A stretch of 54,644 nucleotides of DNA, taken from NCBI RefSeq assembly GCF_008933605.1, contig NZ_WBUS01000004.1, positions 1-54,644 on the forward strand. The letters are read 5' to 3'. This stretch comes from Albidovulum sp. (lineage in GTDB: Bacteria; Pseudomonadota; Alphaproteobacteria; Rhodobacterales; Rhodobacteraceae). Below the pieces are notes generated by a model that saw nothing but the letters and a program-made list of their open reading frames with translations, was not told the DNA's origin and searched no databases. Of this stretch, positions 1 to 54,644 are shown piece after piece (within the stretch, counting starts at the first letter, position 1; each line of letters starts with the position of its first letter). Both the position numbers and the translations under genes were made by a program.

Positions 1-195
1 AGATGTGGCACGGACGGGCGACGGTTGCAAACCGGTGGACAACGGCAATGTTCCGTGGCGATTGCACAACTCAAGGGTGAATCACGCGATGGAAACACAC
101 CGTTTGCTGGCAGGCGGCCGAATCCGCGGTTAGCGTCACGCGCATGTCATGCTACGCTCCGACGGTCACTCGGGACTCGACTGATGGGGGCCATC

Positions 196-2175
196 ATGAC
201 CGCACGTACGCACTTCCCTCTCACCCGCCGGGGTTTCCTCGCCGGGGGCGCCGCCGGAGCTTCCTTGATCGCACTGCACCCCTACTCCGCCTTCGCCGCC
301 GCCAACCAGGCGCATCTGAGGATCATGGAGACGACGGACCTGCACGTTCACGTCTTTCCCTACGACTACTACGCGGACAAGCCCGTGGACACCGTGGGCC
401 TGTCGCGGACCGCGAGCCTCATCGAGGCGGTGCGCGCCGAGGCGACAAACGCGATGCTGGTCGACAACGGCGACTTCCTCCAGGGCAACCCGATGGGCGA
501 CTACATCGCCTACGAACGGGGCATGAAGGACGGCGACATGCATCCCGTCATCGCCGCCATGAACACGATCGGCTTCGATGCCTCGACCCTCGGCAACCAC
601 GAATTCAACTACGGGCTCGATTTCCTGATGAAGTCGCTCGAGGGCGCGAACTTCCCCATCGTGTCCGCCAATGTCGTCAAGACGATGGGCGCCTCGCCAC
701 GCGAGGACGAGACGCTGATCAAACCGTACATCATCCTCGACCGCGAGGTGACCGACGGCGCGGGCGAGAAGCACCCGATCCGCGTCGGCCTCATCGGATT
801 CGTCCCGCCGCAGATCATGAACTGGGACCGCAAGCACCTGGAAGGCAAGGTCCAGACCCGCGACATCGTGGCGACCGCGCAATCCTGGGTGCCGCAGATG
901 CTGGAAGAGGGCTGCGACATCATCGTGGCGCTCAGCCATTCCGGCATCGGCCCGGCCGAGCACGCCGAGGGGATGGAGAACGCCTCCACCCCGCTGGCCC
1001 GGGTGGACGGCATCGACGCGCTGATGACCGGTCACAGCCATCTCGTCTTCCCATCCTCCACTTTCGACGGCTTCGCCGAGGTGGACGTGGCCACCGGCAC
1101 CATCTCGGGCAAGCCCGCCGTCATGGGCGGCTTCTGGGGCTCGCACATGGGGCTCATCGACCTTCTCCTCGAACGCGACGGCAACCGCTGGAAGGTCATA
1201 TCCTCGACCTCCGAGGCACGGCCGATCTCGCAGCGCAACGAAGACCGTTCGATCACCGCGCTGGTCGAGGACGTGCCCGGCGTGATTGCCTCGGTGCAGA
1301 AGGAACATGACGAGACGCTCGCCTATGTCCGCCGCGCCGTCGGCAAGACCTCGGCGCCGCTCTATTCCTATTTCGCGCTGGTGGCCGACGATCCGTCCGT
1401 GCAGATCGTCAGCCAGGCGCAGACCTGGTATATCGCCGAGATGCTGAAGCGCACCGAGTACGAAGCCCTGCCGCTGCTTTCCGCCGCCGCGCCCTTCAAG
1501 GCCGGCGGGCGCGGGGGGCCTGACTACTACACCGACGTGGCGCCGGGCGACGTGGCGATCAAGAACGTGGCCGACCTCTACCTCTACCCCAACACGATCC
1601 GCGCGGTGAAGGTGACGGGGCAGCAGCTCAAGGACTGGCTTGAACGCTCCGCCGGCATGTTCAACCAGGTGGAGCCGGGGAAGGCCGACCAGGTCCTCCT
1701 CAACCCCGACTTCCCGAGCTACAACTTCGACGTCATCGACGGCGTGACCTACGAGATCGACCTCAGCCAGCCGTCGAAATACGGGCCGAAGGGTGAGGAT
1801 CTGAACCCCGACGCCAGCCGCATCGTCAACCTGATGCACCAGGGTCAGCCCGTCGATCCGGCGGCCGAATTCGTCATCGCGACGAACAACTACCGCGCCG
1901 GCGGCGGCGGCGACTTCCCCGGCGCCAAGGGCGACACGATCATCTTCGAGGGGCCCGACACCAACCGCGACATCATCGTCCGCTTCATCGTCGAAGAGGG
2001 CACGATCAATCCCACCGCCGACGGCAACTGGCGCTTCAAGGCCCTGCCCGGGACGAGCGTTCTGTTCGACACCGGGCCGAAGGCGGTCGACCATCTTGCC
2101 GACCTGACGACGCTTGCGATCGAGCCGGCGGGCGACGGCCCGGACGGATTCGCCCGGTTCCGCATCACGCTCTGA
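196..2175 (+). CDS. cpdB: 2',3'-cyclic-nucleotide 2'-phosphodiesterase / 3'-nucleotidase (CpdB type), Tat-exported
   Basis: Family enzymes hydrolyse 2',3'-cyclic nucleotides and 3'-nucleotides in the periplasm, salvaging nucleosides and phosphate. With the start at 196 (GGGGG at 186-190, good spacing; ATG 184 is the alternative) the protein has 659 residues. It opens with a twin-arginine signal (TRRGFL, residues 10-15) and a hydrophobic stretch ending near Ala-Phe-Ala 34. The calcineurin-like metallophosphatase motifs follow: TDLHVH (47-52), DNGDF, GNHEFNYG and GHSH. The C-terminal 5'-nucleotidase domain contains the substrate-loop sequence TNNYRAGGGGDFPG. Length fits CpdB (about 650). It stands alone at the window edge and no promoter is evident in the 195 bases before it. 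Family is sure; exact substrate preference is inferred. Confidence 0.93.
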   Translation: MTARTHFPLTRRGFLAGGAAGASLIALHPYSAFAAANQAHLRIMETTDLHVHVFPYDYYADKPVDTVGLSRTASLIEAVRAEATNAMLVDNGDFLQGNPMGDYIAYERGMKDGDMHPVIAAMNTIGFDASTLGNHEFNYGLDFLMKSLEGANFPIVSANVVKTMGASPREDETLIKPYIILDREVTDGAGEKHPIRVGLIGFVPPQIMNWDRKHLEGKVQTRDIVATAQSWVPQMLEEGCDIIVALSHSGIGPAEHAEGMENASTPLARVDGIDALMTGHSHLVFPSSTFDGFAEVDVATGTISGKPAVMGGFWGSHMGLIDLLLERDGNRWKVISSTSEARPISQRNEDRSITALVEDVPGVIASVQKEHDETLAYVRRAVGKTSAPLYSYFALVADDPSVQIVSQAQTWYIAEMLKRTEYEALPLLSAAAPFKAGGRGGPDYYTDVAPGDVAIKNVADLYLYPNTIRAVKVTGQQLKDWLERSAGMFNQVEPGKADQVLLNPDFPSYNFDVIDGVTYEIDLSQPSKYGPKGEDLNPDASRIVNLMHQGQPVDPAAEFVIATNNYRAGGGGDFPGAKGDTIIFEGPDTNRDIIVRFIVEEGTINPTADGNWRFKALPGTSVLFDTGPKAVDHLADLTTLAIEPAGDGPDGFARFRITL

Positions 2176-2261
2176 CCGGCGCGCGTGTCTTGCCGGGGGA
2201 GGGGCTCGACAGGCCCCGCCACCTCGCGGCATAAGACCTGCGACAACGGCAGGAGCGCGCG

Positions 2262-2606
2262 ATGCGGGTCATCCTCTGGGCAATCCTTCTGGCGCTGCTC
2301 CTCGGCGTTGCGGCCTGGCTCACCCGGCCGGGCCTTGGCGATTTCGACGCGATGCTCCGCGAGACGATCCAGACCAGGATCGCCACGACCGATGTGGACG
2401 CGGGCGGCGATGCCTTCGCCACGGTCGCGCTCATCGGCTGCAAGCTGAAGCCGTCGACGTGCTTCGATGTCGTGCGCCAAGGCCTCGAGGTGACCGAGGA
2501 AGACCGCACCCTCTTCGCCCGCTTCCATGTCACCGGCTTCGGCCGGCAAACGACCTGCACCGGTGCCTTCACGAAGATCTGGTGCGAAGGCAACCTGTTC
2601 CGGTGA
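2262..2606 (+). CDS. Small membrane-anchored protein of unknown function
   Basis: This 114-residue protein begins with a hydrophobic segment (about residues 3-20, VILWAILLALLLGVAAWL) that could be an uncleaved anchor or a signal peptide. A soluble domain of about 90 residues follows with four cysteines (CKLKPSTC, TTC, IWC), which could pair as disulfides in the periplasm. An AGGAG at 2251-2255 sits well before the ATG, so the gene looks real. It lies 86 bases after cpdB on the same strand. I do not recognise the family with confidence; a DUF4359-like small secreted protein is possible. Bases 2607-2792 after it show no gene. Confidence 0.7.
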   Translation: MRVILWAILLALLLGVAAWLTRPGLGDFDAMLRETIQTRIATTDVDAGGDAFATVALIGCKLKPSTCFDVVRQGLEVTEEDRTLFARFHVTGFGRQTTCTGAFTKIWCEGNLFR

Positions 2607-2792
2607 CCGACCCCGCGGTCGCCGCGTCCGCACTGCAGATCACGCCGCGGCTGAGGTCGCGCCGCGCCGGGAACGGTTCTCTCGGCATGCGGAGATCCGG
2701 GGGCGATGGCGCCGTATCGACGGCAGGACGCAGGCCTACGGGCGCGACGGCTTGGCGGGGGTCCGACCGAAGGTACCGCGCCCATCCGTCGA

Positions 2793-3692
2793 TCAGGGAT
2801 CCGGATGCTCCGGGCGTGCCGCCGCGAGGAAGCCCTTGAGGAGAGACGACCTGTTCTTCCTGCGCCAGACCAGGATGGTCTGGCTGCGGAAGGCGGGATG
2901 GCTGATCGGGCGCACCGCGACGTTCCGGCCGAGATAGCCGATCAGGCTTTCCGGGTAGATCGTGACGCCGAGGCCAGCAGCCACGAGGCCAATCAATGCC
3001 AGCGTGTTCGACGCCTCCAGCGTCGGGCGCAGTTCGACGCCTTCGGCAGCGAACATGTCATTCAGGCGCCAGCGGAACTCGGCCCATTCCCGGACATCTC
3101 CGAGAATCATCGGCTGATCGCGGAAATCGCCGGGGACGAGCGTCGATTTCCTGCGAAGGGGGTGATCCAGAGGCGTAACGGCATAGAGCATCTCGGACGA
3201 CAGCAGCGCGCTGTCAAAGTCCGGATGATCGAAGGGCCCGATCATGAAACCGAGGTCGATCTCGTCGTTGGCGAGCGCCAGTTTCTGGCCCTGCGTGCGG
3301 ATGTACTGAAGCTTCACCTCGACGTGCGGATGTTCCTTGCGGAAGCGCGACACAATGCGCGGCATCTGCTCGGTTGCGGCAAAAGCCATGTAGGCCACGC
3401 GCAGCACCCCGGCCTTGCCCTCGGCCACGCGGCGCGCATTTTCCACCGTGTCGCGATAGTGCTGCATCAAGTGGGCGTTGTCCTCGTAGAAGGCCCGCCC
3501 GGCCGGTGTCAGCACGACTTCGCGCGTGGTGCGGTCCAGCAGGCGGAACCCGACATGGTGCTCCAGCTTCTGGATGCGGCGCGTCAGGGCGGACTGGTCG
3601 AGGTTCAGCCGTTCGGCGCTGCGGCGAAAGTTCAGTTGCTCGGCCAGGACGAGGAAGGATTGCACGAGGTCTATTCCCAGCGTCGCCGTCAT
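2793..3692 (-). CDS. LysR-family transcriptional regulator
   Basis: A 299-residue LTTR. The N-terminal winged helix-turn-helix is clear: FLVLAEQLNFRRSAERLNLDQSALTRRIQKLEHHVGFRLLDR spans about residues 13-55, followed by the usual TPAGRAFYED linker region and a periplasmic-binding-like effector domain from about residue 90. GAGGG precedes the ATG by 7 bases. It is divergent from the amidohydrolase-TRAP operon at 3887, so by LTTR custom it probably controls that operon from the 194-base intergenic region; this is inference. The inducer is unknown. Confidence 0.9.
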   Translation of the reverse strand: MTATLGIDLVQSFLVLAEQLNFRRSAERLNLDQSALTRRIQKLEHHVGFRLLDRTTREVVLTPAGRAFYEDNAHLMQHYRDTVENARRVAEGKAGVLRVAYMAFAATEQMPRIVSRFRKEHPHVEVKLQYIRTQGQKLALANDEIDLGFMIGPFDHPDFDSALLSSEMLYAVTPLDHPLRRKSTLVPGDFRDQPMILGDVREWAEFRWRLNDMFAAEGVELRPTLEASNTLALIGLVAAGLGVTIYPESLIGYLGRNVAVRPISHPAFRSQTILVWRRKNRSSLLKGFLAAARPEHPDP

Positions 3693-3886
3693 CCCGAGAC
3701 CCTCCCTCGAAAGCGATGCGTTCCGTGCATCAATACACGTCGACTCTGCAATTCACCAGCGGCACTCCACCTTCGCATAATGGTTTCCGGGCGATGTTCG
3801 ATGCTCCCTGAAACGAGAACGTCGCATCCAGAAACTTCCCGATCCGGGGCCCGAGGCGGCCAGGCGGGACCTTCGAGGAGAATGAA

Positions 3887-4609
3887 ATGAGCGACGTTGA
3901 CGCAAAGGAACTGGACCGGCTGCTTCAGCAGGCCTTCGATACGGCCAGCAAACTCTACCAGGCGCGCGGCTTCCAGCGCCGCGTGGGCTTCGGCAAGCGG
4001 CCAGCGCTGGTGAGCGTGGACCTGGCCAATGCCTGGACCCGCCCCGGCAACCCCTTCACCTGCGACCAGGAGAAGATGGACAACGAGATCATCCCCGGCA
4101 TGCAGAAGCTCCTCAAGGCCTTCCGCGCCGCCGGGCTGCCGGTCGTCCACGTGACCACGGCCTACGAGATCACCGACCGCAACGCGCCCTTCACCGACAT
4201 GGGCCTGTGGCACAACAAGATCCCGGTCGACGTGGTGAACCTCGCCGACAAGGACCTCTGGGCGATTGACAGCCGCATCGCGCCGGTCGAGGGCGAATAC
4301 ACGCTGCTGAAGAAGCGGGCCTCGTCGTTCCACGGGACGGAGCTTGCGGGCATCCTGCGCGCCAACAACGTCGACACCATCCTCGTGACCGGCGTCACCG
4401 CCTGCGCCTGCGTCCGCCAGACCATCTGCGACGGCATCGCCGACGGCTTCCGCACCATCGCGGTGAAGGAATGCATCGGCGACCGCGTGCCGGGCGCCGT
4501 CGCGTGGAACCTTTTCGACATCGACGCGAAGTTCGGCGACGTCCACACCGCGGACGAGTGCGTGGCCTACATCAACGGGCTCGCCGGGCAGAAGCATGCG
4601 GCCGAATGA
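3887..4609 (+). CDS. Isochorismatase-superfamily amidohydrolase, N-carbamoylsarcosine amidase-like
   Basis: A 240-residue cysteine hydrolase. The superfamily triad can be placed at Asp45 (SVDLANAW), Lys142 (LLKKRASSFHGT) and Cys175 (TACACVRQT). The SxFxGT segment and the CVRxT context resemble N-carbamoylsarcosine amidohydrolases, which split a carbamoyl-amine into amine, CO2 and ammonia in creatinine or hydantoin catabolism. Other ureidohydrolases of the superfamily cannot be excluded. GAGGAG at 3875-3880 marks the start. It is first in a presumed operon with the TRAP genes, so the imported solute may be its substrate or precursor (inference). The family is safe, the specific activity moderate. 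Confidence 0.85.
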   Translation: MSDVDAKELDRLLQQAFDTASKLYQARGFQRRVGFGKRPALVSVDLANAWTRPGNPFTCDQEKMDNEIIPGMQKLLKAFRAAGLPVVHVTTAYEITDRNAPFTDMGLWHNKIPVDVVNLADKDLWAIDSRIAPVEGEYTLLKKRASSFHGTELAGILRANNVDTILVTGVTACACVRQTICDGIADGFRTIAVKECIGDRVPGAVAWNLFDIDAKFGDVHTADECVAYINGLAGQKHAAE

Positions 4610-4694
4610 AGGCTTGAATCCGGTGACCGCCGGGTCAAGCATGGCCCGGCGGTTTACCCTGGACAACGACAACAGACCAACAGGAGACTCAACG

Positions 4695-5738
4695 ATGAAC
4701 CGCCATCTTCTTCTGACCGCGCTCGGCCTCGGCCTTGCCGCCGGTCCCGCTGCCGCCGAAATCCAGCCGCACCAGTTCAAGGTGATCGGCACCTGGGGCA
4801 ACCTTGCATCGTGGAACGACCTCGAGAAACCGTTCTGGGCGGAAACCCTTCCTGCCGCCACCAACGGCGCCCTCACGGCCGAGGCGATCCCGATCACCGA
4901 GGCGGGCCTGAAGGGCGGCGAAGTCATGCGCCTGCTCAGCCAGGGCGTGTTCGAGGTGGCTCACGGCCTCGGGTCCTACGTGGCGGCCGAGAACCCGGCC
5001 ATCGAGGGCACCGACCTGTCGTCGATCGCGCCCGACTTCGCCACCATGCGCGCCATCGCAGAGGCCTACCAGCCCACCATGGACCGCACCTTCCGCAATA
5101 CCTACGGCGCGACGATCCTGTCGCTGCATCCCTGGCCTGCGAGCATGATCTACTGCACCAAGCCGATCGCCGGCATCGCCGACCTGAAGGACCGCAAGGT
5201 CCGCGTGCACTCGGCCACGCTGGGCGATTTCGTCGAAGGCGCCGGCGGCGTTGCCGTTACCATTCCCTTCGCCGAAGTGGTCCCCGCACTGGAGAAGGGC
5301 GTCGCCGACTGCGCCATCACCGACCCGATGAGCGCCTACAACGCCAAGTGGCACGAGGTCATCACCGACGTCTTCGCCCTGCGCGTCGGCTACTCGATCA
5401 CCTTCACCGCGATCAACACCCAGCTCTGGGAAAGCCTGCCGCAGGAAACCCGCGACGCGATGACGGCCGAGATCGCGAAGATGGAAGACAAGGCCTGGGC
5501 CGACGCCGAGACAAAGGAAAAGGTGGGCGTGGCCTGCCTCACCGGCGGCGAATGCCCGCTGGGCGAAGCCGGAAAGGCCGTGCTGCACGAACCGGCCGAG
5601 GCTGACATCGCCGCCCGCCAGGTGATCCTGGACGGGTTCGTGCTGAAACGCTGGGGCGAGCGCTGCGGGATCGACTGCGCCGCCGAGTGGAACGCCAGCG
5701 CGGGCAGCGCCGCCGGTCTCGCGGTTCCCACCAACTGA
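4695..5738 (+). CDS. dctP: TRAP transporter solute-binding protein, DctP family
   Basis: A 347-residue secreted binding protein. The start at 4695 is set by AGGAG at 4682-4686 and by the signal peptide that follows (MNRHLLLTALGLGLAAGPAAA, cleavage near residue 21). The body has the DctP-type pattern, including DLKDRKVRVHS and the region VPALEKGVADCAITDP that contributes to the ligand pocket. It delivers solute from the periplasm to the DctQM membrane complex encoded next. The ligand is not readable; the adjacent carbamoyl-amidohydrolase hints at a carbamoyl amino acid or related organic acid rather than a C4-dicarboxylate. Confidence 0.9.
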   Translation: MNRHLLLTALGLGLAAGPAAAEIQPHQFKVIGTWGNLASWNDLEKPFWAETLPAATNGALTAEAIPITEAGLKGGEVMRLLSQGVFEVAHGLGSYVAAENPAIEGTDLSSIAPDFATMRAIAEAYQPTMDRTFRNTYGATILSLHPWPASMIYCTKPIAGIADLKDRKVRVHSATLGDFVEGAGGVAVTIPFAEVVPALEKGVADCAITDPMSAYNAKWHEVITDVFALRVGYSITFTAINTQLWESLPQETRDAMTAEIAKMEDKAWADAETKEKVGVACLTGGECPLGEAGKAVLHEPAEADIAARQVILDGFVLKRWGERCGIDCAAEWNASAGSAAGLAVPTN

Positions 5739-5747
5739 CCACCGCAC

Positions 5748-5770
5748 GGCGCCGGGCATGCCCCGGCGCC
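5748..5770 (+). terminator. Intercistronic hairpin between dctP and dctQ
   Basis: A perfect 9-bp GC-only stem (GGCGCCGGG / CCCGGCGCC) closes a 5-base loop and is followed by TTTCCTTT. It starts 9 bases after the dctP stop and ends 35 bases before the dctQ start. Such structures commonly protect or partly terminate the binding-protein message so that it exceeds the permease message. It could act as an attenuator rather than a full terminator, because dctQM need to be expressed. Confidence 0.6.
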
Positions 5771-5805
5771 TTTCCTTTCGGCCCTTCCCGTCGGAGACCC
5801 GGTCC

Positions 5806-6402
5806 ATGCTCGACAGCCTCCTCCACTCCGCACTCCGCCTGTCGCGAACCGCCGTAAGGATTGGCGGCGCGATGATCCTGTTCTCGGCGCTGATGGTCTG
5901 CGCCGATGTGTTGTCCCGGCGCCTGCTCGGCGTGACGATGAGCGGGTCGGATGAAATCTCCGGCTATCTCTTCGGCGTCGCGACGGCCCTGTCTTTGCCC
6001 TACGCGCTGCTGCACCGCGCCAATGTCCGCATCGACGCGGCCTATGTCCTGATGCCGGCGAAGGTCCGCTACGCGCTGGACCTGATGGGCCTCGCGCTGT
6101 TGACCGTATTCGCCGGTTTCGTGACCTGGCGCGCCGCGCTGGCGGTGCAGGTCACCTGGGTAAACGGCTCGCGCGCGATCACGCCGTTGCAGACGCCGCT
6201 GATCCTGCCGCAGTCAGCCTGGCTCATGGGCTGGCTTCTGCTCTGCCTTTGCCTCCTGCTGGTGCTGGCGGCCATGATCGCCGCCGGCATGAAGGGCGAT
6301 CTCGCGCGTGCCGACCGGATCGGCGGCATTCCCTCCGTTGAGGAAGAGATCGAAGAGGAAACCGCGGGCGTGCTGCCGCACCACACCATGAAGGAAGTGT
6401 AA
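5806..6402 (+). CDS. dctQ: TRAP transporter small permease, DctQ family
   Basis: A 198-residue membrane protein with the four-helix layout of DctQ subunits: helices near residues 20-40, 50-70, 85-110 and 140-165. The conserved early helix contains the sequence ADVLSRRLLG. The start at 5806 (MLDSLLHSAL) is preferred to an upstream ATG at 5758, which lies inside the loop of the intercistronic hairpin. It is followed after one base by dctM. It partners the large permease in Na+-driven uptake across the inner membrane. Confidence 0.88.
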   Translation: MLDSLLHSALRLSRTAVRIGGAMILFSALMVCADVLSRRLLGVTMSGSDEISGYLFGVATALSLPYALLHRANVRIDAAYVLMPAKVRYALDLMGLALLTVFAGFVTWRAALAVQVTWVNGSRAITPLQTPLILPQSAWLMGWLLLCLCLLLVLAAMIAAGMKGDLARADRIGGIPSVEEEIEEETAGVLPHHTMKEV

Positions 6403-6403
6403 G

Positions 6404-7687
6404 ATGCTGGGTTCCGCCGTCTCCATCCTGTTCGTTCTGGTCGGCCTTGCCGTCCCGATCGCCGCTGTCCTGGGTATCCTGGCCCTGGTCCTGGCAGAGA
6501 TCTATTCGCCCATGCCGCTTTACCGGGCGCTGGGCGACATCTACTGGACGAACAGCACCGACTTCATCCTCGTCGCCATTCCGCTGTTCATCCTGATGGG
6601 CGAAATCCTTCTCCGCTCCGGCATCGCCGAGCGGATGTACGCGGCCCTGTCGCACTGGCTGTCCTGGCTGCCAGGCGGTCTGATGCACTCCAACATCGGC
6701 GCCTGCACGCTCTTTGCCGCCACCTCGGGATCGTCCATCGCCACGGCGGCGACGGTCGGCACGGTGGCCATCCCGCAGGCCCGCAAGGGCGGCTACAACG
6801 AGCGGCTGTTCATGGGCACGCTGGCGGCGGGAGGCACACTGGGAATCCTCATCCCGCCCTCGATCAACATGATCGTCTATGGCCTTCTGACCAATACCTC
6901 GGTGCCCAAGCTCTATCTCGCCGGGTTCGTGCCGGGCCTGATGCTCGCCGGTCTGTTCATGGTCACCGTTCTCATCGCCTGCCTCTTCCGCCCGGGCTGG
7001 GGCGGCCGCCCGGCCTCGACCGGCTGGGGCGCCCGCCTGTCCAGCCTGCCGGACCTGATCCCGCCCATGCTGATCTTTCTCGCCGTGGTCGGTTCGATCT
7101 ACGCCGGTCTGGCCACCCCGACCGAGGCCGCGTCGCTGGGTGTCGCCGCCGCACTGCTTCTGGCTGCGGTGAACCGCCGGCTCTCGGTGGAGATGCTGAT
7201 GCAGTGCCTCGAAGGCACCATGCGCACCACGGCCATGGTGATGATGATCGTGCTGGCGGCGATGTTCCTGAACTTCGTGCTTTCGATCATCGGCCTGACG
7301 CAGCTTCTGACCGACGCGATCCTCGGCCTCGGCCTCTCGCCGCTGCAAACGATGACGGTGATCGTGCTGGGCTTCCTGGTCCTGGGCTGCTTCATGGAAG
7401 CCTTCTCGCTGCTCCTCATCGCCACGCCGCTGGTGGCGCCGATCGTGTCCAGCCTGGGCTACGATCTGGTGTGGTTCGGCATCCTGATGATGCTCCTGCT
7501 TGAGACGGCGCTCATCACGCCGCCGATCGGGGTCAACCTCTACGTCATCCAGGGCGTGCGCGGGCGCGGACCGATGAACGACGTCATCATCGGCGCGCTG
7601 CCGTTCGTCGTGGCGATGCTGGTGATGATCGTGCTTCTGATCGTCTGGCCCGAGATCGCCCTCTGGATGCCGACGACCTTCGGGTAA
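6404..7687 (+). CDS. dctM: TRAP transporter large permease, DctM family
   Basis: A 427-residue, about 12-helix protein that provides the ion-coupled translocation path of the TRAP system. Characteristic DctM stretches are visible: PLFILMGEILLRSG, the segment ATSGSSIATAATVGTV, and LGILIPPSINMIVYG near the middle, and LITPPIGVNLYVIQGV near the end. Length matches the family (about 425-430). The start codon is one base after the dctQ stop, consistent with translational coupling. It is the last gene of the operon. Confidence 0.93.
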   Translation: MLGSAVSILFVLVGLAVPIAAVLGILALVLAEIYSPMPLYRALGDIYWTNSTDFILVAIPLFILMGEILLRSGIAERMYAALSHWLSWLPGGLMHSNIGACTLFAATSGSSIATAATVGTVAIPQARKGGYNERLFMGTLAAGGTLGILIPPSINMIVYGLLTNTSVPKLYLAGFVPGLMLAGLFMVTVLIACLFRPGWGGRPASTGWGARLSSLPDLIPPMLIFLAVVGSIYAGLATPTEAASLGVAAALLLAAVNRRLSVEMLMQCLEGTMRTTAMVMMIVLAAMFLNFVLSIIGLTQLLTDAILGLGLSPLQTMTVIVLGFLVLGCFMEAFSLLLIATPLVAPIVSSLGYDLVWFGILMMLLLETALITPPIGVNLYVIQGVRGRGPMNDVIIGALPFVVAMLVMIVLLIVWPEIALWMPTTFG

Positions 7688-7700
7688 GCGCATGACACGG

Positions 7701-7738
7701 CCCCTCGGCAACCCGCTGCGCGGCGGAACACCGAGGGG
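7701..7738 (+). terminator. Possible terminator hairpin after dctM
   Basis: An 8-bp perfect inverted repeat (CCCCTCGG / CCGAGGGG) flanks a 22-base GC-rich loop that can fold further. It lies 13 bases after dctM, before the convergent LysR gene. There is no T tract on either strand, so it may act with Rho or only stabilise the 3' end. Confidence 0.4.
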
Positions 7739-7926
7739 ATGATACAGGCAAGCCGCAAATGACCCAGCCCTGTCCGGGTCATCTTGCTTTGGTGGCCCTT
7801 GCCGGTGGCGACCGTTGTCAGGCAGGGCCGGTCCGCCGGACGGCGCAAGAGACGCGGGGGGACAGGCCGTTGGTGCCTGCCTCGGGAACCGGTCCGGCCG
7901 CGCCGCAGGTCTTGACTTCCCCCCGC

Positions 7927-8832
7927 CTACCCGCCGGCCCCCAGTGTCAGCGACAGGAAGCTGCGGAAGACCTGGGCGGGCGCGGAGAGCGGACGGTCAC
8001 GGGACCAGGTCAGGCCCACATCCATCGACGGAACCGGCTCGACCGTGGTGCGCTGTTCGATCCGCTGCCCTTCCAGCGACCACGGCCGGTAGACCATGTC
8101 CGAAAGTATCGTCACCCCCATTCCGGCGGCCACCATCGAGCGGACTGCCTCGACCGAGGATGTGGAGAAGACGACGTTCGGCGCCAGCCCGTGGGCGTCC
8201 CAGTAGCGGCCGGCGGTGCGGCTCGCCTCGTCCACGGTCAGCATGACGTAGGGCTCGCGCGCGATGTCGCTTAGCGGGACACCCGGCGCGGCAAGCAGGG
8301 GGTGATCGGAGGGCAGCCAGAGCCGCCGGCGCGAGCGGAACAGGGTTTCGGCGTCAAGGTCCTCGTGGTTGGCAAGGTTCGACGTCAGCATGACGGCCAG
8401 GTCGAGTCCCCCGTCGACGAGGGCATTCTCGATCGCGGCGCGGGGCAGTTCGGTCAGTTCCAGCGTGACGCCGGGATAGCCGCGGCGGAAGGCGGCATAG
8501 TGGCGGGACATGAAATAGCCCGCCACCGTGTAGGTCACCCCCAGGCGAAGGCGCCCGATGATGCGCGTCTCCTCGCCCAACGGGCTGCGGGTGGCGTCTT
8601 CCACGGCGGCCATGATGCCACGCGCGCGGGCCAGGAAGCGCGCGCCCTCGGGGGTTACGGATACCCCTTGGGCGCTGCGGGACAGGAGCTTCACCCCCAG
8701 CGTCGACTCGAGCCCCTGGATGCCGGCGGTCACGGCGGATTGCGAGATGTTCATCTCCATCGCCGCATGGCTGATCTGCCCGGTCTCGGCCGCGGCGATG
8801 AAATAGCGCAGTTGCTTGAGCGTCAGCGACAT
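7927..8832 (-). CDS. LysR-family transcriptional regulator
   Basis: A 301-residue LTTR. The N-terminal HTH reads MSLTLKQLRYFIAAAETGQISHAAMEMNISQSAVTAGIQGLESTLGVKLLSR (residues 1-52, given here in part of its family pattern). An effector-binding domain follows from about residue 90. It is divergent from pxpA, 112 bases away, so it is the likely regulator of the pxpA-accBC-pxpBC operon (inference from LTTR custom). It converges with the TRAP operon on the other side. Confidence 0.88.
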   Translation of the reverse strand: MSLTLKQLRYFIAAAETGQISHAAMEMNISQSAVTAGIQGLESTLGVKLLSRSAQGVSVTPEGARFLARARGIMAAVEDATRSPLGEETRIIGRLRLGVTYTVAGYFMSRHYAAFRRGYPGVTLELTELPRAAIENALVDGGLDLAVMLTSNLANHEDLDAETLFRSRRRLWLPSDHPLLAAPGVPLSDIAREPYVMLTVDEASRTAGRYWDAHGLAPNVVFSTSSVEAVRSMVAAGMGVTILSDMVYRPWSLEGQRIEQRTTVEPVPSMDVGLTWSRDRPLSAPAQVFRSFLSLTLGAGG

Positions 8833-8847
8833 GAGGGCACCTTATCA

Positions 8848-8876
8848 AATTTCTCGATATCGTCTTGCAGAATTTC
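8848..8876. promoter_or_regulatory. Candidate LysR operator / divergent promoter region
   Basis: Two copies of AATTTC (8848-8853 and 8871-8876) lie 23 bases apart, about two helical turns, with the palindrome CGATATCG (8855-8862) between them. The stretch is AT-rich compared with its surroundings and lies between the LysR start and pxpA. It fits a regulator-bound divergent promoter, but no recognised LTTR consensus can be claimed. Confidence 0.3.
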
Positions 8877-8944
8877 GTATTTGCCAATGATGGCCGACTC
8901 GGGCCAGCTTCGTTCCAACTCGAAAACACTGCTGGGGAGGGGTA

Positions 8945-9670
8945 ATGCCTGTCACGGTCAACTGTGACATGGGGGAAAGCTTTGGCCTTTATCGCATGGG
9001 CGATGACGCCGGGCTGATGCCCTTGATCCATATCGCCAACGTGGCCTGCGGCTTCCATGCCAGCGACTTCGACCACATGCGCGCCACCGTGCGGCTTGCC
9101 AAGCGGCACGGGGTGAAGGTCGGCGCGCATCCGTCCCTGCCCGACCTGCAGGGCTTCGGCCGGCGCGAGATGAAGATGGGCCGCGAGGAGATGGCGAACT
9201 GCCTGATCTACCAGATCGGCGCGCTCTGCGGCTTCCTCAAGGCCGAGGGGATGGAGCTGAACCACATCAAGCCGCACGGGTCGCTCTACGGGATGGCGGC
9301 GCGGCAGGAAGACATCGCGCACGCGGTCTGCGACGCGGCGGACGTGTTCCGGGTGCCGCTTCTGGGAATGACCGGCACGCTGCACGAGAAGGTCTATCCG
9401 GCGCGCGGGCACGACTTCGTCGCCGAGTTCTACGCCGATCTCGAATACACCCCCGACGGCAGCCTGATCGTCACGCGCGAACATGACGCCAAGGATCCTG
9501 CCCTGATGGCCGCGCGCTGCCTGCGCGCAATCACCGAAGGCAAGGGCACGGCGATCGACGGCTCCGACATTCCCGTCCGCTGCGACAGCATCTGCATCCA
9601 TTCCGACACGCCGAACGCCATCGACATCGCCCGCGCGGTGCGGGCGGCGGTGCAGCCCTACACGATCTGA
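8945..9670 (+). CDS. pxpA: 5-oxoprolinase subunit A, LamB/YcsF family
   Basis: A 241-residue protein of the YcsF family, the A subunit of the bacterial ATP-dependent 5-oxoprolinase PxpABC. Family motifs are plain: VNCDMGESFG (4-13), ANVACGFHASD, GAHPSLPDLQGFGRREM, and NHIKPHGSLYG. The histidines and aspartates in these motifs are the presumed catalytic site for lactam-ring opening. The usual HAGD appears here as HASD. A strong GGGGAGGGG precedes the ATG. It is the first gene of a five-gene operon whose other members form biotin carboxylase and carboxyltransferase-like parts. The true ring substrate may be 5-oxoproline or another cyclic amide. Confidence 0.92.
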   Translation: MPVTVNCDMGESFGLYRMGDDAGLMPLIHIANVACGFHASDFDHMRATVRLAKRHGVKVGAHPSLPDLQGFGRREMKMGREEMANCLIYQIGALCGFLKAEGMELNHIKPHGSLYGMAARQEDIAHAVCDAADVFRVPLLGMTGTLHEKVYPARGHDFVAEFYADLEYTPDGSLIVTREHDAKDPALMAARCLRAITEGKGTAIDGSDIPVRCDSICIHSDTPNAIDIARAVRAAVQPYTI

Positions 9671-9681
9671 GAGGTTCCTCC

Positions 9682-9915
9682 ATGGCTCAGTTGCTTTCCC
9701 CCCTTCCCGGCACGTTCTACCGCGCCTCTGCCCCCGACAAGCCGCCGTTCAAGGCCGATGGCGACGCCGTCGCCGTGGGCGACGTGATCGGGCTGATCGA
9801 GGTGATGAAGTCGTTCCATGAGGTGAGGGCGGATGTCGCGGGCACCAGCATCCGCTTCGTTGCCGAGAATGAAGAGCCCGTGATGGCGGGCGCGGTTCTG
9901 GCCGAGGTCGGCTGA
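9682..9915 (+). CDS. Biotin carboxyl carrier protein (short, stand-alone biotinyl domain)
   Basis: A 77-residue protein that is nothing but a biotinyl domain. The acceptor motif is EVMKSFHE, with the biotin lysine at residue 43; this departs from the canonical AMKM of acetyl-CoA carboxylase, which suggests a specialised carrier. There is no Pro/Ala-rich N-terminal extension as in AccB of fatty-acid synthesis. Its stop overlaps the start of the biotin carboxylase gene by one base. It would carry CO2 from the biotin carboxylase to the PxpB/PxpC-type subunits encoded just after (inference). Confidence 0.88.
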   Translation: MAQLLSPLPGTFYRASAPDKPPFKADGDAVAVGDVIGLIEVMKSFHEVRADVAGTSIRFVAENEEPVMAGAVLAEVG

Positions 9916-11291
9916 TGCTGAGGAAGCTTCTGGTCGCCAACCGGGGTGAGATTGCCGTGCGGGTGATCCGCGCAGCGAAGGACCTCGGGATTGCGACCGT
10001 GGCCGTCCATTCGGACGCCGATCGCGAGTCCCTGCACGTCCAGATCGCGGACGAGGCCGTGAACATCGGCCCTCCGGCGGCGAAGAAGTCCTACCTGAAT
10101 GTCGCCGCGATCCTGGCGGCGGCCGAGGCGACCGGGGCGGACAGCATTCACCCCGGCTATGGCTTCCTGGCCGAGAATGCGGGCTTCGCCGACGCCTGCG
10201 TGGCGGCGGGGATCGCCTTCGTCGGCCCGTCGGCCGAGGCGATCCGCACCATGGGCGACAAGGTCGCCGCCCGGTCGGCCGCCCACGCGGCGGGAGTGCC
10301 GGTGGTGCCGGGCAGCATGGGCCGGGTGGCGGATATCGAGGAAGCGCGGCACATCCTGATGGACACAGGGTTCCCGGTGATGATCAAGGCCGCCGCCGGC
10401 GGGGGCGGCCGGGGCATCCGGATCGCGAATGACCTGGCCGAGTTCGAGGCCGCCTTCCCGCAGGCCGCGGCGGAGGCGCTGGCCGCCTTCGGCGACGGCG
10501 GGCTCTACATGGAAAAGGTGGTGACGAAGGCCCGCCACATCGAAGTGCAGGTGCTGGGCGACGGCACCAACGCGGTGCATTGCTGGGAGCGGGAATGTTC
10601 GCTTCAGCGGCGGCGGCAGAAGGTCTGGGAAGAGGCGCCGTCGCGCGCGCTCTCGGACCGGGTGCGGGACGAGCTTTGCGCCAGCGCGGTCCGTCTGGCC
10701 CGGGCGGTGGGCTATTCCGGCGCCGGCACCATCGAATACCTCTACGACGACGAGGCCGACCGCTTCCACTTCATCGAGATGAACACCCGCATCCAGGTCG
10801 AGCATCCGGTGACCGAGATGATCACCGGGATCGACCTGGTGGCCGAGGGTCTGCGCATCGCGGGGGGTGAACCCCTGCGCCTGCAACAGCGCGAGATCGT
10901 CGCGCGCGGCCATGCCATCGAGGTGCGGCTCAATGCCGAGGACCCGTCGCGCGACTTCGCCCCCTTCCCGGGCACCGTCAGCGCGCTCAGGGTTCCGGGA
11001 GGGCCGGGGGTGCGGTTCGAGTCCATGCTCTACGCCGGATATACCGTGCCGCCGTTCTATGACTCGCTTCTGGCCAAGCTGGTGGTGCATGGCGAGACGC
11101 GCGAGGCCGCGATCACGCGGCTGGTCAGGGCCCTGGGCGAGACCCGGATCGAGGGCCTGCGCACCACGAAACCCCTCTTCCTCGCGCTCGCCGGTGATCC
11201 GGCGGTGCAGGCCAATGCCGTTCACACCCGCTGGCTGGAAGGCTGGCTGGAAACTCATTCCGCCCGGCTGGTGCCGGACCTCGAACCATAG
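9915..11291 (+). CDS. Biotin carboxylase subunit (AccC family)
   Basis: A 458-residue biotin carboxylase: ATP- and bicarbonate-dependent carboxylation of the biotin on the carrier. Visible motifs are KLLVANRGEIAVR (4-16), the glycine loop AGGGGRGIR (161-169) of the ATP-grasp fold, HIEVQVLGD, and the catalytic segment EMNTRIQVEHPVTE (288-301). A C-terminal biotin-carboxylase domain begins with HAIEVRLNAEDP. It is full length for the family. Because it sits between a biotin carrier and PxpB/PxpC genes, it is more likely dedicated to a urea-carboxylase-like reaction than to acetyl-CoA carboxylation (inference). Confidence 0.93.
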   Translation: MLRKLLVANRGEIAVRVIRAAKDLGIATVAVHSDADRESLHVQIADEAVNIGPPAAKKSYLNVAAILAAAEATGADSIHPGYGFLAENAGFADACVAAGIAFVGPSAEAIRTMGDKVAARSAAHAAGVPVVPGSMGRVADIEEARHILMDTGFPVMIKAAAGGGGRGIRIANDLAEFEAAFPQAAAEALAAFGDGGLYMEKVVTKARHIEVQVLGDGTNAVHCWERECSLQRRRQKVWEEAPSRALSDRVRDELCASAVRLARAVGYSGAGTIEYLYDDEADRFHFIEMNTRIQVEHPVTEMITGIDLVAEGLRIAGGEPLRLQQREIVARGHAIEVRLNAEDPSRDFAPFPGTVSALRVPGGPGVRFESMLYAGYTVPPFYDSLLAKLVVHGETREAAITRLVRALGETRIEGLRTTKPLFLALAGDPAVQANAVHTRWLEGWLETHSARLVPDLEP

Positions 11292-11299
11292 GAGGGACC

Positions 11300-12175
11300 A
11301 TGTCGATCCGATTCACCTTCGGGGGCGACGAGCATATCTTCGGGGAGGTCTCCGAGGATATGTCGCTCGAGTCTTTCTTCACCTCGCTCAGCATGACCAA
11401 TGCCGTGCGCGAGGCGGGGATCAGGGGCGTGACCGAGATCTGCCCGGCGAACGCCAGCTTCCAGATCAAGTTCGACCCGGACGCGATCAGGCCGGACGAC
11501 CTCTTGAAGGAGTTGAAGGGCATGGAGGCCGCGGCGGCGAAATCCGACGCGATCCTGAAGACCCGGATCATGGAAATCCCCGTGTTCTACCAGGACCCCT
11601 GGACGCAGGAGACGCTGATGCGCTTTCGCGAGCGGCACCAGGACCCGACGAAGACCGACCTTGAATATGCCGCAGAGGTGAACGGCCTCGGCACGGTCGA
11701 GAACTTCATCAAGGCACATTCGAGCCAGCCCTGGTTCGTCTCGATGGTCGGCTTCGTGGCGGGGCTGCCGTTCCTCTACCAGATGGTGGAGCGCAAGCGG
11801 CAGTTGCAGGTGCCGAAATACCTGCGCCCGCGCACCGACACGCCGAAGCTGACCATCGGGCATGGCGGCTGCTTTTCCTGCATCTACTCGGTACGGGGCG
11901 CGGGCGGCTACCAGATGTTCGGCATCACGCCGATGCCGATCTACGACCCGAACCAGCAGGTCAGCTACCTGCAAGACGAGATGTGCCTCTTCCGGCCCGG
12001 CGACATCGTGAAGTGGAAGCCGATCGGCCGCGACCAGTACGACGCGACGATCGAGGCGGTGGAGGCGAACCGCTTCGAGCCGGTGATCCGGCCTGCGACC
12101 TTCAGCCTGACCGATTTCAACAGGGACATGGCCGGCACCAATGCCAAGCTGATGGAGGCGCTCAATGGCCGTTAA
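11300..12175 (+). CDS. pxpB: 5-oxoprolinase subunit B / allophanate hydrolase subunit 1 family (PxpB, KipI-like)
   Basis: A 291-residue AHS1-domain protein. The C-terminal half carries the family signature GFVAGLPFLYQM and GGCFSCIYSVRGAGGYQMFGITPMPIYDP, corresponding to the GF.PGf.yl and G..GG...iyp..sPGG...iG.tP elements of KipI. It is longer than typical PxpB (about 220) through extra residues around 100-130 (WTQETLMRFRERHQDPTKTD), a feature resembling the AHS1 part of urea carboxylases. GGAGGGA precedes the ATG. It overlaps pxpC by 11 bases. PxpB and PxpC together form one catalytic module in known systems. Confidence 0.9.
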   Translation: MSIRFTFGGDEHIFGEVSEDMSLESFFTSLSMTNAVREAGIRGVTEICPANASFQIKFDPDAIRPDDLLKELKGMEAAAAKSDAILKTRIMEIPVFYQDPWTQETLMRFRERHQDPTKTDLEYAAEVNGLGTVENFIKAHSSQPWFVSMVGFVAGLPFLYQMVERKRQLQVPKYLRPRTDTPKLTIGHGGCFSCIYSVRGAGGYQMFGITPMPIYDPNQQVSYLQDEMCLFRPGDIVKWKPIGRDQYDATIEAVEANRFEPVIRPATFSLTDFNRDMAGTNAKLMEALNGR

Positions 12176-13133
12176 GGTGATCTCCCCGGGCCTGTCCACC
12201 ACCGTGCAGGACCTAGGCCGCCCCGGTTACTACCATCTTGGCATCCCGATTTCAGGCGGCATGGACCGCTTCTCGCTCCGCGCGGCCAACATGCTCGTCG
12301 GCAACGACGAGGGCGCGGCGGTGCTGGAGGCCGTGTTCCTGGGGCCGGAGCTGGAATTCACGGCGCCCGCGACCGTCGCCGTCACCGGCGGTGACCTGCC
12401 GCCGAAGCTGAACGGCGCGGATCGCCAGGGATGGGAGGCCTTCCCGGTCAAGGCGGGGGACCGGCTGTCGTTCGGCTTCCTGAAATCCGGCGCGCGGGCC
12501 TATATAGCGGTCTCGGGCGGGATCGACGTTCCGATGACGCTCGGGTCGCGGTCCACCTACACGCTTGGCGCACTGGGCGGCCACGAAGGGCGCGCGCTGA
12601 AGGCGGGAGACGAGTTGCCGGTCGGCGATGGTGCGGGCGGCAAGGGCGCGATTCCGGCCGGGCTGCGGCGGATGCCGGCAAGCCCGGCCGAGCTCAGGAT
12701 GCTGCCGGGGCTCTACTGGCACCGGATCACGGCGGAATCGGGCAAACGGTTCTTCGCCGACACCTGGAAGGTTGCACCCGAGGCGGACCGGATCGGCTAC
12801 CGTTTCCGGGGCGGCACGGCGCTGGACTTCGTTCCGCGCGAGCAGCCCTTCGGCGCGGGGTCGAACCCGTCGAACATCGTCGATGCCTGCTACCCCTATG
12901 GCTCCGTCCAGGTTCCCGGCGGGACGGAGCCCATCGTGCTGCATCGCGACGCGGTCTCGGGCGGGGGCTACATGATGCTCGGCTGCGTGATCAGCGCCGA
13001 CATGGACCTGATCGGACAGCTACAGCCGCATGCGCCCGCCCGGTTCGTCGAGGTGACGATGGATCAGGCGCTGGCCGCCCGCCATGACCGGCAGGCGGCC
13101 ATCCAGCGCGTCCGCGACCACCTGGGGCGGTAG
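12165..13133 (+). CDS. pxpC: 5-oxoprolinase subunit C / allophanate hydrolase subunit 2 family (PxpC, KipA-like)
   Basis: A 322-residue AHS2 protein. The N-terminus has the classic pattern SPGLSTTVQDLGRPGYYHLGI..SGGMD, followed by ANMLVGNDEGAAVLEAVFLGPELEF. KipA proteins usually show SGAMD where this has SGGMD. The domain is the homologue of half the carboxyltransferase domain of urea carboxylase. The start codon lies inside the pxpB coding end (11-base overlap), a sign of coupled translation and a fixed subunit ratio. It ends the operon, 70 bases before the convergent AraC-type gene. Confidence 0.92.
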   Translation: MAVKVISPGLSTTVQDLGRPGYYHLGIPISGGMDRFSLRAANMLVGNDEGAAVLEAVFLGPELEFTAPATVAVTGGDLPPKLNGADRQGWEAFPVKAGDRLSFGFLKSGARAYIAVSGGIDVPMTLGSRSTYTLGALGGHEGRALKAGDELPVGDGAGGKGAIPAGLRRMPASPAELRMLPGLYWHRITAESGKRFFADTWKVAPEADRIGYRFRGGTALDFVPREQPFGAGSNPSNIVDACYPYGSVQVPGGTEPIVLHRDAVSGGGYMMLGCVISADMDLIGQLQPHAPARFVEVTMDQALAARHDRQAAIQRVRDHLGR

Positions 13134-13203
13134 GGTGACCGGGGCGCAGCAGGCAAGGGGAGGGCCGCATCCCGGCACCGGCCCCGCGCCTGTCGTCCCG
13201 GGG

Positions 13204-14148
13204 TCAGCCGCGGCCCCTTGCCTCTTTCGGGGGCACTCCGAAACGGGCGCGGAAGGCGCGGGAAAACTGTGCCTGGTCGGTGAAGCCGCGGGCATAGGCG
13301 ATCTCGCCGATACCGCGCCGGTCGGCCGGGTTGGTCAGATCCTCCATCGCCGCCTGCAGGCGGGTGTCGCGGATCCACTGGCCGAGCGTCGTGTTCGTGT
13401 CGCGCAGAAGCTCGTGCAGGTAGCGCACCGAGATGCCGCAGCCCGCCGCCACTTCCTCGGGGCCAAGGTCGGGGTCGTCGATGTTGCGGCGAACGAAGGC
13501 TTCGATCCGCGCCAGGTGGGCCGTGCGCACCGTCGAGCTGCCCGAGGTCAGCACCCGTTCGTCGGACTGGATGGCGAGAGCGAGCAGATCCACCAGTTGC
13601 CGGCCGACGATGGTGCGGGTTTCCTCGGTCATCGCGTCGTAGCGCTGCGGGATCAGGTGGACCATATCGACGAAGAGACCGTTCGCCCCGTTGGTCGCGT
13701 CGAATTGCAGCGAGCAGAAGCGGTCGGGCGCGCGAATCCGGCCGCCCAGCAGATCCTTGCCGAGCTTCATCACCCAGAGGTCGGCCGGCTCGCCGTGGGA
13801 AAACTCGTAGGGCTCGTGGCTGCGTTCGATGAAGAAGGCGCCGGGGTTCGCCCTCACCTCCTTGCCGCACTGGGAAAAACGCACCTCGGCTTTCGCCGGC
13901 AGGGTGACGAGGAACTCCTCTGGCCCGGGCTCGCGGAAATGCTTGGGCAGCCGGCGGTACATCAGCGCCTCGGAGGTCAGCCGCGACAGCGAGACACCGC
14001 CAAGGTCCCAGCTGGTGAGTTCTCCATCGAAGGCCTCGGGACGGGCAAAGGTCAGGTCCAGCGGAAAGTAGGCCCTGGCGATGGTTTCATGCCAGTGGCG
14101 GCTGCGGACAGCCTGATCCACCCCGCGGGTCGTGATGGTGGTCTTCAT
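13204..14148 (-). CDS. AraC-family transcriptional regulator
   Basis: A 314-residue regulator. The start at 14148 (MKTTITTRG) is preferred over longer in-frame starts because GGGGAGGA lies just before it. Residues about 30-190 form an AraC-binding-like sensor domain (pattern LPKHFREPGPEEFLVTLP...VRANPGAFFIERSHEPYEF). The C-terminal double HTH covers about 210-310 and includes GISVRYLHELLRDTNTTLGQWIRDTRL and GFTDQAQFSRAFRARFGVPP. It is divergent from the hyuB operon and is its probable activator (inference). Confidence 0.9.
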   Translation of the reverse strand: MKTTITTRGVDQAVRSRHWHETIARAYFPLDLTFARPEAFDGELTSWDLGGVSLSRLTSEALMYRRLPKHFREPGPEEFLVTLPAKAEVRFSQCGKEVRANPGAFFIERSHEPYEFSHGEPADLWVMKLGKDLLGGRIRAPDRFCSLQFDATNGANGLFVDMVHLIPQRYDAMTEETRTIVGRQLVDLLALAIQSDERVLTSGSSTVRTAHLARIEAFVRRNIDDPDLGPEEVAAGCGISVRYLHELLRDTNTTLGQWIRDTRLQAAMEDLTNPADRRGIGEIAYARGFTDQAQFSRAFRARFGVPPKEARGRG

Positions 14149-14402
14149 CGGGTCCTCCCCCCTTGCCCGCATCAGGCCATGCGCGAACCCACCTGTAAAG
14201 TGGCCTGTCGGCCCGCGGCCGCGGGATGCGCGGAAACGCAAGAACGCGTGCACGCGCTGCAAAGACGTCCCCGGCCCGGCGCCGCTAGCGTCCTGTCATC
14301 AACGGCGCAACAGACGCCGCGCGACAGGGATGGAAGGCGATTCGCCCGGGTCCGGGACCCGGACGGCCACCCGTTGCGCGGCCCCAGAGTGAGGGCTTCG
14401 TG

Positions 14403-16187
14403 ATGGCCGAAAAGCCAAGGAAAAAGCTGGATGTCGATCCGATCACCCTTTCGGTGGTCCGCGGCATCCTGGAGACGACGCAGCGCGAAATGACGCTGTC
14501 GCTGGAAAAGACCGCCCGCTCCAGCGTGTTCAACCTGGCGCATGACTATTCGACGGCGCTCTTCAACCACCGGCCGGAGATGATCCTGCAGGGCCAGGAC
14601 ATTCCGATCCACCTCGGCTCGCTGATCCCGGCAATGAAGGTCGTGGCGAAGTACTTCGAGGGCGACATCCACGAAGGCGACCTCATCATCCACAACGACC
14701 CGGCCTGGGGCGGCAGCCATGCCATCGACACCTGCTTCTACCGGCCGGTCTTCTGGAAGGGGAAACTGAAGTACTGGACCGTCTGCAAGGGCCACCTGAC
14801 CGACGTGGGCGGGCCGGTGCCTGCCGGCTACAACCCGAACGCCCGGGAAATCTATGCCGAATGCCTGCGCATTCCGCCGGTCAAGGTCTGGGACCGGGGC
14901 CAGCCGCGCAAGGATGTGCTGAACTTCATCCTGACCAACATGCGCGCCCGGCGCGATCAGGAGGGCGACTTCAACGCCCTGATCGGCGCCTGCCAGGTGG
15001 GTGAACGCGCGCTTCTGGCGATGCTGGAGAAATACGGCGAGGAGCAGGTGGACGCCTGCATCGACATGCTTCTCGACATGGCCGAGAAGCAGATGCGCGG
15101 CCTGATCGCCGCGGTGCCGGACGGGACCTACGAGGGCTCGGCGATCCTCGAGGACGCGGGCCACGGCTTCGGCGATTTCGAGATCAAGGCCAAGGTCACG
15201 ATCAAGGGCGACAGCTGCCACATCGCGATCTCCTCGCCGCCGCAGATCCCCTATTTCATCAACAGCTACGAGGGGAACAGCCACTCCGGCGTCTACCTGG
15301 GCCTGATGATGTTCGCCCAGTTGCCGCCGCCCTACAATGAAGGGCTTTATCGCTGCGTCACGGTGGATTTCGGGCCGAAGGGCACGATCTGCAACGCGCA
15401 GGAACCGGCGCCGCACATGAACTGCACCACGACGCCGATGGAGACGCTGACCGACGCGGTGCGGCTTGCGTTCGAAAAGGCGGTGCCGTCCAAGGTCAGC
15501 GCATCCTGGGGCCATGCGAACGGCCTGAACATCGCGGGCTGGGACAAGCGGCACGACGAGGAATACGTGACGATGGTGCTGGCCACCATCATCTCGGGCG
15601 CGGGCGCGACGCCCAGCCAGGATGGCTGGCACGCCTGCGGGCCGGAGTGCTGCTTCGGCGCGCTGACGAGCGGCGACGTGGAACTCTTGGAGTACAGCTA
15701 CCCCATCATCATCCATCGCTATTCGCTGATGACCGACAGTGGCGGCGCGGGGAAATTCCGCGGCGGCAGCGGCACCGCCTGGGAAGTCGAGCCCCTCAAC
15801 GACGACATGACCTTCATCACCTTCGGCGAGGGCCGCCGCATCCCGGCGGTGGGCGCGGCCGGGGCGGCCAGCACGATGATCGACACCAAGGTCGGGCGGC
15901 TGGAACTGGTGGAAGGCAAGACCAAGGAGACGATCCGCGAGAACGTCATCAAGATCATCAAGCCCGGCGACCGCATCACCAACATGAACCCCGGCGGCGG
16001 CGGCTATGGCGACCCGATGGACCGGGCTGTGGAAAAGGTCATCTGGGATGTGAAGAACGGGCTCGTCTCGGTCAACGGCGCGAAGGAGGATTACGGCGTC
16101 ATCATCACCGACCCTGCCACGCTGAGCGTGGACATGAAGGCAACCGAAGCCCTGCGCGCGAAGCGTCGCGCCGTGGCCGCGAAGTGA
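14403..16187 (+). CDS. hyuB: Hydantoinase B / 5-oxoprolinase beta-type subunit (HyuB family)
   Basis: A 594-residue HyuB protein. Its family works with HyuA in ATP-dependent opening of 5-membered amide rings (N-methylhydantoin, 5-oxoproline) and in related lactamases or carboxylases. Metal-site elements are visible: IHNDPAWGGSHAIDTCF and KGHLTDVGGPVPAG, containing the Asp and His ligands. ATG at 14403 is preferred over GTG at 14400 because GAGGG at 14391-14395 then has 7-base spacing. It leads a seven-gene operon, 13 bases before hyuA. The third (gamma) subunit of acetone carboxylase is absent, so hydrolysis is more likely than carboxylation. Substrate is unknown. Confidence 0.9.
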   Translation: MAEKPRKKLDVDPITLSVVRGILETTQREMTLSLEKTARSSVFNLAHDYSTALFNHRPEMILQGQDIPIHLGSLIPAMKVVAKYFEGDIHEGDLIIHNDPAWGGSHAIDTCFYRPVFWKGKLKYWTVCKGHLTDVGGPVPAGYNPNAREIYAECLRIPPVKVWDRGQPRKDVLNFILTNMRARRDQEGDFNALIGACQVGERALLAMLEKYGEEQVDACIDMLLDMAEKQMRGLIAAVPDGTYEGSAILEDAGHGFGDFEIKAKVTIKGDSCHIAISSPPQIPYFINSYEGNSHSGVYLGLMMFAQLPPPYNEGLYRCVTVDFGPKGTICNAQEPAPHMNCTTTPMETLTDAVRLAFEKAVPSKVSASWGHANGLNIAGWDKRHDEEYVTMVLATIISGAGATPSQDGWHACGPECCFGALTSGDVELLEYSYPIIIHRYSLMTDSGGAGKFRGGSGTAWEVEPLNDDMTFITFGEGRRIPAVGAAGAASTMIDTKVGRLELVEGKTKETIRENVIKIIKPGDRITNMNPGGGGYGDPMDRAVEKVIWDVKNGLVSVNGAKEDYGVIITDPATLSVDMKATEALRAKRRAVAAK

Positions 16188-16200
16188 GGGGGATGAGACG

Positions 16201-18291
16201 ATGAAATCCGATTACAGACTGGGGATCGACGCGGGCGGCACCTTCACCGACTTCGTGCTGGCCGACAAGTCCGGGCAGGTCCGACTCTTCAAGGCGTTGA
16301 GCACGCCGCAGGATCCGACGCTCGCGATCCGGAACGGCCTCGCGCTGATCTCCGAGGAGCTTGGGGTTCCGGCGGAAACCGTGGTGTCGAACTGCGACCT
16401 CTGCATCAACGGCACCACGGTGGGCCTGAACGCGCTGATCCAGCTGAAGGGGGCGAAGACCGGCCTCATCTGCACCGCCGGACACGAGGATTCGCTCGAG
16501 ATCCGCCTCGGCCACAAGGAAGACGGCTACCGCTACGACCCGGAATACCCGCCCGCAACCATGCTGGTGCCGCGTTTCCTGCGGCAGGGCGTGCGGGAGC
16601 GGGTGCTGTCGGATGGCAGCGTGCGCGAGGCGCTGAACGAGGCGGACGTGCGGGCGGCCTGCGAACTGTTCAAGGCCGAAGGTGTGGAGACGGTGGCGAT
16701 CAGCTTCGTCTGGTCGGTGCTGAACCCCGCGCACGAGGCCCGTGCAGCGGAAATCGTGCGCGAGATGATGCCGAGCGTAGTCCTGACCGTGGGGAGCGAG
16801 CTCTACCCGCAGGTGAGGGAATACACCCGCACCTCCACTGCCGTGGTGAACGCCTACCTCGCGCCGATCATGAAGCGCTACGTCGACGCGGTGGATGCCT
16901 ATTTCCGCAGCCTCGGGGCCAAGCAGCCGGTGCGCTACTACCAGTCGAACGGCGGGCTTGCCATCGGTCAGGCGATGACCGACCGCAGCGTCTATGCCAT
17001 CAACTCGGGTCCTGCCTCGGCCCCCGCCGCCGGGCAGTATGTCTGCGAGCCCTTCGGCAAGAAGGACGTGATCACCGTCGACATGGGCGGCACCTCCTTC
17101 GACATCACGCTGACGAAGGACGGCTCCACCAACATCAACAAGAACATCGATTTCCTGCGCTACCGCATCGGCGTGCCGATGATCCAGGTGGAAACCCTCG
17201 GCGCGGGTGGCGGCTCGATCGGCTGGATCGACGAGATGGGGCTGATGCAGATGGGCCCGCAATCGGCCGGCTCCGACCCCGGGCCGGCCTGCTATGGCCA
17301 GGGGGGCAAGCTGCCGACGGTGTCGGACGCGAACCTCGTCCTTGGCTACCTGAACCCCGACGGGCTCGTCGGCGGGCGGCTGCCGCTCGATGCCGCGAAG
17401 GCGCATCAGGCGATCAAGTCCAACCTCGCCGACCCGCTGAAGATGAGCGTTGAGCGCGCCGCCTACGGCATGTTCACCATCGTCAACGCCAACATGGTGA
17501 ATGGCATCCGCCGCGTCACCGTCGAACGCGGCTATGACCCGCGCGACTTCGTCCTGGTCGGCGCGGGGGGCGCGACGGCGGCGCATATCACCGCGCTCGC
17601 CGAGGCGATGGGGATCGACACCATCGTCCTGCCGAAACTCGCCTCGGGCCTCTGCGCCTTCGGCCAGATCATCTCGGACGTGAAATACAACTACATGGCC
17701 ACCGCGCCCCTGCGGCTGGACAACGACGCGGCTTATGCCCGGATCGACGAACTCTTCGGCCAGATCGAAGCGCAGGGCATCGGACATCTGAAGTCTGATG
17801 GCTTCAAGGGCAAGGACATCGTCATCAAGCGCAGCCTCGACATGCGCTACGTCGGCCAGGTCCACGAATGCACGGTGGAAATCGGCACCTTCAAGGTGGA
17901 CGCCAAGTCGATCGGCAAGGTCAAGGACGCCTTCCACAAGCGTCACAAGGAACTCTACACCTATGCCGAGCCGGCCTCGACCGTTGAAGTGGTGAACATC
18001 GAAAGCACGCTTTATGGCGTGGTCGACAAGCCCGCCCGCATGGCGATCGGCAGGGGCGCAAGCCCGGCGAAGGCGCTGAAGGGTTACCGCGACGCGGTGT
18101 TCAGCGCCGACGGCAAGCGGGTGAAGACGCCGATCTACGACGGCACCCCGCTGGGCGTCGGCGCCACGATCAAGGGGCCGGCGGTGATCGAGGAGGTCAC
18201 CACCACCATCGTGATTGAGCCGGGCTGGACCGCGAAGCTGGATGCCAGCGGCTCCTACCTCATCACCCGTGACCGGAAAGGAGCGAGATGA
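16201..18291 (+). CDS. hyuA: Hydantoinase A / 5-oxoprolinase alpha-type ATPase subunit (HyuA family)
   Basis: A 696-residue HyuA protein with an ASKHA-type ATPase fold. The phosphate-1 loop is GIDAGGTFTD (residues 8-17). Further family segments are TVDMGGTSFDITL, GAGGGSIGWID, AGSDPGPACYG and LVGAGGATAAHITALAEAMG. It phosphorylates the ring carbonyl with ATP and hands it to HyuB for hydrolysis in characterised relatives. Its last four bases overlap livG (ATGA), which ties ring opening to uptake in one message. Full length for the family (about 690-710). Confidence 0.92.
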   Translation: MKSDYRLGIDAGGTFTDFVLADKSGQVRLFKALSTPQDPTLAIRNGLALISEELGVPAETVVSNCDLCINGTTVGLNALIQLKGAKTGLICTAGHEDSLEIRLGHKEDGYRYDPEYPPATMLVPRFLRQGVRERVLSDGSVREALNEADVRAACELFKAEGVETVAISFVWSVLNPAHEARAAEIVREMMPSVVLTVGSELYPQVREYTRTSTAVVNAYLAPIMKRYVDAVDAYFRSLGAKQPVRYYQSNGGLAIGQAMTDRSVYAINSGPASAPAAGQYVCEPFGKKDVITVDMGGTSFDITLTKDGSTNINKNIDFLRYRIGVPMIQVETLGAGGGSIGWIDEMGLMQMGPQSAGSDPGPACYGQGGKLPTVSDANLVLGYLNPDGLVGGRLPLDAAKAHQAIKSNLADPLKMSVERAAYGMFTIVNANMVNGIRRVTVERGYDPRDFVLVGAGGATAAHITALAEAMGIDTIVLPKLASGLCAFGQIISDVKYNYMATAPLRLDNDAAYARIDELFGQIEAQGIGHLKSDGFKGKDIVIKRSLDMRYVGQVHECTVEIGTFKVDAKSIGKVKDAFHKRHKELYTYAEPASTVEVVNIESTLYGVVDKPARMAIGRGASPAKALKGYRDAVFSADGKRVKTPIYDGTPLGVGATIKGPAVIEEVTTTIVIEPGWTAKLDASGSYLITRDRKGAR

Positions 18292-19040
18292 GCGAACTCA
18301 GCGCAGACAAGGTATCGGTCGCATTTGCCGGGCTGAAGGCGCTGTCGGGCGTTGACCTGACCGTCGCCTCCGGCCAGATCGTCGGGCTGATCGGCCCGAA
18401 CGGAGCGGGCAAGACCACCCTTGTCAATGTGCTGACCGGGTTTCAGGCCGCAACCGAAGGCTCTGTCCGGCTGGACGGGCAGGGCCTTTCGGGCCTGAGG
18501 CCGCACGAGGTGCGCCGCCGGGGCATCGCCCGCACCTTCCAGGGCGGGCGGCTCTTCCGTGACCTTCCCGTCATCGACAACCTCGAAGTCACCGGCGTCG
18601 GCCTTGGCCAGTCGCGCAAGGCCGCGATCGCCGAGGCCGAGGCGATGCTCGACTGGGTCGGCATCGCGCCGCTGGCGAACCGCATCGCGGGCACCCTGCC
18701 CTACACGGATGAACGCCGCGTCGCCATCGGCCGGGCGCTGATGGGCAGGCCGGCCTTCCTGCTTCTCGACGAACCCGCCGCCGGGATGAGCGCGCAGGAG
18801 GCGGCCGAGCTTTCCGCCCTGATCCGCCGCATCGCGGAAGAACTGGGCTGCGGCGTCCTTCTGATCGAACACAACGTCGGGCTGGTGCTCGGCCTCTGCG
18901 ACCACATCGTCGTGCTCGATTCCGGCGCCGTCATCGAGACCGGCCCGCCGGCGGCCATCCGCGACAGCGAAAGGGTGCGCCACGCCTACATGGGCACCGC
19001 GGCGGAGACCGACCTTCCCGTGCTGGAGGTGGAGGCATGA
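18288..19040 (+). CDS. livG: Liv-type ABC transporter ATP-binding protein (LivG family)
   Basis: A 250-residue ATPase. Walker A is GPNGAGKTT (36-44), Walker B is FLLLDEPAAGM, and the H-loop region is LLIEHNVGLVLGLCDHIVVLD. The signature motif is altered to LPYTDERRV; LivG proteins usually have a PYG-type motif in this place, so the change is mild. It contains the LivG-type C-terminal region with a short tail. It overlaps hyuA and livF by 4 bases each. It energises uptake through LivHM; given the operon the cargo is probably a cyclic amide or its product, not a branched-chain amino acid (inference). Confidence 0.9.
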   Translation: MSELSADKVSVAFAGLKALSGVDLTVASGQIVGLIGPNGAGKTTLVNVLTGFQAATEGSVRLDGQGLSGLRPHEVRRRGIARTFQGGRLFRDLPVIDNLEVTGVGLGQSRKAAIAEAEAMLDWVGIAPLANRIAGTLPYTDERRVAIGRALMGRPAFLLLDEPAAGMSAQEAAELSALIRRIAEELGCGVLLIEHNVGLVLGLCDHIVVLDSGAVIETGPPAAIRDSERVRHAYMGTAAETDLPVLEVEA

Positions 19041-19771
19041 GCCTTCTGGCGCTCTCCAACGTCTCGGTCCGCTATGGCCGCCTGACCGCCGTCCGCGGCG
19101 TGACCTTCACCCTCGCCGAGGGCGAGATCCTGTTCATCACCGGGCCGAACGGGGCCGGCAAATCCTCGCTCCTGCGCGCCATCGCCGGGGTCGCGCCGCC
19201 CGCCGGAGGCCGGGTCGACTTCGCCGACCACGACATCACCGGCCAGGCGCCGGAGGATATCGCTCGGTTGGGCCTTTCGATGGTGCCCGAGGGGCGGGAC
19301 GTATTCGGCAGCCTGACCATCGAGGAAAACCTGATGGTGGGGACGGGGATGCATTCGGCGACGCGGGGCTGGAAGGCCCGGGCGGCGAGCGAGCTGGAGG
19401 CGGTCTATGCCACCTTCCCGATCCTGAAGGAACGCCGCCACACCCAGGCCGGGCTCCTGTCGGGCGGCCAGCAGCAGATGCTGGTCATCGGCCGGGCGCT
19501 GATGACGACGCCGCGGCTGGTGGCCATCGACGAGCCCTCGCTCGGCTTGGCGCCGAACATCACTGACCAGGTTTACGAACGCCTCATCGCGCTCAGGGCC
19601 GAACGCAAGCTGACGCTCCTGATCGTCGAGCAATCCTCGACCCGGGCGATGATGGTGGGCGGGCGGATGATGCTCATGCGCGGGGGCGAGATCGTGCTGG
19701 ACGGCGACGCGCGCGCGCTCGGGCAAAGCGAGGCGATGCAGGCCGCCTATTTCGGATACGGAGAGCATTGA
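19037..19771 (+). CDS. livF: Liv-type ABC transporter ATP-binding protein (LivF family)
   Basis: A 244-residue ATPase with Walker A GPNGAGKSS (36-44), Q-loop region SMVPEGRDVFGSLTIEENL, signature LLSGGQQQML and Walker B VAIDEPSLGLAP. PEGR in the Q-loop is typical of LivF. It ends with the short FGYGEH tail seen in this family. Start overlaps the livG end by four bases and its stop overlaps the livH start by one. Forms the nucleotide-binding heterodimer with LivG at the inner membrane. Confidence 0.9.
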   Translation: MSLLALSNVSVRYGRLTAVRGVTFTLAEGEILFITGPNGAGKSSLLRAIAGVAPPAGGRVDFADHDITGQAPEDIARLGLSMVPEGRDVFGSLTIEENLMVGTGMHSATRGWKARAASELEAVYATFPILKERRHTQAGLLSGGQQQMLVIGRALMTTPRLVAIDEPSLGLAPNITDQVYERLIALRAERKLTLLIVEQSSTRAMMVGGRMMLMRGGEIVLDGDARALGQSEAMQAAYFGYGEH

Positions 19772-20685
19772 TGGGATCGCTTCTCCAGATTGTCTTCGAC
19801 GCGCTGTCGCTGGGGTCGCTCTATGCCCTGGGAGCGCTGGGGATCGCGCTGATCTTCGGGGTGATGCGGCTGGTGAACTTCGCCCATGGCGACGTGATCG
19901 CCGCCTGCGTCTTCGCGCTGCTCTGGCCTTCGGTCGATGCGGTGGCCATCGTCTTCGCCGGCAACCTGCCGTGGTTCCTGCTGATCCCCTTCGTGCTGGC
20001 CGTCGGCGCGGGCCTTTCGGTGCTGTCGGAACTGGTGGTGTTCCGCCGCTTCCGGCGGGCGAATCCCGCCACTATGATGATCGCCTCCTTCGGCCTTGGC
20101 TTCGTGATCCGCTACTTCCTGCTGATGCTGTTTTCCAGCCGCCCGAAGAGCATTTCCCTGCTGCCGACACTCTCGCAGCCCGTCGAGATCCTCGGTGCGC
20201 GCATTCCGCTGCTGCAGCTCATCACCATCCTCGTCACCGTCGCCGTGCTTTTCGGCCTGACGGCCTTCCTGCGCCGGACGCGGTTCGGGCTCGAGATGCG
20301 AGCGGCGGCAGAGAACTTCACCATGGCGCGGATGCTGGGGGTGCGGGCGAACCGGGTGATCATGGGGGCCTTCGCCCTCTCGGGGGCGCTCGCGGCGGCG
20401 ATCGCGCTGATCCTCGGGTCGCAGACCGGGACGGCGAACATCATGATGGGGGCGAATGTGATGCTGATGGCCTTCATCGCCACCGTGATCGGCGGCATGG
20501 GAAGCCTTGCCGGCGCCGTGCTCGCCGGGTTCCTGCTGGGCACGGTGGCGACCGTGATGCAGGTGATCCTGCCGCCCGACGCCCGCGCCTTCCGCGATGC
20601 CTTCGTCTACGGCGCGGTCATCCTCGTGCTGATCTTCCGCCCGCAGGGCCTCCTTTCCGCCCGCGGCACCAAGGAGCGTGTCTGA
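19771..20685 (+). CDS. livH: Liv-type ABC transporter permease (LivH family)
   Basis: A 304-residue, about eight-helix permease. The family opening LSLGSLYALGALGIALIFGVMRLVNFAHGD is plain at residues about 10-38. Near the C-terminus come VIGGMGSLAGAVLAGFLLG and the end motif ILIFRPQGL. The start at 19771 uses ATG directly overlapping the livF stop, rather than an upstream TTG. Together with LivM it forms the translocation pore. Confidence 0.9.
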   Translation: MGSLLQIVFDALSLGSLYALGALGIALIFGVMRLVNFAHGDVIAACVFALLWPSVDAVAIVFAGNLPWFLLIPFVLAVGAGLSVLSELVVFRRFRRANPATMMIASFGLGFVIRYFLLMLFSSRPKSISLLPTLSQPVEILGARIPLLQLITILVTVAVLFGLTAFLRRTRFGLEMRAAAENFTMARMLGVRANRVIMGAFALSGALAAAIALILGSQTGTANIMMGANVMLMAFIATVIGGMGSLAGAVLAGFLLGTVATVMQVILPPDARAFRDAFVYGAVILVLIFRPQGLLSARGTKERV

Positions 20686-20686
20686 G

Positions 20687-21736
20687 ATGTCCCGCTCCCC
20701 CCTCCGCCGTTCGCTTGCCACGCCGGTCCTCCTCGGCCTCATCCTCGTGGCCTTCGCGCTCGTCGCCTGGGCCGTGGGGTCGAAGCCCTTCAACCAGACG
20801 ATCATCGACATCTTCCTGAAGGTGATCTTCGCCGTCGGCCTCTGGGTCTTCATCGGCAACTCGGGCGTCATCAGCTTCGGCCACATCGCCTTTGCCTGCC
20901 TTGGCGGCTATGTCGCCGCCTGGACCACGATCAAGCCGATGATGAAGGGCATCTCGATGCCGGGGCTGCCCGACTGGCTCATGCAGACGGAAATCCCCTA
21001 CTGGGCCGCCGCCGCCGTCGGAGCGGGCTGGGCCGCGGTCTGGGCGCTGATCTTTGGCGCCGTCCTGATGCGGCTGTCGGGCATCGCCGCCTCGATCGCC
21101 ACCTTCGCGATGCTGGCCATGGTGAACTCGATCTACTCGAACTGGGACAGCGTGACGGCGGCCACGTCCTCGGTCGTGGGCATTCCCATCGTCCGCTCGG
21201 TCTGGCCCTATCTGATCGCCGCGATCCTCGCCGTCGTCCTCGGCTGGGCCTATGGCATCTCGCGCCACGGCCTCGCGCTGCGCGCGGCGCGCGACGAACC
21301 CACGGCCGCCGCCGCCAGCGGGGTGAACATTCCCCGGATGCGGCTCATCGCCTTCGTCGTCTCGGGCGCGATCATGGGGATGGGGGGCGCGCTTTACGCG
21401 CATTCGATCGGCATCGTCACGCCCGACACCTTCTACCTCGGCCTCACCTTCATCACACTGTCCATGCTCGTCGTCGGCGGCATGGGCTCGCTTTCGGGCG
21501 CCGTCCTGGGCGTGCTCTTCCTCTCCTCGCTGATCCAGGGCCTGCGCTGGCTCGAGGCCGGGGTGCAGGTCGGGACCAGCACCTTCGCCCTTCCCGGCGG
21601 GGTGCAGGAAATTGCCCTCGGCGCAGTGATGATCCTCATCCTCATGTTCCGGCCCGCCGGGATCATGGGCAACCGCGAACTGACCCTGCCGCGCGCGGGA
21701 TCGGACACCCCGGGCCGGAGCGGCCCCACCAACTGA
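20687..21736 (+). CDS. livM: Liv-type ABC transporter permease (LivM family)
   Basis: A 349-residue membrane protein. AAGGAG at 20671-20676 is well spaced from ATG 20687, which decides the start against a GTG nine bases earlier. LivM features are visible: GNSGVISFGHIAFACLGGYVAAW, RHGLALRAARDEPTAAAASGVN, and VVGGMGSLSGAVLG, with the terminal ILMFRPAGIMG. It follows livH after one base. Partner of LivH in the membrane domain. Confidence 0.9.
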   Translation: MSRSPLRRSLATPVLLGLILVAFALVAWAVGSKPFNQTIIDIFLKVIFAVGLWVFIGNSGVISFGHIAFACLGGYVAAWTTIKPMMKGISMPGLPDWLMQTEIPYWAAAAVGAGWAAVWALIFGAVLMRLSGIAASIATFAMLAMVNSIYSNWDSVTAATSSVVGIPIVRSVWPYLIAAILAVVLGWAYGISRHGLALRAARDEPTAAAASGVNIPRMRLIAFVVSGAIMGMGGALYAHSIGIVTPDTFYLGLTFITLSMLVVGGMGSLSGAVLGVLFLSSLIQGLRWLEAGVQVGTSTFALPGGVQEIALGAVMILILMFRPAGIMGNRELTLPRAGSDTPGRSGPTN

Positions 21737-21766
21737 GCAACTGCTGACCAACAAGGAGTGAACGCA

Positions 21767-22945
21767 ATGAAAAGACTTCTGATCGCGCTGGCCGCCACCA
21801 CCTGCCTTACCGCGCCGGCGCTGGCCGACGACGACCGCATCGTCGTCGGCTTCGCCACCGCCGAGACCGGCTTCATGCAGGCCTATGACAAGCCCGCCCA
21901 GGACGCGGCGATGATCCGCATCAAGGAGATCAACGACGCCGGCGGCCTCTTGGGCAAGCAGATCGAGGTGGTGAACGCCGACACCAAGACCGACCGCGCC
22001 GAGGGCGCCAAGGCGGGCCTCTCGGTCATCGACGCGGGCGCCGACATGGTCGTCGTCTCCTGCGACTACGACTTCGGCTCCCCGGCTGCGCTCGCCGCCG
22101 AAAGCTCGGGCCTGGTGTCGTTCTTCCTCTGCGCGGAATCGATCAAGGCCGGCATCCAGGGCGTCGGGCCGAACAGCTTCTCGGCCTCGGTCCTCGCCGC
22201 CGTGCAGGGTGCGACCATGGCCGAGTGGGCCTACACCAAGAAGGAAGCCCGCAGCTTCTACCGCCTGCTCGACACCTGGACCGAATACAACAAGGGCATC
22301 TGCGACGGCTTCGACTGGATGCTGCCGCAACTGGCCGACGCGAGCCTTGTGGGCGAGGACACGTTCCTGAACGAAGACGCCTCGATCGCCGCGCAGATCA
22401 CGCGCATCAAGTCGCTGCCGGAGGAGCCCGACGCGATCATGCTGTGCACGATGATGCCGGGCGCGGTTTCGGCCATCAAGCAGATCCGCGCCGCCGGGAT
22501 CAACTCGATGATCCTGAACGGCTCCGGCGTCGACGGCAGCTACTGGCTCAGCGCCGTGCCGGACCTGTCGAACTTCTTCGTCCCGGTGCAAGGGTCCATC
22601 TACGGCGATGACCCGAACCCGGAAGTGACTGCCTTCAATGCCAAGTACAAGGACGCGACGGGCGGCGATCCCAGCACGCAGTACGTCTACCCCGGCTACG
22701 TGATGATCGACGTCTGGGCCAAGGCGGTGGAACGGGCCGGGACGACGGAGACCAGCGCCGTGGTGGCCGAACTGGAGAAGATGAGCGGCGAGCCGACGCT
22801 TTTCGGACCGCGCACCTTCACCAGCGAAATCCACCACCAGAACCAGGCGCGCTACCTGATCGTCGAGACCGACGCCGGCAAGCCCGGCGTGGTGGACGAG
22901 TGGACGATCTCGAAACCGATTCCGGTCGCCGACCTGATGAAATAG
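21767..22945 (+). CDS. livJ: Liv-type ABC transporter solute-binding protein
   Basis: A 392-residue secreted periplasmic-binding protein, type 1 fold. The start at 21767 follows AAGGAG at 21753-21758 and begins a signal peptide (MKRLLIALAATTCLTAPALA, cleavage near 20). The mature part has the family pattern IVVGFATAETGFMQAYDKPAQDAAMIRIKEINDAGGLLGKQIEVV (two segments). It closes the hyuBA-livGFHMJ operon and sits just before the terminator. Several tryptophans and cysteines set it apart from classic LivJ, so an amide or hydantoin ligand is plausible, but the ligand cannot be read from sequence. Confidence 0.9.
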   Translation: MKRLLIALAATTCLTAPALADDDRIVVGFATAETGFMQAYDKPAQDAAMIRIKEINDAGGLLGKQIEVVNADTKTDRAEGAKAGLSVIDAGADMVVVSCDYDFGSPAALAAESSGLVSFFLCAESIKAGIQGVGPNSFSASVLAAVQGATMAEWAYTKKEARSFYRLLDTWTEYNKGICDGFDWMLPQLADASLVGEDTFLNEDASIAAQITRIKSLPEEPDAIMLCTMMPGAVSAIKQIRAAGINSMILNGSGVDGSYWLSAVPDLSNFFVPVQGSIYGDDPNPEVTAFNAKYKDATGGDPSTQYVYPGYVMIDVWAKAVERAGTTETSAVVAELEKMSGEPTLFGPRTFTSEIHHQNQARYLIVETDAGKPGVVDEWTISKPIPVADLMK

Positions 22946-22960
22946 GCGTCGTGATCAACC

Positions 22961-22996
22961 GGTCGACCCTCCGCTTCGGGGAGGGCCGACCCTTTT
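22961..22996 (+). terminator. Rho-independent terminator of the hyuBA-liv operon
   Basis: GGTCG-A-CCCTCC pairs with GGAGGG-C-CGACC: eleven base pairs interrupted by one A.C mismatch, around a 7-base loop (22973-22979). The right arm is followed by TTTT at 22993-22996. It begins 15 bases after the livJ stop, in the correct orientation. This is the clearest intrinsic terminator in the window. Confidence 0.75.
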
Positions 22997-23265
22997 CCCG
23001 AAAGCCGCCTCAGCAAGGCCGCAAGGCGGGCCGCAAACGGTCTGCGCGCTGCCCGGCGTGCCGCCAAGTGAACCATCAGATGCCGGCGGTCGCGCCCCTT
23101 GGAAGAATGCTCCGAAGGCACCCGCCGCATGGCGACCAGCAAGTCCAGGTTTGCGGTCTGCATTTTCGCTCGCGCTCCGGTTCTGTCGAATTCCTTGCAA
23201 TAATGCCCGGAGATGTCCGAGAATGCTTCTCAACTCGCGTGCCAATCTTTAAGCCAGACTTTCAC
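22997..23265. other. Gene-free stretch between the liv terminator and the next LysR gene
   Basis: About 270 bases after the terminator contain no convincing gene. An open frame runs through it into the LysR gene downstream, but its translation (rich in Arg, Pro and Gly) resembles no regulator N-terminus. The last part (about 23180-23265) is less GC-rich and should carry the LysR promoter. Confidence 0.5.
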
Positions 23266-24141
23266 ATGCAACCCGTCGACTGGCGCGATCTGCCGCCCCT
23301 GCGCGCCTTCGAGGCCGCGGCGCGCCTCGGTTCGTTTTCCGGGGCGGCGCGTTCGCTCAACGTCACGCCCCCTGCGGTGGCACAGCAGGTGCGCGGCCTG
23401 GAACGGCATCTCGGTCTGCGCCTTGTCGCGGATGCCAGCCGCAAGCTGCGTCTGACCGACGAGGGCGACCGCCTTGCCGCGACGTTGAATTCCGCCTTCG
23501 CAGGCGTCGCCATGGCGATCGCGTCCAGCCGCAAGGCCGACCAGCGCCGCGGGTTGCGCATCACCCTGACGACAGGCTTCGCCCACAGCGTCGTCATACC
23601 TGCCCTGCCCGAATTCTGGGCCACCCATCCCGACATTCCGGTCTCGCTCGAGCCCGAGACGCGGCTGGCCGACCTGGCCACCGAGGGTTTCGACCTCGGC
23701 ATCCGCACCGGCGCCGGCAACTGGCCTGACCTGCGTGCGGAGATGCTGTGCACCAGCCGCATGGTGCTGGTCGGCGCGCCGGCGCTTCTGCACCGGGGGC
23801 GGCCGCTGGCCGAGTTGCCCTGGATCCTGAACAGCGCCTACCGCGACGAAACCGTCTGGCTGGCCGGGCACGGCATTGACCCCGACCGCGTCAAGGTGAT
23901 CGAATTCGAGAATGCCGCGCTGGCTTGCGCTGCGGCCGAGCAGGGGCTTGGCCTCCAGTTCGGCGCGGACATCATCGTCCGCAAGGCGGTCGAGGCCGGC
24001 CGCCTGCGCGTCCTTCCCGGCTGGGACGACCTTCCGCAAACCACCTACTGGGCGGTGATGCCGCCGGGGGGCTTGCGCGCCCCGGCGGCCATCTTCCTCG
24101 ACTGGCTGCGCAAGCGCCTTCCAAAGGAGACCCTCGCATGA
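23266..24141 (+). CDS. LysR-family transcriptional regulator, GcvA-like
   Basis: A 291-residue LTTR that begins MQPVDWRDLPPLRAFEAAARLGSFSG, the typical opening of GcvA-like regulators; the HTH covers about residues 8-65 (SGAARSLNVTPPAVAQQVRGLERHLG). The effector domain runs from about 90. The start at 23266 is chosen by homology of this opening. Its stop overlaps the GNAT gene by four bases, so both are co-transcribed. Target unknown; it is not divergent from any operon, so it may act on its own pair or elsewhere. Confidence 0.88.
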   Translation: MQPVDWRDLPPLRAFEAAARLGSFSGAARSLNVTPPAVAQQVRGLERHLGLRLVADASRKLRLTDEGDRLAATLNSAFAGVAMAIASSRKADQRRGLRITLTTGFAHSVVIPALPEFWATHPDIPVSLEPETRLADLATEGFDLGIRTGAGNWPDLRAEMLCTSRMVLVGAPALLHRGRPLAELPWILNSAYRDETVWLAGHGIDPDRVKVIEFENAALACAAAEQGLGLQFGADIIVRKAVEAGRLRVLPGWDDLPQTTYWAVMPPGGLRAPAAIFLDWLRKRLPKETLA

Positions 24142-24581
24142 CCACCGTCACCATCCGCCCGCTGCGCGCCACGGACGAGACCGACTGGCGCCGGCTCTGG
24201 ACGGGGTATCTGGACTACTACCAAACCCGCGTGCCGGAGGCCGTCTACGCCAGCACCTTTGCCCGGCTTCTGGGCGATGATCCGCAGGATTTCAACGGCT
24301 TGATCGCCACCGTCGACGGGCAGGCCATGGGCCTGACGCATTACCTCTTCCACCGCCATTGCTGGAAGATCGAGAACGTCTGCTACCTGCAGGACCTCTA
24401 TGTCGACCCCGCCGCCCGCGGCACCGGGCTCGGCCGTCGGCTGATCGAGGCCGTTTATGCCGCGGCGGATGCAAACGGCACCCCCGCGGTCTACTGGCTG
24501 ACGCAGGAGTTCAACACGGCGGGTCGAAGGCTCTATGACCGCATCGGCAAGTTGACGCCCTTCATCCGCTACAACCGCTAG
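24138..24581 (+). CDS. GNAT-family N-acetyltransferase
   Basis: A 147-residue GNAT protein with MTTVTIRPLRATDETDWRRLW at the start and the acetyl-CoA loop DLYVDPAARGTGLGRRLIEAVY (about residues 91-112). The YWLTQEFNTAGRRLYDRIGK segment, with the Asn..Ala..LYD motif, closes the fold. The start codon overlaps the LysR stop (ATGA). It transfers acetyl from acetyl-CoA to an amine; the acceptor is unknown. Its TAG stop shares the palindrome CTAG with the stop of the convergent gene. Confidence 0.88.
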   Translation: MTTVTIRPLRATDETDWRRLWTGYLDYYQTRVPEAVYASTFARLLGDDPQDFNGLIATVDGQAMGLTHYLFHRHCWKIENVCYLQDLYVDPAARGTGLGRRLIEAVYAAADANGTPAVYWLTQEFNTAGRRLYDRIGKLTPFIRYNR

Positions 24582-25243
24582 CCGCGCGCCTTGCGGTAGC
24601 TGTCCTTGAGCGCGATGAGGTCGCCCTCGAAGGCAAAGACATCGCAGCCCCGGACGTCGACCCTGCGCCCGTCGTGCGCCGTCCCGAGGAAGCGCCAGGT
24701 CGACAGGCCGGTGCCGCCAGCCACCATGTGAGTGCCCTCGGTCCAGGCGGCCTCAGGAAAGGTGTCGAAGATCGCGGCATAGGCGGCCCGCACGGCCGCG
24801 CGGCCGCGGTGAAGGGCGCCCTCGGCATCGGGCCCCGCCGCGGACTGGAAGGCGCAGTCCTCTGACATGCAGGCCATCAGCGCGTCCAGGTCGCGCGCGT
24901 TGAAGGCCGCCATCAGCGCCTCCATCGTTGCGCGACGGCGCAGCGCCGTGACGTCGTCGACCACCTCGACCTCGAGGAAGGCCAGGGGCTCGGCGTCCGA
25001 GCCATTGGTCACATTGTGTTCGACCCCTTCGCGCCGCGAATAGGGCACCCCCCGGACGAGCCGCGCCTCGGCCTCATGACCGCCGGGCAGGTCAAGCTTC
25101 AGCGTCCCGTCGGTCAGCGGCACGATGACGTAGTCGTGCCCGTGCCGGTGCCAGCCAGTCTCCGCCCCGGGCGCGAAACGCCATTCCGTTACCTTGAATC
25201 GTTCGTCATCGACATGGACGACAGGCCTTGCACTCTGCGGCAT
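24578..25243 (-). CDS. Cupin-SnoaL fusion protein
   Basis: A 221-residue two-domain protein. Residues about 1-105 form a small cupin: TGWHRHGHDYVIVPLTDG carries the first metal-ligand motif and GVEHNV the second. Residues about 106-221 match a SnoaL-like/NTF2 fold: ATMEALMAAFNARDLDALMACMSEDCAFQSAAGPDAEG, then VAGGTGLSTWRFLGTAHDGRRVDVRGCDVFAFEGDLIALKDSYRK. Function is unknown; isomerase, hydrolase or ligand-binding roles are all known in these folds. It is convergent with and overlaps the GNAT gene by 4 bases at the stop codons. Confidence 0.82.
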   Translation of the reverse strand: MPQSARPVVHVDDERFKVTEWRFAPGAETGWHRHGHDYVIVPLTDGTLKLDLPGGHEAEARLVRGVPYSRREGVEHNVTNGSDAEPLAFLEVEVVDDVTALRRRATMEALMAAFNARDLDALMACMSEDCAFQSAAGPDAEGALHRGRAAVRAAYAAIFDTFPEAAWTEGTHMVAGGTGLSTWRFLGTAHDGRRVDVRGCDVFAFEGDLIALKDSYRKARG

Positions 25244-25493
25244 GACTGGACCCCTTCCCGAGCCGCGGGGCGGACCCCGGGCAGCCGGAACGGCCGACCG
25301 GACAAGACCGCACGCGCGATGCGAATCCTAGCGGTTTCAGGGATCACGTCCATACCGATCCTGCCCTTGAGCCGGGAACAGCGACCCCCGCCGCGGCTGC
25401 GGTCCGGGGACCGGGGCAAACGACGGGTGGTGACGGGTGGACGCGGCCCGTTCGCATCCCTACCTTAGCCCGAGCCCCGAATCCGAGCGCGCC

Positions 25494-27245
25494 ATGACCG
25501 AGACCCAAGGGACCCGCTACCAGGTCCTCGCCCGCAAGTACCGGCCCGAAACCTTTGCCGACCTCGTCGGGCAGGACGCGATGGTGCGCACGCTGAAGAA
25601 CGCCTTCGCCGCCGACCGCATCGCGCAGGCCTTCATCATGACCGGCATCCGCGGGACCGGGAAGACCACGACGGCGCGGATCATCGCCAAGGGCATGAAC
25701 TGCATCGGCCCCGACGGCACCGGCGGCCCGACGACGGATCCCTGCGGTACGTGCGAACATTGCGTGGCAATCATGGAGGGCCGCCACGTCGACGTGATGG
25801 AGATGGACGCGGCCAGCCGGACAGGGGTCGGCGATATCCGCGAGATCATTGAATCCGTTCACTATCGCGCCGCCTCGGCACGCTACAAGATCTACATCAT
25901 CGACGAAGTCCACATGCTCTCCACGAACGCGTTCAACGCGCTCCTGAAGACGCTGGAGGAGCCGCCCGCGCATGTGAAGTTCATCTTCGCCACGACCGAG
26001 ATCCGCAAGGTTCCGGTCACCGTCCTCAGCCGCTGCCAGCGCTTCGACCTGAGGCGGATCGAGCCCGAGGTGATGATGGCGCTTCTGCGGAAGATCGCCA
26101 CGGCGGAGGGCGCTCAGATCACCGACGACGCGCTCGCGTTCATCACGCGCGCGGCCGAAGGGTCTGCCCGCGACGCGACCTCGCTCCTCGACCAGGCGAT
26201 CAGCCATGGCGCGGGAGAGACGACCGCCGACCAGGTCCGCGCCATGCTCGGGCTTGCCGACCGCGGCCGGGTCATGGACCTCTTCGACCTGATCCTGAAG
26301 GGCGATGCGGCCGGGGCACTGACCGAACTTGGCGCGCAGTATTCCGGCGGCGCCGACCCGATGGCCGTCTTGCGCGACCTTGCCGAGATCACCCATTGGG
26401 TCAGCGTCATCAAGATCACGCCGGAGGCGGCCGACGATCCCACCGTCGCACCCGACGAACGCACGCGGGGGCAGGCCATGGCCGCCGCGCTGCCGATGCG
26501 CGTGCTGACCCGGATGTGGCAAATGCTGCTGAAGTCGCTCGAGGAAGTGGCGGCCGCGCCGAATGCGATGATGGCCGCCGAGATGGCGGTGATCCGCATG
26601 ACGCATGTGGCCGACCTGCCTGACCCCGAGCAGCTGCTGCGCCGGATTGCCGAAGGCCCCGGGTCGGCCGCGCCGGCCGGTCGCGCCCCCGCGCCAGCAA
26701 GCCAGGCCACCAACGCCGTGCCGCGCGCCGAGGTGAATGTCGCGCCGTCAGGGTCTGGCGCTGCGACCGCATTGGCCCGGGCACCCGAAGTGGCGCTGGC
26801 CCGCTACGCGAGCTTCCCCGCGGTGGTGGAACTGATCCGCGCCAACCGCGACGTGAAGCTGCTTCTGGAGGTGGAAAACCACCTCCGCCTCGTCCACTAC
26901 GCGCCGGGCCGGATCGAGTTCGAGCCCACCGCCGATGCCCCCCGCGACCTTGCCGCGACGCTGGCGGCGCGGTTGCAGGGCTGGACCGGTGTGCGCTGGG
27001 GCGTCTCGGTCGTGTCGGGCGGCGGCGCGCCGACCCTCGCCGCGTTGCGCGACGCCAAGACACTGGCGGCAAAGGAAAAAGCCCGCGAAAATCCACTGGT
27101 CCAGGCGGTCTTCGCCGCCTTCCCCGAGGCGCGGATCGTGGACGTGAGAACCCCGGCGGAGGTTCTCGCGGCCGCCGGAGCCGAGGCTTTGCCCGAGGCC
27201 GAGGACGACGCCGGCTCCGACTGGGACCCCTTCGAGAAAGAGTGA
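25494..27245 (+). CDS. dnaX: DNA polymerase III subunit gamma/tau
   Basis: A 583-residue clamp-loader ATPase. Start at 25494 (MTETQGTRYQVLARKYRP); the upstream in-frame codons look non-coding. Walker A is GIRGTGKTT (51-59), the zinc-site cysteines are Cys70, 84, 87 and 90, Walker B/DEAD-like is IIDEVHML (135-142), sensor 1 lies in FATTE (165-169) and SRC is at 179-181. The C-terminal third is the tau-like extension. It opens the dnaX-ybaB-recR operon. I found no convincing A6G frameshift site, so a separate gamma form is not supported. Confidence 0.95.
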   Translation: MTETQGTRYQVLARKYRPETFADLVGQDAMVRTLKNAFAADRIAQAFIMTGIRGTGKTTTARIIAKGMNCIGPDGTGGPTTDPCGTCEHCVAIMEGRHVDVMEMDAASRTGVGDIREIIESVHYRAASARYKIYIIDEVHMLSTNAFNALLKTLEEPPAHVKFIFATTEIRKVPVTVLSRCQRFDLRRIEPEVMMALLRKIATAEGAQITDDALAFITRAAEGSARDATSLLDQAISHGAGETTADQVRAMLGLADRGRVMDLFDLILKGDAAGALTELGAQYSGGADPMAVLRDLAEITHWVSVIKITPEAADDPTVAPDERTRGQAMAAALPMRVLTRMWQMLLKSLEEVAAAPNAMMAAEMAVIRMTHVADLPDPEQLLRRIAEGPGSAAPAGRAPAPASQATNAVPRAEVNVAPSGSGAATALARAPEVALARYASFPAVVELIRANRDVKLLLEVENHLRLVHYAPGRIEFEPTADAPRDLAATLAARLQGWTGVRWGVSVVSGGGAPTLAALRDAKTLAAKEKARENPLVQAVFAAFPEARIVDVRTPAEVLAAAGAEALPEAEDDAGSDWDPFEKE

Positions 27246-27255
27246 GGACGAGAAG

Positions 27256-27600
27256 ATGCTGAAAGGACTGGGCGGCCTCGGTGACATGGCCAAGATGATG
27301 AAGGCCGCGCAGGAGATGCAGGCCAAGATGACGGCGCTCACCGAGGAGATGGACCGGATCACCGTCACCGGCGAAAGCGGCGCGGGGCTGGTCAAGGCCG
27401 TCTGCACGGCGAAGGGAGAGCTCAAGTCGCTCGACATCGACCCGTCGATCTTCCAGCCCTCCGAGAAGGAGGTGGTGGAAGACCTGATCCTCGCCGCGAT
27501 CAAGGACGCGCAGAAGCGCGCGCAGGACCGGCTGCAGGAGGAGCAGAAGCGGATGATGCAGGACCTCGGCCTGCCCGCCGACGTGAAGCTGCCGTTCTGA
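27256..27600 (+). CDS. ybaB: YbaB/EbfC-family nucleoid-associated protein
   Basis: A 114-residue protein starting [25 protein letters not shown], the classic glycine-rich YbaB opening followed by the amphipathic helix. The central beta segment is [30 protein letters not shown]. YbaB proteins dimerise and bind DNA. GAGGACGAGA lies before the ATG, and the gene is 10 bases after dnaX and 8 before recR, the conserved order. Confidence 0.94.
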
Positions 27601-27608
27601 GGCCGTCC

Positions 27609-28208
27609 GTGAGCGAGGCCACCCGCGACATCGAGGCGCTGATCGAGCTGATGGCCCGGCTGCCGGGCCTCGGGCCGCGGTCGGCGCGAAGGGCCGTCCT
27701 CCACCTGATCAAGAAGCGCGGGCAGGTGATGGCCCCGCTTGCCCAGGCGATGGCACAGGTTGCGGCAACGGCCCGCGAATGCGCAACCTGTGGTAATATC
27801 GGCACCGCCGACATCTGCGACATCTGCCGTGACGAGCGCCGCGCGACGGGCGAGATCTGCGTGGTGGAGGACGTGGCCGACCTCTGGGCGATGGAGCGCG
27901 GCCACGCCTTCAAGGGCCGCTACCACGTCCTCGGCGGCACGCTTTCTGCGCTCGACGCGGTGGGGCCGGAGGAATTGCGGATCCCGCGCCTTCTCGCCCG
28001 CGTGCGCGACGAGGGCATCCGTGAAGTGATCCTCGCGCTGAACGCCACGGTGGATGGCCAGACGACGGCGCATTACATCGCCGAGACGCTGGAAGGGACG
28101 GGTGTCGCCGTCACCTCGCTGGCCCAGGGCGTGCCGATCGGGGGGGAACTCGACTACCTCGACGACGGGACGATCCAGGCGGCGCTCAGGGCGCGGAAGC
28201 GGGTCTAG
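27609..28208 (+). CDS. recR: Recombination mediator RecR
   Basis: A 199-residue RecR. The helix-hairpin-helix is [15 protein letters not shown] (14-28); the zinc finger is Cys58, 61, 70 and 73 ([16 protein letters not shown]). A Toprim domain begins near residue 82 ([16 protein letters not shown]), and the ATLDG-like strand reads [17 protein letters not shown]. It starts with GTG at 27609, spaced 6 bases from TGAGG. With RecF and RecO it loads RecA on gaps. Length is typical. Confidence 0.95.
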
Positions 28209-28338
28209 GAGCGTCGGAACGGCGTCCCGCATCCGTCGGGTTCGCGTCGGTTTTCCGTCCCGACAGGGCGCGCGGGCGGGAAACGCCGCGTCAATCCGCT
28301 TCCGCGAGGATGGTTCGGCCCGCGTTCAGGACCCCGCC

Positions 28339-28824
28339 ATGCCCAGACAGACGCCGCGCCCCACCCGGGCCGAAAAGGACCGCCTCGCCGCCTACCACGA
28401 GCTTGCCGAGACCATGCGGGGTCTGGAGGAGGACCTGCGCTGGGGGCTGAGGGACTCGCTCAGGCTGCCCCGGGAATGGCTGGAGATCGCCACCGACCCC
28501 GCCGTGCCGGGAAAGGCGAAGGTGACGCGGCGGCTCGATGAGGACGTGCTGCGGTTCTTCCGGGCGATGGGCACGGGATACCTGACCCGGATCAACGCGG
28601 TCCTCAGGACCTTCATGCTCGCCCGGCTGGCGGGCCTCGTCGGCGGCCCGGAGCACGTCGGCTATGCGCCGACGGCGGAGGAGGAGGGCCGCGCGCTGCG
28701 CCGCGAGCTGCTCGACCACGCGGTGAGGGTGGCCGCGGCGCGGGAGACGGCTGAGGGAGAGGCAGAGGCGCGGGCGAAGCTCGCCGGGCTGAGGGCGCTC
28801 AGGGACGCGCGGGTCGGGCGGTAG
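28339..28824 (+). CDS. BrnA-like ribbon-helix-helix antitoxin-family protein, orphan
   Basis: A 161-residue protein whose core KVTRRLDEDVLRFFRAMGTGYLTRINAVLRTFMLARLAG (about residues 60-98) fits the BrnA antitoxin family: DxDVLxFFRxxGxGYxxRxNAVLRxxxxA. BrnA is the DNA-binding partner of the RNase toxin BrnT, but no BrnT-like gene lies next to it. A long polar, helical C-terminus (EEEGRALRRELLDHAVRVAAARETAEGEAEAR) is added. Relatives occur as solitary chromosomal genes in Rhodobacteraceae; this is recollection, not a search. The start at 28339 is by homology; no strong Shine-Dalgarno sequence is seen. Confidence 0.72.
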   Translation: MPRQTPRPTRAEKDRLAAYHELAETMRGLEEDLRWGLRDSLRLPREWLEIATDPAVPGKAKVTRRLDEDVLRFFRAMGTGYLTRINAVLRTFMLARLAGLVGGPEHVGYAPTAEEEGRALRRELLDHAVRVAAARETAEGEAEARAKLAGLRALRDARVGR

Positions 28825-28969
28825 GGCGGGATTCTGCGCCGCCTCAGCCCGGATGGTGGGGTGGACCCCATCCTGCGTCCGCTGCAAGCGTGGGCGACCG
28901 CCGGCAGCCGGTTCCCAGAGTTCGCTTCCGAACACCACGCGTTCAGGTCGGGCGGGTCAGGAGGGGCGC

Positions 28970-30064
28970 TCATCCCGGCGCCGGCGCCACGCGCAGGGCC
29001 CCCGTCACCCGCCGGACGAGCCCCGCCATCCCCAGCACCCAAGCGGTGAGCGCGACGAAGACCAGCACCCTGGGGATCGGGTCGAGGAAGCCGTAGGCCA
29101 TCGCGCGGTCGAACTGGTAGGTGCTGGTGGTGTACATCCCCAGCGGGAAGACCATGCCCCAGACCGCCGGTTCATAGGTGAAGCGGTCGCGCATCCAGAG
29201 GTAGCGCCAGGTCATGAGCGCGAAGAGAAACGGGATCCACCAGCTCGCCACCGCCCAGAAGAAGAAGGTGAAGCCGCGCAGGAAGGGCAGCAGCGGGCCG
29301 ACAAGCGACCAGGTCTCGCCGCGCAGGATCAGGATCGAGCCGGCGAGCGCGGTGATCGCCACCGCCCCCATGTTGATCCAGTAGGGCGGGCTGAAGTCCT
29401 GGCGGCTCATCGGCACGAAGGTCAGGCGGTAGAAGATGAGCGGGATGATCGCGAGATAGAGCATGCAGCCGATCAGGAACATCGCGATGACCTGGAACTG
29501 GATCGCCTCAGACGGGGCCGATCCGACGTCGATCACCCCGCGCAGCACCACCACCGATTGGGTCGAGACGGCGGCGATCAGCCAGGCGCCGTTGATGCCG
29601 CGCGCCAGCGTCGGCTTGCGCGCCCGCACGGTCACGGCGGTGAAGAACGTGTACATGATCCCGAACCACAGGATCAGTCCAAGCCACCACAGCACCGTGC
29701 CGACGCCCGTGGCGCCGATCACCACCACGTTCTGCGTGCCCAGAACGCAGGTGCCCGCGACGATGGTGAAGAAGCCGGGCGCGCGTTGATGGTCGAAGAT
29801 GTCGCGCATCAGCTGCGCGCGAAACCGCAGGGCCCGCAGGATCGTCAGCCCCCAGAGCACCGGCCAGGCGATCCAGTTGACCCCGATCAGCGCCAGTGCG
29901 ACCGGACGCAGCCCCATGAAATGGCAGGCGATGGAGACGACCCCGGTCGCCATCACCAGCGCGAAATAGCCCGGAAAGAGCGACGCCGCGCCATCGAGAA
30001 GAAGCCGCTTCAGGCCCGCAGGCTCCGAACTCGGGTCCGGCTTGCGCGCTTCACCCGTGCGCAT
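28970..30064 (-). CDS. TDT-family transporter (TehA / C4-dicarboxylate / sulfite-export type)
   Basis: A 364-residue, ten-helix membrane protein. Typical family stretches are FPGYFALVMATGVVSIACHF near the N-terminus and VWGMVFPLGMYTTSTYQ near the end. Known relatives export sulfite or malate, or confer tellurite resistance. The start at 30064 (GGGA six bases upstream) gives a 14-base overlap with the small membrane protein gene before it; a TTG at 30076 is the alternative. It lies downstream of the nitrate reductase operon. Substrate unknown. Confidence 0.82.
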   Translation of the reverse strand: MRTGEARKPDPSSEPAGLKRLLLDGAASLFPGYFALVMATGVVSIACHFMGLRPVALALIGVNWIAWPVLWGLTILRALRFRAQLMRDIFDHQRAPGFFTIVAGTCVLGTQNVVVIGATGVGTVLWWLGLILWFGIMYTFFTAVTVRARKPTLARGINGAWLIAAVSTQSVVVLRGVIDVGSAPSEAIQFQVIAMFLIGCMLYLAIIPLIFYRLTFVPMSRQDFSPPYWINMGAVAITALAGSILILRGETWSLVGPLLPFLRGFTFFFWAVASWWIPFLFALMTWRYLWMRDRFTYEPAVWGMVFPLGMYTTSTYQFDRAMAYGFLDPIPRVLVFVALTAWVLGMAGLVRRVTGALRVAPAPG

Positions 30065-30416
30065 AGCGCATCCCAAGTTCGATCTGGAGGAAGAAAAGCA
30101 CGAAGGCCGTGTTCAACCCCCAGGCGACGGTCAACCACCGTGCCAGAGTGCCCCAGAAGACATTGGCGTTCGGCGCGCAGCGCCAGATCGCGACCAGAAT
30201 GAAGACTGTATAGGCCGCCGAGATCAGGATCAGCACTTGCTGAAAGGCCAGTTGCCCGGCATCGAGCGCGGTGCCGTGCAGGATGACGAGCACCATGCTC
30301 GTCGCGACGCCATATCCCCAGAAGACGACCGGCAGGGCCATTTCCCCCTGCCATGCGCGCAGTTCGGGCGCGAAGAACAATGCGAACAGCGATTTCCCGG
30401 ACTCGCCCTTGGTCAT
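30051..30416 (-). CDS. Small three-helix membrane protein of unknown function
   Basis: A 121-residue protein with three hydrophobic segments: about residues 26-47 (ALPVVFWGYGVATSMVLVILHG), 58-79 and 90-112. A short polar N-terminus contains FFAPELRAWQGE. It overlaps the TDT transporter gene by 14 bases, which suggests a small partner subunit or a co-regulated protein. I do not recognise the family. Bases 30417-30685 before it contain no gene and should hold its promoter or the 3' end of the nar-linked operon. Confidence 0.68.
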   Translation of the reverse strand: MTKGESGKSLFALFFAPELRAWQGEMALPVVFWGYGVATSMVLVILHGTALDAGQLAFQQVLILISAAYTVFILVAIWRCAPNANVFWGTLARWLTVAWGLNTAFVLFFLQIELGMRYAHG

Positions 30417-30685
30417 GGCCGCCCCTTTCGGTGCGAGTTTGATCCAGTGCGCGGGGATTTGAAAGACGGTCCAGTGTCAGGTCTGGACCCTGACGGCGGG
30501 ACCCGGGGCGTTGCCTCCGCCGGGGCGGCGGGCGCGCTGGCGAGGGCGAATGCCGGTCCCGAACACATGCCGGCCTATCGGGCGACGATCCGGCCGAGGT
30601 GCCTGCACCGGTGTGGGCCTGACGCCACCTGACCCGCCTCTGGCGCAAGATCGGGGGTCCCGGCCGCCGCCGGTGATCCGGACGG

Positions 30686-31207
30686 TCAGCAGGCGGCCGC
30701 GTCCAGGCCGGCAACGGACAGCGCCCAGCCTTCGAGTGTCGGAAGATCGGGCGCAAGCTCGACGGCCGCGCCGCCGGAGAATGCCTCGAACGCGGCGCGG
30801 TTCAGCGCGTTGAGGCCCACCAGGACTGGCACATCGGCGGCGACCGCCGCGGCGATCACGTCGCGGAAACCACGGCCTTCGGCCTCGTGCTTCCCGAACT
30901 TGTTGACGATCAGCAGATCGGTGCCCGACGACAACCGCGCCGCGACCAGCCCCACGGCGGTCTCCAATGCGCCTGCGTCGAGGCGGCAGCCGCGTGCCTC
31001 CGGGCCCCGATCCTGGCTGATGCGCAGGACAGGGCCGTCGGGCAGCACCCGCACATCCATGTCGCAGGGGCGCGCGTCGTCGCGTTCGGTGTTGATCTGG
31101 ACGGTGCCGCAGCAACTCAGGCCGCGGGCGGCAAGCCCCGTTGCCAGTCGCTGCAGCACGAGATCGATGTCTCCGCGCCCCGGCGCCATCGTGAAGGCGA
31201 GTTTCAT
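30686..31207 (-). CDS. DUF2478 protein, molybdenum-metabolism-associated P-loop-like protein
   Basis: A 173-residue protein that matches the DUF2478 family pattern: MKLAFTMAPGRGDIDLVLQRLATGLAARGL at the start, DLLIVNKFGKHEAEGRGFRDVIAAAVAADVPVLVGL in the middle. The family is known to be encoded near molybdenum-cofactor or molybdate-transport genes; its reaction is not known to me. Here it ends the long nar operon, where NarG needs a bis-MGD cofactor. Its ATG overlaps the stop of a 57-codon MoeA-like mini-gene (ATGA). Confidence 0.82.
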   Translation of the reverse strand: MKLAFTMAPGRGDIDLVLQRLATGLAARGLSCCGTVQINTERDDARPCDMDVRVLPDGPVLRISQDRGPEARGCRLDAGALETAVGLVAARLSSGTDLLIVNKFGKHEAEGRGFRDVIAAAVAADVPVLVGLNALNRAAFEAFSGGAAVELAPDLPTLEGWALSVAGLDAAAC

Positions 31208-31377
31208 GTGCTGTCTCCTCGGGATCGGCAGAAGGGCTGGAATTCGACCAGCGATCGGGACGGGCTGACGTGTTCCGCGATGCGCGAAAGAGCCTCGCCG
31301 ATGCTGGTCAGTGCCGTCGGTTCGTCATGCCCGCCGCATCCGCAGCGAGGCGATGAAACAGCCCGATGAAGCGTCAC
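31204..31377 (-). CDS. 57-codon mini-gene resembling the N-terminus of MoeA
   Basis: GTG at 31377 overlaps the carbonic-anhydrase stop (GTGA) and its TGA overlaps the DUF2478 start (ATGA), so the frame exactly bridges two coupled genes. The peptide contains RCGCGGHDEPTALTSIGEALSRIAEHVSP. The TSIGEALSRIAEHV part resembles the opening of molybdopterin molybdotransferase MoeA, and some alphaproteobacterial MoeA proteins have a CGCG-His leader before it. The reading frame stops where MoeA would continue, so this is either a truncated moeA remnant or a small Cys-rich protein. The tight overlaps favour translation. Identity is moderate at best. Confidence 0.5.
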   Translation of the reverse strand: MTLHRAVSSPRCGCGGHDEPTALTSIGEALSRIAEHVSPSRSLVEFQPFCRSRGDST

Positions 31378-32006
31378 AGTGCACGCTCCATTTCGCTGTT
31401 GGCTGCCAGAAAATGGCCCGGGCCGATGCTGCAGTCGAGGTTGCGCAGAAGCCCGTCCTTCAACCCGTAGATCAGGCCGTGCACCCGGATGTCGGCGCGC
31501 CGTAGCCACGCCCGCTGCAGGATCGGGGTCTCGCACACGCGCCGCACGCTCTCCGCCACATTGAGTTCGGCCAGCCGGTCGCGCTGCGCCTCGAGATCCC
31601 GTTCCCGCCCCAGATCGACCGAGTAGCTGCGCGCGAGACGGCGGATGGGCTCCAGCCAGTGGTCGGCCAGTCCGTGCGGCAGGTCCTCGGTCGCCGCCTT
31701 CACCCCGCCGCAGCCGTAGTGGCCGCAGACGATGATCTCGCGCACCTTCAGGGCCTCGACCGCGAACTCGAGCGCCGAGAGAAGGTTCATGTCGGTCGAA
31801 TGCACCACATTGGCCACGTTGCGATGCACGAAGACCTCGCCCGGATCGAGGCCGGCAACGACATTGGCCGGCACGCGACTGTCGGAACATCCGATCCAGA
31901 AGAACTCCGGCGACTGCTGTCCGGCCAGCCGGGCGAAATATCCTGGGTCTTCGCTCTGCCGCGTGGTCGACCAGGCGGCGTTGCGTTCAAGAAGGTCTTT
32001 CAGCAT
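31374..32006 (-). CDS. Beta-class carbonic anhydrase
   Basis: A 210-residue beta-carbonic anhydrase. Zinc and catalytic residues are Cys40, Asp42 and Arg44 (CSDSR), His96 and Cys99 (GHYGCGG), spaced exactly as in E. coli Can. HRNVANVV and SALEFAVEAL complete the family pattern. It interconverts CO2 and bicarbonate in the cytoplasm. It overlaps the hemerythrin-like gene by 20 bases and lies within the nar operon; a carbonic anhydrase there is unusual and may support pH or bicarbonate balance during anaerobic nitrate respiration (inference). Confidence 0.93.
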   Translation of the reverse strand: MLKDLLERNAAWSTTRQSEDPGYFARLAGQQSPEFFWIGCSDSRVPANVVAGLDPGEVFVHRNVANVVHSTDMNLLSALEFAVEALKVREIIVCGHYGCGGVKAATEDLPHGLADHWLEPIRRLARSYSVDLGRERDLEAQRDRLAELNVAESVRRVCETPILQRAWLRRADIRVHGLIYGLKDGLLRNLDCSIGPGHFLAANSEMERAL

Positions 32007-32556
32007 GGCGTGCTCCCGGCGGAAAATCGAGGCCGCGACGCCGTGTCATCGCGGTGCGAAGCATTTCGCTGTCCTGTTCGGTGAGACGCAGACGGGCGAA
32101 GCGGAGAAGGATGGCATTCTCGAGGATCAGATGACGCCTGGCGTGATCGGCATAGCGGCGAAGCTCGGCGCAGGCTGCGGGCTCGATCCCGGATGTTGCG
32201 TTGCCCAATATCGCCGTCACGCGCGGCGTATCGAAATCCGCGTGCCGGTGGTCACTGCGCAGCTTCTCGAGCAGGCGGTCTATTTCGTCCTCCTCGGTGC
32301 AGCGCCCCTGCAGGAGCGGGAACAGATCCGTCTCCTCGTCTTCGAGATGGACCGGGAGTTCATCCGAGAGGAAGGCCATGACGGACGTGGCCTCGGCGGC
32401 CGAAGCACGGCCGAGGTCGGCAATCCGGTCCAGGATGGCGCAAGCCTCGCGCTCGCGCAGGTGCACGGCATGCAGGTAGTCGATCGGCCGGCCAAGCAGG
32501 GCCGGATCGATCGGCGTCAGACCGAGCGGACCCCGCGTCTGATCTGTCTCTTGCAC
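31987..32556 (-). CDS. Hemerythrin-like domain protein
   Basis: A 189-residue helical protein with a hemerythrin-type metal-ligand pattern: His29 and His32 (YLHAVHLRE), His70 with Glu74/75 (ELPVHLEDEETDLFP), His103/105 (DHRHADFDT), His138 and His142 with Glu146 (DHARRHLILENAIL). Such proteins bind a di-iron centre and sense or buffer O2 or NO, or repair iron-sulfur proteins. In a nitrate reductase operon a role against NO or O2 damage is plausible (inference). It begins 20 bases after the prolyl isomerase gene. Confidence 0.83.
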   Translation of the reverse strand: MQETDQTRGPLGLTPIDPALLGRPIDYLHAVHLREREACAILDRIADLGRASAAEATSVMAFLSDELPVHLEDEETDLFPLLQGRCTEEDEIDRLLEKLRSDHRHADFDTPRVTAILGNATSGIEPAACAELRRYADHARRHLILENAILLRFARLRLTEQDSEMLRTAMTRRRGLDFPPGARHAERPS

Positions 32557-32576
32557 GGCATGCCCTTTCGCAGGCT

Positions 32577-33371
32577 TCAGATCGGCGCGAGGCTTGCGCC
32601 GGTGATCGTCGCCCGTTCGGCGAGGTCGTTCACGAAGTCTCGCGACGCACGCGCCCAGGCGGACTTTTCCAGCGCCTGCGCGATCTTCGGCCGGACCGTC
32701 TCGTAGGGCAGCACCTGCCCCGGCGCGATGGCGTTCAGCCGGATGATGTGCCAGCCGTGCCGCGAGAGAACGGGCGCGGGGCTGATGCCGCCCTCGGGCA
32801 GGGAGCGCAGAGCCGCCTCGAACTCGGGCACGGTGTCGCCGGGGCCGAGCTGGCCCAGATGGCCGCCGGATGCCTTGGAGCCGCAGTCGCTTTCACGGGC
32901 GGCGGCGGCAAAGCCCTTGGCGTCACCCTCAAGCCGCGCCAGCAGGGCGACGGCCCGCGCCTCGGCGGAAGCGCGCTCCGCCTCGTCGCGCGGGTCGCAG
33001 GCGCAGAGAATGTGCGAGACGTCCCAGAGCGGCGAGGAGCGGTAGCGTCCGGGGTCCTTTTCCCATTCCGCGCGCACCGCGTCCTCGCCGACGGGCGCGA
33101 TTGCCAGCGCCTCGTCGAGAAGGGCGCGGATCAGGGCTTCGTCCTCGGTCTCGAAGCGGCCCGGCGCCTGTTCGAGCGGGTCGGGCGCCAGCCCGCGCCG
33201 CTTCGCCTCTTGCAGCAGCAAAGCGCGGATCGCCAGCGCCTGCGCCGCCTTGCGCCAGGCGATGCCGGGCTTGTCCTTCGGCGCGCTGTGGTTCTGCGCC
33301 TCGGCGGCGATCGCCGCCGAGGGGATGGTTTCGCCGTTGACGACGACTTCGGGGAAGAGCGCCGCGTTCAT
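32577..33371 (-). CDS. Parvulin-type peptidylprolyl isomerase, NifM-like
   Basis: A 264-residue protein. An N-terminal helical region (residues about 1-115) precedes a parvulin (PpiC) domain at about 120-235, with WDVSHILCAC, CGSKASGGHLGQLGPGDTVPEFEAALRSLPEGGISPAPVLSRHGWHIIRL in pieces. No signal peptide is seen, so it is cytoplasmic like NifM. PPIases of this type are a known companion of alphaproteobacterial nar operons and probably help assemble NarGHI. ATG 33371 has GGAG 8 bases upstream; GTG 33380, overlapping the narI stop, is the alternative. Confidence 0.85.
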   Translation of the reverse strand: MNAALFPEVVVNGETIPSAAIAAEAQNHSAPKDKPGIAWRKAAQALAIRALLLQEAKRRGLAPDPLEQAPGRFETEDEALIRALLDEALAIAPVGEDAVRAEWEKDPGRYRSSPLWDVSHILCACDPRDEAERASAEARAVALLARLEGDAKGFAAAARESDCGSKASGGHLGQLGPGDTVPEFEAALRSLPEGGISPAPVLSRHGWHIIRLNAIAPGQVLPYETVRPKIAQALEKSAWARASRDFVNDLAERATITGASLAPI

Positions 33372-33376
33372 CCGGG

Positions 33377-34141
33377 TCACTCCGCCGCGGTCGAGGCCGG
33401 GCCGCGCCGGCCCTGCTTTGCGTCATAGGCGCCGCGGCGGTCCGCCAGCGACCGTTGCCGCCGCGACCGCACCAGCTGGTAGCCGGGCCGCAGGAACAGA
33501 TAGCGCACCGGCGCGAAGAAGCCGGAAAGGACATGCGCCAGGCGGGTGAAGGGGAAGATCAGGAAGATCGTGAGACCCAGGAACAGGTGCAGCTTGAACA
33601 CCAGGGCCGCGTCGGCGATCTGGTCCGCCGCCCCGGCCTGGAAGGTGAAGATCATCTGCGCCCAGGTCATGAACTTGGTCATCTCATGCCCGTCCAGATG
33701 CTGCAACGACACGAAGATCGTGCCAATCCCCAGCACAAGTTGCGCAAGCAGCAAGGCCAGGATGGCGATGTCGGCAAAGCTCGAGGTCGCGCGGATCCGC
33801 GGATCGGTCCAGCGGCGGTGGAACAGCATGCCCCCGCCGATTAGCGCCATCACGCCGGCCACGCCACCCGCGATCACCGCCAGAAGCTGCTTCGCGCCAT
33901 GGCTGATTCCGAGGGCATCGAAGACCGCGATCGGGGTCAGAAGACCGATCAGGTGGCCGAAGAAGATCACCAGAACGCCGACATGGAACAGCACCGATCC
34001 GACGATCAGCTGCCGCCGCCGCAGAAGCTGGCTCGAGGATGTCTTCCAGGTGAACGGGTCGCGGTCGTATCGGGCGATGGACCCGATCAACAGGACGGAA
34101 AGGGCGATGTAGGGGTAGGTTCCAAAAAGGAAGTCGTGCAT
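33377..34141 (-). CDS. narI: Respiratory nitrate reductase gamma subunit (cytochrome b)
   Basis: A 254-residue membrane cytochrome with five helices. The four heme ligands are in place: His53 and His63 on one helix, His185 and His203 on another, the 18-residue spacing being that of E. coli His187/His205. It oxidises quinol on the periplasmic side and passes electrons to NarH. The start MHDFLFGTYPY at 34141 is by homology. A basic tail of about 30 residues (YQLVRSRRQRSLADRRG) is cytoplasmic. It follows narJ after 13 bases. Confidence 0.94.
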   Translation of the reverse strand: MHDFLFGTYPYIALSVLLIGSIARYDRDPFTWKTSSSQLLRRRQLIVGSVLFHVGVLVIFFGHLIGLLTPIAVFDALGISHGAKQLLAVIAGGVAGVMALIGGGMLFHRRWTDPRIRATSSFADIAILALLLAQLVLGIGTIFVSLQHLDGHEMTKFMTWAQMIFTFQAGAADQIADAALVFKLHLFLGLTIFLIFPFTRLAHVLSGFFAPVRYLFLRPGYQLVRSRRQRSLADRRGAYDAKQGRRGPASTAAE

Positions 34142-34154
34142 TCTCCGTCTCCTC

Positions 34155-34868
34155 TCATTCCGCGGCGTGCCGCGCCGCGTGCGCAGGCGTGACAGGAACA
34201 TCCATGGTGGCCAGCAGGTCGCGGACCTTCGGGCAGCCGGCATTCGGATCGGGGCCGAAGGTGACTTCGGTTTCCTCCCAGACGGCGTCGAGCGCCGCCA
34301 GGTCGGTCGGGTCATCGTCCGGCTGGGCCAGCATGTCGGCCACCGCCTCGGTGTCCGCCTGCGCGCCGGCAAGCTGGAAGAGCGCGGCGAACGCTGCGGC
34401 ATATCCGCTGTCGCGCCGGACGAGCCGGGCACCGAGGGCCTCAAGGATATGCGCCGCGTCCGCAAGGGTTTCCCGTGCCTCGGACGCGGGGCGCGAGGCG
34501 AGGAATTCCAGCAGCACCGGCAAGTGGTCGGGCAGTTCCGTGGTGGCGGGCTCGAACCCGCCGCCCCGGTAGGTCTCGATCAGGCTGACCATCGCGCCGC
34601 CCCGGTCCCGGCTTTCGCCATGGACATGCTCGAACAGGTTCAGCGACAGCGTGCGCGAGCGGTCGAAGAGCATGACATAGCTCTCCTGAACGTCGAAGAG
34701 GTCGCCCTGCCCCAGACCATCGGCAAGCCGCTGCAACGCGGCCCGCGTGTCCGGCGCGATGCGGTGATCGGCGCCCAGAACGGCCCCGATCTCCGGCATC
34801 GCGCCCTGAAGCTCGGCCGAGGGATAGCTCAGGATCAGCGACAGCGCCTTGAGTGTGCGGTCCATCAT
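34155..34868 (-). CDS. narJ: Nitrate reductase assembly chaperone (delta subunit)
   Basis: A 237-residue TorD/NarJ-family chaperone: MMDRTLKALSLILSYPSAELQGAMPEIGAVL, then YVMLFDRSRTLSLNLFEHVHGESRDRGGAMVSLIETYRGGGF, the NarJ core around residues 65-107. It holds apo-NarGH until the molybdenum cofactor and clusters are inserted; it is not part of the mature enzyme. The start ATG overlaps the last base of the narH stop. ATG 34865 is an equally possible start. Confidence 0.94.
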   Translation of the reverse strand: MMDRTLKALSLILSYPSAELQGAMPEIGAVLGADHRIAPDTRAALQRLADGLGQGDLFDVQESYVMLFDRSRTLSLNLFEHVHGESRDRGGAMVSLIETYRGGGFEPATTELPDHLPVLLEFLASRPASEARETLADAAHILEALGARLVRRDSGYAAAFAALFQLAGAQADTEAVADMLAQPDDDPTDLAALDAVWEETEVTFGPDPNAGCPKVRDLLATMDVPVTPAHAARHAAE

Positions 34869-36394
34869 CAGAACGTCTCCTGCGGCAGGGCAAAGGTCTT
34901 CTTCTTGCCCCCGAAGAGGGTGGTCTTGCCGGACGAGCCGGACGAACAGCCGTTGCCGTCGGTAAAGCCGCAGCCGCCGCGGATGTCGGCGCCTGTCTCG
35001 TTCTGTTCGCGGTGCGCCGTCGGGATGGCGAAGCGGTCCTCGTAGTCGGCGATGGCCATGATCTTGTACATGTCCTCGATCATCCGGCCCGACATGCCGA
35101 CGCGGGCGGCGATGCCCTCGTCGCGCACGCCGTCCACGCTCAGCGCCCGCATGTAGAGCCGCATGGCCGACATGCGTTCGAGCGCGTGCACGATCGGTTC
35201 CTCGTCCCCCGCCGTCAGCATGTTGGCGAGGTATTTCACCGGGATGCGCAAGCTGCGCACGTCGGGCATCTGGTCGCTCATCGCGATCTGGCCGGCCTGC
35301 GCCGCGTTCTGGATCGGCGACAGCGGCGGGATGTACCAGACCATCGGCAGGGTGCGGTATTCCGGGTGCAGCGGGAAGGCGACCTTCCAGTCCATCGCCA
35401 TCTTCCACACAGGGCTGACCTTGGCGGCCTCGATCCAGTCCTCGGGCACGCCGTCGCGGCGGGCGGCGGCGATCACCTCGGGGTCGTTGGGATCGAGGAA
35501 CACGTCGAGCTGCGCGCCATAGAGGTCGGTCTCGCGCTCCGCGCTGGCGGCCGCCTGGATCTTGTCGGCGTCATAGAGGATCACGCCCAGATAGCGGATG
35601 CGGCCGACACAGGTTTCCGAGCAGACCGTGGGCTGGCCGCTCTCGATCCGCGGGTAGCAGAAGGTGCATTTCTCGGATTTGCCGGTGTCCCAGTTGTAAT
35701 AGACCTTCTTGTAGGGGCAGCCCGAGATGCACATCCGCCAGCCGCGGCATTTTTCCTGGTCGATCAGGACGATGCCGTCCTCCTCGCGCTTGTAGATCGC
35801 GCCCGAGGGGCAGGAGGCGGAGCAGGTCGGGTTCAGGCAGTGCTCGCAGAGGCGCGGCAGATACATCATGAAGGTGTTTTCGTATTCACCGTAGATCTGC
35901 TTCTGCACGTTCTCGAAGTTGTAGTCCTGCGAGCGCTTGGCGAACTCGCCGCCGAGGATCTCTTCCCAGTTCGGACCCTTCTCGATCTTTTCCATCCGCT
36001 CGCCGGTGATCTTGGACCGGGGGCGCGCGGTCGGGAACGCCGTCATGTCGGGCGCCGATTTCAGGTGGTCGTAGTCGAAATCGAACGGCTCGTAGTAGTC
36101 GTCGATCTCGGGCATGGCGGGGTTGGCGAAGATGTTCGCCAGGATCCGCCACTTGGCCCCCTGCTTGGGTTGCAGCTTGCCGCTGGCCGAGCGCACCCAG
36201 CCGCCGTTCCAGCGTTTCTGGTTTTCCCAGTCGGTGGGATAGCCGGTGCCGGGCTTGGTCTCGACGTTGTTGAACCAGGCGTATTCCACGCCGTCGCGGC
36301 TGGTCCAGACGTTCTTGCAGGTGACCGAGCAGGTATGACACCCGATGCACTTGTCCAGGTTCAGGACCTTGCCGATTTGTGCGCGAACTCTCAT
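34868..36394 (-). CDS. narH: Respiratory nitrate reductase beta subunit (iron-sulfur protein)
   Basis: A 508-residue ferredoxin-like electron-transfer subunit. Cluster-binding segments are CIGCHTCSVTCKNVW (Cys16, 19, 22, 26), CEHCLNPTCSASCPSG, CRGWRMCISGCPYKK (where Trp replaces a Cys, the hallmark of the 3Fe-4S cluster) and CTFCYPRIESGQPTVCSETCVGR. It wires NarI hemes to the NarG cluster. Its ATG overlaps the narG stop by four bases. Length equals other NarH proteins (about 510). Confidence 0.96.
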   Translation of the reverse strand: MRVRAQIGKVLNLDKCIGCHTCSVTCKNVWTSRDGVEYAWFNNVETKPGTGYPTDWENQKRWNGGWVRSASGKLQPKQGAKWRILANIFANPAMPEIDDYYEPFDFDYDHLKSAPDMTAFPTARPRSKITGERMEKIEKGPNWEEILGGEFAKRSQDYNFENVQKQIYGEYENTFMMYLPRLCEHCLNPTCSASCPSGAIYKREEDGIVLIDQEKCRGWRMCISGCPYKKVYYNWDTGKSEKCTFCYPRIESGQPTVCSETCVGRIRYLGVILYDADKIQAAASAERETDLYGAQLDVFLDPNDPEVIAAARRDGVPEDWIEAAKVSPVWKMAMDWKVAFPLHPEYRTLPMVWYIPPLSPIQNAAQAGQIAMSDQMPDVRSLRIPVKYLANMLTAGDEEPIVHALERMSAMRLYMRALSVDGVRDEGIAARVGMSGRMIEDMYKIMAIADYEDRFAIPTAHREQNETGADIRGGCGFTDGNGCSSGSSGKTTLFGGKKKTFALPQETF

Positions 36395-39300
36395 TCCGCG
36401 GCCTCCACTTTGCGGGTTGCGGGCTGATCCAGCCAGTCAATCTTCTTCATCTTGCGGACGATCACGAATTCGTCGCGGTTGCTGCCCACGGTGCCGTAGT
36501 AGTTGAAGCCGTAGGACAGCTGCGCATAGCCGCCGATCATGTGCGTGGGTTTCAGCGTGGCGCGGGTGACCGAGTTGTGGATGCCGCCGCGATTGCCGGT
36601 CTTTTCCGAACCGGGCGTGTTCACGATCTTTTCCTGCGCGTGATACATGAAGAGCGTGCCCTGCTTGATCCGCTGGGACACCACCACCCGCGCGGTCAGC
36701 GCGCCGTTCACGTTGTAGGCCTCGACCCAGTCGTTATCGACGAGCCCCGCCTTCTTCGCGTCCACCTCGGACATCCAGACGACCGGCCCGCCGCGGTTCA
36801 GCGTCAGCATCAGGAGGTTGTCGGTATAGGTGGAGTGGATGCCCCATTTCTGGTGGGGCGTGATGAAGTTCAGCACGACATGCGGGCTGCCCTCGGCCGC
36901 GTCGTTGTTGACGGCCGCGGTGATGGTCTTCAGGTCCACCGGCGGGCGGTAGCTGACGAAGCCCTCGCCGAAGGCGCGCATCCATTCGTGATCCTGGTAA
37001 AGCTGCTGGCGCCCGGTGAGCGTCCGCCACGGGATCAGTTCGTGAACGTTGGTATAGCCCGCGTTGTAGCAGACCTCCTCGCTCTCGATCCCGGACCAGG
37101 TGGGCGACGAGATGATCTTGCGCGGCTGCGCGGCGATGTCGCGGAAGCGGATCTTGGTGTGATGCGCGCCCTCGGCCAGGTGGGCGTGGTGGCGGCCGGT
37201 GGGTTTCTCCAGCTCTTCCCATGCCTTGACGGCCACCTCGCCGTTGGTTTCGGGGGCCAGCATCAGGATCATCTCGGCCGCGTCGATGGCAGTGTCGAGC
37301 TTCGCCTGGCCCTTCGATACGCCCTCATCCGGCACGACGCCGTTCAGATCGCGCAGGTGCTTCACCTCGGTCTTGGTGTCCCAGTTGATCCCCTTGCCGC
37401 CGTTGCCGAGCTTCTCCAGGAGCGGCCCGACCGAGGTGAACTTCTTGTAGAGGTTGGGATAATCCCGCTCGACCGCGATGTAGTTCGGCGCGGTCTTGCC
37501 CGGGATCAGGTCGCATTCGCCCTTCTTCCAGTCCCTGACATGGGCCTGCGCCAGTTCGGCGGCTGTGTCGTGCAGGAGCGGAAGCTGGACGATGTCGGTC
37601 TCGACCCCCAGCACCTCGGGCGCGATTTCGCTGAACTTCTTGGCGATCGCCTTGAAGATCTCCCAGTCGGATTTCGACTCGTAGGCCGGGTCCACGGCCG
37701 CCTGAAGCGGGTGGATGAACGGGTGCATGTCCGAGGTGTTCAGGTCGTCCTTTTCATACCAGCTCGCCGTCGGCAGCACGATGTCGGAATAGACCGCCGT
37801 CGTGGACATGCGGAAGTCGATGCAGACCAGCAGGTCGAGCTTGCCCTTGGGCGCCTCGTCGTGCCAGACGGCTTCCTTCGGCTTTGCACGCCCTTCCGCG
37901 CCGAGGTCCTTGCCCATCACGCCGTGCTGCGTGCCGAGCAGGTGCTTGAGGAAGTATTCATGCCCCTTGCCGGAAGAACCGAGCAGGTTCGACCGCCAGA
38001 CGAAGAGGTTGCGCGGCCAGTTTTCCGGGGCGTCCGGGTCCTGGCAGGACATTTCCAGATCGCCGGATTTCAGCTGTTCGGCGACGTAGTCCTTGATCTC
38101 CTTGCCGGCCCTCTTCGCCGCCTTTGCCACCTCCAGCGGGTTGGTCTTCAGTTGCGGGGCCGAGGGTAGCCAGCCCATCCGTTCGGCGCGGATGTTGTAG
38201 TCGATGATGCTGATGTCCCAGTCGCCCGCGGGGGCCGTCGGCGAGAGGATCTCGCCCGCGCGCAGGGTCTCGTAGCGCCACTGGTCGGTATGGGCGTACC
38301 AGGCGCTGGTCGAGTTCATGTGCCGCGGCGGACGGTTCCAGTCGAGCGCGAAAGCGAGCGGCGTCCAGCCGGTCTGCGGGCGCAGCTTTTCCTGACCGAC
38401 ATAGTGCGACCAGCCGCCGCCTTCCTGTCCGATGCAGCCGCACATCACCAGCATGTTGATGATGCCGCGGTAGTTCATGTCCATGTGGTACCAGTGGTTC
38501 AGACCGGCCCCGAGGATGACCATGGACTTGCCATGGGTCTTCTCGGCGTTCGAGGCGAACTCGCGGGCCACGGCAATGATCTTCTCGCGCGCGACGCCGG
38601 TGATCTTCTCGGCCCAGGCCGGGGTGTAGGGCATGTCGTCGTCGAACTTCTTCGACACCCAGTCACCGCCCAGACCCCGGTCGAGCCCGTAGTTGGCGCA
38701 GAAGAGGTCGAACACCGTGGCGACGAGCACTTCCTTGCCATCGGCCAGCTTGACGCGCCGCGCGGGAACGTTCCGGGTCAGCACCTCCGGGGCATCGCAT
38801 GTCACGAAGTTTTCGCTCGCCGCGCCCCCGAAATAGGGGAAATCGACCCCCACGACCTGATCGTGGTGATCGTCGAGGATCTGGGTCAGGCGCAGGCTGA
38901 CCTCGGCCTTGCCCGCCTTCTGTTCAAGATTCCACTTGCCCTCTTCGCCCCAGCGGAACCCGATCGAGCCGTTGGGTGCCACGATCTTGCCCGACGCGTC
39001 ATCGTAGGCGACCGTTTTCCAGTCGGGATTGTTGGTCTCGCCCAGATGGCCCGCGAGATCGTCGGCCCGCAGCATGCGGCCGGGCACGAGATGGCCGTCC
39101 TTCTCGTCGAGGACAACCAGCATCGGCATGTCGGTGTATTTGCGGGCGTAATCCTCGAAATATTCGGCCTGCCGGTCGAGGTGGTATTCGCGCAGGATGA
39201 CATGGCCCATGGCCATCGCCAGCGCCGCGTCGGTGCCGGCCTGCGGGTTCAGCCAGATGTCGCCGAACTTGGCCGCCTCGGAATAGTCGGGGCTGACGAC

Positions 39301-40137
39301 GGCCGACTTGGTGCCGCGATAGCGGACCTCGGTATAGAAATGCGCGTCGGGCGTGCGCGTCTGCGGCACGTTCGAGCCCCAGAGCATCAGGAAGCCAGCG
39401 TTGTACCAGTCGGCCGATTCCGGCACGTCGGTCTGTTCGCCCCAGGTCTGGGGCGAGGCGGGCGGCAGGTCGCAATACCAGTCGTAGAACGACATGCAGG
39501 TACCGCCGAGCAGGCTCAGGTAGCGCGTTCCGGCGGCATAGCTGACCATCGACATGGCCGGGATCGGCGAGAAGCCGAACACCCGGTCGGGGCCGTAGGT
39601 CTTGGTGGTGTAGGCGTTGGCCGCGGCGACGATCTCGGTCGCCTCGTCCCAGCTGGCGCGCACGAAGCCGCCCTTGCCGCGCGTCTGGTTGATCGCATTG
39701 CGCAGGGCCGGATCGTTCTGGATGGCGGCCCAGGCGGCCACCGGCGTCTTCGTCTCGCGCATCTTGCGCCAGGCGCGCATCAGGGCGCCCCGGATCAGCG
39801 GGTTCTTCACCCGGTTCGCGGAATAGAGATACCAGCTGTAGGAGGCGCCCCGCGCGCAGCCGCGCGGCTCATGGTTGGGCAGGCCCGCACGGGTGCGGGG
39901 ATAGTCGGTCTGCTGCGTCTCCCAGGTAACGATCCCCGACTTCACGTAGATCTTCCACGAGCACGACCCGGTGCAGTTCACCCCGTGCGTCGAGCGCACG
40001 ATCTTGTCGTGCCGCCAGCGGTTCCGGTAGGTGTCCTCCCAGTCGCGGTTCTCGCGGGTGGTCTGGCCCCAACCGTCCGAAAATTGCTCCAGCTCCTTGC
40101 TCTGGAAGAAGTTCAGTCTGTCGAGCAGATGGCTCAT
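36391..40137 (-). CDS. narG: Respiratory nitrate reductase alpha subunit (molybdopterin catalytic subunit)
   Basis: A 1248-residue molybdo-bis-MGD enzyme that reduces nitrate to nitrite at the cytoplasmic face. The N-terminal FS0 cluster site is His51, Cys55, Cys59 and Cys94 (HGVNCTGSC; H-x3-C-x3-C-x34-C). The molybdenum ligand is Asp223 in YCDLPPASPQTWG, matching E. coli Asp222. The start at 40137 (MSHLLDRLNFFQSKELE) has AAAGGA upstream. It is full length. The gene lies 65 bases after narK, with a hairpin between. Confidence 0.97.
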   Translation of the reverse strand: MSHLLDRLNFFQSKELEQFSDGWGQTTRENRDWEDTYRNRWRHDKIVRSTHGVNCTGSCSWKIYVKSGIVTWETQQTDYPRTRAGLPNHEPRGCARGASYSWYLYSANRVKNPLIRGALMRAWRKMRETKTPVAAWAAIQNDPALRNAINQTRGKGGFVRASWDEATEIVAAANAYTTKTYGPDRVFGFSPIPAMSMVSYAAGTRYLSLLGGTCMSFYDWYCDLPPASPQTWGEQTDVPESADWYNAGFLMLWGSNVPQTRTPDAHFYTEVRYRGTKSAVVSPDYSEAAKFGDIWLNPQAGTDAALAMAMGHVILREYHLDRQAEYFEDYARKYTDMPMLVVLDEKDGHLVPGRMLRADDLAGHLGETNNPDWKTVAYDDASGKIVAPNGSIGFRWGEEGKWNLEQKAGKAEVSLRLTQILDDHHDQVVGVDFPYFGGAASENFVTCDAPEVLTRNVPARRVKLADGKEVLVATVFDLFCANYGLDRGLGGDWVSKKFDDDMPYTPAWAEKITGVAREKIIAVAREFASNAEKTHGKSMVILGAGLNHWYHMDMNYRGIINMLVMCGCIGQEGGGWSHYVGQEKLRPQTGWTPLAFALDWNRPPRHMNSTSAWYAHTDQWRYETLRAGEILSPTAPAGDWDISIIDYNIRAERMGWLPSAPQLKTNPLEVAKAAKRAGKEIKDYVAEQLKSGDLEMSCQDPDAPENWPRNLFVWRSNLLGSSGKGHEYFLKHLLGTQHGVMGKDLGAEGRAKPKEAVWHDEAPKGKLDLLVCIDFRMSTTAVYSDIVLPTASWYEKDDLNTSDMHPFIHPLQAAVDPAYESKSDWEIFKAIAKKFSEIAPEVLGVETDIVQLPLLHDTAAELAQAHVRDWKKGECDLIPGKTAPNYIAVERDYPNLYKKFTSVGPLLEKLGNGGKGINWDTKTEVKHLRDLNGVVPDEGVSKGQAKLDTAIDAAEMILMLAPETNGEVAVKAWEELEKPTGRHHAHLAEGAHHTKIRFRDIAAQPRKIISSPTWSGIESEEVCYNAGYTNVHELIPWRTLTGRQQLYQDHEWMRAFGEGFVSYRPPVDLKTITAAVNNDAAEGSPHVVLNFITPHQKWGIHSTYTDNLLMLTLNRGGPVVWMSEVDAKKAGLVDNDWVEAYNVNGALTARVVVSQRIKQGTLFMYHAQEKIVNTPGSEKTGNRGGIHNSVTRATLKPTHMIGGYAQLSYGFNYYGTVGSNRDEFVIVRKMKKIDWLDQPATRKVEAAE

Positions 40138-40165
40138 CTGGGTTTCCTTTCGGTTGTCAGGGTTC

Positions 40166-40186
40166 GGGCGACGGCCTGCGTCGCCC
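40166..40186 (-). terminator. Intercistronic hairpin between narK and narG
   Basis: An 8-bp perfect stem (GGGCGACG / CGTCGCCC) with a 5-base loop occupies most of the 64-base gap. There is no T tract on the minus strand, so it is better read as an RNA-processing or stability element separating the narK and narG messages than as a full terminator. Confidence 0.5.
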
Positions 40187-40201
40187 GGAAGTTCGGTCAG
40201 G

Positions 40202-42925
40202 TCACCGGGCGGGTTGGGTTGCGGCTTCGGCCTTGGCCCGGCCGCGCTCGATGGCGTGGAGCAATCCGCCCGGCCGCGTGTAGACGGCCCAGGTGATGGC
40301 AAGGCAGAGCACGTAGAAGCCGAGGAACAGCCACAGCGCGCCGATCGGGCTGCCGGTCACGGCGATGGACGAGCCGTAGGCCTTGGGGATGAAGAAGCCG
40401 CCATAGGCCCCGATGGCGCTGGTGAAGGCGATGATCCCGCTCGATTCCATGGCGATCTGCCGCGCCCGGTCGGTACCGGTAAGTTTCGGCATCAGGCGTG
40501 GGACTTCGCGGCCCATGATCACGGGGATCATCTGGAAGGTCGAGGCATTGCCGACCCCGGTGAAGAAGAACAGCGCCATGAAGCCCGCGAAGAACCCGGC
40601 GAAGCTGCCCGCCTGGAGCGAGAAGATCACCGCCAGCACCGAGGCGATCATGCCCGCGAAGACCCAGAAGGTGACCCGTCCGCCGCCAAAGCGGTCCGCG
40701 ACCCAGCCCGTGCCCGCGCGGCTCAGCGCGCCGACCAGGGGGCCGAGGAAGACGTATTGCAGGGCGTTCACATCGGGGAAGGCGATCTTCGACAGAAGCG
40801 GGAAGCCCGCCGAGTAGCCGATGAAGCTGCCGAAGGTGCCGATATAGAGAACACACATCAGCCAGTTGTGCGTGCGGCTGAAGATCACCGACTGCTGGGC
40901 AAAGCTGGCCTTGGTGTCGGCGATGTCATTCATGCCCACCCAGGCCGCGATCGTGGACGCCAGGATGAACGGCACCCAAATGAAGCCCGCGTTCTGCATC
41001 CAGAGCTGGCCGCCGTCCGACAGCTGCTGCGGGGCGCCGCCCATGGCGCCGAAGACGCCCATGGTGATGACGACCGGCACGAGGAACTGCATGACGCTGA
41101 CGCCGAGGTTGCCAAGGCCCGCGTTCAGCGCCAGCGCGTGGCCCTTCTCGGCCTTGGGGAAGAAGTAGCCGATATTAGCCATGGACGAGGCGAAGTTGGC
41201 CCCGCCCAGACCGCAGAGCAGCGCGAGTGTCAGGAAGATGAAGTAGGGTGTCTCGGGATTCTGCACGGCAGAGCCGATGCCGATGGCCGGCAGCAGAAGC
41301 GAGACGGTCGAGAGTGTCGTCCAGAGGCGCCCGCCGAAGATCGGCACCATGAAGCCGTAGAAGATGCGCAGCGTCGCGCCTGACAGGGCCGGCAGGGCGG
41401 CGAGCCAGAAGAGCTGGTCCGGATTGAAGTCGAACCCGATGGCAGGCAGACGCGCCACGACCATCGACCAGACCATCCAGACCGAGAAGGCCAGCAGCAG
41501 CGCCGGGATCGAGATCCAGAGGTTGCGCCGTGCCACGGCACGCCCCTTTTCTTCCCAGAACACCGGATCCTCCGGGCGCCAGTCTTCGAGCACGCGCGGC
41601 ATCTCGGTCTTGCCGGGAACGTGGATCTCTTGCATCTCGGGCAGCGCCGGCAGCTGGTCGAGCTCCACGCCGCGCGCCTTGCGTTCCATCGCCCGGATCG
41701 CCAGATGCATCCAGCCGAGCGCGATCGCGACAAGGCTGAAGAGGATCACGAAGCAGGACGTGTAGATCCCCGTCAGGTCGAGCGCGGCGCCGAAGACGAT
41801 GGGCAGGAAGAAGCCGCCGAGACCTCCGATCATGCCGACAAGGCCGCCAACGGCGCCGACATGCTTCGGATAGTAGACCGGGATGTGCTTGAAGACGGCC
41901 GCCTTGCCGAGGCTCATGAAGAAGCCGAGCGCGAAGAGGACGATGACGAAGGGCCAGAGACCCATTTCCGTGGAGAAGGAGATCGGGCCATCCCGGCCCT
42001 GGATGACGTATTCCGTGGGCGGGTAGGACAGCATGAAGAGGAAGATCAGGCTGAAGCCGAAGGTCCAGTACATGACCTGCCGTGCGCCGAACTTGTCGGA
42101 AAGATGCCCGCCATAGGCGCGAAACAGCGAGGCCGACAGGCTGAACGAAGCCGCCGCCATGCCCGCCGTCTTCACGTCGACGCCATAGACGTCGATCAGG
42201 TAGTGCGGCATCCACAGCGCCAGCGCCACGAAGGCGCCGAAGACGAAGAAGTAGTAGAGCGAGAAGCGCCAGACCTGGAGGTTCTTCAGCGGCGCGAACT
42301 GCTGGGCGAGCGAAGGCGCCTTTGTCCCGGTCCTGCGCCGTTCGACCAGTTCCGGGTCATCCTTGGCAAACAGGAAGAAGAGCACACCGATGATGGCCAG
42401 CCCCGCCGCCCAGACATAGGCCACGCCGTGCCAGCCGTAGGCGACCATGACGAAGGGCGCGACGAACTTGGTGACCGCGGCCCCGACGTTGCCCGCACCG
42501 AATATGCCGAGCGCCGTGCCCTGGCGGCCCGCGTCGTACCAGCGGCTCACATAGGCAACGCCGATGATGAACGACCCGCCTGCCAGCCCGATGCCAAGCG
42601 CCGCGATCAGGTACATGACGTAGCTGTGTGCCAGCGTCAGCGCCCAGGTCGCGAGGGCAGTGAGGATCATCTGCGCGGAGAACACCAGCCGCCCGCCGTA
42701 TTTCTCGGTCCACACGCCGAGAAACAGCCGGGTGATCGAGCCGGTCAGGATCGGCGTTGCCACCAGCAGGCCGAACTGGGTGTCGTTCAGTCCGAGCTCT
42801 GCCTTGATGGCCACACCGATGATCGAGAATATCGTCCACACTGCGAAACAGGCGGTGAAGGCGATCGTGCTCAAGCCGAGGGCGCGGTTCTGGTCCGCGC
42901 GAGAGGCTGTGGCAACGGTCTGCAT
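40202..42925 (-). CDS. narK: Fused NarK1-NarK2 nitrate/nitrite transporter
   Basis: A 907-residue protein made of two complete 12-helix MFS nitrate transporters. The first half (about 1-430) has the nitrate signatures ALGIFGAGNVGAAVTKF and AVGGLVGMIGGLGGFFLPI; the second (about 470-907) has LALNAGLGNLGVSVMQF and SAIGAYGGFFIPKAYG. A charged linker (about 430-480, KARGVELDQLPALPEMQEIHVPGK) joins them. In Paracoccus the same fusion couples an H+-nitrate symporter (NarK1) to a nitrate/nitrite antiporter (NarK2). CAGGAG precedes the ATG. It heads the nar operon, divergent from a Crp/Fnr regulator. Confidence 0.95.
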   Translation of the reverse strand: MQTVATASRADQNRALGLSTIAFTACFAVWTIFSIIGVAIKAELGLNDTQFGLLVATPILTGSITRLFLGVWTEKYGGRLVFSAQMILTALATWALTLAHSYVMYLIAALGIGLAGGSFIIGVAYVSRWYDAGRQGTALGIFGAGNVGAAVTKFVAPFVMVAYGWHGVAYVWAAGLAIIGVLFFLFAKDDPELVERRRTGTKAPSLAQQFAPLKNLQVWRFSLYYFFVFGAFVALALWMPHYLIDVYGVDVKTAGMAAASFSLSASLFRAYGGHLSDKFGARQVMYWTFGFSLIFLFMLSYPPTEYVIQGRDGPISFSTEMGLWPFVIVLFALGFFMSLGKAAVFKHIPVYYPKHVGAVGGLVGMIGGLGGFFLPIVFGAALDLTGIYTSCFVILFSLVAIALGWMHLAIRAMERKARGVELDQLPALPEMQEIHVPGKTEMPRVLEDWRPEDPVFWEEKGRAVARRNLWISIPALLLAFSVWMVWSMVVARLPAIGFDFNPDQLFWLAALPALSGATLRIFYGFMVPIFGGRLWTTLSTVSLLLPAIGIGSAVQNPETPYFIFLTLALLCGLGGANFASSMANIGYFFPKAEKGHALALNAGLGNLGVSVMQFLVPVVITMGVFGAMGGAPQQLSDGGQLWMQNAGFIWVPFILASTIAAWVGMNDIADTKASFAQQSVIFSRTHNWLMCVLYIGTFGSFIGYSAGFPLLSKIAFPDVNALQYVFLGPLVGALSRAGTGWVADRFGGGRVTFWVFAGMIASVLAVIFSLQAGSFAGFFAGFMALFFFTGVGNASTFQMIPVIMGREVPRLMPKLTGTDRARQIAMESSGIIAFTSAIGAYGGFFIPKAYGSSIAVTGSPIGALWLFLGFYVLCLAITWAVYTRPGGLLHAIERGRAKAEAATQPAR

Positions 42926-43005
42926 GGCGGTGGCTCCTGCAAGATTGGCTTTGCGTCCCCGTCGGGGATCGACGCCACACCTAGGAAGGCATCCGAGTCT
43001 GCAAT

Positions 43006-43019
43006 TTGATCTGGATCAT
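43006..43019. promoter_or_regulatory. FNR-type box upstream of narK (one mismatch)
   Basis: TTGAT-CTGG-ATCAT, one base off the FNR/NarR/NNR consensus TTGAT-N4-ATCAA. Its centre is about 88 bases upstream of the narK ATG, suited to activation of the nar operon under anoxia or nitrate. Which Crp/Fnr protein binds cannot be told from the sequence. Confidence 0.65.
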
Positions 43020-43042
43020 GGTTTGGGGGAAACCTCAACAAA

Positions 43043-43065
43043 ATAAATGACTTGCCATCATTTAT
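43043..43065. promoter_or_regulatory. AT-rich 8-bp dyad between the two FNR boxes
   Basis: ATAAATGA and TCATTTAT form a perfect inverted repeat with a 7-base spacer. It sits in the AT-rich gap between narK and the Crp/Fnr gene and does not match the FNR consensus. It may be the operator of a second regulator or part of a promoter; the binding protein is unknown. Confidence 0.45.
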
Positions 43066-43098
43066 CAGCGCAATCGAATGCTTATGTCATCCGGGCAA

Positions 43099-43112
43099 TT
43101 GATCTTTATCAA
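43099..43112. promoter_or_regulatory. Perfect FNR-type box upstream of the Crp/Fnr gene
   Basis: TTGAT-CTTT-ATCAA matches the FNR consensus exactly. Its centre is about 55 bases before the ATG of the divergent Crp/Fnr gene and about 180 bases from narK. Autoregulation or FnrL control of the regulator gene is the simplest reading. Confidence 0.7.
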
Positions 43113-43159
43113 GCATTGCCTGAAAATGGGTACGATCAGGTAACTTGGCGGACGATCGG

Positions 43160-43858
43160 ATGCCCGAGCGCGAGTATCAAGAAATCCGGCAGTTGCACCT
43201 GTTCGAAGCCATGGCCGAGGACAACTTCGCCACGCTCATGCGCGGCGCCTTCGTGCAGACCTTCCCGCCCATGGTGGAACTGATCACCGAAGGCGATCCG
43301 AGCGATTTCCTGCATGTCGTCCTGTCGGGCTCCGTCGATCTCTTCGCCACCTGGAACGACCGGGAAACCAGCATGGTGACGGTGCGACCCGTCTCCACCT
43401 TCATCCTGGCTGCGACGGTGCTGGACGCGCCATATCTGATGTCGGCGCGCACACTCGAGAAAAGCCGGATCGCGCTGATCCCGAGCCGGGAGGTCCGCGC
43501 CGTCTTCGATGTCGACATCGGCTTTGCCCGCGCCATCGTCGCCGAACTGGCACAATGCTACCGGTCGGTCATCAAGGTGCAGAAGGACCTGAAGCTGCGC
43601 ACATCGACGGAACGGCTTGCGAATTACCTCTTGCGGGCGCAGGCCCGGGCTGGCCAGGGGGAGGACTTCGACCTCGATTTCGAGAAACGCCGGCTCGCTT
43701 CCGTTCTCGGCATGACGCCCGAACACCTGAGTCGCGCCTTCAGGGGGTTGCAGTCCCACGGCGTCGTGGCCCAGGGCAGCCGGATCCGGATCGCCGACAG
43801 AGCGAAGCTCGAGCGCTATGCCCGGCCCAGCGCCCTGATCGACGATACCACTTCCTGA
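43160..43858 (+). CDS. Crp/Fnr-family transcriptional regulator (NarR/NNR-like, no Fe-S cysteines)
   Basis: A 232-residue regulator: cyclic-nucleotide-binding-like domain (about 10-125), a long dimer helix (ARAIVAELAQCYRSVIKVQKDLKLRTSTERLANYLL) and a C-terminal winged HTH with RRLASVLGMTPEHLSRAFRGLQSHGV. The N-terminal cysteine group of oxygen-sensing FNR is missing; the only cysteine lies in the dimer helix. In Paracoccus, NarR, of this type, activates narKGHJI in response to nitrate or nitrite, which suits the divergent position. NNR-like NO sensing is the alternative. The start at 43160 has GGCGGA 7 bases upstream; TTG 43145 is less likely. Confidence 0.87.
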   Translation: MPEREYQEIRQLHLFEAMAEDNFATLMRGAFVQTFPPMVELITEGDPSDFLHVVLSGSVDLFATWNDRETSMVTVRPVSTFILAATVLDAPYLMSARTLEKSRIALIPSREVRAVFDVDIGFARAIVAELAQCYRSVIKVQKDLKLRTSTERLANYLLRAQARAGQGEDFDLDFEKRRLASVLGMTPEHLSRAFRGLQSHGVVAQGSRIRIADRAKLERYARPSALIDDTTS

Positions 43859-43993
43859 GAAGGGGACAGGTCAAACCCATGCCCGGCGCCGCCGGAGAGC
43901 CCACCCTTGCGACGGAGGCCGTCGAAGAGGACGTGAGCCTCGTGTGATCCGACTGCCGTCCCTCGCCGAAATGCACGCGCTTCGGTCGGATCT

Positions 43994-44704
43994 TCAGGCC
44001 GATGCCCGCAGCTTCTGCGCCGGTGGCGGCGCGTATCCGCCAAGCCGTGAGGTACGAAGTCCAAGACCGACCATCGCCTCGGCCAATCGAACCGCGCAGG
44101 AAACGCCGTCCAGCACCGGCAGCCCGTGTTCGGTCGAAAGCCGGCCGGCGAGGTCAGCCATTCCGGCACAGCCCAGAACGATCGCTTCGGCCCGGTCTTC
44201 CTGGACCGCGCGGCCGATCTCGGCGCTGATCCGGTTGCAGGCATCGGAGCCCGGATGCTCCAGTTCCAGTACCGCCACCTCCGACGACCGGACGCGGGCG
44301 CAGCGGCTGGCAAGGCCGTACTTGTGCAGGTTGTGTTCCAGCGCGGGAACCGACCGGGCCAGCGTCGTCACCACGGAGAACTTGTTCGCGATCAGCGACG
44401 CGAAGTGATAGGCCGCCTCGCCGATGCCGATCACGGGCCGCTCGGTCAGGCACCGCGCGGCGTCGAGACCGGTGTCGTCGAAGCAGGCGATGATCACCGC
44501 GTCAAACCCGGGCGTGGTCTGGATGAGGGTCAGAAGGCCGGGCACGCTCAGCGCCTCGTCGTAGTAGCCTTCGATGGACACCGGCCCGCTGGCCGGGTTC
44601 AGCGCGATCACTTCCGTCTCCGGGCTGGCGGCGCCGCGCGCCGCGCTGCCGATCTTTGCCGTCATCGAGGCGGTGGTGTTGGGGTTGATCACCAGCAGGC
44701 GCAT
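43994..44704 (-). CDS. Aspartate/glutamate/hydantoin racemase family protein
   Basis: A 236-residue protein that opens MRLLVINPNTTASMT, the characteristic start of hydantoin racemases. The two catalytic cysteines of the fold are Cys74 (IIACFDDTGLDAA) and Cys179 (IVLGCAGMADLA), supporting a two-base racemase of 5-substituted hydantoins or a related allantoin/maleate-isomerase-like activity. It is the last gene of the second Liv-type operon, one base after livF. With the hydantoinase-like genes 25 kb away it suggests use of racemic hydantoins, but no hydantoinase is adjacent here. Confidence 0.85.
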   Translation of the reverse strand: MRLLVINPNTTASMTAKIGSAARGAASPETEVIALNPASGPVSIEGYYDEALSVPGLLTLIQTTPGFDAVIIACFDDTGLDAARCLTERPVIGIGEAAYHFASLIANKFSVVTTLARSVPALEHNLHKYGLASRCARVRSSEVAVLELEHPGSDACNRISAEIGRAVQEDRAEAIVLGCAGMADLAGRLSTEHGLPVLDGVSCAVRLAEAMVGLGLRTSRLGGYAPPPAQKLRASA

Positions 44705-44705
44705 T

Positions 44706-45458
44706 TCACAGCTCCCCGCCGAGGTAGGCGGCCTTGATCCGGTCGTCGTGCATGAGGTCCTTCGAGTTGCCGGACAGGACGACCTGACCCGTCGACAAGG
44801 CATAGGCGCGGTTCGAGATCGACAGAGCCATCCGGCTGTTCTGTTCGACGAGGAGGACCGACACGCCTTCGTCGTGGCTGATCGCCACGATGGCCCGGGC
44901 GATGTCCTGCACCAGCTTCGGCGCGATGCCCAGGGAGGGCTCGTCGAGGAGGAGGAGTTTCGGCTTCGCCATCAGCGCGCGGCCGATCACCATCATCTGC
45001 TGCTCACCGCCCGAAAGCGTGCTGGCCTGCTGGCTGAAGCGTTCCTTCAGCCGCGGGAAGCGGGTCAGGACGCTTTCCAGCGTCTGCTCGATCCCCTGCT
45101 TGTCGGTGCGGGTGAAGGCGCCCATCAGGAGGTTGTCCTTCACGCTCATCAGCGGAAAGACGCGGCGGCCTTCCGGCACCATGGCGATGCCGCGCCTGAC
45201 GATCTCGGCCGCCGGGCGCCCGTCGATCCGGTCGCCGAGATAGCTGATCGTGCCGGACTTGATCTTGCGAAGGCCGGTGATGGCGCGGAGGATCGAGGAT
45301 TTCCCCGCCCCGTTCGCGCCGATCAGGGCGACCGTCTCGCCCTCCATCAGCTCGATGGAGACGCCTTTCAGCGCAAAGACGTGGTCATAGTAGAGCTCGA
45401 CATTCTCGAAGCTCAGCATCTTCCGGGCCGGCTCGGTCCTGGTGGCGGTCTGGCTCAT
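44706..45458 (-). CDS. livF: Liv-type ABC transporter ATP-binding protein (LivF family), second system
   Basis: A 250-residue ATPase with Walker A GANGAGKSS (47-55), PEGR in the Q-loop region, signature STLSGGEQQMM and Walker B LLLLDEPSLGIAP. The first 15 residues (MSQTATRTEPARKML) are an extra polar leader. It lies 3 bases from livG and 1 base from the racemase gene, so all are co-transcribed. Works with LivG at the inner membrane. Confidence 0.9.
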   Translation of the reverse strand: MSQTATRTEPARKMLSFENVELYYDHVFALKGVSIELMEGETVALIGANGAGKSSILRAITGLRKIKSGTISYLGDRIDGRPAAEIVRRGIAMVPEGRRVFPLMSVKDNLLMGAFTRTDKQGIEQTLESVLTRFPRLKERFSQQASTLSGGEQQMMVIGRALMAKPKLLLLDEPSLGIAPKLVQDIARAIVAISHDEGVSVLLVEQNSRMALSISNRAYALSTGQVVLSGNSKDLMHDDRIKAAYLGGEL

Positions 45459-45461
45459 GTC

Positions 45462-46244
45462 TCACATCCCGATCGCGGCGTCTTCGCTGCCGAGGTAGGC
45501 CTCGATGACGCGGGGGTTGGCCTGGATTTCGGCGGGGCTGCCCTCGGCGATCTTCTCGCCAAAGTTGATGCAGACGATCCGGTCGGAAATCTTCATCACC
45601 GCCGGCATGTCGTGTTCCACGAGCAGCACGGTCAGGCCCCGTTCGTCGCGCAGGCGGCGGACGAGGGCGACCATGCGCATCGTCTCGTCATGGTTCATGC
45701 CCGCAAAGGGTTCGTCGAGGAGGATCACATCCGGGTGCGTGGCAAGGCCGATGGCCATGCCCAGCGCCCGCAGATGGCCTTGCGGCAGGTTCGATGCCGT
45801 CTCGTTGCGGATCGCCTGAAGCCCCAGGAAGTCGATGATGTCATCCGCCGACTTCCCAAATTCCGCCTCGTCCGCCTTGGCCTGGGCCGACCCGAAGAAG
45901 AAGCCGAGCAGCGAGGCCTTAGACCGCAGGTGGTGCGAGACGATGACGTTTTCGCGCACAGTCATCGACTTGAAGATCGTCGTCTCCTGGAAGGTCCGAA
46001 CCACCCCCATCCGCGCCACCTTGTGCGGCGGCAGGCCGGAGATCTTGGTGCCCTTGTAGATCACCTCGCCCGTGGTGGGCGTGACGAACCCGGCGATCTG
46101 CTTGAAAAGGGTGGACTTCCCCGCCCCGTTCGGCCCGATCACCGACAGGATCTCCTGCGGGGCGACGTCGAAGGTGATGTCGTTGTTGGCGGTCAGCCCG
46201 CCATAGCGCTTGGTGACGCCCTTGATCTGCAGGATCGGGGTCAT
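45462..46244 (-). CDS. livG: Liv-type ABC transporter ATP-binding protein (LivG family), second system
   Basis: A 260-residue ATPase: Walker A GPNGAGKST (37-45), LPQGHLRALGMA in the signature position, Walker B VILLDEPFAGMNHDE and LLVEHDMPAVMKISDRIVCIN. The signature motif (PQGHLR) departs from LSGGQ as in the other LivG of this window. The ATG overlaps the livM stop by four bases. Cargo probably a hydantoin, amide or amino-acid derivative, judged only from the racemase at the operon end. Confidence 0.9.
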   Translation of the reverse strand: MTPILQIKGVTKRYGGLTANNDITFDVAPQEILSVIGPNGAGKSTLFKQIAGFVTPTTGEVIYKGTKISGLPPHKVARMGVVRTFQETTIFKSMTVRENVIVSHHLRSKASLLGFFFGSAQAKADEAEFGKSADDIIDFLGLQAIRNETASNLPQGHLRALGMAIGLATHPDVILLDEPFAGMNHDETMRMVALVRRLRDERGLTVLLVEHDMPAVMKISDRIVCINFGEKIAEGSPAEIQANPRVIEAYLGSEDAAIGM

Positions 46245-47212
46245 TTGCGGCCGCCTTTCTTGTCAAGAAGGCTGAGGACGCCGTTGGGCAGGACCAGCAT
46301 CAAGGCGATCAGCGCGCCGGAGTAGATGAGAAGCTGATACTCCTTGGCGATGGAGAGAAGGTCCCAGCCGAAGTAGAGGAGCAGCGTGCCAAGCATGGGC
46401 CCGAAGACATAGCCGAGCCCGCCGAGGAAGCAGTAGAGCATGAAGTTCACGCTGTCCTGCACCACGAAGGAGGACGGGTAGATCGACTGCGAGATGGCGA
46501 CGAAGATCGCGCCAGCCAGCCCGCCGAAGAAGGAGGAGATGGCATAGGCCAGCACCCGGAGCATGGCGGTATTGACGCCGATCGAGGCCGAGAGTTCCTC
46601 GTTCTGTTGCAGCGACCGGCACAGATGGCCAAGGCGCGAATTCACGATGCGCCAGAGGACAAGGTAGGTCAGGACCATCAGCACGGTGGCCATCAGGTAG
46701 AAGGCGAGCTTCGGGTTCCCCAGCGTCGAGAAGTCGGGGATGATGGTCAGGCCGAAGAGCGACAGTTCGCCCGGCAGCGGGATCGAGGTGATCCCCTTGG
46801 CGCCGTTGGTGACGGGCAGCGCGAGGGCGGTCAGCCGGGCCACCTCGGTCAGGACCAGCGTGACCATGGCGAAGTAGACCCCGCGCAACCGCAGGATGGG
46901 CAGGCCGATCAGCACCGAAACGGCGGCGCAGAACAACCCTGCCAGCGGCAGCGTCAGCCAGAAGCTGACGCCGTATTGCGTGATAAGGATGGCCGAGACA
47001 TAGCCACCCGTAAGTGCATAGGCACCCTGGCCGATGTTGATCCGGCCGATGTAGAAGGTCAGCCAGACCCCGGCGGCGGCCACCGACAGAAGCGCGACCG
47101 AGGTGAGCGTGTAGTAGAAGTCCCAGCGCCCCGTCAGGTTGATGAACAGCGGCACGAGGACGAAGACGCCAAGCAGGAAGGCCAGGACGCCGGCAAGGCG
47201 GGTTGTGGACAT
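46241..47212 (-). CDS. livM: Liv-type ABC transporter permease (LivM family), second system
   Basis: A permease of 323 residues when started at ATG 47212, which has AAGGGG seven bases upstream; ATG 47251 (336 residues) is an in-frame alternative with a poorly spaced GAGG. Family elements are YIGRINIGQGAYALTGGYVSA, the segment LRGVYFAMVTLVLTEVARL and GLGYVFGPMLGTLLLYFGWD. About nine helices. Forms the pore with LivH. Confidence 0.88.
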   Translation of the reverse strand: MSTTRLAGVLAFLLGVFVLVPLFINLTGRWDFYYTLTSVALLSVAAAGVWLTFYIGRINIGQGAYALTGGYVSAILITQYGVSFWLTLPLAGLFCAAVSVLIGLPILRLRGVYFAMVTLVLTEVARLTALALPVTNGAKGITSIPLPGELSLFGLTIIPDFSTLGNPKLAFYLMATVLMVLTYLVLWRIVNSRLGHLCRSLQQNEELSASIGVNTAMLRVLAYAISSFFGGLAGAIFVAISQSIYPSSFVVQDSVNFMLYCFLGGLGYVFGPMLGTLLLYFGWDLLSIAKEYQLLIYSGALIALMLVLPNGVLSLLDKKGGRK

Positions 47213-47255
47213 CGGGCGGCCCCTTGCTATGGATTGCGTTTGAGCGGTCATGGCC

Positions 47256-48125
47256 TCAACCCCAGGGCTTGCCCATCAGGCCCTGCGGCCGGATGGCGAG
47301 GAAGACCATCAGCGAGGCGAAGATCACCAGATAGGTGATGTCGCCGTAGGCGGCCAGCACGGTCAGGCCGACGGATTCCATCATGCCCAGGATGAACCCG
47401 CCCGCGATGGCACCCGAAATGACACCGGCGCCGCCGATCATGATCATCAGGAAGGCCTTGACCGAGGTCGGCCCGCCCATCCCGAGGTTGATGCCGGTGA
47501 TCGTCACCAGAAGACCGCCGACGAGGCCCGCCAGCATCGCGCCGAGGGCGAAGCCGATCATCGAGTAGCGGTCGACATCGACCCCCATCAGCTGCGCGGC
47601 CATCCGGTCCTGGGCCAAGGCGCGCATGGCCCGGCCGGTGCGGGAATACTGCATGAACAGGATGAAGCCCACGATCAGCGCGACGGCGAGCACCGCGATC
47701 AGGATGCGGTCATAGGGCATGATGATCCGCATGTCCCAGTTCAACACGCCGTTCACGATCTTCGGCACCCCGCGCTGCTTTTCTCCGAACAGGAGCAGGA
47801 TCACCGCGTCCAGGAAGAAGGCGATCCCGGCGGCCAGAAGCATGGTGGATTCGTCCCGCTTCGATTTTCGGATGACCGGCCGGAACAGGAACTTCTCGAT
47901 CAGCGCCCCCATGACCGCCAGCACCACGGCCGAGGCGATCAGCCCCACGATGAACGGCAGGCCCAACTGGGCGACCACGGTATAGGTCACGAAGCCGCCG
48001 AAGACGTACATCTGCCCGTGGGCGAAGTTCAGCACGTTCATCAGCGAGAAGATCAGGGTCAGGCCCAGGGCAATCAGGGCGTATTGCGCGCCGAGATAGA
48101 GGCCGTTGGCAAGGATCTGTTCCAT
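47256..48125 (-). CDS. livH: Liv-type ABC transporter permease (LivH family), second system
   Basis: A 289-residue permease starting MEQILANGLYLGAQYALIALGLTLIFSLMNVLNFAHGQMYVFGGF. The start at 48125 is supported by AAGGA and by homology; longer frames have no membrane pattern. The usual LivH end VFLAIRPQGLMGKPWG is present. It follows the solute-binding gene after a hairpin-bearing 90-base gap and precedes livM closely. Confidence 0.9.
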   Translation of the reverse strand: MEQILANGLYLGAQYALIALGLTLIFSLMNVLNFAHGQMYVFGGFVTYTVVAQLGLPFIVGLIASAVVLAVMGALIEKFLFRPVIRKSKRDESTMLLAAGIAFFLDAVILLLFGEKQRGVPKIVNGVLNWDMRIIMPYDRILIAVLAVALIVGFILFMQYSRTGRAMRALAQDRMAAQLMGVDVDRYSMIGFALGAMLAGLVGGLLVTITGINLGMGGPTSVKAFLMIMIGGAGVISGAIAGGFILGMMESVGLTVLAAYGDITYLVIFASLMVFLAIRPQGLMGKPWG

Positions 48126-48153
48126 CGGGGGGTCCTTTGCGACACAGAAAGCG

Positions 48154-48186
48154 GGGCCCGAGCCGGGAAGAGAACAACCCGGGCCC
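48154..48186 (-). terminator. Intercistronic hairpin between livJ and livH of the second system
   Basis: GGGCCCG pairs with CGGGCCC across a 19-base loop that can partly pair internally. It sits between the binding-protein stop and the permease start, like the hairpin after dctP, and lacks a T tract. Probable message stabiliser or attenuator giving excess binding protein. Confidence 0.45.
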
Positions 48187-48215
48187 TGCATCGGACACTG
48201 AAGGATCGTCAGGCC

Positions 48216-49403
48216 TCAGTCGACCTGCGCGACGAACAGGGTCTCGAACTTGCCGTCCTTGAACTCGTTCACCACCAGCGGCACCGAGACCTGGCGCTTC
48301 TGGCCGAACGAGGTCGTGCCGACGTAGGTCAGCTTCGCGTCGCCCACCATGAAGGGGTTCGGCGCCTCGAAAGTGTCCATCGTCTTCTTGAACTCCTCGA
48401 CGTTGTCGATCGCCGCCGGGTTCGCCTTCAGCGTCTCGATGATGTATTCGAGCGCATAGACCTTGGTGTTCGACTCGTCGTTGTACTCGCCGAACATCTT
48501 GGTGTAGCGGTCCACGAATTCCCGCATCGCGTCGCTGGCCAGCTCCGGGGTCGAGGCCCCGCCGACCGAGATGAAGCCGTTCGCCAGCTCGCCCGCGCCT
48601 TCCGCCAGCACGGCGGCGTCCTGCGCGGTTTCGGTGGAGATCAGGCCAGCATAGCCGAGTTCGCGGGCCGAGCGGATCAGCTGCGGCGCATTGGCGGGCG
48701 AGACGCCGGACAGCACCAGAAGGTCCGGAGCGGCCTGGATCACCGGCAGCAGCACGGGGGTGAAGTCGGTGGTGTCCATCTGGTAGGTGACGCTGTCCGA
48801 CACGACCTCCAGACCGAGCTCCCGCGCCGCCGCTGCGCCGGAATCGCGCTGGCTCAGCGGATCGGATTCGTTGCCGGCGATGAAGGCAACCTTCTTCACG
48901 CCCTTGTTTTCCATCAGGTATTTGTAGATTGCCGGGCCCGACTGGTAGTTCGCCACCATGCCGAGGATCGCGTTCGACGCCGGCGGGGTGTAGAGTTCCT
49001 TGGGGAAGGCATAGGGGAAATACATGATCCCGTTCTGCTCGGCCACGGGGCGGACGGCAGCGGCGCCGTCATCGACGTTCGGGCCGACGACGTAGTGGAT
49101 GCCTTCCTGCGCCATCTTCTCCATGCCGGCGATGGCGCGCTTGGGGTCCTTCTGGTCATCGAAGGGCACGATCTCGACGTCATAGACCGTGCCGCCGATA
49201 TCGACCCCGCCCAGTTCGTTCAGCCAGGCGGCGCGGGTTTCCATCGAGCGCTGGTTCGAAATGCCCCAGGCCGCGGCCGGGCCGGAGGTCACACCGACGA
49301 AGCCGATCTTCAGCTTGGCATTCTCCGCCCATGCAACGGTCGAGACCGTCAACGCTAGACCGAGGGACAGGCCGGTCGTCGCAAGGAAATGGCGTCTCTT
49401 CAT
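48216..49403 (-). CDS. livJ: Liv-type ABC transporter solute-binding protein, second system
   Basis: A 395-residue exported protein. The leader MKRRHFLATTGLSLGLALTVSTVAWA looks like a twin-arginine or strong Sec signal (RRHFLA at 3-8; cleavage near residue 26). The mature part has the type-1 binding fold with KIGFVGVTSGPAAAWGISNQRSMETRAAWLNELGG in family pattern. GGAGAACGACA precedes the ATG at 49403. First gene of the operon, divergent from the GntR gene. A Tat leader would imply folding before export, which is uncommon for Liv proteins. Confidence 0.9.
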   Translation of the reverse strand: MKRRHFLATTGLSLGLALTVSTVAWAENAKLKIGFVGVTSGPAAAWGISNQRSMETRAAWLNELGGVDIGGTVYDVEIVPFDDQKDPKRAIAGMEKMAQEGIHYVVGPNVDDGAAAVRPVAEQNGIMYFPYAFPKELYTPPASNAILGMVANYQSGPAIYKYLMENKGVKKVAFIAGNESDPLSQRDSGAAAARELGLEVVSDSVTYQMDTTDFTPVLLPVIQAAPDLLVLSGVSPANAPQLIRSARELGYAGLISTETAQDAAVLAEGAGELANGFISVGGASTPELASDAMREFVDRYTKMFGEYNDESNTKVYALEYIIETLKANPAAIDNVEEFKKTMDTFEAPNPFMVGDAKLTYVGTTSFGQKRQVSVPLVVNEFKDGKFETLFVAQVD

Positions 49404-49465
49404 TGTCGTTCTCCCTGTTGTCGGTCGGCGGCACTTGACTCCGCGACACTGGGATTGACGCAATC

Positions 49466-49483
49466 GTTGACGATTTTGTCAAC
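49466..49483. promoter_or_regulatory. Candidate GntR operator in the livJ-gntR gap
   Basis: GTTGAC-N6-GTCAAC is a perfect 6-bp inverted repeat, and a further TTGACG (49455-49460) repeats the left half 12 bases earlier. It lies in the AT-rich region shared by the divergent liv operon and the GntR gene, 63 bases before the livJ start. Fits a dimeric FCD-type repressor site. Confidence 0.45.
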
Positions 49484-49575
49484 AAAAGATTTTCGAATGG
49501 CTCACAATGCCCTCTTGCTGGTTGCCGCCGGTCGCCTATACCTATGAATACAAAGAACTGAAACGAGCGCATCGT

Positions 49576-50286
49576 ATGGGCATGGACAGCATCGTCGCTG
49601 ATCACGACGCAAGATCCGAGGAACTCGCCGAGGAGGAAATCGTCGAGCGAATCTTCGAGGCCGTGATCGACCAGCGCCTGCCGCCGGGCATGAAGTTGTC
49701 CGAGGCCGCGCTCTGCGAGGCGTTCGGCGTCGGGCGCATGCGGGTCCGGCAGAGCCTGCTGCTCCTGTCGAGCCGCGAGGTTGTGGAGTTGCTGCCGAAC
49801 CGCGGCGCCTTCGTCGCGTCGCCCACGGCCGAACAGGCCCGCGAGGTCTTCGAGGCGCGCGTGATGATCGAGCCGAATGTCGCCCGGCTGGCCGCCGAGC
49901 GCGCGACGGGGGACGACCTTCGCCTGCTCGAACAGCACCTGCGGCTCGAGGCCGAGGCGCACGCGGGGAACCACCGCCGCGACGCCATCCGGCTCTCGGG
50001 CCAGTTCCATGTCCTGATGGCCCAGATTGCCGGCAACACGGTCGCGCTCAGGATGGTCAAGGAGCTTGTGACCCGCACCTCGCTGATCATCGGCATCTTC
50101 GGCAGTGCGGGCATTTCCAATTGCCGCGACAACGAGCACGCCGAGATCCTCGGCGCCCTCCGCGCCCGCGACAGCGAAACCGCAGCGCGCCTCATGTCGG
50201 AGCATTTGCGCCACATCCAGGAACATCTGGAGCTGAGCGGGCGCCAGGAAGGGACAAGCGACCTGGTCGCGATTTTCCGCCGGTAG
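49576..50286 (+). CDS. GntR-family transcriptional regulator, FCD subfamily
   Basis: A 236-residue regulator. Winged HTH at about residues 20-85: EEIVERIFEAVIDQRLPPGMKLSEAALCEAFGVGRMRVRQSLLLLSSREVVELLPNRGAFVASP in pattern. The FCD effector domain follows with the metal-type residues in RDAIRLSGQFHVLMAQIAGN and NEHAEILGALRARD. Divergent from the second Liv operon, which it probably represses until ligand binds (inference). The Shine-Dalgarno sequence is weak; ATG 49582 is an equal candidate. Confidence 0.87.
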   Translation: MGMDSIVADHDARSEELAEEEIVERIFEAVIDQRLPPGMKLSEAALCEAFGVGRMRVRQSLLLLSSREVVELLPNRGAFVASPTAEQAREVFEARVMIEPNVARLAAERATGDDLRLLEQHLRLEAEAHAGNHRRDAIRLSGQFHVLMAQIAGNTVALRMVKELVTRTSLIIGIFGSAGISNCRDNEHAEILGALRARDSETAARLMSEHLRHIQEHLELSGRQEGTSDLVAIFRR

Positions 50287-50563
50287 ACCGGGGCTGACGA
50301 GCGCCGGGATTGGAGTCGGACCGCCGTCGTCGAGAGGGACTGCCTCAACGCACACTCGTTCATCCGCCTCGACGACGCGGCGCGGAAATGCAGGAATTGG
50401 TGTAGGGATTCCAACGAGGGCCGCCCACAAGGCCCGATCGGGGATATCCTCCCGAAAGAGCTCGTGAACCGGCTGGCGGCACAGGACCCGCGCTCGCCGA
50501 AAGATGGTCTGAAACGGCCGTCAGGGCAATCCAGACTCGGGCAGCAGGTCAGTTCCGCCGGAC

Positions 50564-51538
50564 TCAGATGTAGATCCGGTCCTCCATCGGGGTCCGCTCT
50601 ATCGTTTCCAGAAGACGGTTCAGCATCGCCTGTTCCGCCGTGTTGGAGCGTGTGCGCGGGTTCCAGGCGACATGAACGTCGATCGCCGGCGGGTCGTCAT
50701 AGGGCGGTAGGCGCCAGAGGCGGCCGGCGGCGACATCTTCCTTCACGACATGGATCGGAAGCGGCCCGATGCCAAGGCCGGCGACGATCAGCCTGCGCAC
50801 CTCCTCAAGGTTGGCCGAGGTGCCGACGACCCGGTCGTCCAGGCCGGCCGCGTTCCGCATCATCGTGACAGCGCGCAGGGCATCGGTCATCCGGTCGGTG
50901 ACAAAGCTGACCGAGGCCTGGCCGTTCAGTTCGGCGAGGGTGAGTCCCTCGCGGCCGAAGAGGGGATGGGTGGGCCCGCAGAAGAGGCCGAAGTACTCGC
51001 GGAAAAGGCGGCAATACCGAAGGCTGGGGCTGTGTTCGTTGACAAGGCAGATGCCGAAGGAAGCGCGGCGCGCATTGACCGCTTCGATCGCCTCGCGGCT
51101 GGCCATGATGTCGATCGAAAGGGTCGCGGCCGGGTGCGCGCAATGAAATTCGTTGAGCGTGGCGTCCAGAAGCGGGCAGACCACGTGGCTCGCCATGGCG
51201 ATCGAGACGTGGCCGCGAACCTCGTCCTCGACCTCCCGCATCACGGTGCCAAGACGGAGGATCGCGCCGTGGATGTCCGTTGCCTCGGTCTGAAGAAGCC
51301 GGCCTGCCGCAGTCAGTTCGAAGCGCCCCGGCCCCCGGTCGATCAACCGTTTGCCCAGCCGATCTTCCAGCCGTTTCAGCGCACTGGACACCGAGGGTTG
51401 CTTGAGGTTGAGCCGGTCGGCGGCGTCGGTGACCGAGCGCGACTGTGCCAGCACGAGGAAGGTGCGCAGCAGGTTCCAGTCGAGTTCGCGAGCAAGGCGC
51501 TCCGGTGAAGTGGTTCTTGTCATCATCATAGTCTGCAT
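50564..51538 (-). CDS. LysR-family transcriptional regulator
   Basis: An LTTR of about 324 residues with HTH LDWNLLRTFLVLAQSRSVTDAADRLNLKQPSVSSALKRLEDRLGKRLIDR in pattern (about residues 20-68). Start uncertain: ATGs at 51538, 51529, 51526 and 51523 are all in frame in an ATG-rich leader. Divergent from the transporter remnant and the aminotransferase/BKACE genes, so it probably once controlled the complete transporter and now controls the two enzymes. Bases 50287-50563 downstream of it hold no gene. Confidence 0.86.
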   Translation of the reverse strand: MQTMMMTRTTSPERLARELDWNLLRTFLVLAQSRSVTDAADRLNLKQPSVSSALKRLEDRLGKRLIDRGPGRFELTAAGRLLQTEATDIHGAILRLGTVMREVEDEVRGHVSIAMASHVVCPLLDATLNEFHCAHPAATLSIDIMASREAIEAVNARRASFGICLVNEHSPSLRYCRLFREYFGLFCGPTHPLFGREGLTLAELNGQASVSFVTDRMTDALRAVTMMRNAAGLDDRVVGTSANLEEVRRLIVAGLGIGPLPIHVVKEDVAAGRLWRLPPYDDPPAIDVHVAWNPRTRSNTAEQAMLNRLLETIERTPMEDRIYI

Positions 51539-51614
51539 CAATAGTCAGAATTCTTATTATCTATTTGGCTTATGGCAGGCAAGCCATGCACCCTGTCCCA
51601 AGACGTCGGATGGG

Positions 51615-52070
51615 GGGACAGCACAACTGGGCGCGCCGGAAGAGGTCTGCAACGCGCCGGCGACCGAGTTCGTGGCGCGGTTTCTTGGAGCGTCGAACGT
51701 GATCGAGGGGAACTGCACCGGAATTCAGGGCGGGGAGCTTTCGCTCGACGCGCCGGGCCTTCCGAGGCTCGTCATCCCGCGCGACCGCGCCCCGCATGTT
51801 GCGGGTGCTGGCCCGGTCAAGCTGGTCATCCGCGCGGAAAAGCTGAAGGTCACTCCGCGCGCCGCCGCCACGACGGACGGCTCTGCCCTCGACGCCAGGG
51901 TCGAGACGGTGGACTACCAGCGCCAGTCGGCGCGCTGTTTCCTGCGCGCGGGGCGCCATCAGTTGCAGGCGATCAACATGTTCGACGATCACCTCTTCGC
52001 CGCGGGCGAAGAGGTTTCCGTGCGGTTCCGGGCCAAGGACTGCGCCGCACACCCCAAAGAGGTCCGATGA
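51615..52070 (+). pseudogene. Remnant of an ABC-transporter ATPase (PotA/UgpC-type C-terminus, TOBE domain)
   Basis: The frame reads AQLGAPEEVCNAPATEFVARFLGASNVIEG, the standard sequence that follows the H-loop in spermidine/putrescine-type ATPases, and then a TOBE domain (VKLVIRAEKLKVTP... to the TGA at 52068-52070). Everything N-terminal, including Walker A, signature and Walker B, is missing, and no start codon lies in this frame near its beginning; an ATG at 51572 is in another frame. It directly abuts the aminotransferase start, as an intact transporter gene would. Best read as the end of a deleted transporter operon. Confidence 0.75.
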
Positions 52071-53416
52071 TGAGCAAGAGCCATCTCTTCTACCAGAGCG
52101 ACACGAAGCGGCCGGTCCTGGCCGAGGCGCGCGGCATCTACATGTGGGACGTCGACGGCCGCCGCTACATCGACGGATCCTCCGGGGCGATGGTGTCGAA
52201 CATCGGCCACTCCAACCCGCGCGTCCTGGACGCCATGCGGCGGCAGATGGAGAAGTCGACCTTCGGCTACCGGCTGCATTTCGAGACGGAGCCGGGCGAG
52301 CACCTGGCCGCAAAGGTCGCCGCGCTGAGCCCGGAGGGGATGGAGAAGGTGTTCTTCGTATCCGGCGGATCGGAGGCTGTGGAAAGCGCGATCAAGCTTG
52401 CCCGGCAATATGCCGTGACCACCGGGCAGGGGAGCCGGTGGAAGGTGATCTCGCGCGCGCCGTCCTATCACGGGTCCACTCTGGGCGCGCTGGCGCTGAC
52501 CGGCTACGACCCGCTTACCCGGCCGTTCGAACCGATGATGCGGGCCATGCCGAAGGTCCCGGCGCCGCGCGCCTATCTCGACGGGCTCGACATCGACGAC
52601 CCGGCGACGGGTGCGCACTATGCCGCGATGCTCGAGGCGAAGATCGTCGAGGAAGGGCCGGAGAGCGTCCTTGCCTTCATCCACGAACCCGTTGGCGGCG
52701 CCTCGACCGGGGCGCTGGTGCCGCCTGCCGGCTACATGCAGGCGGTGCGCGAGATCTGCGACCGGCATGGCGTTCTGCTGATCCATGACGAGGTGATGTC
52801 GGGCGGCGGGCGGACGGGGTTGTTCCTCGGCGCCGATCACTGGGGCGTGGCGCCCGACATCATCGCCATCTCGAAAGGGTTCGGCGCGGGCTATGCGCCC
52901 CTGGGCGCGATGATCGCCCATGACCGCCTGGTCGAGCCGGTCCTGAAGGGCGGCGGCTTCATGCACGGCCACACCTACGCCGGCAACCCGCTCGCCTGCG
53001 CCGCGGGCCTGGCCGTGCTGGAAGAGATCGAGGCCGGGGACATGATGGAAAACGCCACGACGGTCGGCGGGCTGCTCAAGGCCCGTCTCGGCGACCTGAT
53101 GCAGCGTTTCGATTTCATCGGCGACGTCCGCGGCAAGGGGCTGTTGCTGGCCTTCGAGTTCGTGTCGGACAGGCGCACGATGGCGCCGCTGCCGAAGGCG
53201 CTCAATGCCCATCACCACTTCGTCGAACTGGCCTATGCCGAGGGCCTGATCGTCTACTCGCGCCGCACGCGGAACGGGCTTGAGGGCGACCATTTCCTTG
53301 TCTGCCCGCCGATGATCACCACCGGCGAGCAGGTGGAGGAGATTGTCGCCCTGCTGACCCGTGCACTGAACCGCTTCGAGGAGAAGGTGCTGCCCGCCCT
53401 GCCGCGCAGCGCCTGA
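52070..53416 (+). CDS. Class III (omega-type) PLP-dependent aminotransferase
   Basis: A 448-residue aminotransferase. The PLP lysine is Lys269 (IIAISKGFGAGYAPLG); Asp240 in LLIHDEVMSGGGRTG binds the pyridine nitrogen; SGGSEAVESAIKLARQY and YHGSTLGAL are the usual cofactor-phosphate and substrate elements. It moves the amino group of an omega- or beta-amino acid to pyruvate or 2-oxoglutarate. ATG 52070 has GAGG 7 bases upstream; ATG 52067 overlaps it. Open frame upstream to 51572 is only the shifted reading of the transporter remnant. Followed after 9 bases by a BKACE gene. Confidence 0.92.
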   Translation: MSKSHLFYQSDTKRPVLAEARGIYMWDVDGRRYIDGSSGAMVSNIGHSNPRVLDAMRRQMEKSTFGYRLHFETEPGEHLAAKVAALSPEGMEKVFFVSGGSEAVESAIKLARQYAVTTGQGSRWKVISRAPSYHGSTLGALALTGYDPLTRPFEPMMRAMPKVPAPRAYLDGLDIDDPATGAHYAAMLEAKIVEEGPESVLAFIHEPVGGASTGALVPPAGYMQAVREICDRHGVLLIHDEVMSGGGRTGLFLGADHWGVAPDIIAISKGFGAGYAPLGAMIAHDRLVEPVLKGGGFMHGHTYAGNPLACAAGLAVLEEIEAGDMMENATTVGGLLKARLGDLMQRFDFIGDVRGKGLLLAFEFVSDRRTMAPLPKALNAHHHFVELAYAEGLIVYSRRTRNGLEGDHFLVCPPMITTGEQVEEIVALLTRALNRFEEKVLPALPRSA

Positions 53417-53425
53417 GGAGAGCCG

Positions 53426-54352
53426 TTGTCCAAGATCATCGTCACCTGCGCCGTCACCGGGTCGATCCACACGCCGTCGATGTCGCCCTACCTGCCGGTC
53501 ACGGGAGAGGAGATCGCGCGCCAGGCGATCGACGCGGCCCGGGCGGGGGCCGCCATCCTGCACCTGCACGCCCGCGACCCGCTGACCGGGCGGCCCTCGG
53601 CGGCACTCGATCACTACATGGGCTTCCTGCCGCGCATTCGCGCCGGCTGCGATGCGGTCGTCAACCTGACGACTGGCGGCAGCGCGGTCATGACGCTCGA
53701 CGAGCGGCTCGCCGCGCCGCTGGCGCTCCGGCCCGAGATGTGTTCGCTGAACATGGGCACGATGAACTTCGCGCTCTATCCGATGCTCGGCAAGCGGACG
53801 GAGTGGCTCCACGACTGGGAGGAGCCGTTCCTGCGGAGCTCCGACGACCTCGTCTTCAAGAACACGCCGCGCGACATCGAAGGCATCCTGAGCCGCATGG
53901 GCGAGGAACGCGGCGCACGGTTCGAGTTCGAATGCTATGACGTCGGCCACCTCTACATGCTCCGGCACTTCGCCGACCGCGGACTGGTGCGGGCGCCGGT
54001 CTTCATCCAGTTCGTCATGGGCGTCCTCGGCGGCATCGCCGCCGAGCCGGACCACCTCGACCATCTGAAGGCGACGGCCGACAGGCTTTTCGGCGATGAT
54101 TACATCTTCTCGGTCCTCGCGGCCGGGCGGATGCAGATGCGGATGGCGGAACAGGCCGCGGCGATGGGCGGGCATGTCCGCGTCGGGCTCGAGGACAACC
54201 TCCACATCGCCAAGGGCCAGCTCGCGACGTCGAACGCCGAACAGGTGGCGAAGGTCAGGGAGATCGTGGAAGCCGTCGGGCGGACGGTCGCGACGCCCGC
54301 CGAGGCGCGGTCGATGCTGGGTCTGAAAGGACCGGAGAAGGTGGGTTTCTGA
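53426..54352 (+). CDS. Beta-keto acid cleavage enzyme (BKACE, DUF849 family)
   Basis: A 308-residue TIM-barrel zinc enzyme. BKACE condenses a beta-keto acid with acetyl-CoA to give acetoacetate and a new acyl-CoA. MSKIIVTCAVTGSIHTPSMS is the typical start; zinc ligands are His46 and His48 (LHLHARD) with Glu256 (GLEDN). It begins with TTG at 53426, behind GAGGAG. The aminotransferase just upstream could make the beta-keto acid from a beta-amino acid, giving a two-step route (inference). Confidence 0.92.
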   Translation: MSKIIVTCAVTGSIHTPSMSPYLPVTGEEIARQAIDAARAGAAILHLHARDPLTGRPSAALDHYMGFLPRIRAGCDAVVNLTTGGSAVMTLDERLAAPLALRPEMCSLNMGTMNFALYPMLGKRTEWLHDWEEPFLRSSDDLVFKNTPRDIEGILSRMGEERGARFEFECYDVGHLYMLRHFADRGLVRAPVFIQFVMGVLGGIAAEPDHLDHLKATADRLFGDDYIFSVLAAGRMQMRMAEQAAAMGGHVRVGLEDNLHIAKGQLATSNAEQVAKVREIVEAVGRTVATPAEARSMLGLKGPEKVGF

Positions 54353-54353
54353 A

Positions 54354-54644
54354 TGGCTCAGGCTGTGACGATCCGTCCGGCCGAGGCCGGGGACGTCGAA
54401 CTCCTCGACGCCGCGCTCCGCGCCCTCTCCGGCGACCTCGGCGACACCCACGTCGCGACCGCGGCGGACCTGCGGGAGGCCGGCTTCGGGCCCCGCCCCG
54501 CCTTCCGGGCGCTCCTTGCGCTTCAGGGCGGCGGCGCGGTCGGGGTCGTGGTCTTCTCGCCGCTCTACTCGACCACGCGCGGCGTCCCGGGCGCCTATGT
54601 CTCCGACCTCTGGGTCGCGGCCTCCGCGCGTGGTCGAGTAGAGC
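54354..54644 (+). CDS. GNAT-family N-acetyltransferase, 3' end outside the window
   Basis: The first 97 codons of a GNAT protein: MAQAVTIRPAEAGDVELLDAALRAL at the start, VGVVVFSPLYSTTRGVPGAYVSDLWVAASARGR up to the acetyl-CoA loop. The gene follows the BKACE stop by one base. The loop should continue R-G-x-G-x-G/A, but the last codons read ARGRVE because the final 21 bases are an inverted copy of upstream sequence; the true continuation is therefore in doubt. Confidence 0.75.
54562..54644. repeat. 21-bp perfect inverted repeat at the right end of the window
   Basis: Bases 54562-54582 and 54624-54644 are exact reverse complements, 41 bases apart, the right arm ending at the last base given. 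The left arm codes for conserved-looking GNAT sequence, while the right arm breaks the acetyl-CoA-binding loop. This is more like a fold-back chimera at a contig end than a natural element. Confidence 0.8.

Follow-up and report, generated by a model that had tools for sequence, protein, structure and literature searches.

Urea carboxylase (K. lactis, 3va7 and 5i8i; TIGR02712) is built from four modules. In the accessible part of the report on the K. lactis urea amidolyase (PMC5770610), Lys1605 was described as the general base, and the K1605A substitution left the yeast enzyme with a kcat 0.095 times that of the wild type. PxpABC 5-oxoprolinase (E. coli YbgLJK, B. subtilis) combines PxpA, PxpB and PxpC homologues. 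Caprolactamase CapAB of P. jessenii, a member of the HyuA/HyuB family and not of the PxpBC family, opens its lactam in dependence on ATP and bicarbonate, according to the accessible part of PMC8453981. In addition, the long-chain acyl-CoA carboxylase of M. smegmatis was deposited together with MSMEG_0435-0436 (PDB 9yx5), in which PxpB/PxpC homologues share the structure with a subunit comprising biotin carboxylase and carrier; no paper on this entry was found by literature search.

The window analysed here (the whole stretch of 54,644 nucleotides from an Albidovulum sp. contig, NZ_WBUS01000004.1) carries PxpA, PxpB and PxpC homologues, of which PxpB and PxpC, with a biotin carrier and a biotin carboxylase, make up the four modules of urea carboxylase. 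It differs from PxpABC in the addition of a dedicated carrier and carboxylase, in a lysine for an arginine in PxpB, in a PxpB insert and in PxpB and PxpC scores below the NCBIfam cut-offs. It differs from urea carboxylase in the separate genes, in the pairing with PxpA, in a biotin carboxylase that stands apart in the best tree (union not rejected) and in the carrier site, which is E(S/A)MKM in 13/13 urea carboxylases versus EVMKS in the window. No report of a biotin-dependent pxp cluster was found by literature search; Niehaus et al. 2017 and Fan et al. 2012 may mention such clusters.

Organization of the five-gene cluster

Positions 8945-13133 of the window were occupied by one tight run on the + strand in the order of pxpA, a 77-aa biotin carrier, biotin carboxylase, pxpB and pxpC, with successive spacings, calculated from the coordinates, of 11 bp, a 1-bp overlap, 8 bp and an 11-bp overlap. 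The Pfam/NCBIfam names in the same order were LamB_YcsF/PxpA, Biotin_lipoyl, biotin carboxylase (three domains), CT_C_D and CT_A_B. The gene order with overlapping or nearly touching genes, as well as the presence of every urea carboxylase module as a separate gene, had been proposed by the first-pass annotation, and both were borne out by coordinates, Pfam and NCBIfam.

The pxpA gene (8945..9670, +; 241 aa, LamB/YcsF family) encodes the proposed ring-opening hydrolase, which matched PF03746 with 301.5 bits and NF003814 with 274 bits (cut-off 226) and was alignable end to end with the second PxpA of the same genome. The stand-alone biotin carrier (9682..9915, +) matched PF00364 and NF005457 (114.5 bits, cut-off 87), and the codon of K43 in EVMKS, the expected biotin acceptor, was placed at 9808..9810 (+) by counting on the translation. 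Biotin carboxylase (9915..11291, +; 458 aa) matched PF00289, PF02786, PF02785 and NF009471 (737.9 bits, cut-off 686). The putative carboxyltransferase subunits are encoded by pxpB (CT_C_D, AHS1; 11300..12175, +; 291 aa), with a urea-carboxylase-type insert and a C-terminal extension, and by pxpC (CT_A_B, AHS2; 12165..13133, +; 322 aa), the latter assigned by Pfam/NCBIfam and tree. A three-domain biotin carboxylase, an MK-site carrier and a carboxyltransferase with a type-specific base, as expected by sequence of a biotin-dependent carboxylase, were all found.

Conservation of the cluster in relatives

The relatives examined were the nearest 80 of at least 582 stretches coding PxpB relatives in a genome scan, and were mostly Alphaproteobacteria. 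The five genes were present in unchanged order in 77 of these 80, the other three being truncated by contig ends, and were also together, in several orders, in all 11 plasmid loci of the window type that were opened from 89 matched records. This linkage is more than chance.

Among the 77 carrier-bearing relatives of the same nearest 80 (of at least 582), the biotin site was EVMKS in 71 and EVMKT in 6. Distant carriers were more variable (EIMKS, EVMKN, EVMKQ and GVMKN), and AccB of the same genome has EAMKT. EVMKS, singled out beforehand as unusual, is thus the usual site in near relatives, and it was rejected as a mark of an odd carrier. The carrier model gave matches at or over the cut-off in 18 places; 14 of them, including that of the window, scored above 100 bits, and all 14 lay in pxp clusters adjoining pxpA or pxpB. 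For three of the four carrier matches scoring 87-92 bits (L216-L218), no pxp gene was present in the 3.2 kb viewed at each, the cut-off of this family being slightly loose. The kinship of the carriers was judged from linkage, with 77 aa being too short for a tree.

Kinship of PxpB and PxpC and the catalytic lysine

PxpB and PxpC grouped with the carboxyltransferase of 13 urea carboxylases, on the same side of a branch, with supports of 100/99 and 99/98, respectively, in trees made from the columns filled in 90% of rows, with eight long-branch ordinary rows (L139, L134, L114, L129, L128, L107, L106 and L113) left out. When all 65 rows were kept, the PxpB split was unchanged (99), and in the PxpC tree ord_L114 attached beside the window-type and urea carboxylase groups and ord_L129 just outside. 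A constraint that placed four ordinary clusters with linked biotin genes (L115, L120, L132 and L133) together with the window type gave p 0.028 for PxpB, which rejects this grouping, and p 0.218 for PxpC, which does not.

PxpB K173 (codon at 11816..11818, +, by alignment numbering) was aligned to Lys1605 of the K. lactis enzyme. At this base position, K was present in 17/17 window-type sequences (window included) and in 13/13 urea carboxylases, versus R in 35/35 ordinary PxpB; K was likewise found in 11/11 plasmid loci, three of which were already among the 30 K-bearing rows. The residues flanking the lysine differ from those of urea carboxylase (KYLRPRTDTP versus KYNPARTWTP). PxpC residues 225-246, REQPFGAGSNPSNIVDACYPYG (12837..12902, +), hold a pattern common to urea carboxylase and mostly replaced by gaps in ordinary PxpC; D240 was kept in 90% or more of the rows in each of two groups, the window type and urea carboxylase, and the ordinary rows had S in 34/35 and a gap in one. 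The insert, the PSN-D-Y pattern and the catalytic lysine are common to the window type and urea carboxylase.

The PxpB insert (about residues 101-117; 11600..11650, +) was seen in the alignment (65 sequences, 23 rows viewed) as common to urea carboxylase and missing in ordinary PxpB. The urea-carboxylase kind of insertion recognized by the first-pass annotation was therefore real, and PxpB was also matched better by TIGR02712, the model of urea carboxylase (106 bits), than by TIGR00370, the model of PxpB itself (69 bits, cut-off 145.55), the latter cut-off being likewise missed by the other PxpB of the genome (83 bits). The TIGR02712 cut-off of 1303.85 was reached by no single gene (PxpB 106, PxpC 227 and biotin carboxylase 522 bits), there being four genes and no single BC-CT-BCCP polypeptide, and PxpC with 218 bits lay below the equivalog threshold of NF045499 (cut-off 500). 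For PxpB, the best match of a structure model of middling confidence was urea carboxylase; for PxpC, the model was also of middling confidence and its fold match does not discriminate. Both proteins share their fold with carboxyltransferase. By sequence comparison, PxpB and PxpC are kin to the carboxyltransferase of urea carboxylase and keep its catalytic lysine.

Phylogeny of the biotin carboxylase

In the best tree, an AccC clade of 23 rows (100/95) excluded the window biotin carboxylase, which formed its own clade in the best trees, and forcing it together with AccC was not rejected (AU p 0.119). It also stood apart from the biotin carboxylase of urea carboxylase in the best trees, with the forced union not rejected (AU p 0.161). 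The Haladaptatus biotin carboxylase grouped with those of ordinary biotin-linked clusters and not with the window type (forcing into the window type, p 0.083).

The same genome carries its own acc genes, with accA on a different contig, and a second pxpBCA set with no biotin genes in view, so that neither function depends on the cluster; neither accA nor accD was found by Pfam among the five cluster genes. A grouping of the biotin genes with acetyl-CoA carboxylase in a genome with no other copy, named beforehand as the counter-case, was not what was found, since the carboxylase lay outside the AccC clade (best tree; union p 0.119) and other acc genes are present. As for the proposal of a urea carboxylase split into four genes, the carboxyltransferase part of the kinship held; that of the biotin carboxylase did not show in the best trees (union p 0.161), and the proposal of a fission is not supported as worded.

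Dedicated biotin subunits beside pxp genes occur in the window cluster and in at least two other arrangements. Ordinary-type PxpBC with biotin genes (L189-L194 from Proteobacteria; L155 from a Levilactobacillus plasmid) likewise pair pxp genes and a biotin carboxylase gene; fusions of PxpB-PxpC and of carboxylase-carrier are both seen in L189 and L190. Unlike the window, these clusters have an arginine-type PxpB without insert, ycsI-like genes near some of them and biotin carboxylases elsewhere in the tree (5/7 in their own clade; L155 and L193 near AccC).

Neighbouring genes and candidate substrate

A LysR-type regulator (7927..8832, -; Pfam match), divergent from pxpA and probably its regulator, precedes the cluster, and a LysR match was found somewhere in 73 of the nearest 80 loci (of at least 582). 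Downstream, hyuB/CapB-like (14400..16187, +; NF050157, caprolactamase subunit beta, 1093 bits, cut-off 1000) and hyuA/CapA-like genes (16201..18291, +; NF050156, 1251.6 bits, cut-off 1000) encode the subunits of an ATP-dependent lactamase; these close homologues of CapAB are associated with the five-gene enzyme and lie outside it. CapAB is not known to have a biotin carrier. In 18 of the nearest 80 loci (of at least 582), both hyuB and hyuA had counterparts with at least 75% identity. In the window, the two genes are followed by five Liv/Urt-type amide/amino-acid ABC transporter genes (18288..22945, +; best NCBIfam matches Liv/Urt models, all below cut-offs), a probable uptake system, at least four of which had counterparts with at least 60% identity in 52 of these 80 loci (nearest of at least 582), even without hyuBA.

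A class-III aminotransferase was found in 27/63 window-type loci of at least 20 kb versus 1/20 ordinary pxp loci, the lone ordinary-set one (L254, 34% identity) being included in the count and the Fisher value of 0.002 ignoring relatedness. The 20 ordinary 20-kb regions comprised 18 picked among loci with no biotin carboxylase seen and two picked unseen (G131 and G099), so that their lack of biotin carboxylase says little; before selection, a biotin carboxylase was near 5 of the 30 best-scoring pxp loci (at most 3.6 kb viewed each). The GABA transaminase cut-off was passed by 4/6 scanned aminotransferases, out of 30 aminotransferase-bearing loci, and the succinate-semialdehyde dehydrogenase cut-off by 2/2 dehydrogenases. 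In Ruegeria sp. TM1040, genes for both GABA transaminase and succinate-semialdehyde dehydrogenase adjoin the cluster. The aminotransferases beside some relatives, of which a few are GABA-type, are a hint of an omega-amino-acid product, and from these neighbour genes the substrate may tentatively be taken as a lactam giving an omega-amino acid, such as 2-pyrrolidone giving 4-aminobutyrate.

Proposed mechanism and alternative explanations

Since all modules are present, PxpB and PxpC are nearest to the carboxyltransferase of urea carboxylase and the lysine is kept, biotin-dependent carboxylation, as already suggested by the first-pass annotation, is the best reading of the sequences. The five genes probably encode one separate-subunit biotin-dependent carboxyltransferase system that would N-carboxylate a lactam, with PxpA then opening the ring. 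Biotin carboxylase would use ATP to carboxylate the biotin on the small carrier, and the PxpB-PxpC carboxyltransferase would then use this group to carboxylate the cyclic amide at its ring nitrogen, with PxpB K173 as the base. The N-carboxylated and activated ring would be hydrolysed by PxpA, and the resulting carbamate would lose CO2 to give a linear amino acid, so that ATP would drive a ring opening that is otherwise unfavourable. The scheme would mirror urea carboxylase followed by allophanate hydrolase; complex formation, N-carboxylation and step order are inferred.

The same mechanism might act on 5-oxoproline (or its D-form), the cluster being a second 5-oxoprolinase under other control, which we regard as unlikely. 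PxpA scores above the NCBIfam PxpA subfamily cut-off, and ycsI-like genes lie beside some biotin-linked clusters with ordinary PxpB (L189 and L192; in L155 annotated as 'putative hydro-lyase'). YcsI is a glutamate cyclase, fitting 5-oxoproline as the substrate. However, the genome has another pxpBCA set, PxpB and PxpC fall below the NCBIfam 5-oxoprolinase cut-offs (as does the other PxpB of the genome), and ycsI-like and NRAMP-like genes, searched with probes from an ordinary-type locus, were near 0 of the nearest 80 window-type loci (of at least 582) as against six (ycsI-like) and four (NRAMP-like) of the 28 other pxp loci. A non-ring acceptor (urea-, guanidine- or amide-like), with the product cleaved by PxpA or by a neighbouring amidase, would fit urea carboxylase as the closest carboxyltransferase, the resemblance of the transporter to both Liv and Urt types and the annotated amidase genes near 2/11 plasmid loci (L157 and L232). 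It is nevertheless distinctly improbable, given that PxpA was present in 77/77 complete clusters among the nearest 80 (of at least 582) and in 11/11 plasmid loci, that two amidase probes (allophanate hydrolase not among them) matched in 0 of the nearest 80 window-type loci (of at least 582), that caprolactamase-like genes adjoin the cluster in 18 of those 80, and that the lysine-flanking residues are unlike those of urea carboxylase.

Spare acetyl-CoA carboxylase subunits lying next to a plain PxpABC by chance or for regulation would explain why NCBIfam calls carrier and carboxylase, above cut-off, acetyl-CoA carboxylase parts, and would agree with the non-rejected AccC grouping (p 0.119). Against this very unlikely explanation stand the linkage of the five genes in 77 of the nearest 80 loci (of at least 582) and in 11/11 plasmid loci despite reordering, the exclusion of the carboxylase from the AccC clade of the best tree, the absence of accA and accD from the five genes with accA on another contig, and the kept PxpB K173.

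Implications

A wider reading is offered as possible and rather doubtful: PxpABC may be generally biotin-dependent, with PxpB/PxpC N-carboxylating the lactam, carboxybiotin coming from dedicated subunits or from the acetyl-/acyl-CoA carboxylase of the cell, and biotin carboxylase accounting for the ATP that PxpBC is said to consume. For the five-gene enzyme proposed above, PDB 9yx5 is a physical precedent, in which ordinary PxpB/PxpC homologues are bound to an AccA3-containing carboxylase; unlike the window cluster, that complex is shared and has no dedicated carboxylase. As AccB and AccC are present in E. coli too and 9yx5 shows such binding, the contrast drawn by the first-pass annotation with an E. 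coli PxpABC working without biotin subunits is an assumption.

If the proposed N-carboxylation of a lactam is true, the cluster represents an undescribed route for opening stable cyclic amides, in which the ring nitrogen is activated by biotin-borne CO2 and the ring is then hydrolysed; lactam opening is useful in degrading nylon precursors and solvents. The genes are common, one genome scan having yielded at least 582 stretches that code for a PxpB relative, and public records label them as parts of acetyl-CoA carboxylase and of 5-oxoprolinase or allophanate hydrolase, which may mislead models of how lipids and nitrogen are metabolized. A new testable question would also be raised, namely in what way ATP is used by ordinary PxpABC 5-oxoprolinase.

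Gene organization in the window

The genes for PxpA, a biotin carrier (77 aa), a biotin carboxylase, PxpB and PxpC were found together on the forward strand at 8945-13133, as the first-pass annotation had described; according to the gene coordinates, there is an overlap of 1 bp between carrier and carboxylase and one of 11 bp between pxpB and pxpC. The divergent LysR gene at 7927-8832 points away from pxpA, and a TRAP transporter (4596-7687) lies beyond it. The start of the TRAP genes is overlapped by an isochorismatase-family hydrolase (3887-4609), a family that includes carbamoyl-amide hydrolases. The five genes are followed by a reversed AraC-type gene (13204-14262), and then by CapB/CapA-like genes scoring above the NCBIfam caprolactamase cut-offs and by a Liv/Urt-like ABC transporter. 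A class-III aminotransferase domain is located at 51572-53416, about 38 kb from the cluster.

Active site of the probable carboxyltransferase

Lys1605 of K. lactis urea amidolyase is described in the available text of PMC5770610 as most likely the general base of carboxyl transfer, with severe inhibition by K1605A. By sequence alignment with residues counted, K1605 fell on K173 of the window PxpB. Lysine was present at this position in 17/17 PxpB resembling that of the window (window-type), in 13/13 urea carboxylases and in 11/11 plasmid loci (3 of them within the 17), and arginine in all 35 other PxpB, 6 of these with biotin genes nearby. D240 of PxpC followed the same pattern, with serine in 34 of the 35 others and a gap in one. 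As a counter-signal, five PxpB and three PxpC columns grouped window-type with ordinary sequences, i.e. those of the usual PxpABC 5-oxoprolinase type. The cluster is strongly suggested to encode a biotin-dependent carboxyltransferase.

The same genome carries a second pxpB-pxpC-pxpA set on another contig (C270; 7666-10210 of locus L020), and no biotin genes were found near it within 15.8 kb. The PxpB of this set carries arginine where the window has K173, and reached only 83 bits on TIGR00370.

Conservation of the gene linkage

Scanning of genome contigs with PxpB gave at least 582 stretches encoding a relative. Among the best 80, mostly from Alphaproteobacteria, all five genes occurred in the same order in 77 loci, the other three being truncated by contig ends. 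In the plasmid search, 89 records matched at 1e-50, and all 11 window-type loci opened among them (19-21 kb shown each) contained the five genes together, including that of Diaphorobacter and those of the more distant Rhodococcus, Rubrobacter and two haloarchaea (PxpB of these four only 43-48% identical to that of the window). Since gene order differs among these plasmid loci (in Haladaptatus, for example, the carboxylase is reversed and the carrier is last), the linkage has survived rearrangement. Of 192 genomes from the same class, 17 had above-cut-off matches to carrier family NF005457 (18 places). Fourteen of the 17 fetched loci, the window's included, scored above 100 bits, and all 14 adjoin pxpA or pxpB; the other three scored 87-92 bits, and no pxp gene was found in them.

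One of the 14 (L206, G164:C144) has pxpA-carrier-pxpB-pxpC with no biotin carboxylase gene between, and perhaps borrows a carboxylase from elsewhere. In L158, L200, L201 and L234-L236 (also L086 and L095), PxpA is about 43-45% identical to that of the window versus 59-74% for PxpB; these loci seem to have acquired a different PxpA, and the substrate may have changed with it. In Rhodococcus jostii RHA1 pRHL2 (L156), the region around the cluster also encodes shell proteins of a bacterial microcompartment, together with an aldehyde dehydrogenase and an aminotransferase. In Agrobacterium rubi pW2_73_1 (L235), an LLM-type oxidoreductase, the cofactor F420 genes cofC, cofD, cofE and cofH, and gabT adjoin the cluster, which suggests that one step of this pathway depends on F420.

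Biotin carboxylase phylogeny and related systems

A careful phylogeny of 68 biotin carboxylases had an AccC clade of 23 (support 100/95) that excluded the window-type sequences; these formed their own clade of 17 (100/99), or of 18 with Rhodococcus (96/85). Forcing window-type and AccC together was not rejected (p 0.119). The window's genome has four further biotin carboxylase genes; an AccB-AccC pair is on C256, accA is also present, and the C213 and C214 carboxylases are taken for putative methylcrotonyl- and propionyl-CoA types. The earlier reading of a urea carboxylase split into four genes was only partly right: carboxyltransferase kinship and K173 agree with it, but a quick tree placed urea carboxylase domains away from the window-type carboxylases, beside those of C213 and C214, although their forced union was not rejected (p 0.161).

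PDB entry 9yx5, titled as an M. smegmatis long-chain acyl-CoA carboxylase complex with MSMEG_0435-MSMEG_0436 bound, has AccA3 and both AHS subunits among its chains, and shows that a biotin carboxylase complex can bind ordinary PxpB/C homologues. Of the 30 ordinary pxp loci with the best scores, 5 had a gene for biotin carboxylase alongside. Linked carboxylases accompany ordinary-type pxp genes in L189, L190, L191, L192, L193 and L194, and all except that of L193 formed their own clade; in L189 and L190, both scanned, PxpB-PxpC are fused in one protein and carboxylase-carrier in another. A Levilactobacillus brevis plasmid (L155) has the single run pxpB-pxpC-carrier-carboxylase-'putative hydro-lyase'-pxpA-NRAMP. 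For Lactiplantibacillus, the available part of PMC12427679 treats an extra carrier/carboxylase pair and pxpB/pxpC as separate matters. No description of such a biotin-dependent pxp system was found in the literature searched, the coverage of which was incomplete.

Possible substrate and proposed mechanism

With probes taken from window-type loci and counts that ignore relatedness, class-III aminotransferases were found in 27 and molybdenum hydroxylases in 26 of 63 window-type loci (at least 20 kb), versus 1 of 20 ordinary pxp loci (at least 15 kb) in each case. Thirty of all 80 loci had an aminotransferase, nearest to the general aminotransferase probe in 24 and to GABA-transaminase probes in 6. 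Of six scanned, three were above the NF005692 GABA transaminase cut-off and a fourth above that of TIGR00700; of the remaining two, L041 passed only for a subfamily called 'aminotransferase' and L157 passed none of the cut-offs. Both adjoining dehydrogenases were above the succinate-semialdehyde dehydrogenase cut-off TIGR01780. One of the four GABA-transaminase passers comes from L026, a locus with a PxpB 90% identical to that of the window, and in Ruegeria TM1040 GABA transaminase and succinate-semialdehyde dehydrogenase genes are both annotated next to the cluster. With probes from an ordinary-type locus, ycsI- and NRAMP-like genes were found near none of the 80 window-type loci versus 6/28 and 4/28 other pxp loci, respectively. 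These neighbours and this absence favour an omega-amino acid rather than glutamate as the candidate product, but the window itself has the CapBA and Liv genes instead.

From the families, the carboxylase would spend ATP to charge biotin. PxpBC would then carboxylate the nitrogen of an amide from the charged biotin, as kinship and K173 suggest, and PxpA may hydrolyse the activated ring, in view of its steady presence and by analogy with urea carboxylase/allophanate hydrolase. Caprolactam hydrolysis is uphill by 23 kJ/mol according to the accessible text of PMC8453981, so such lactams need ATP coupling.
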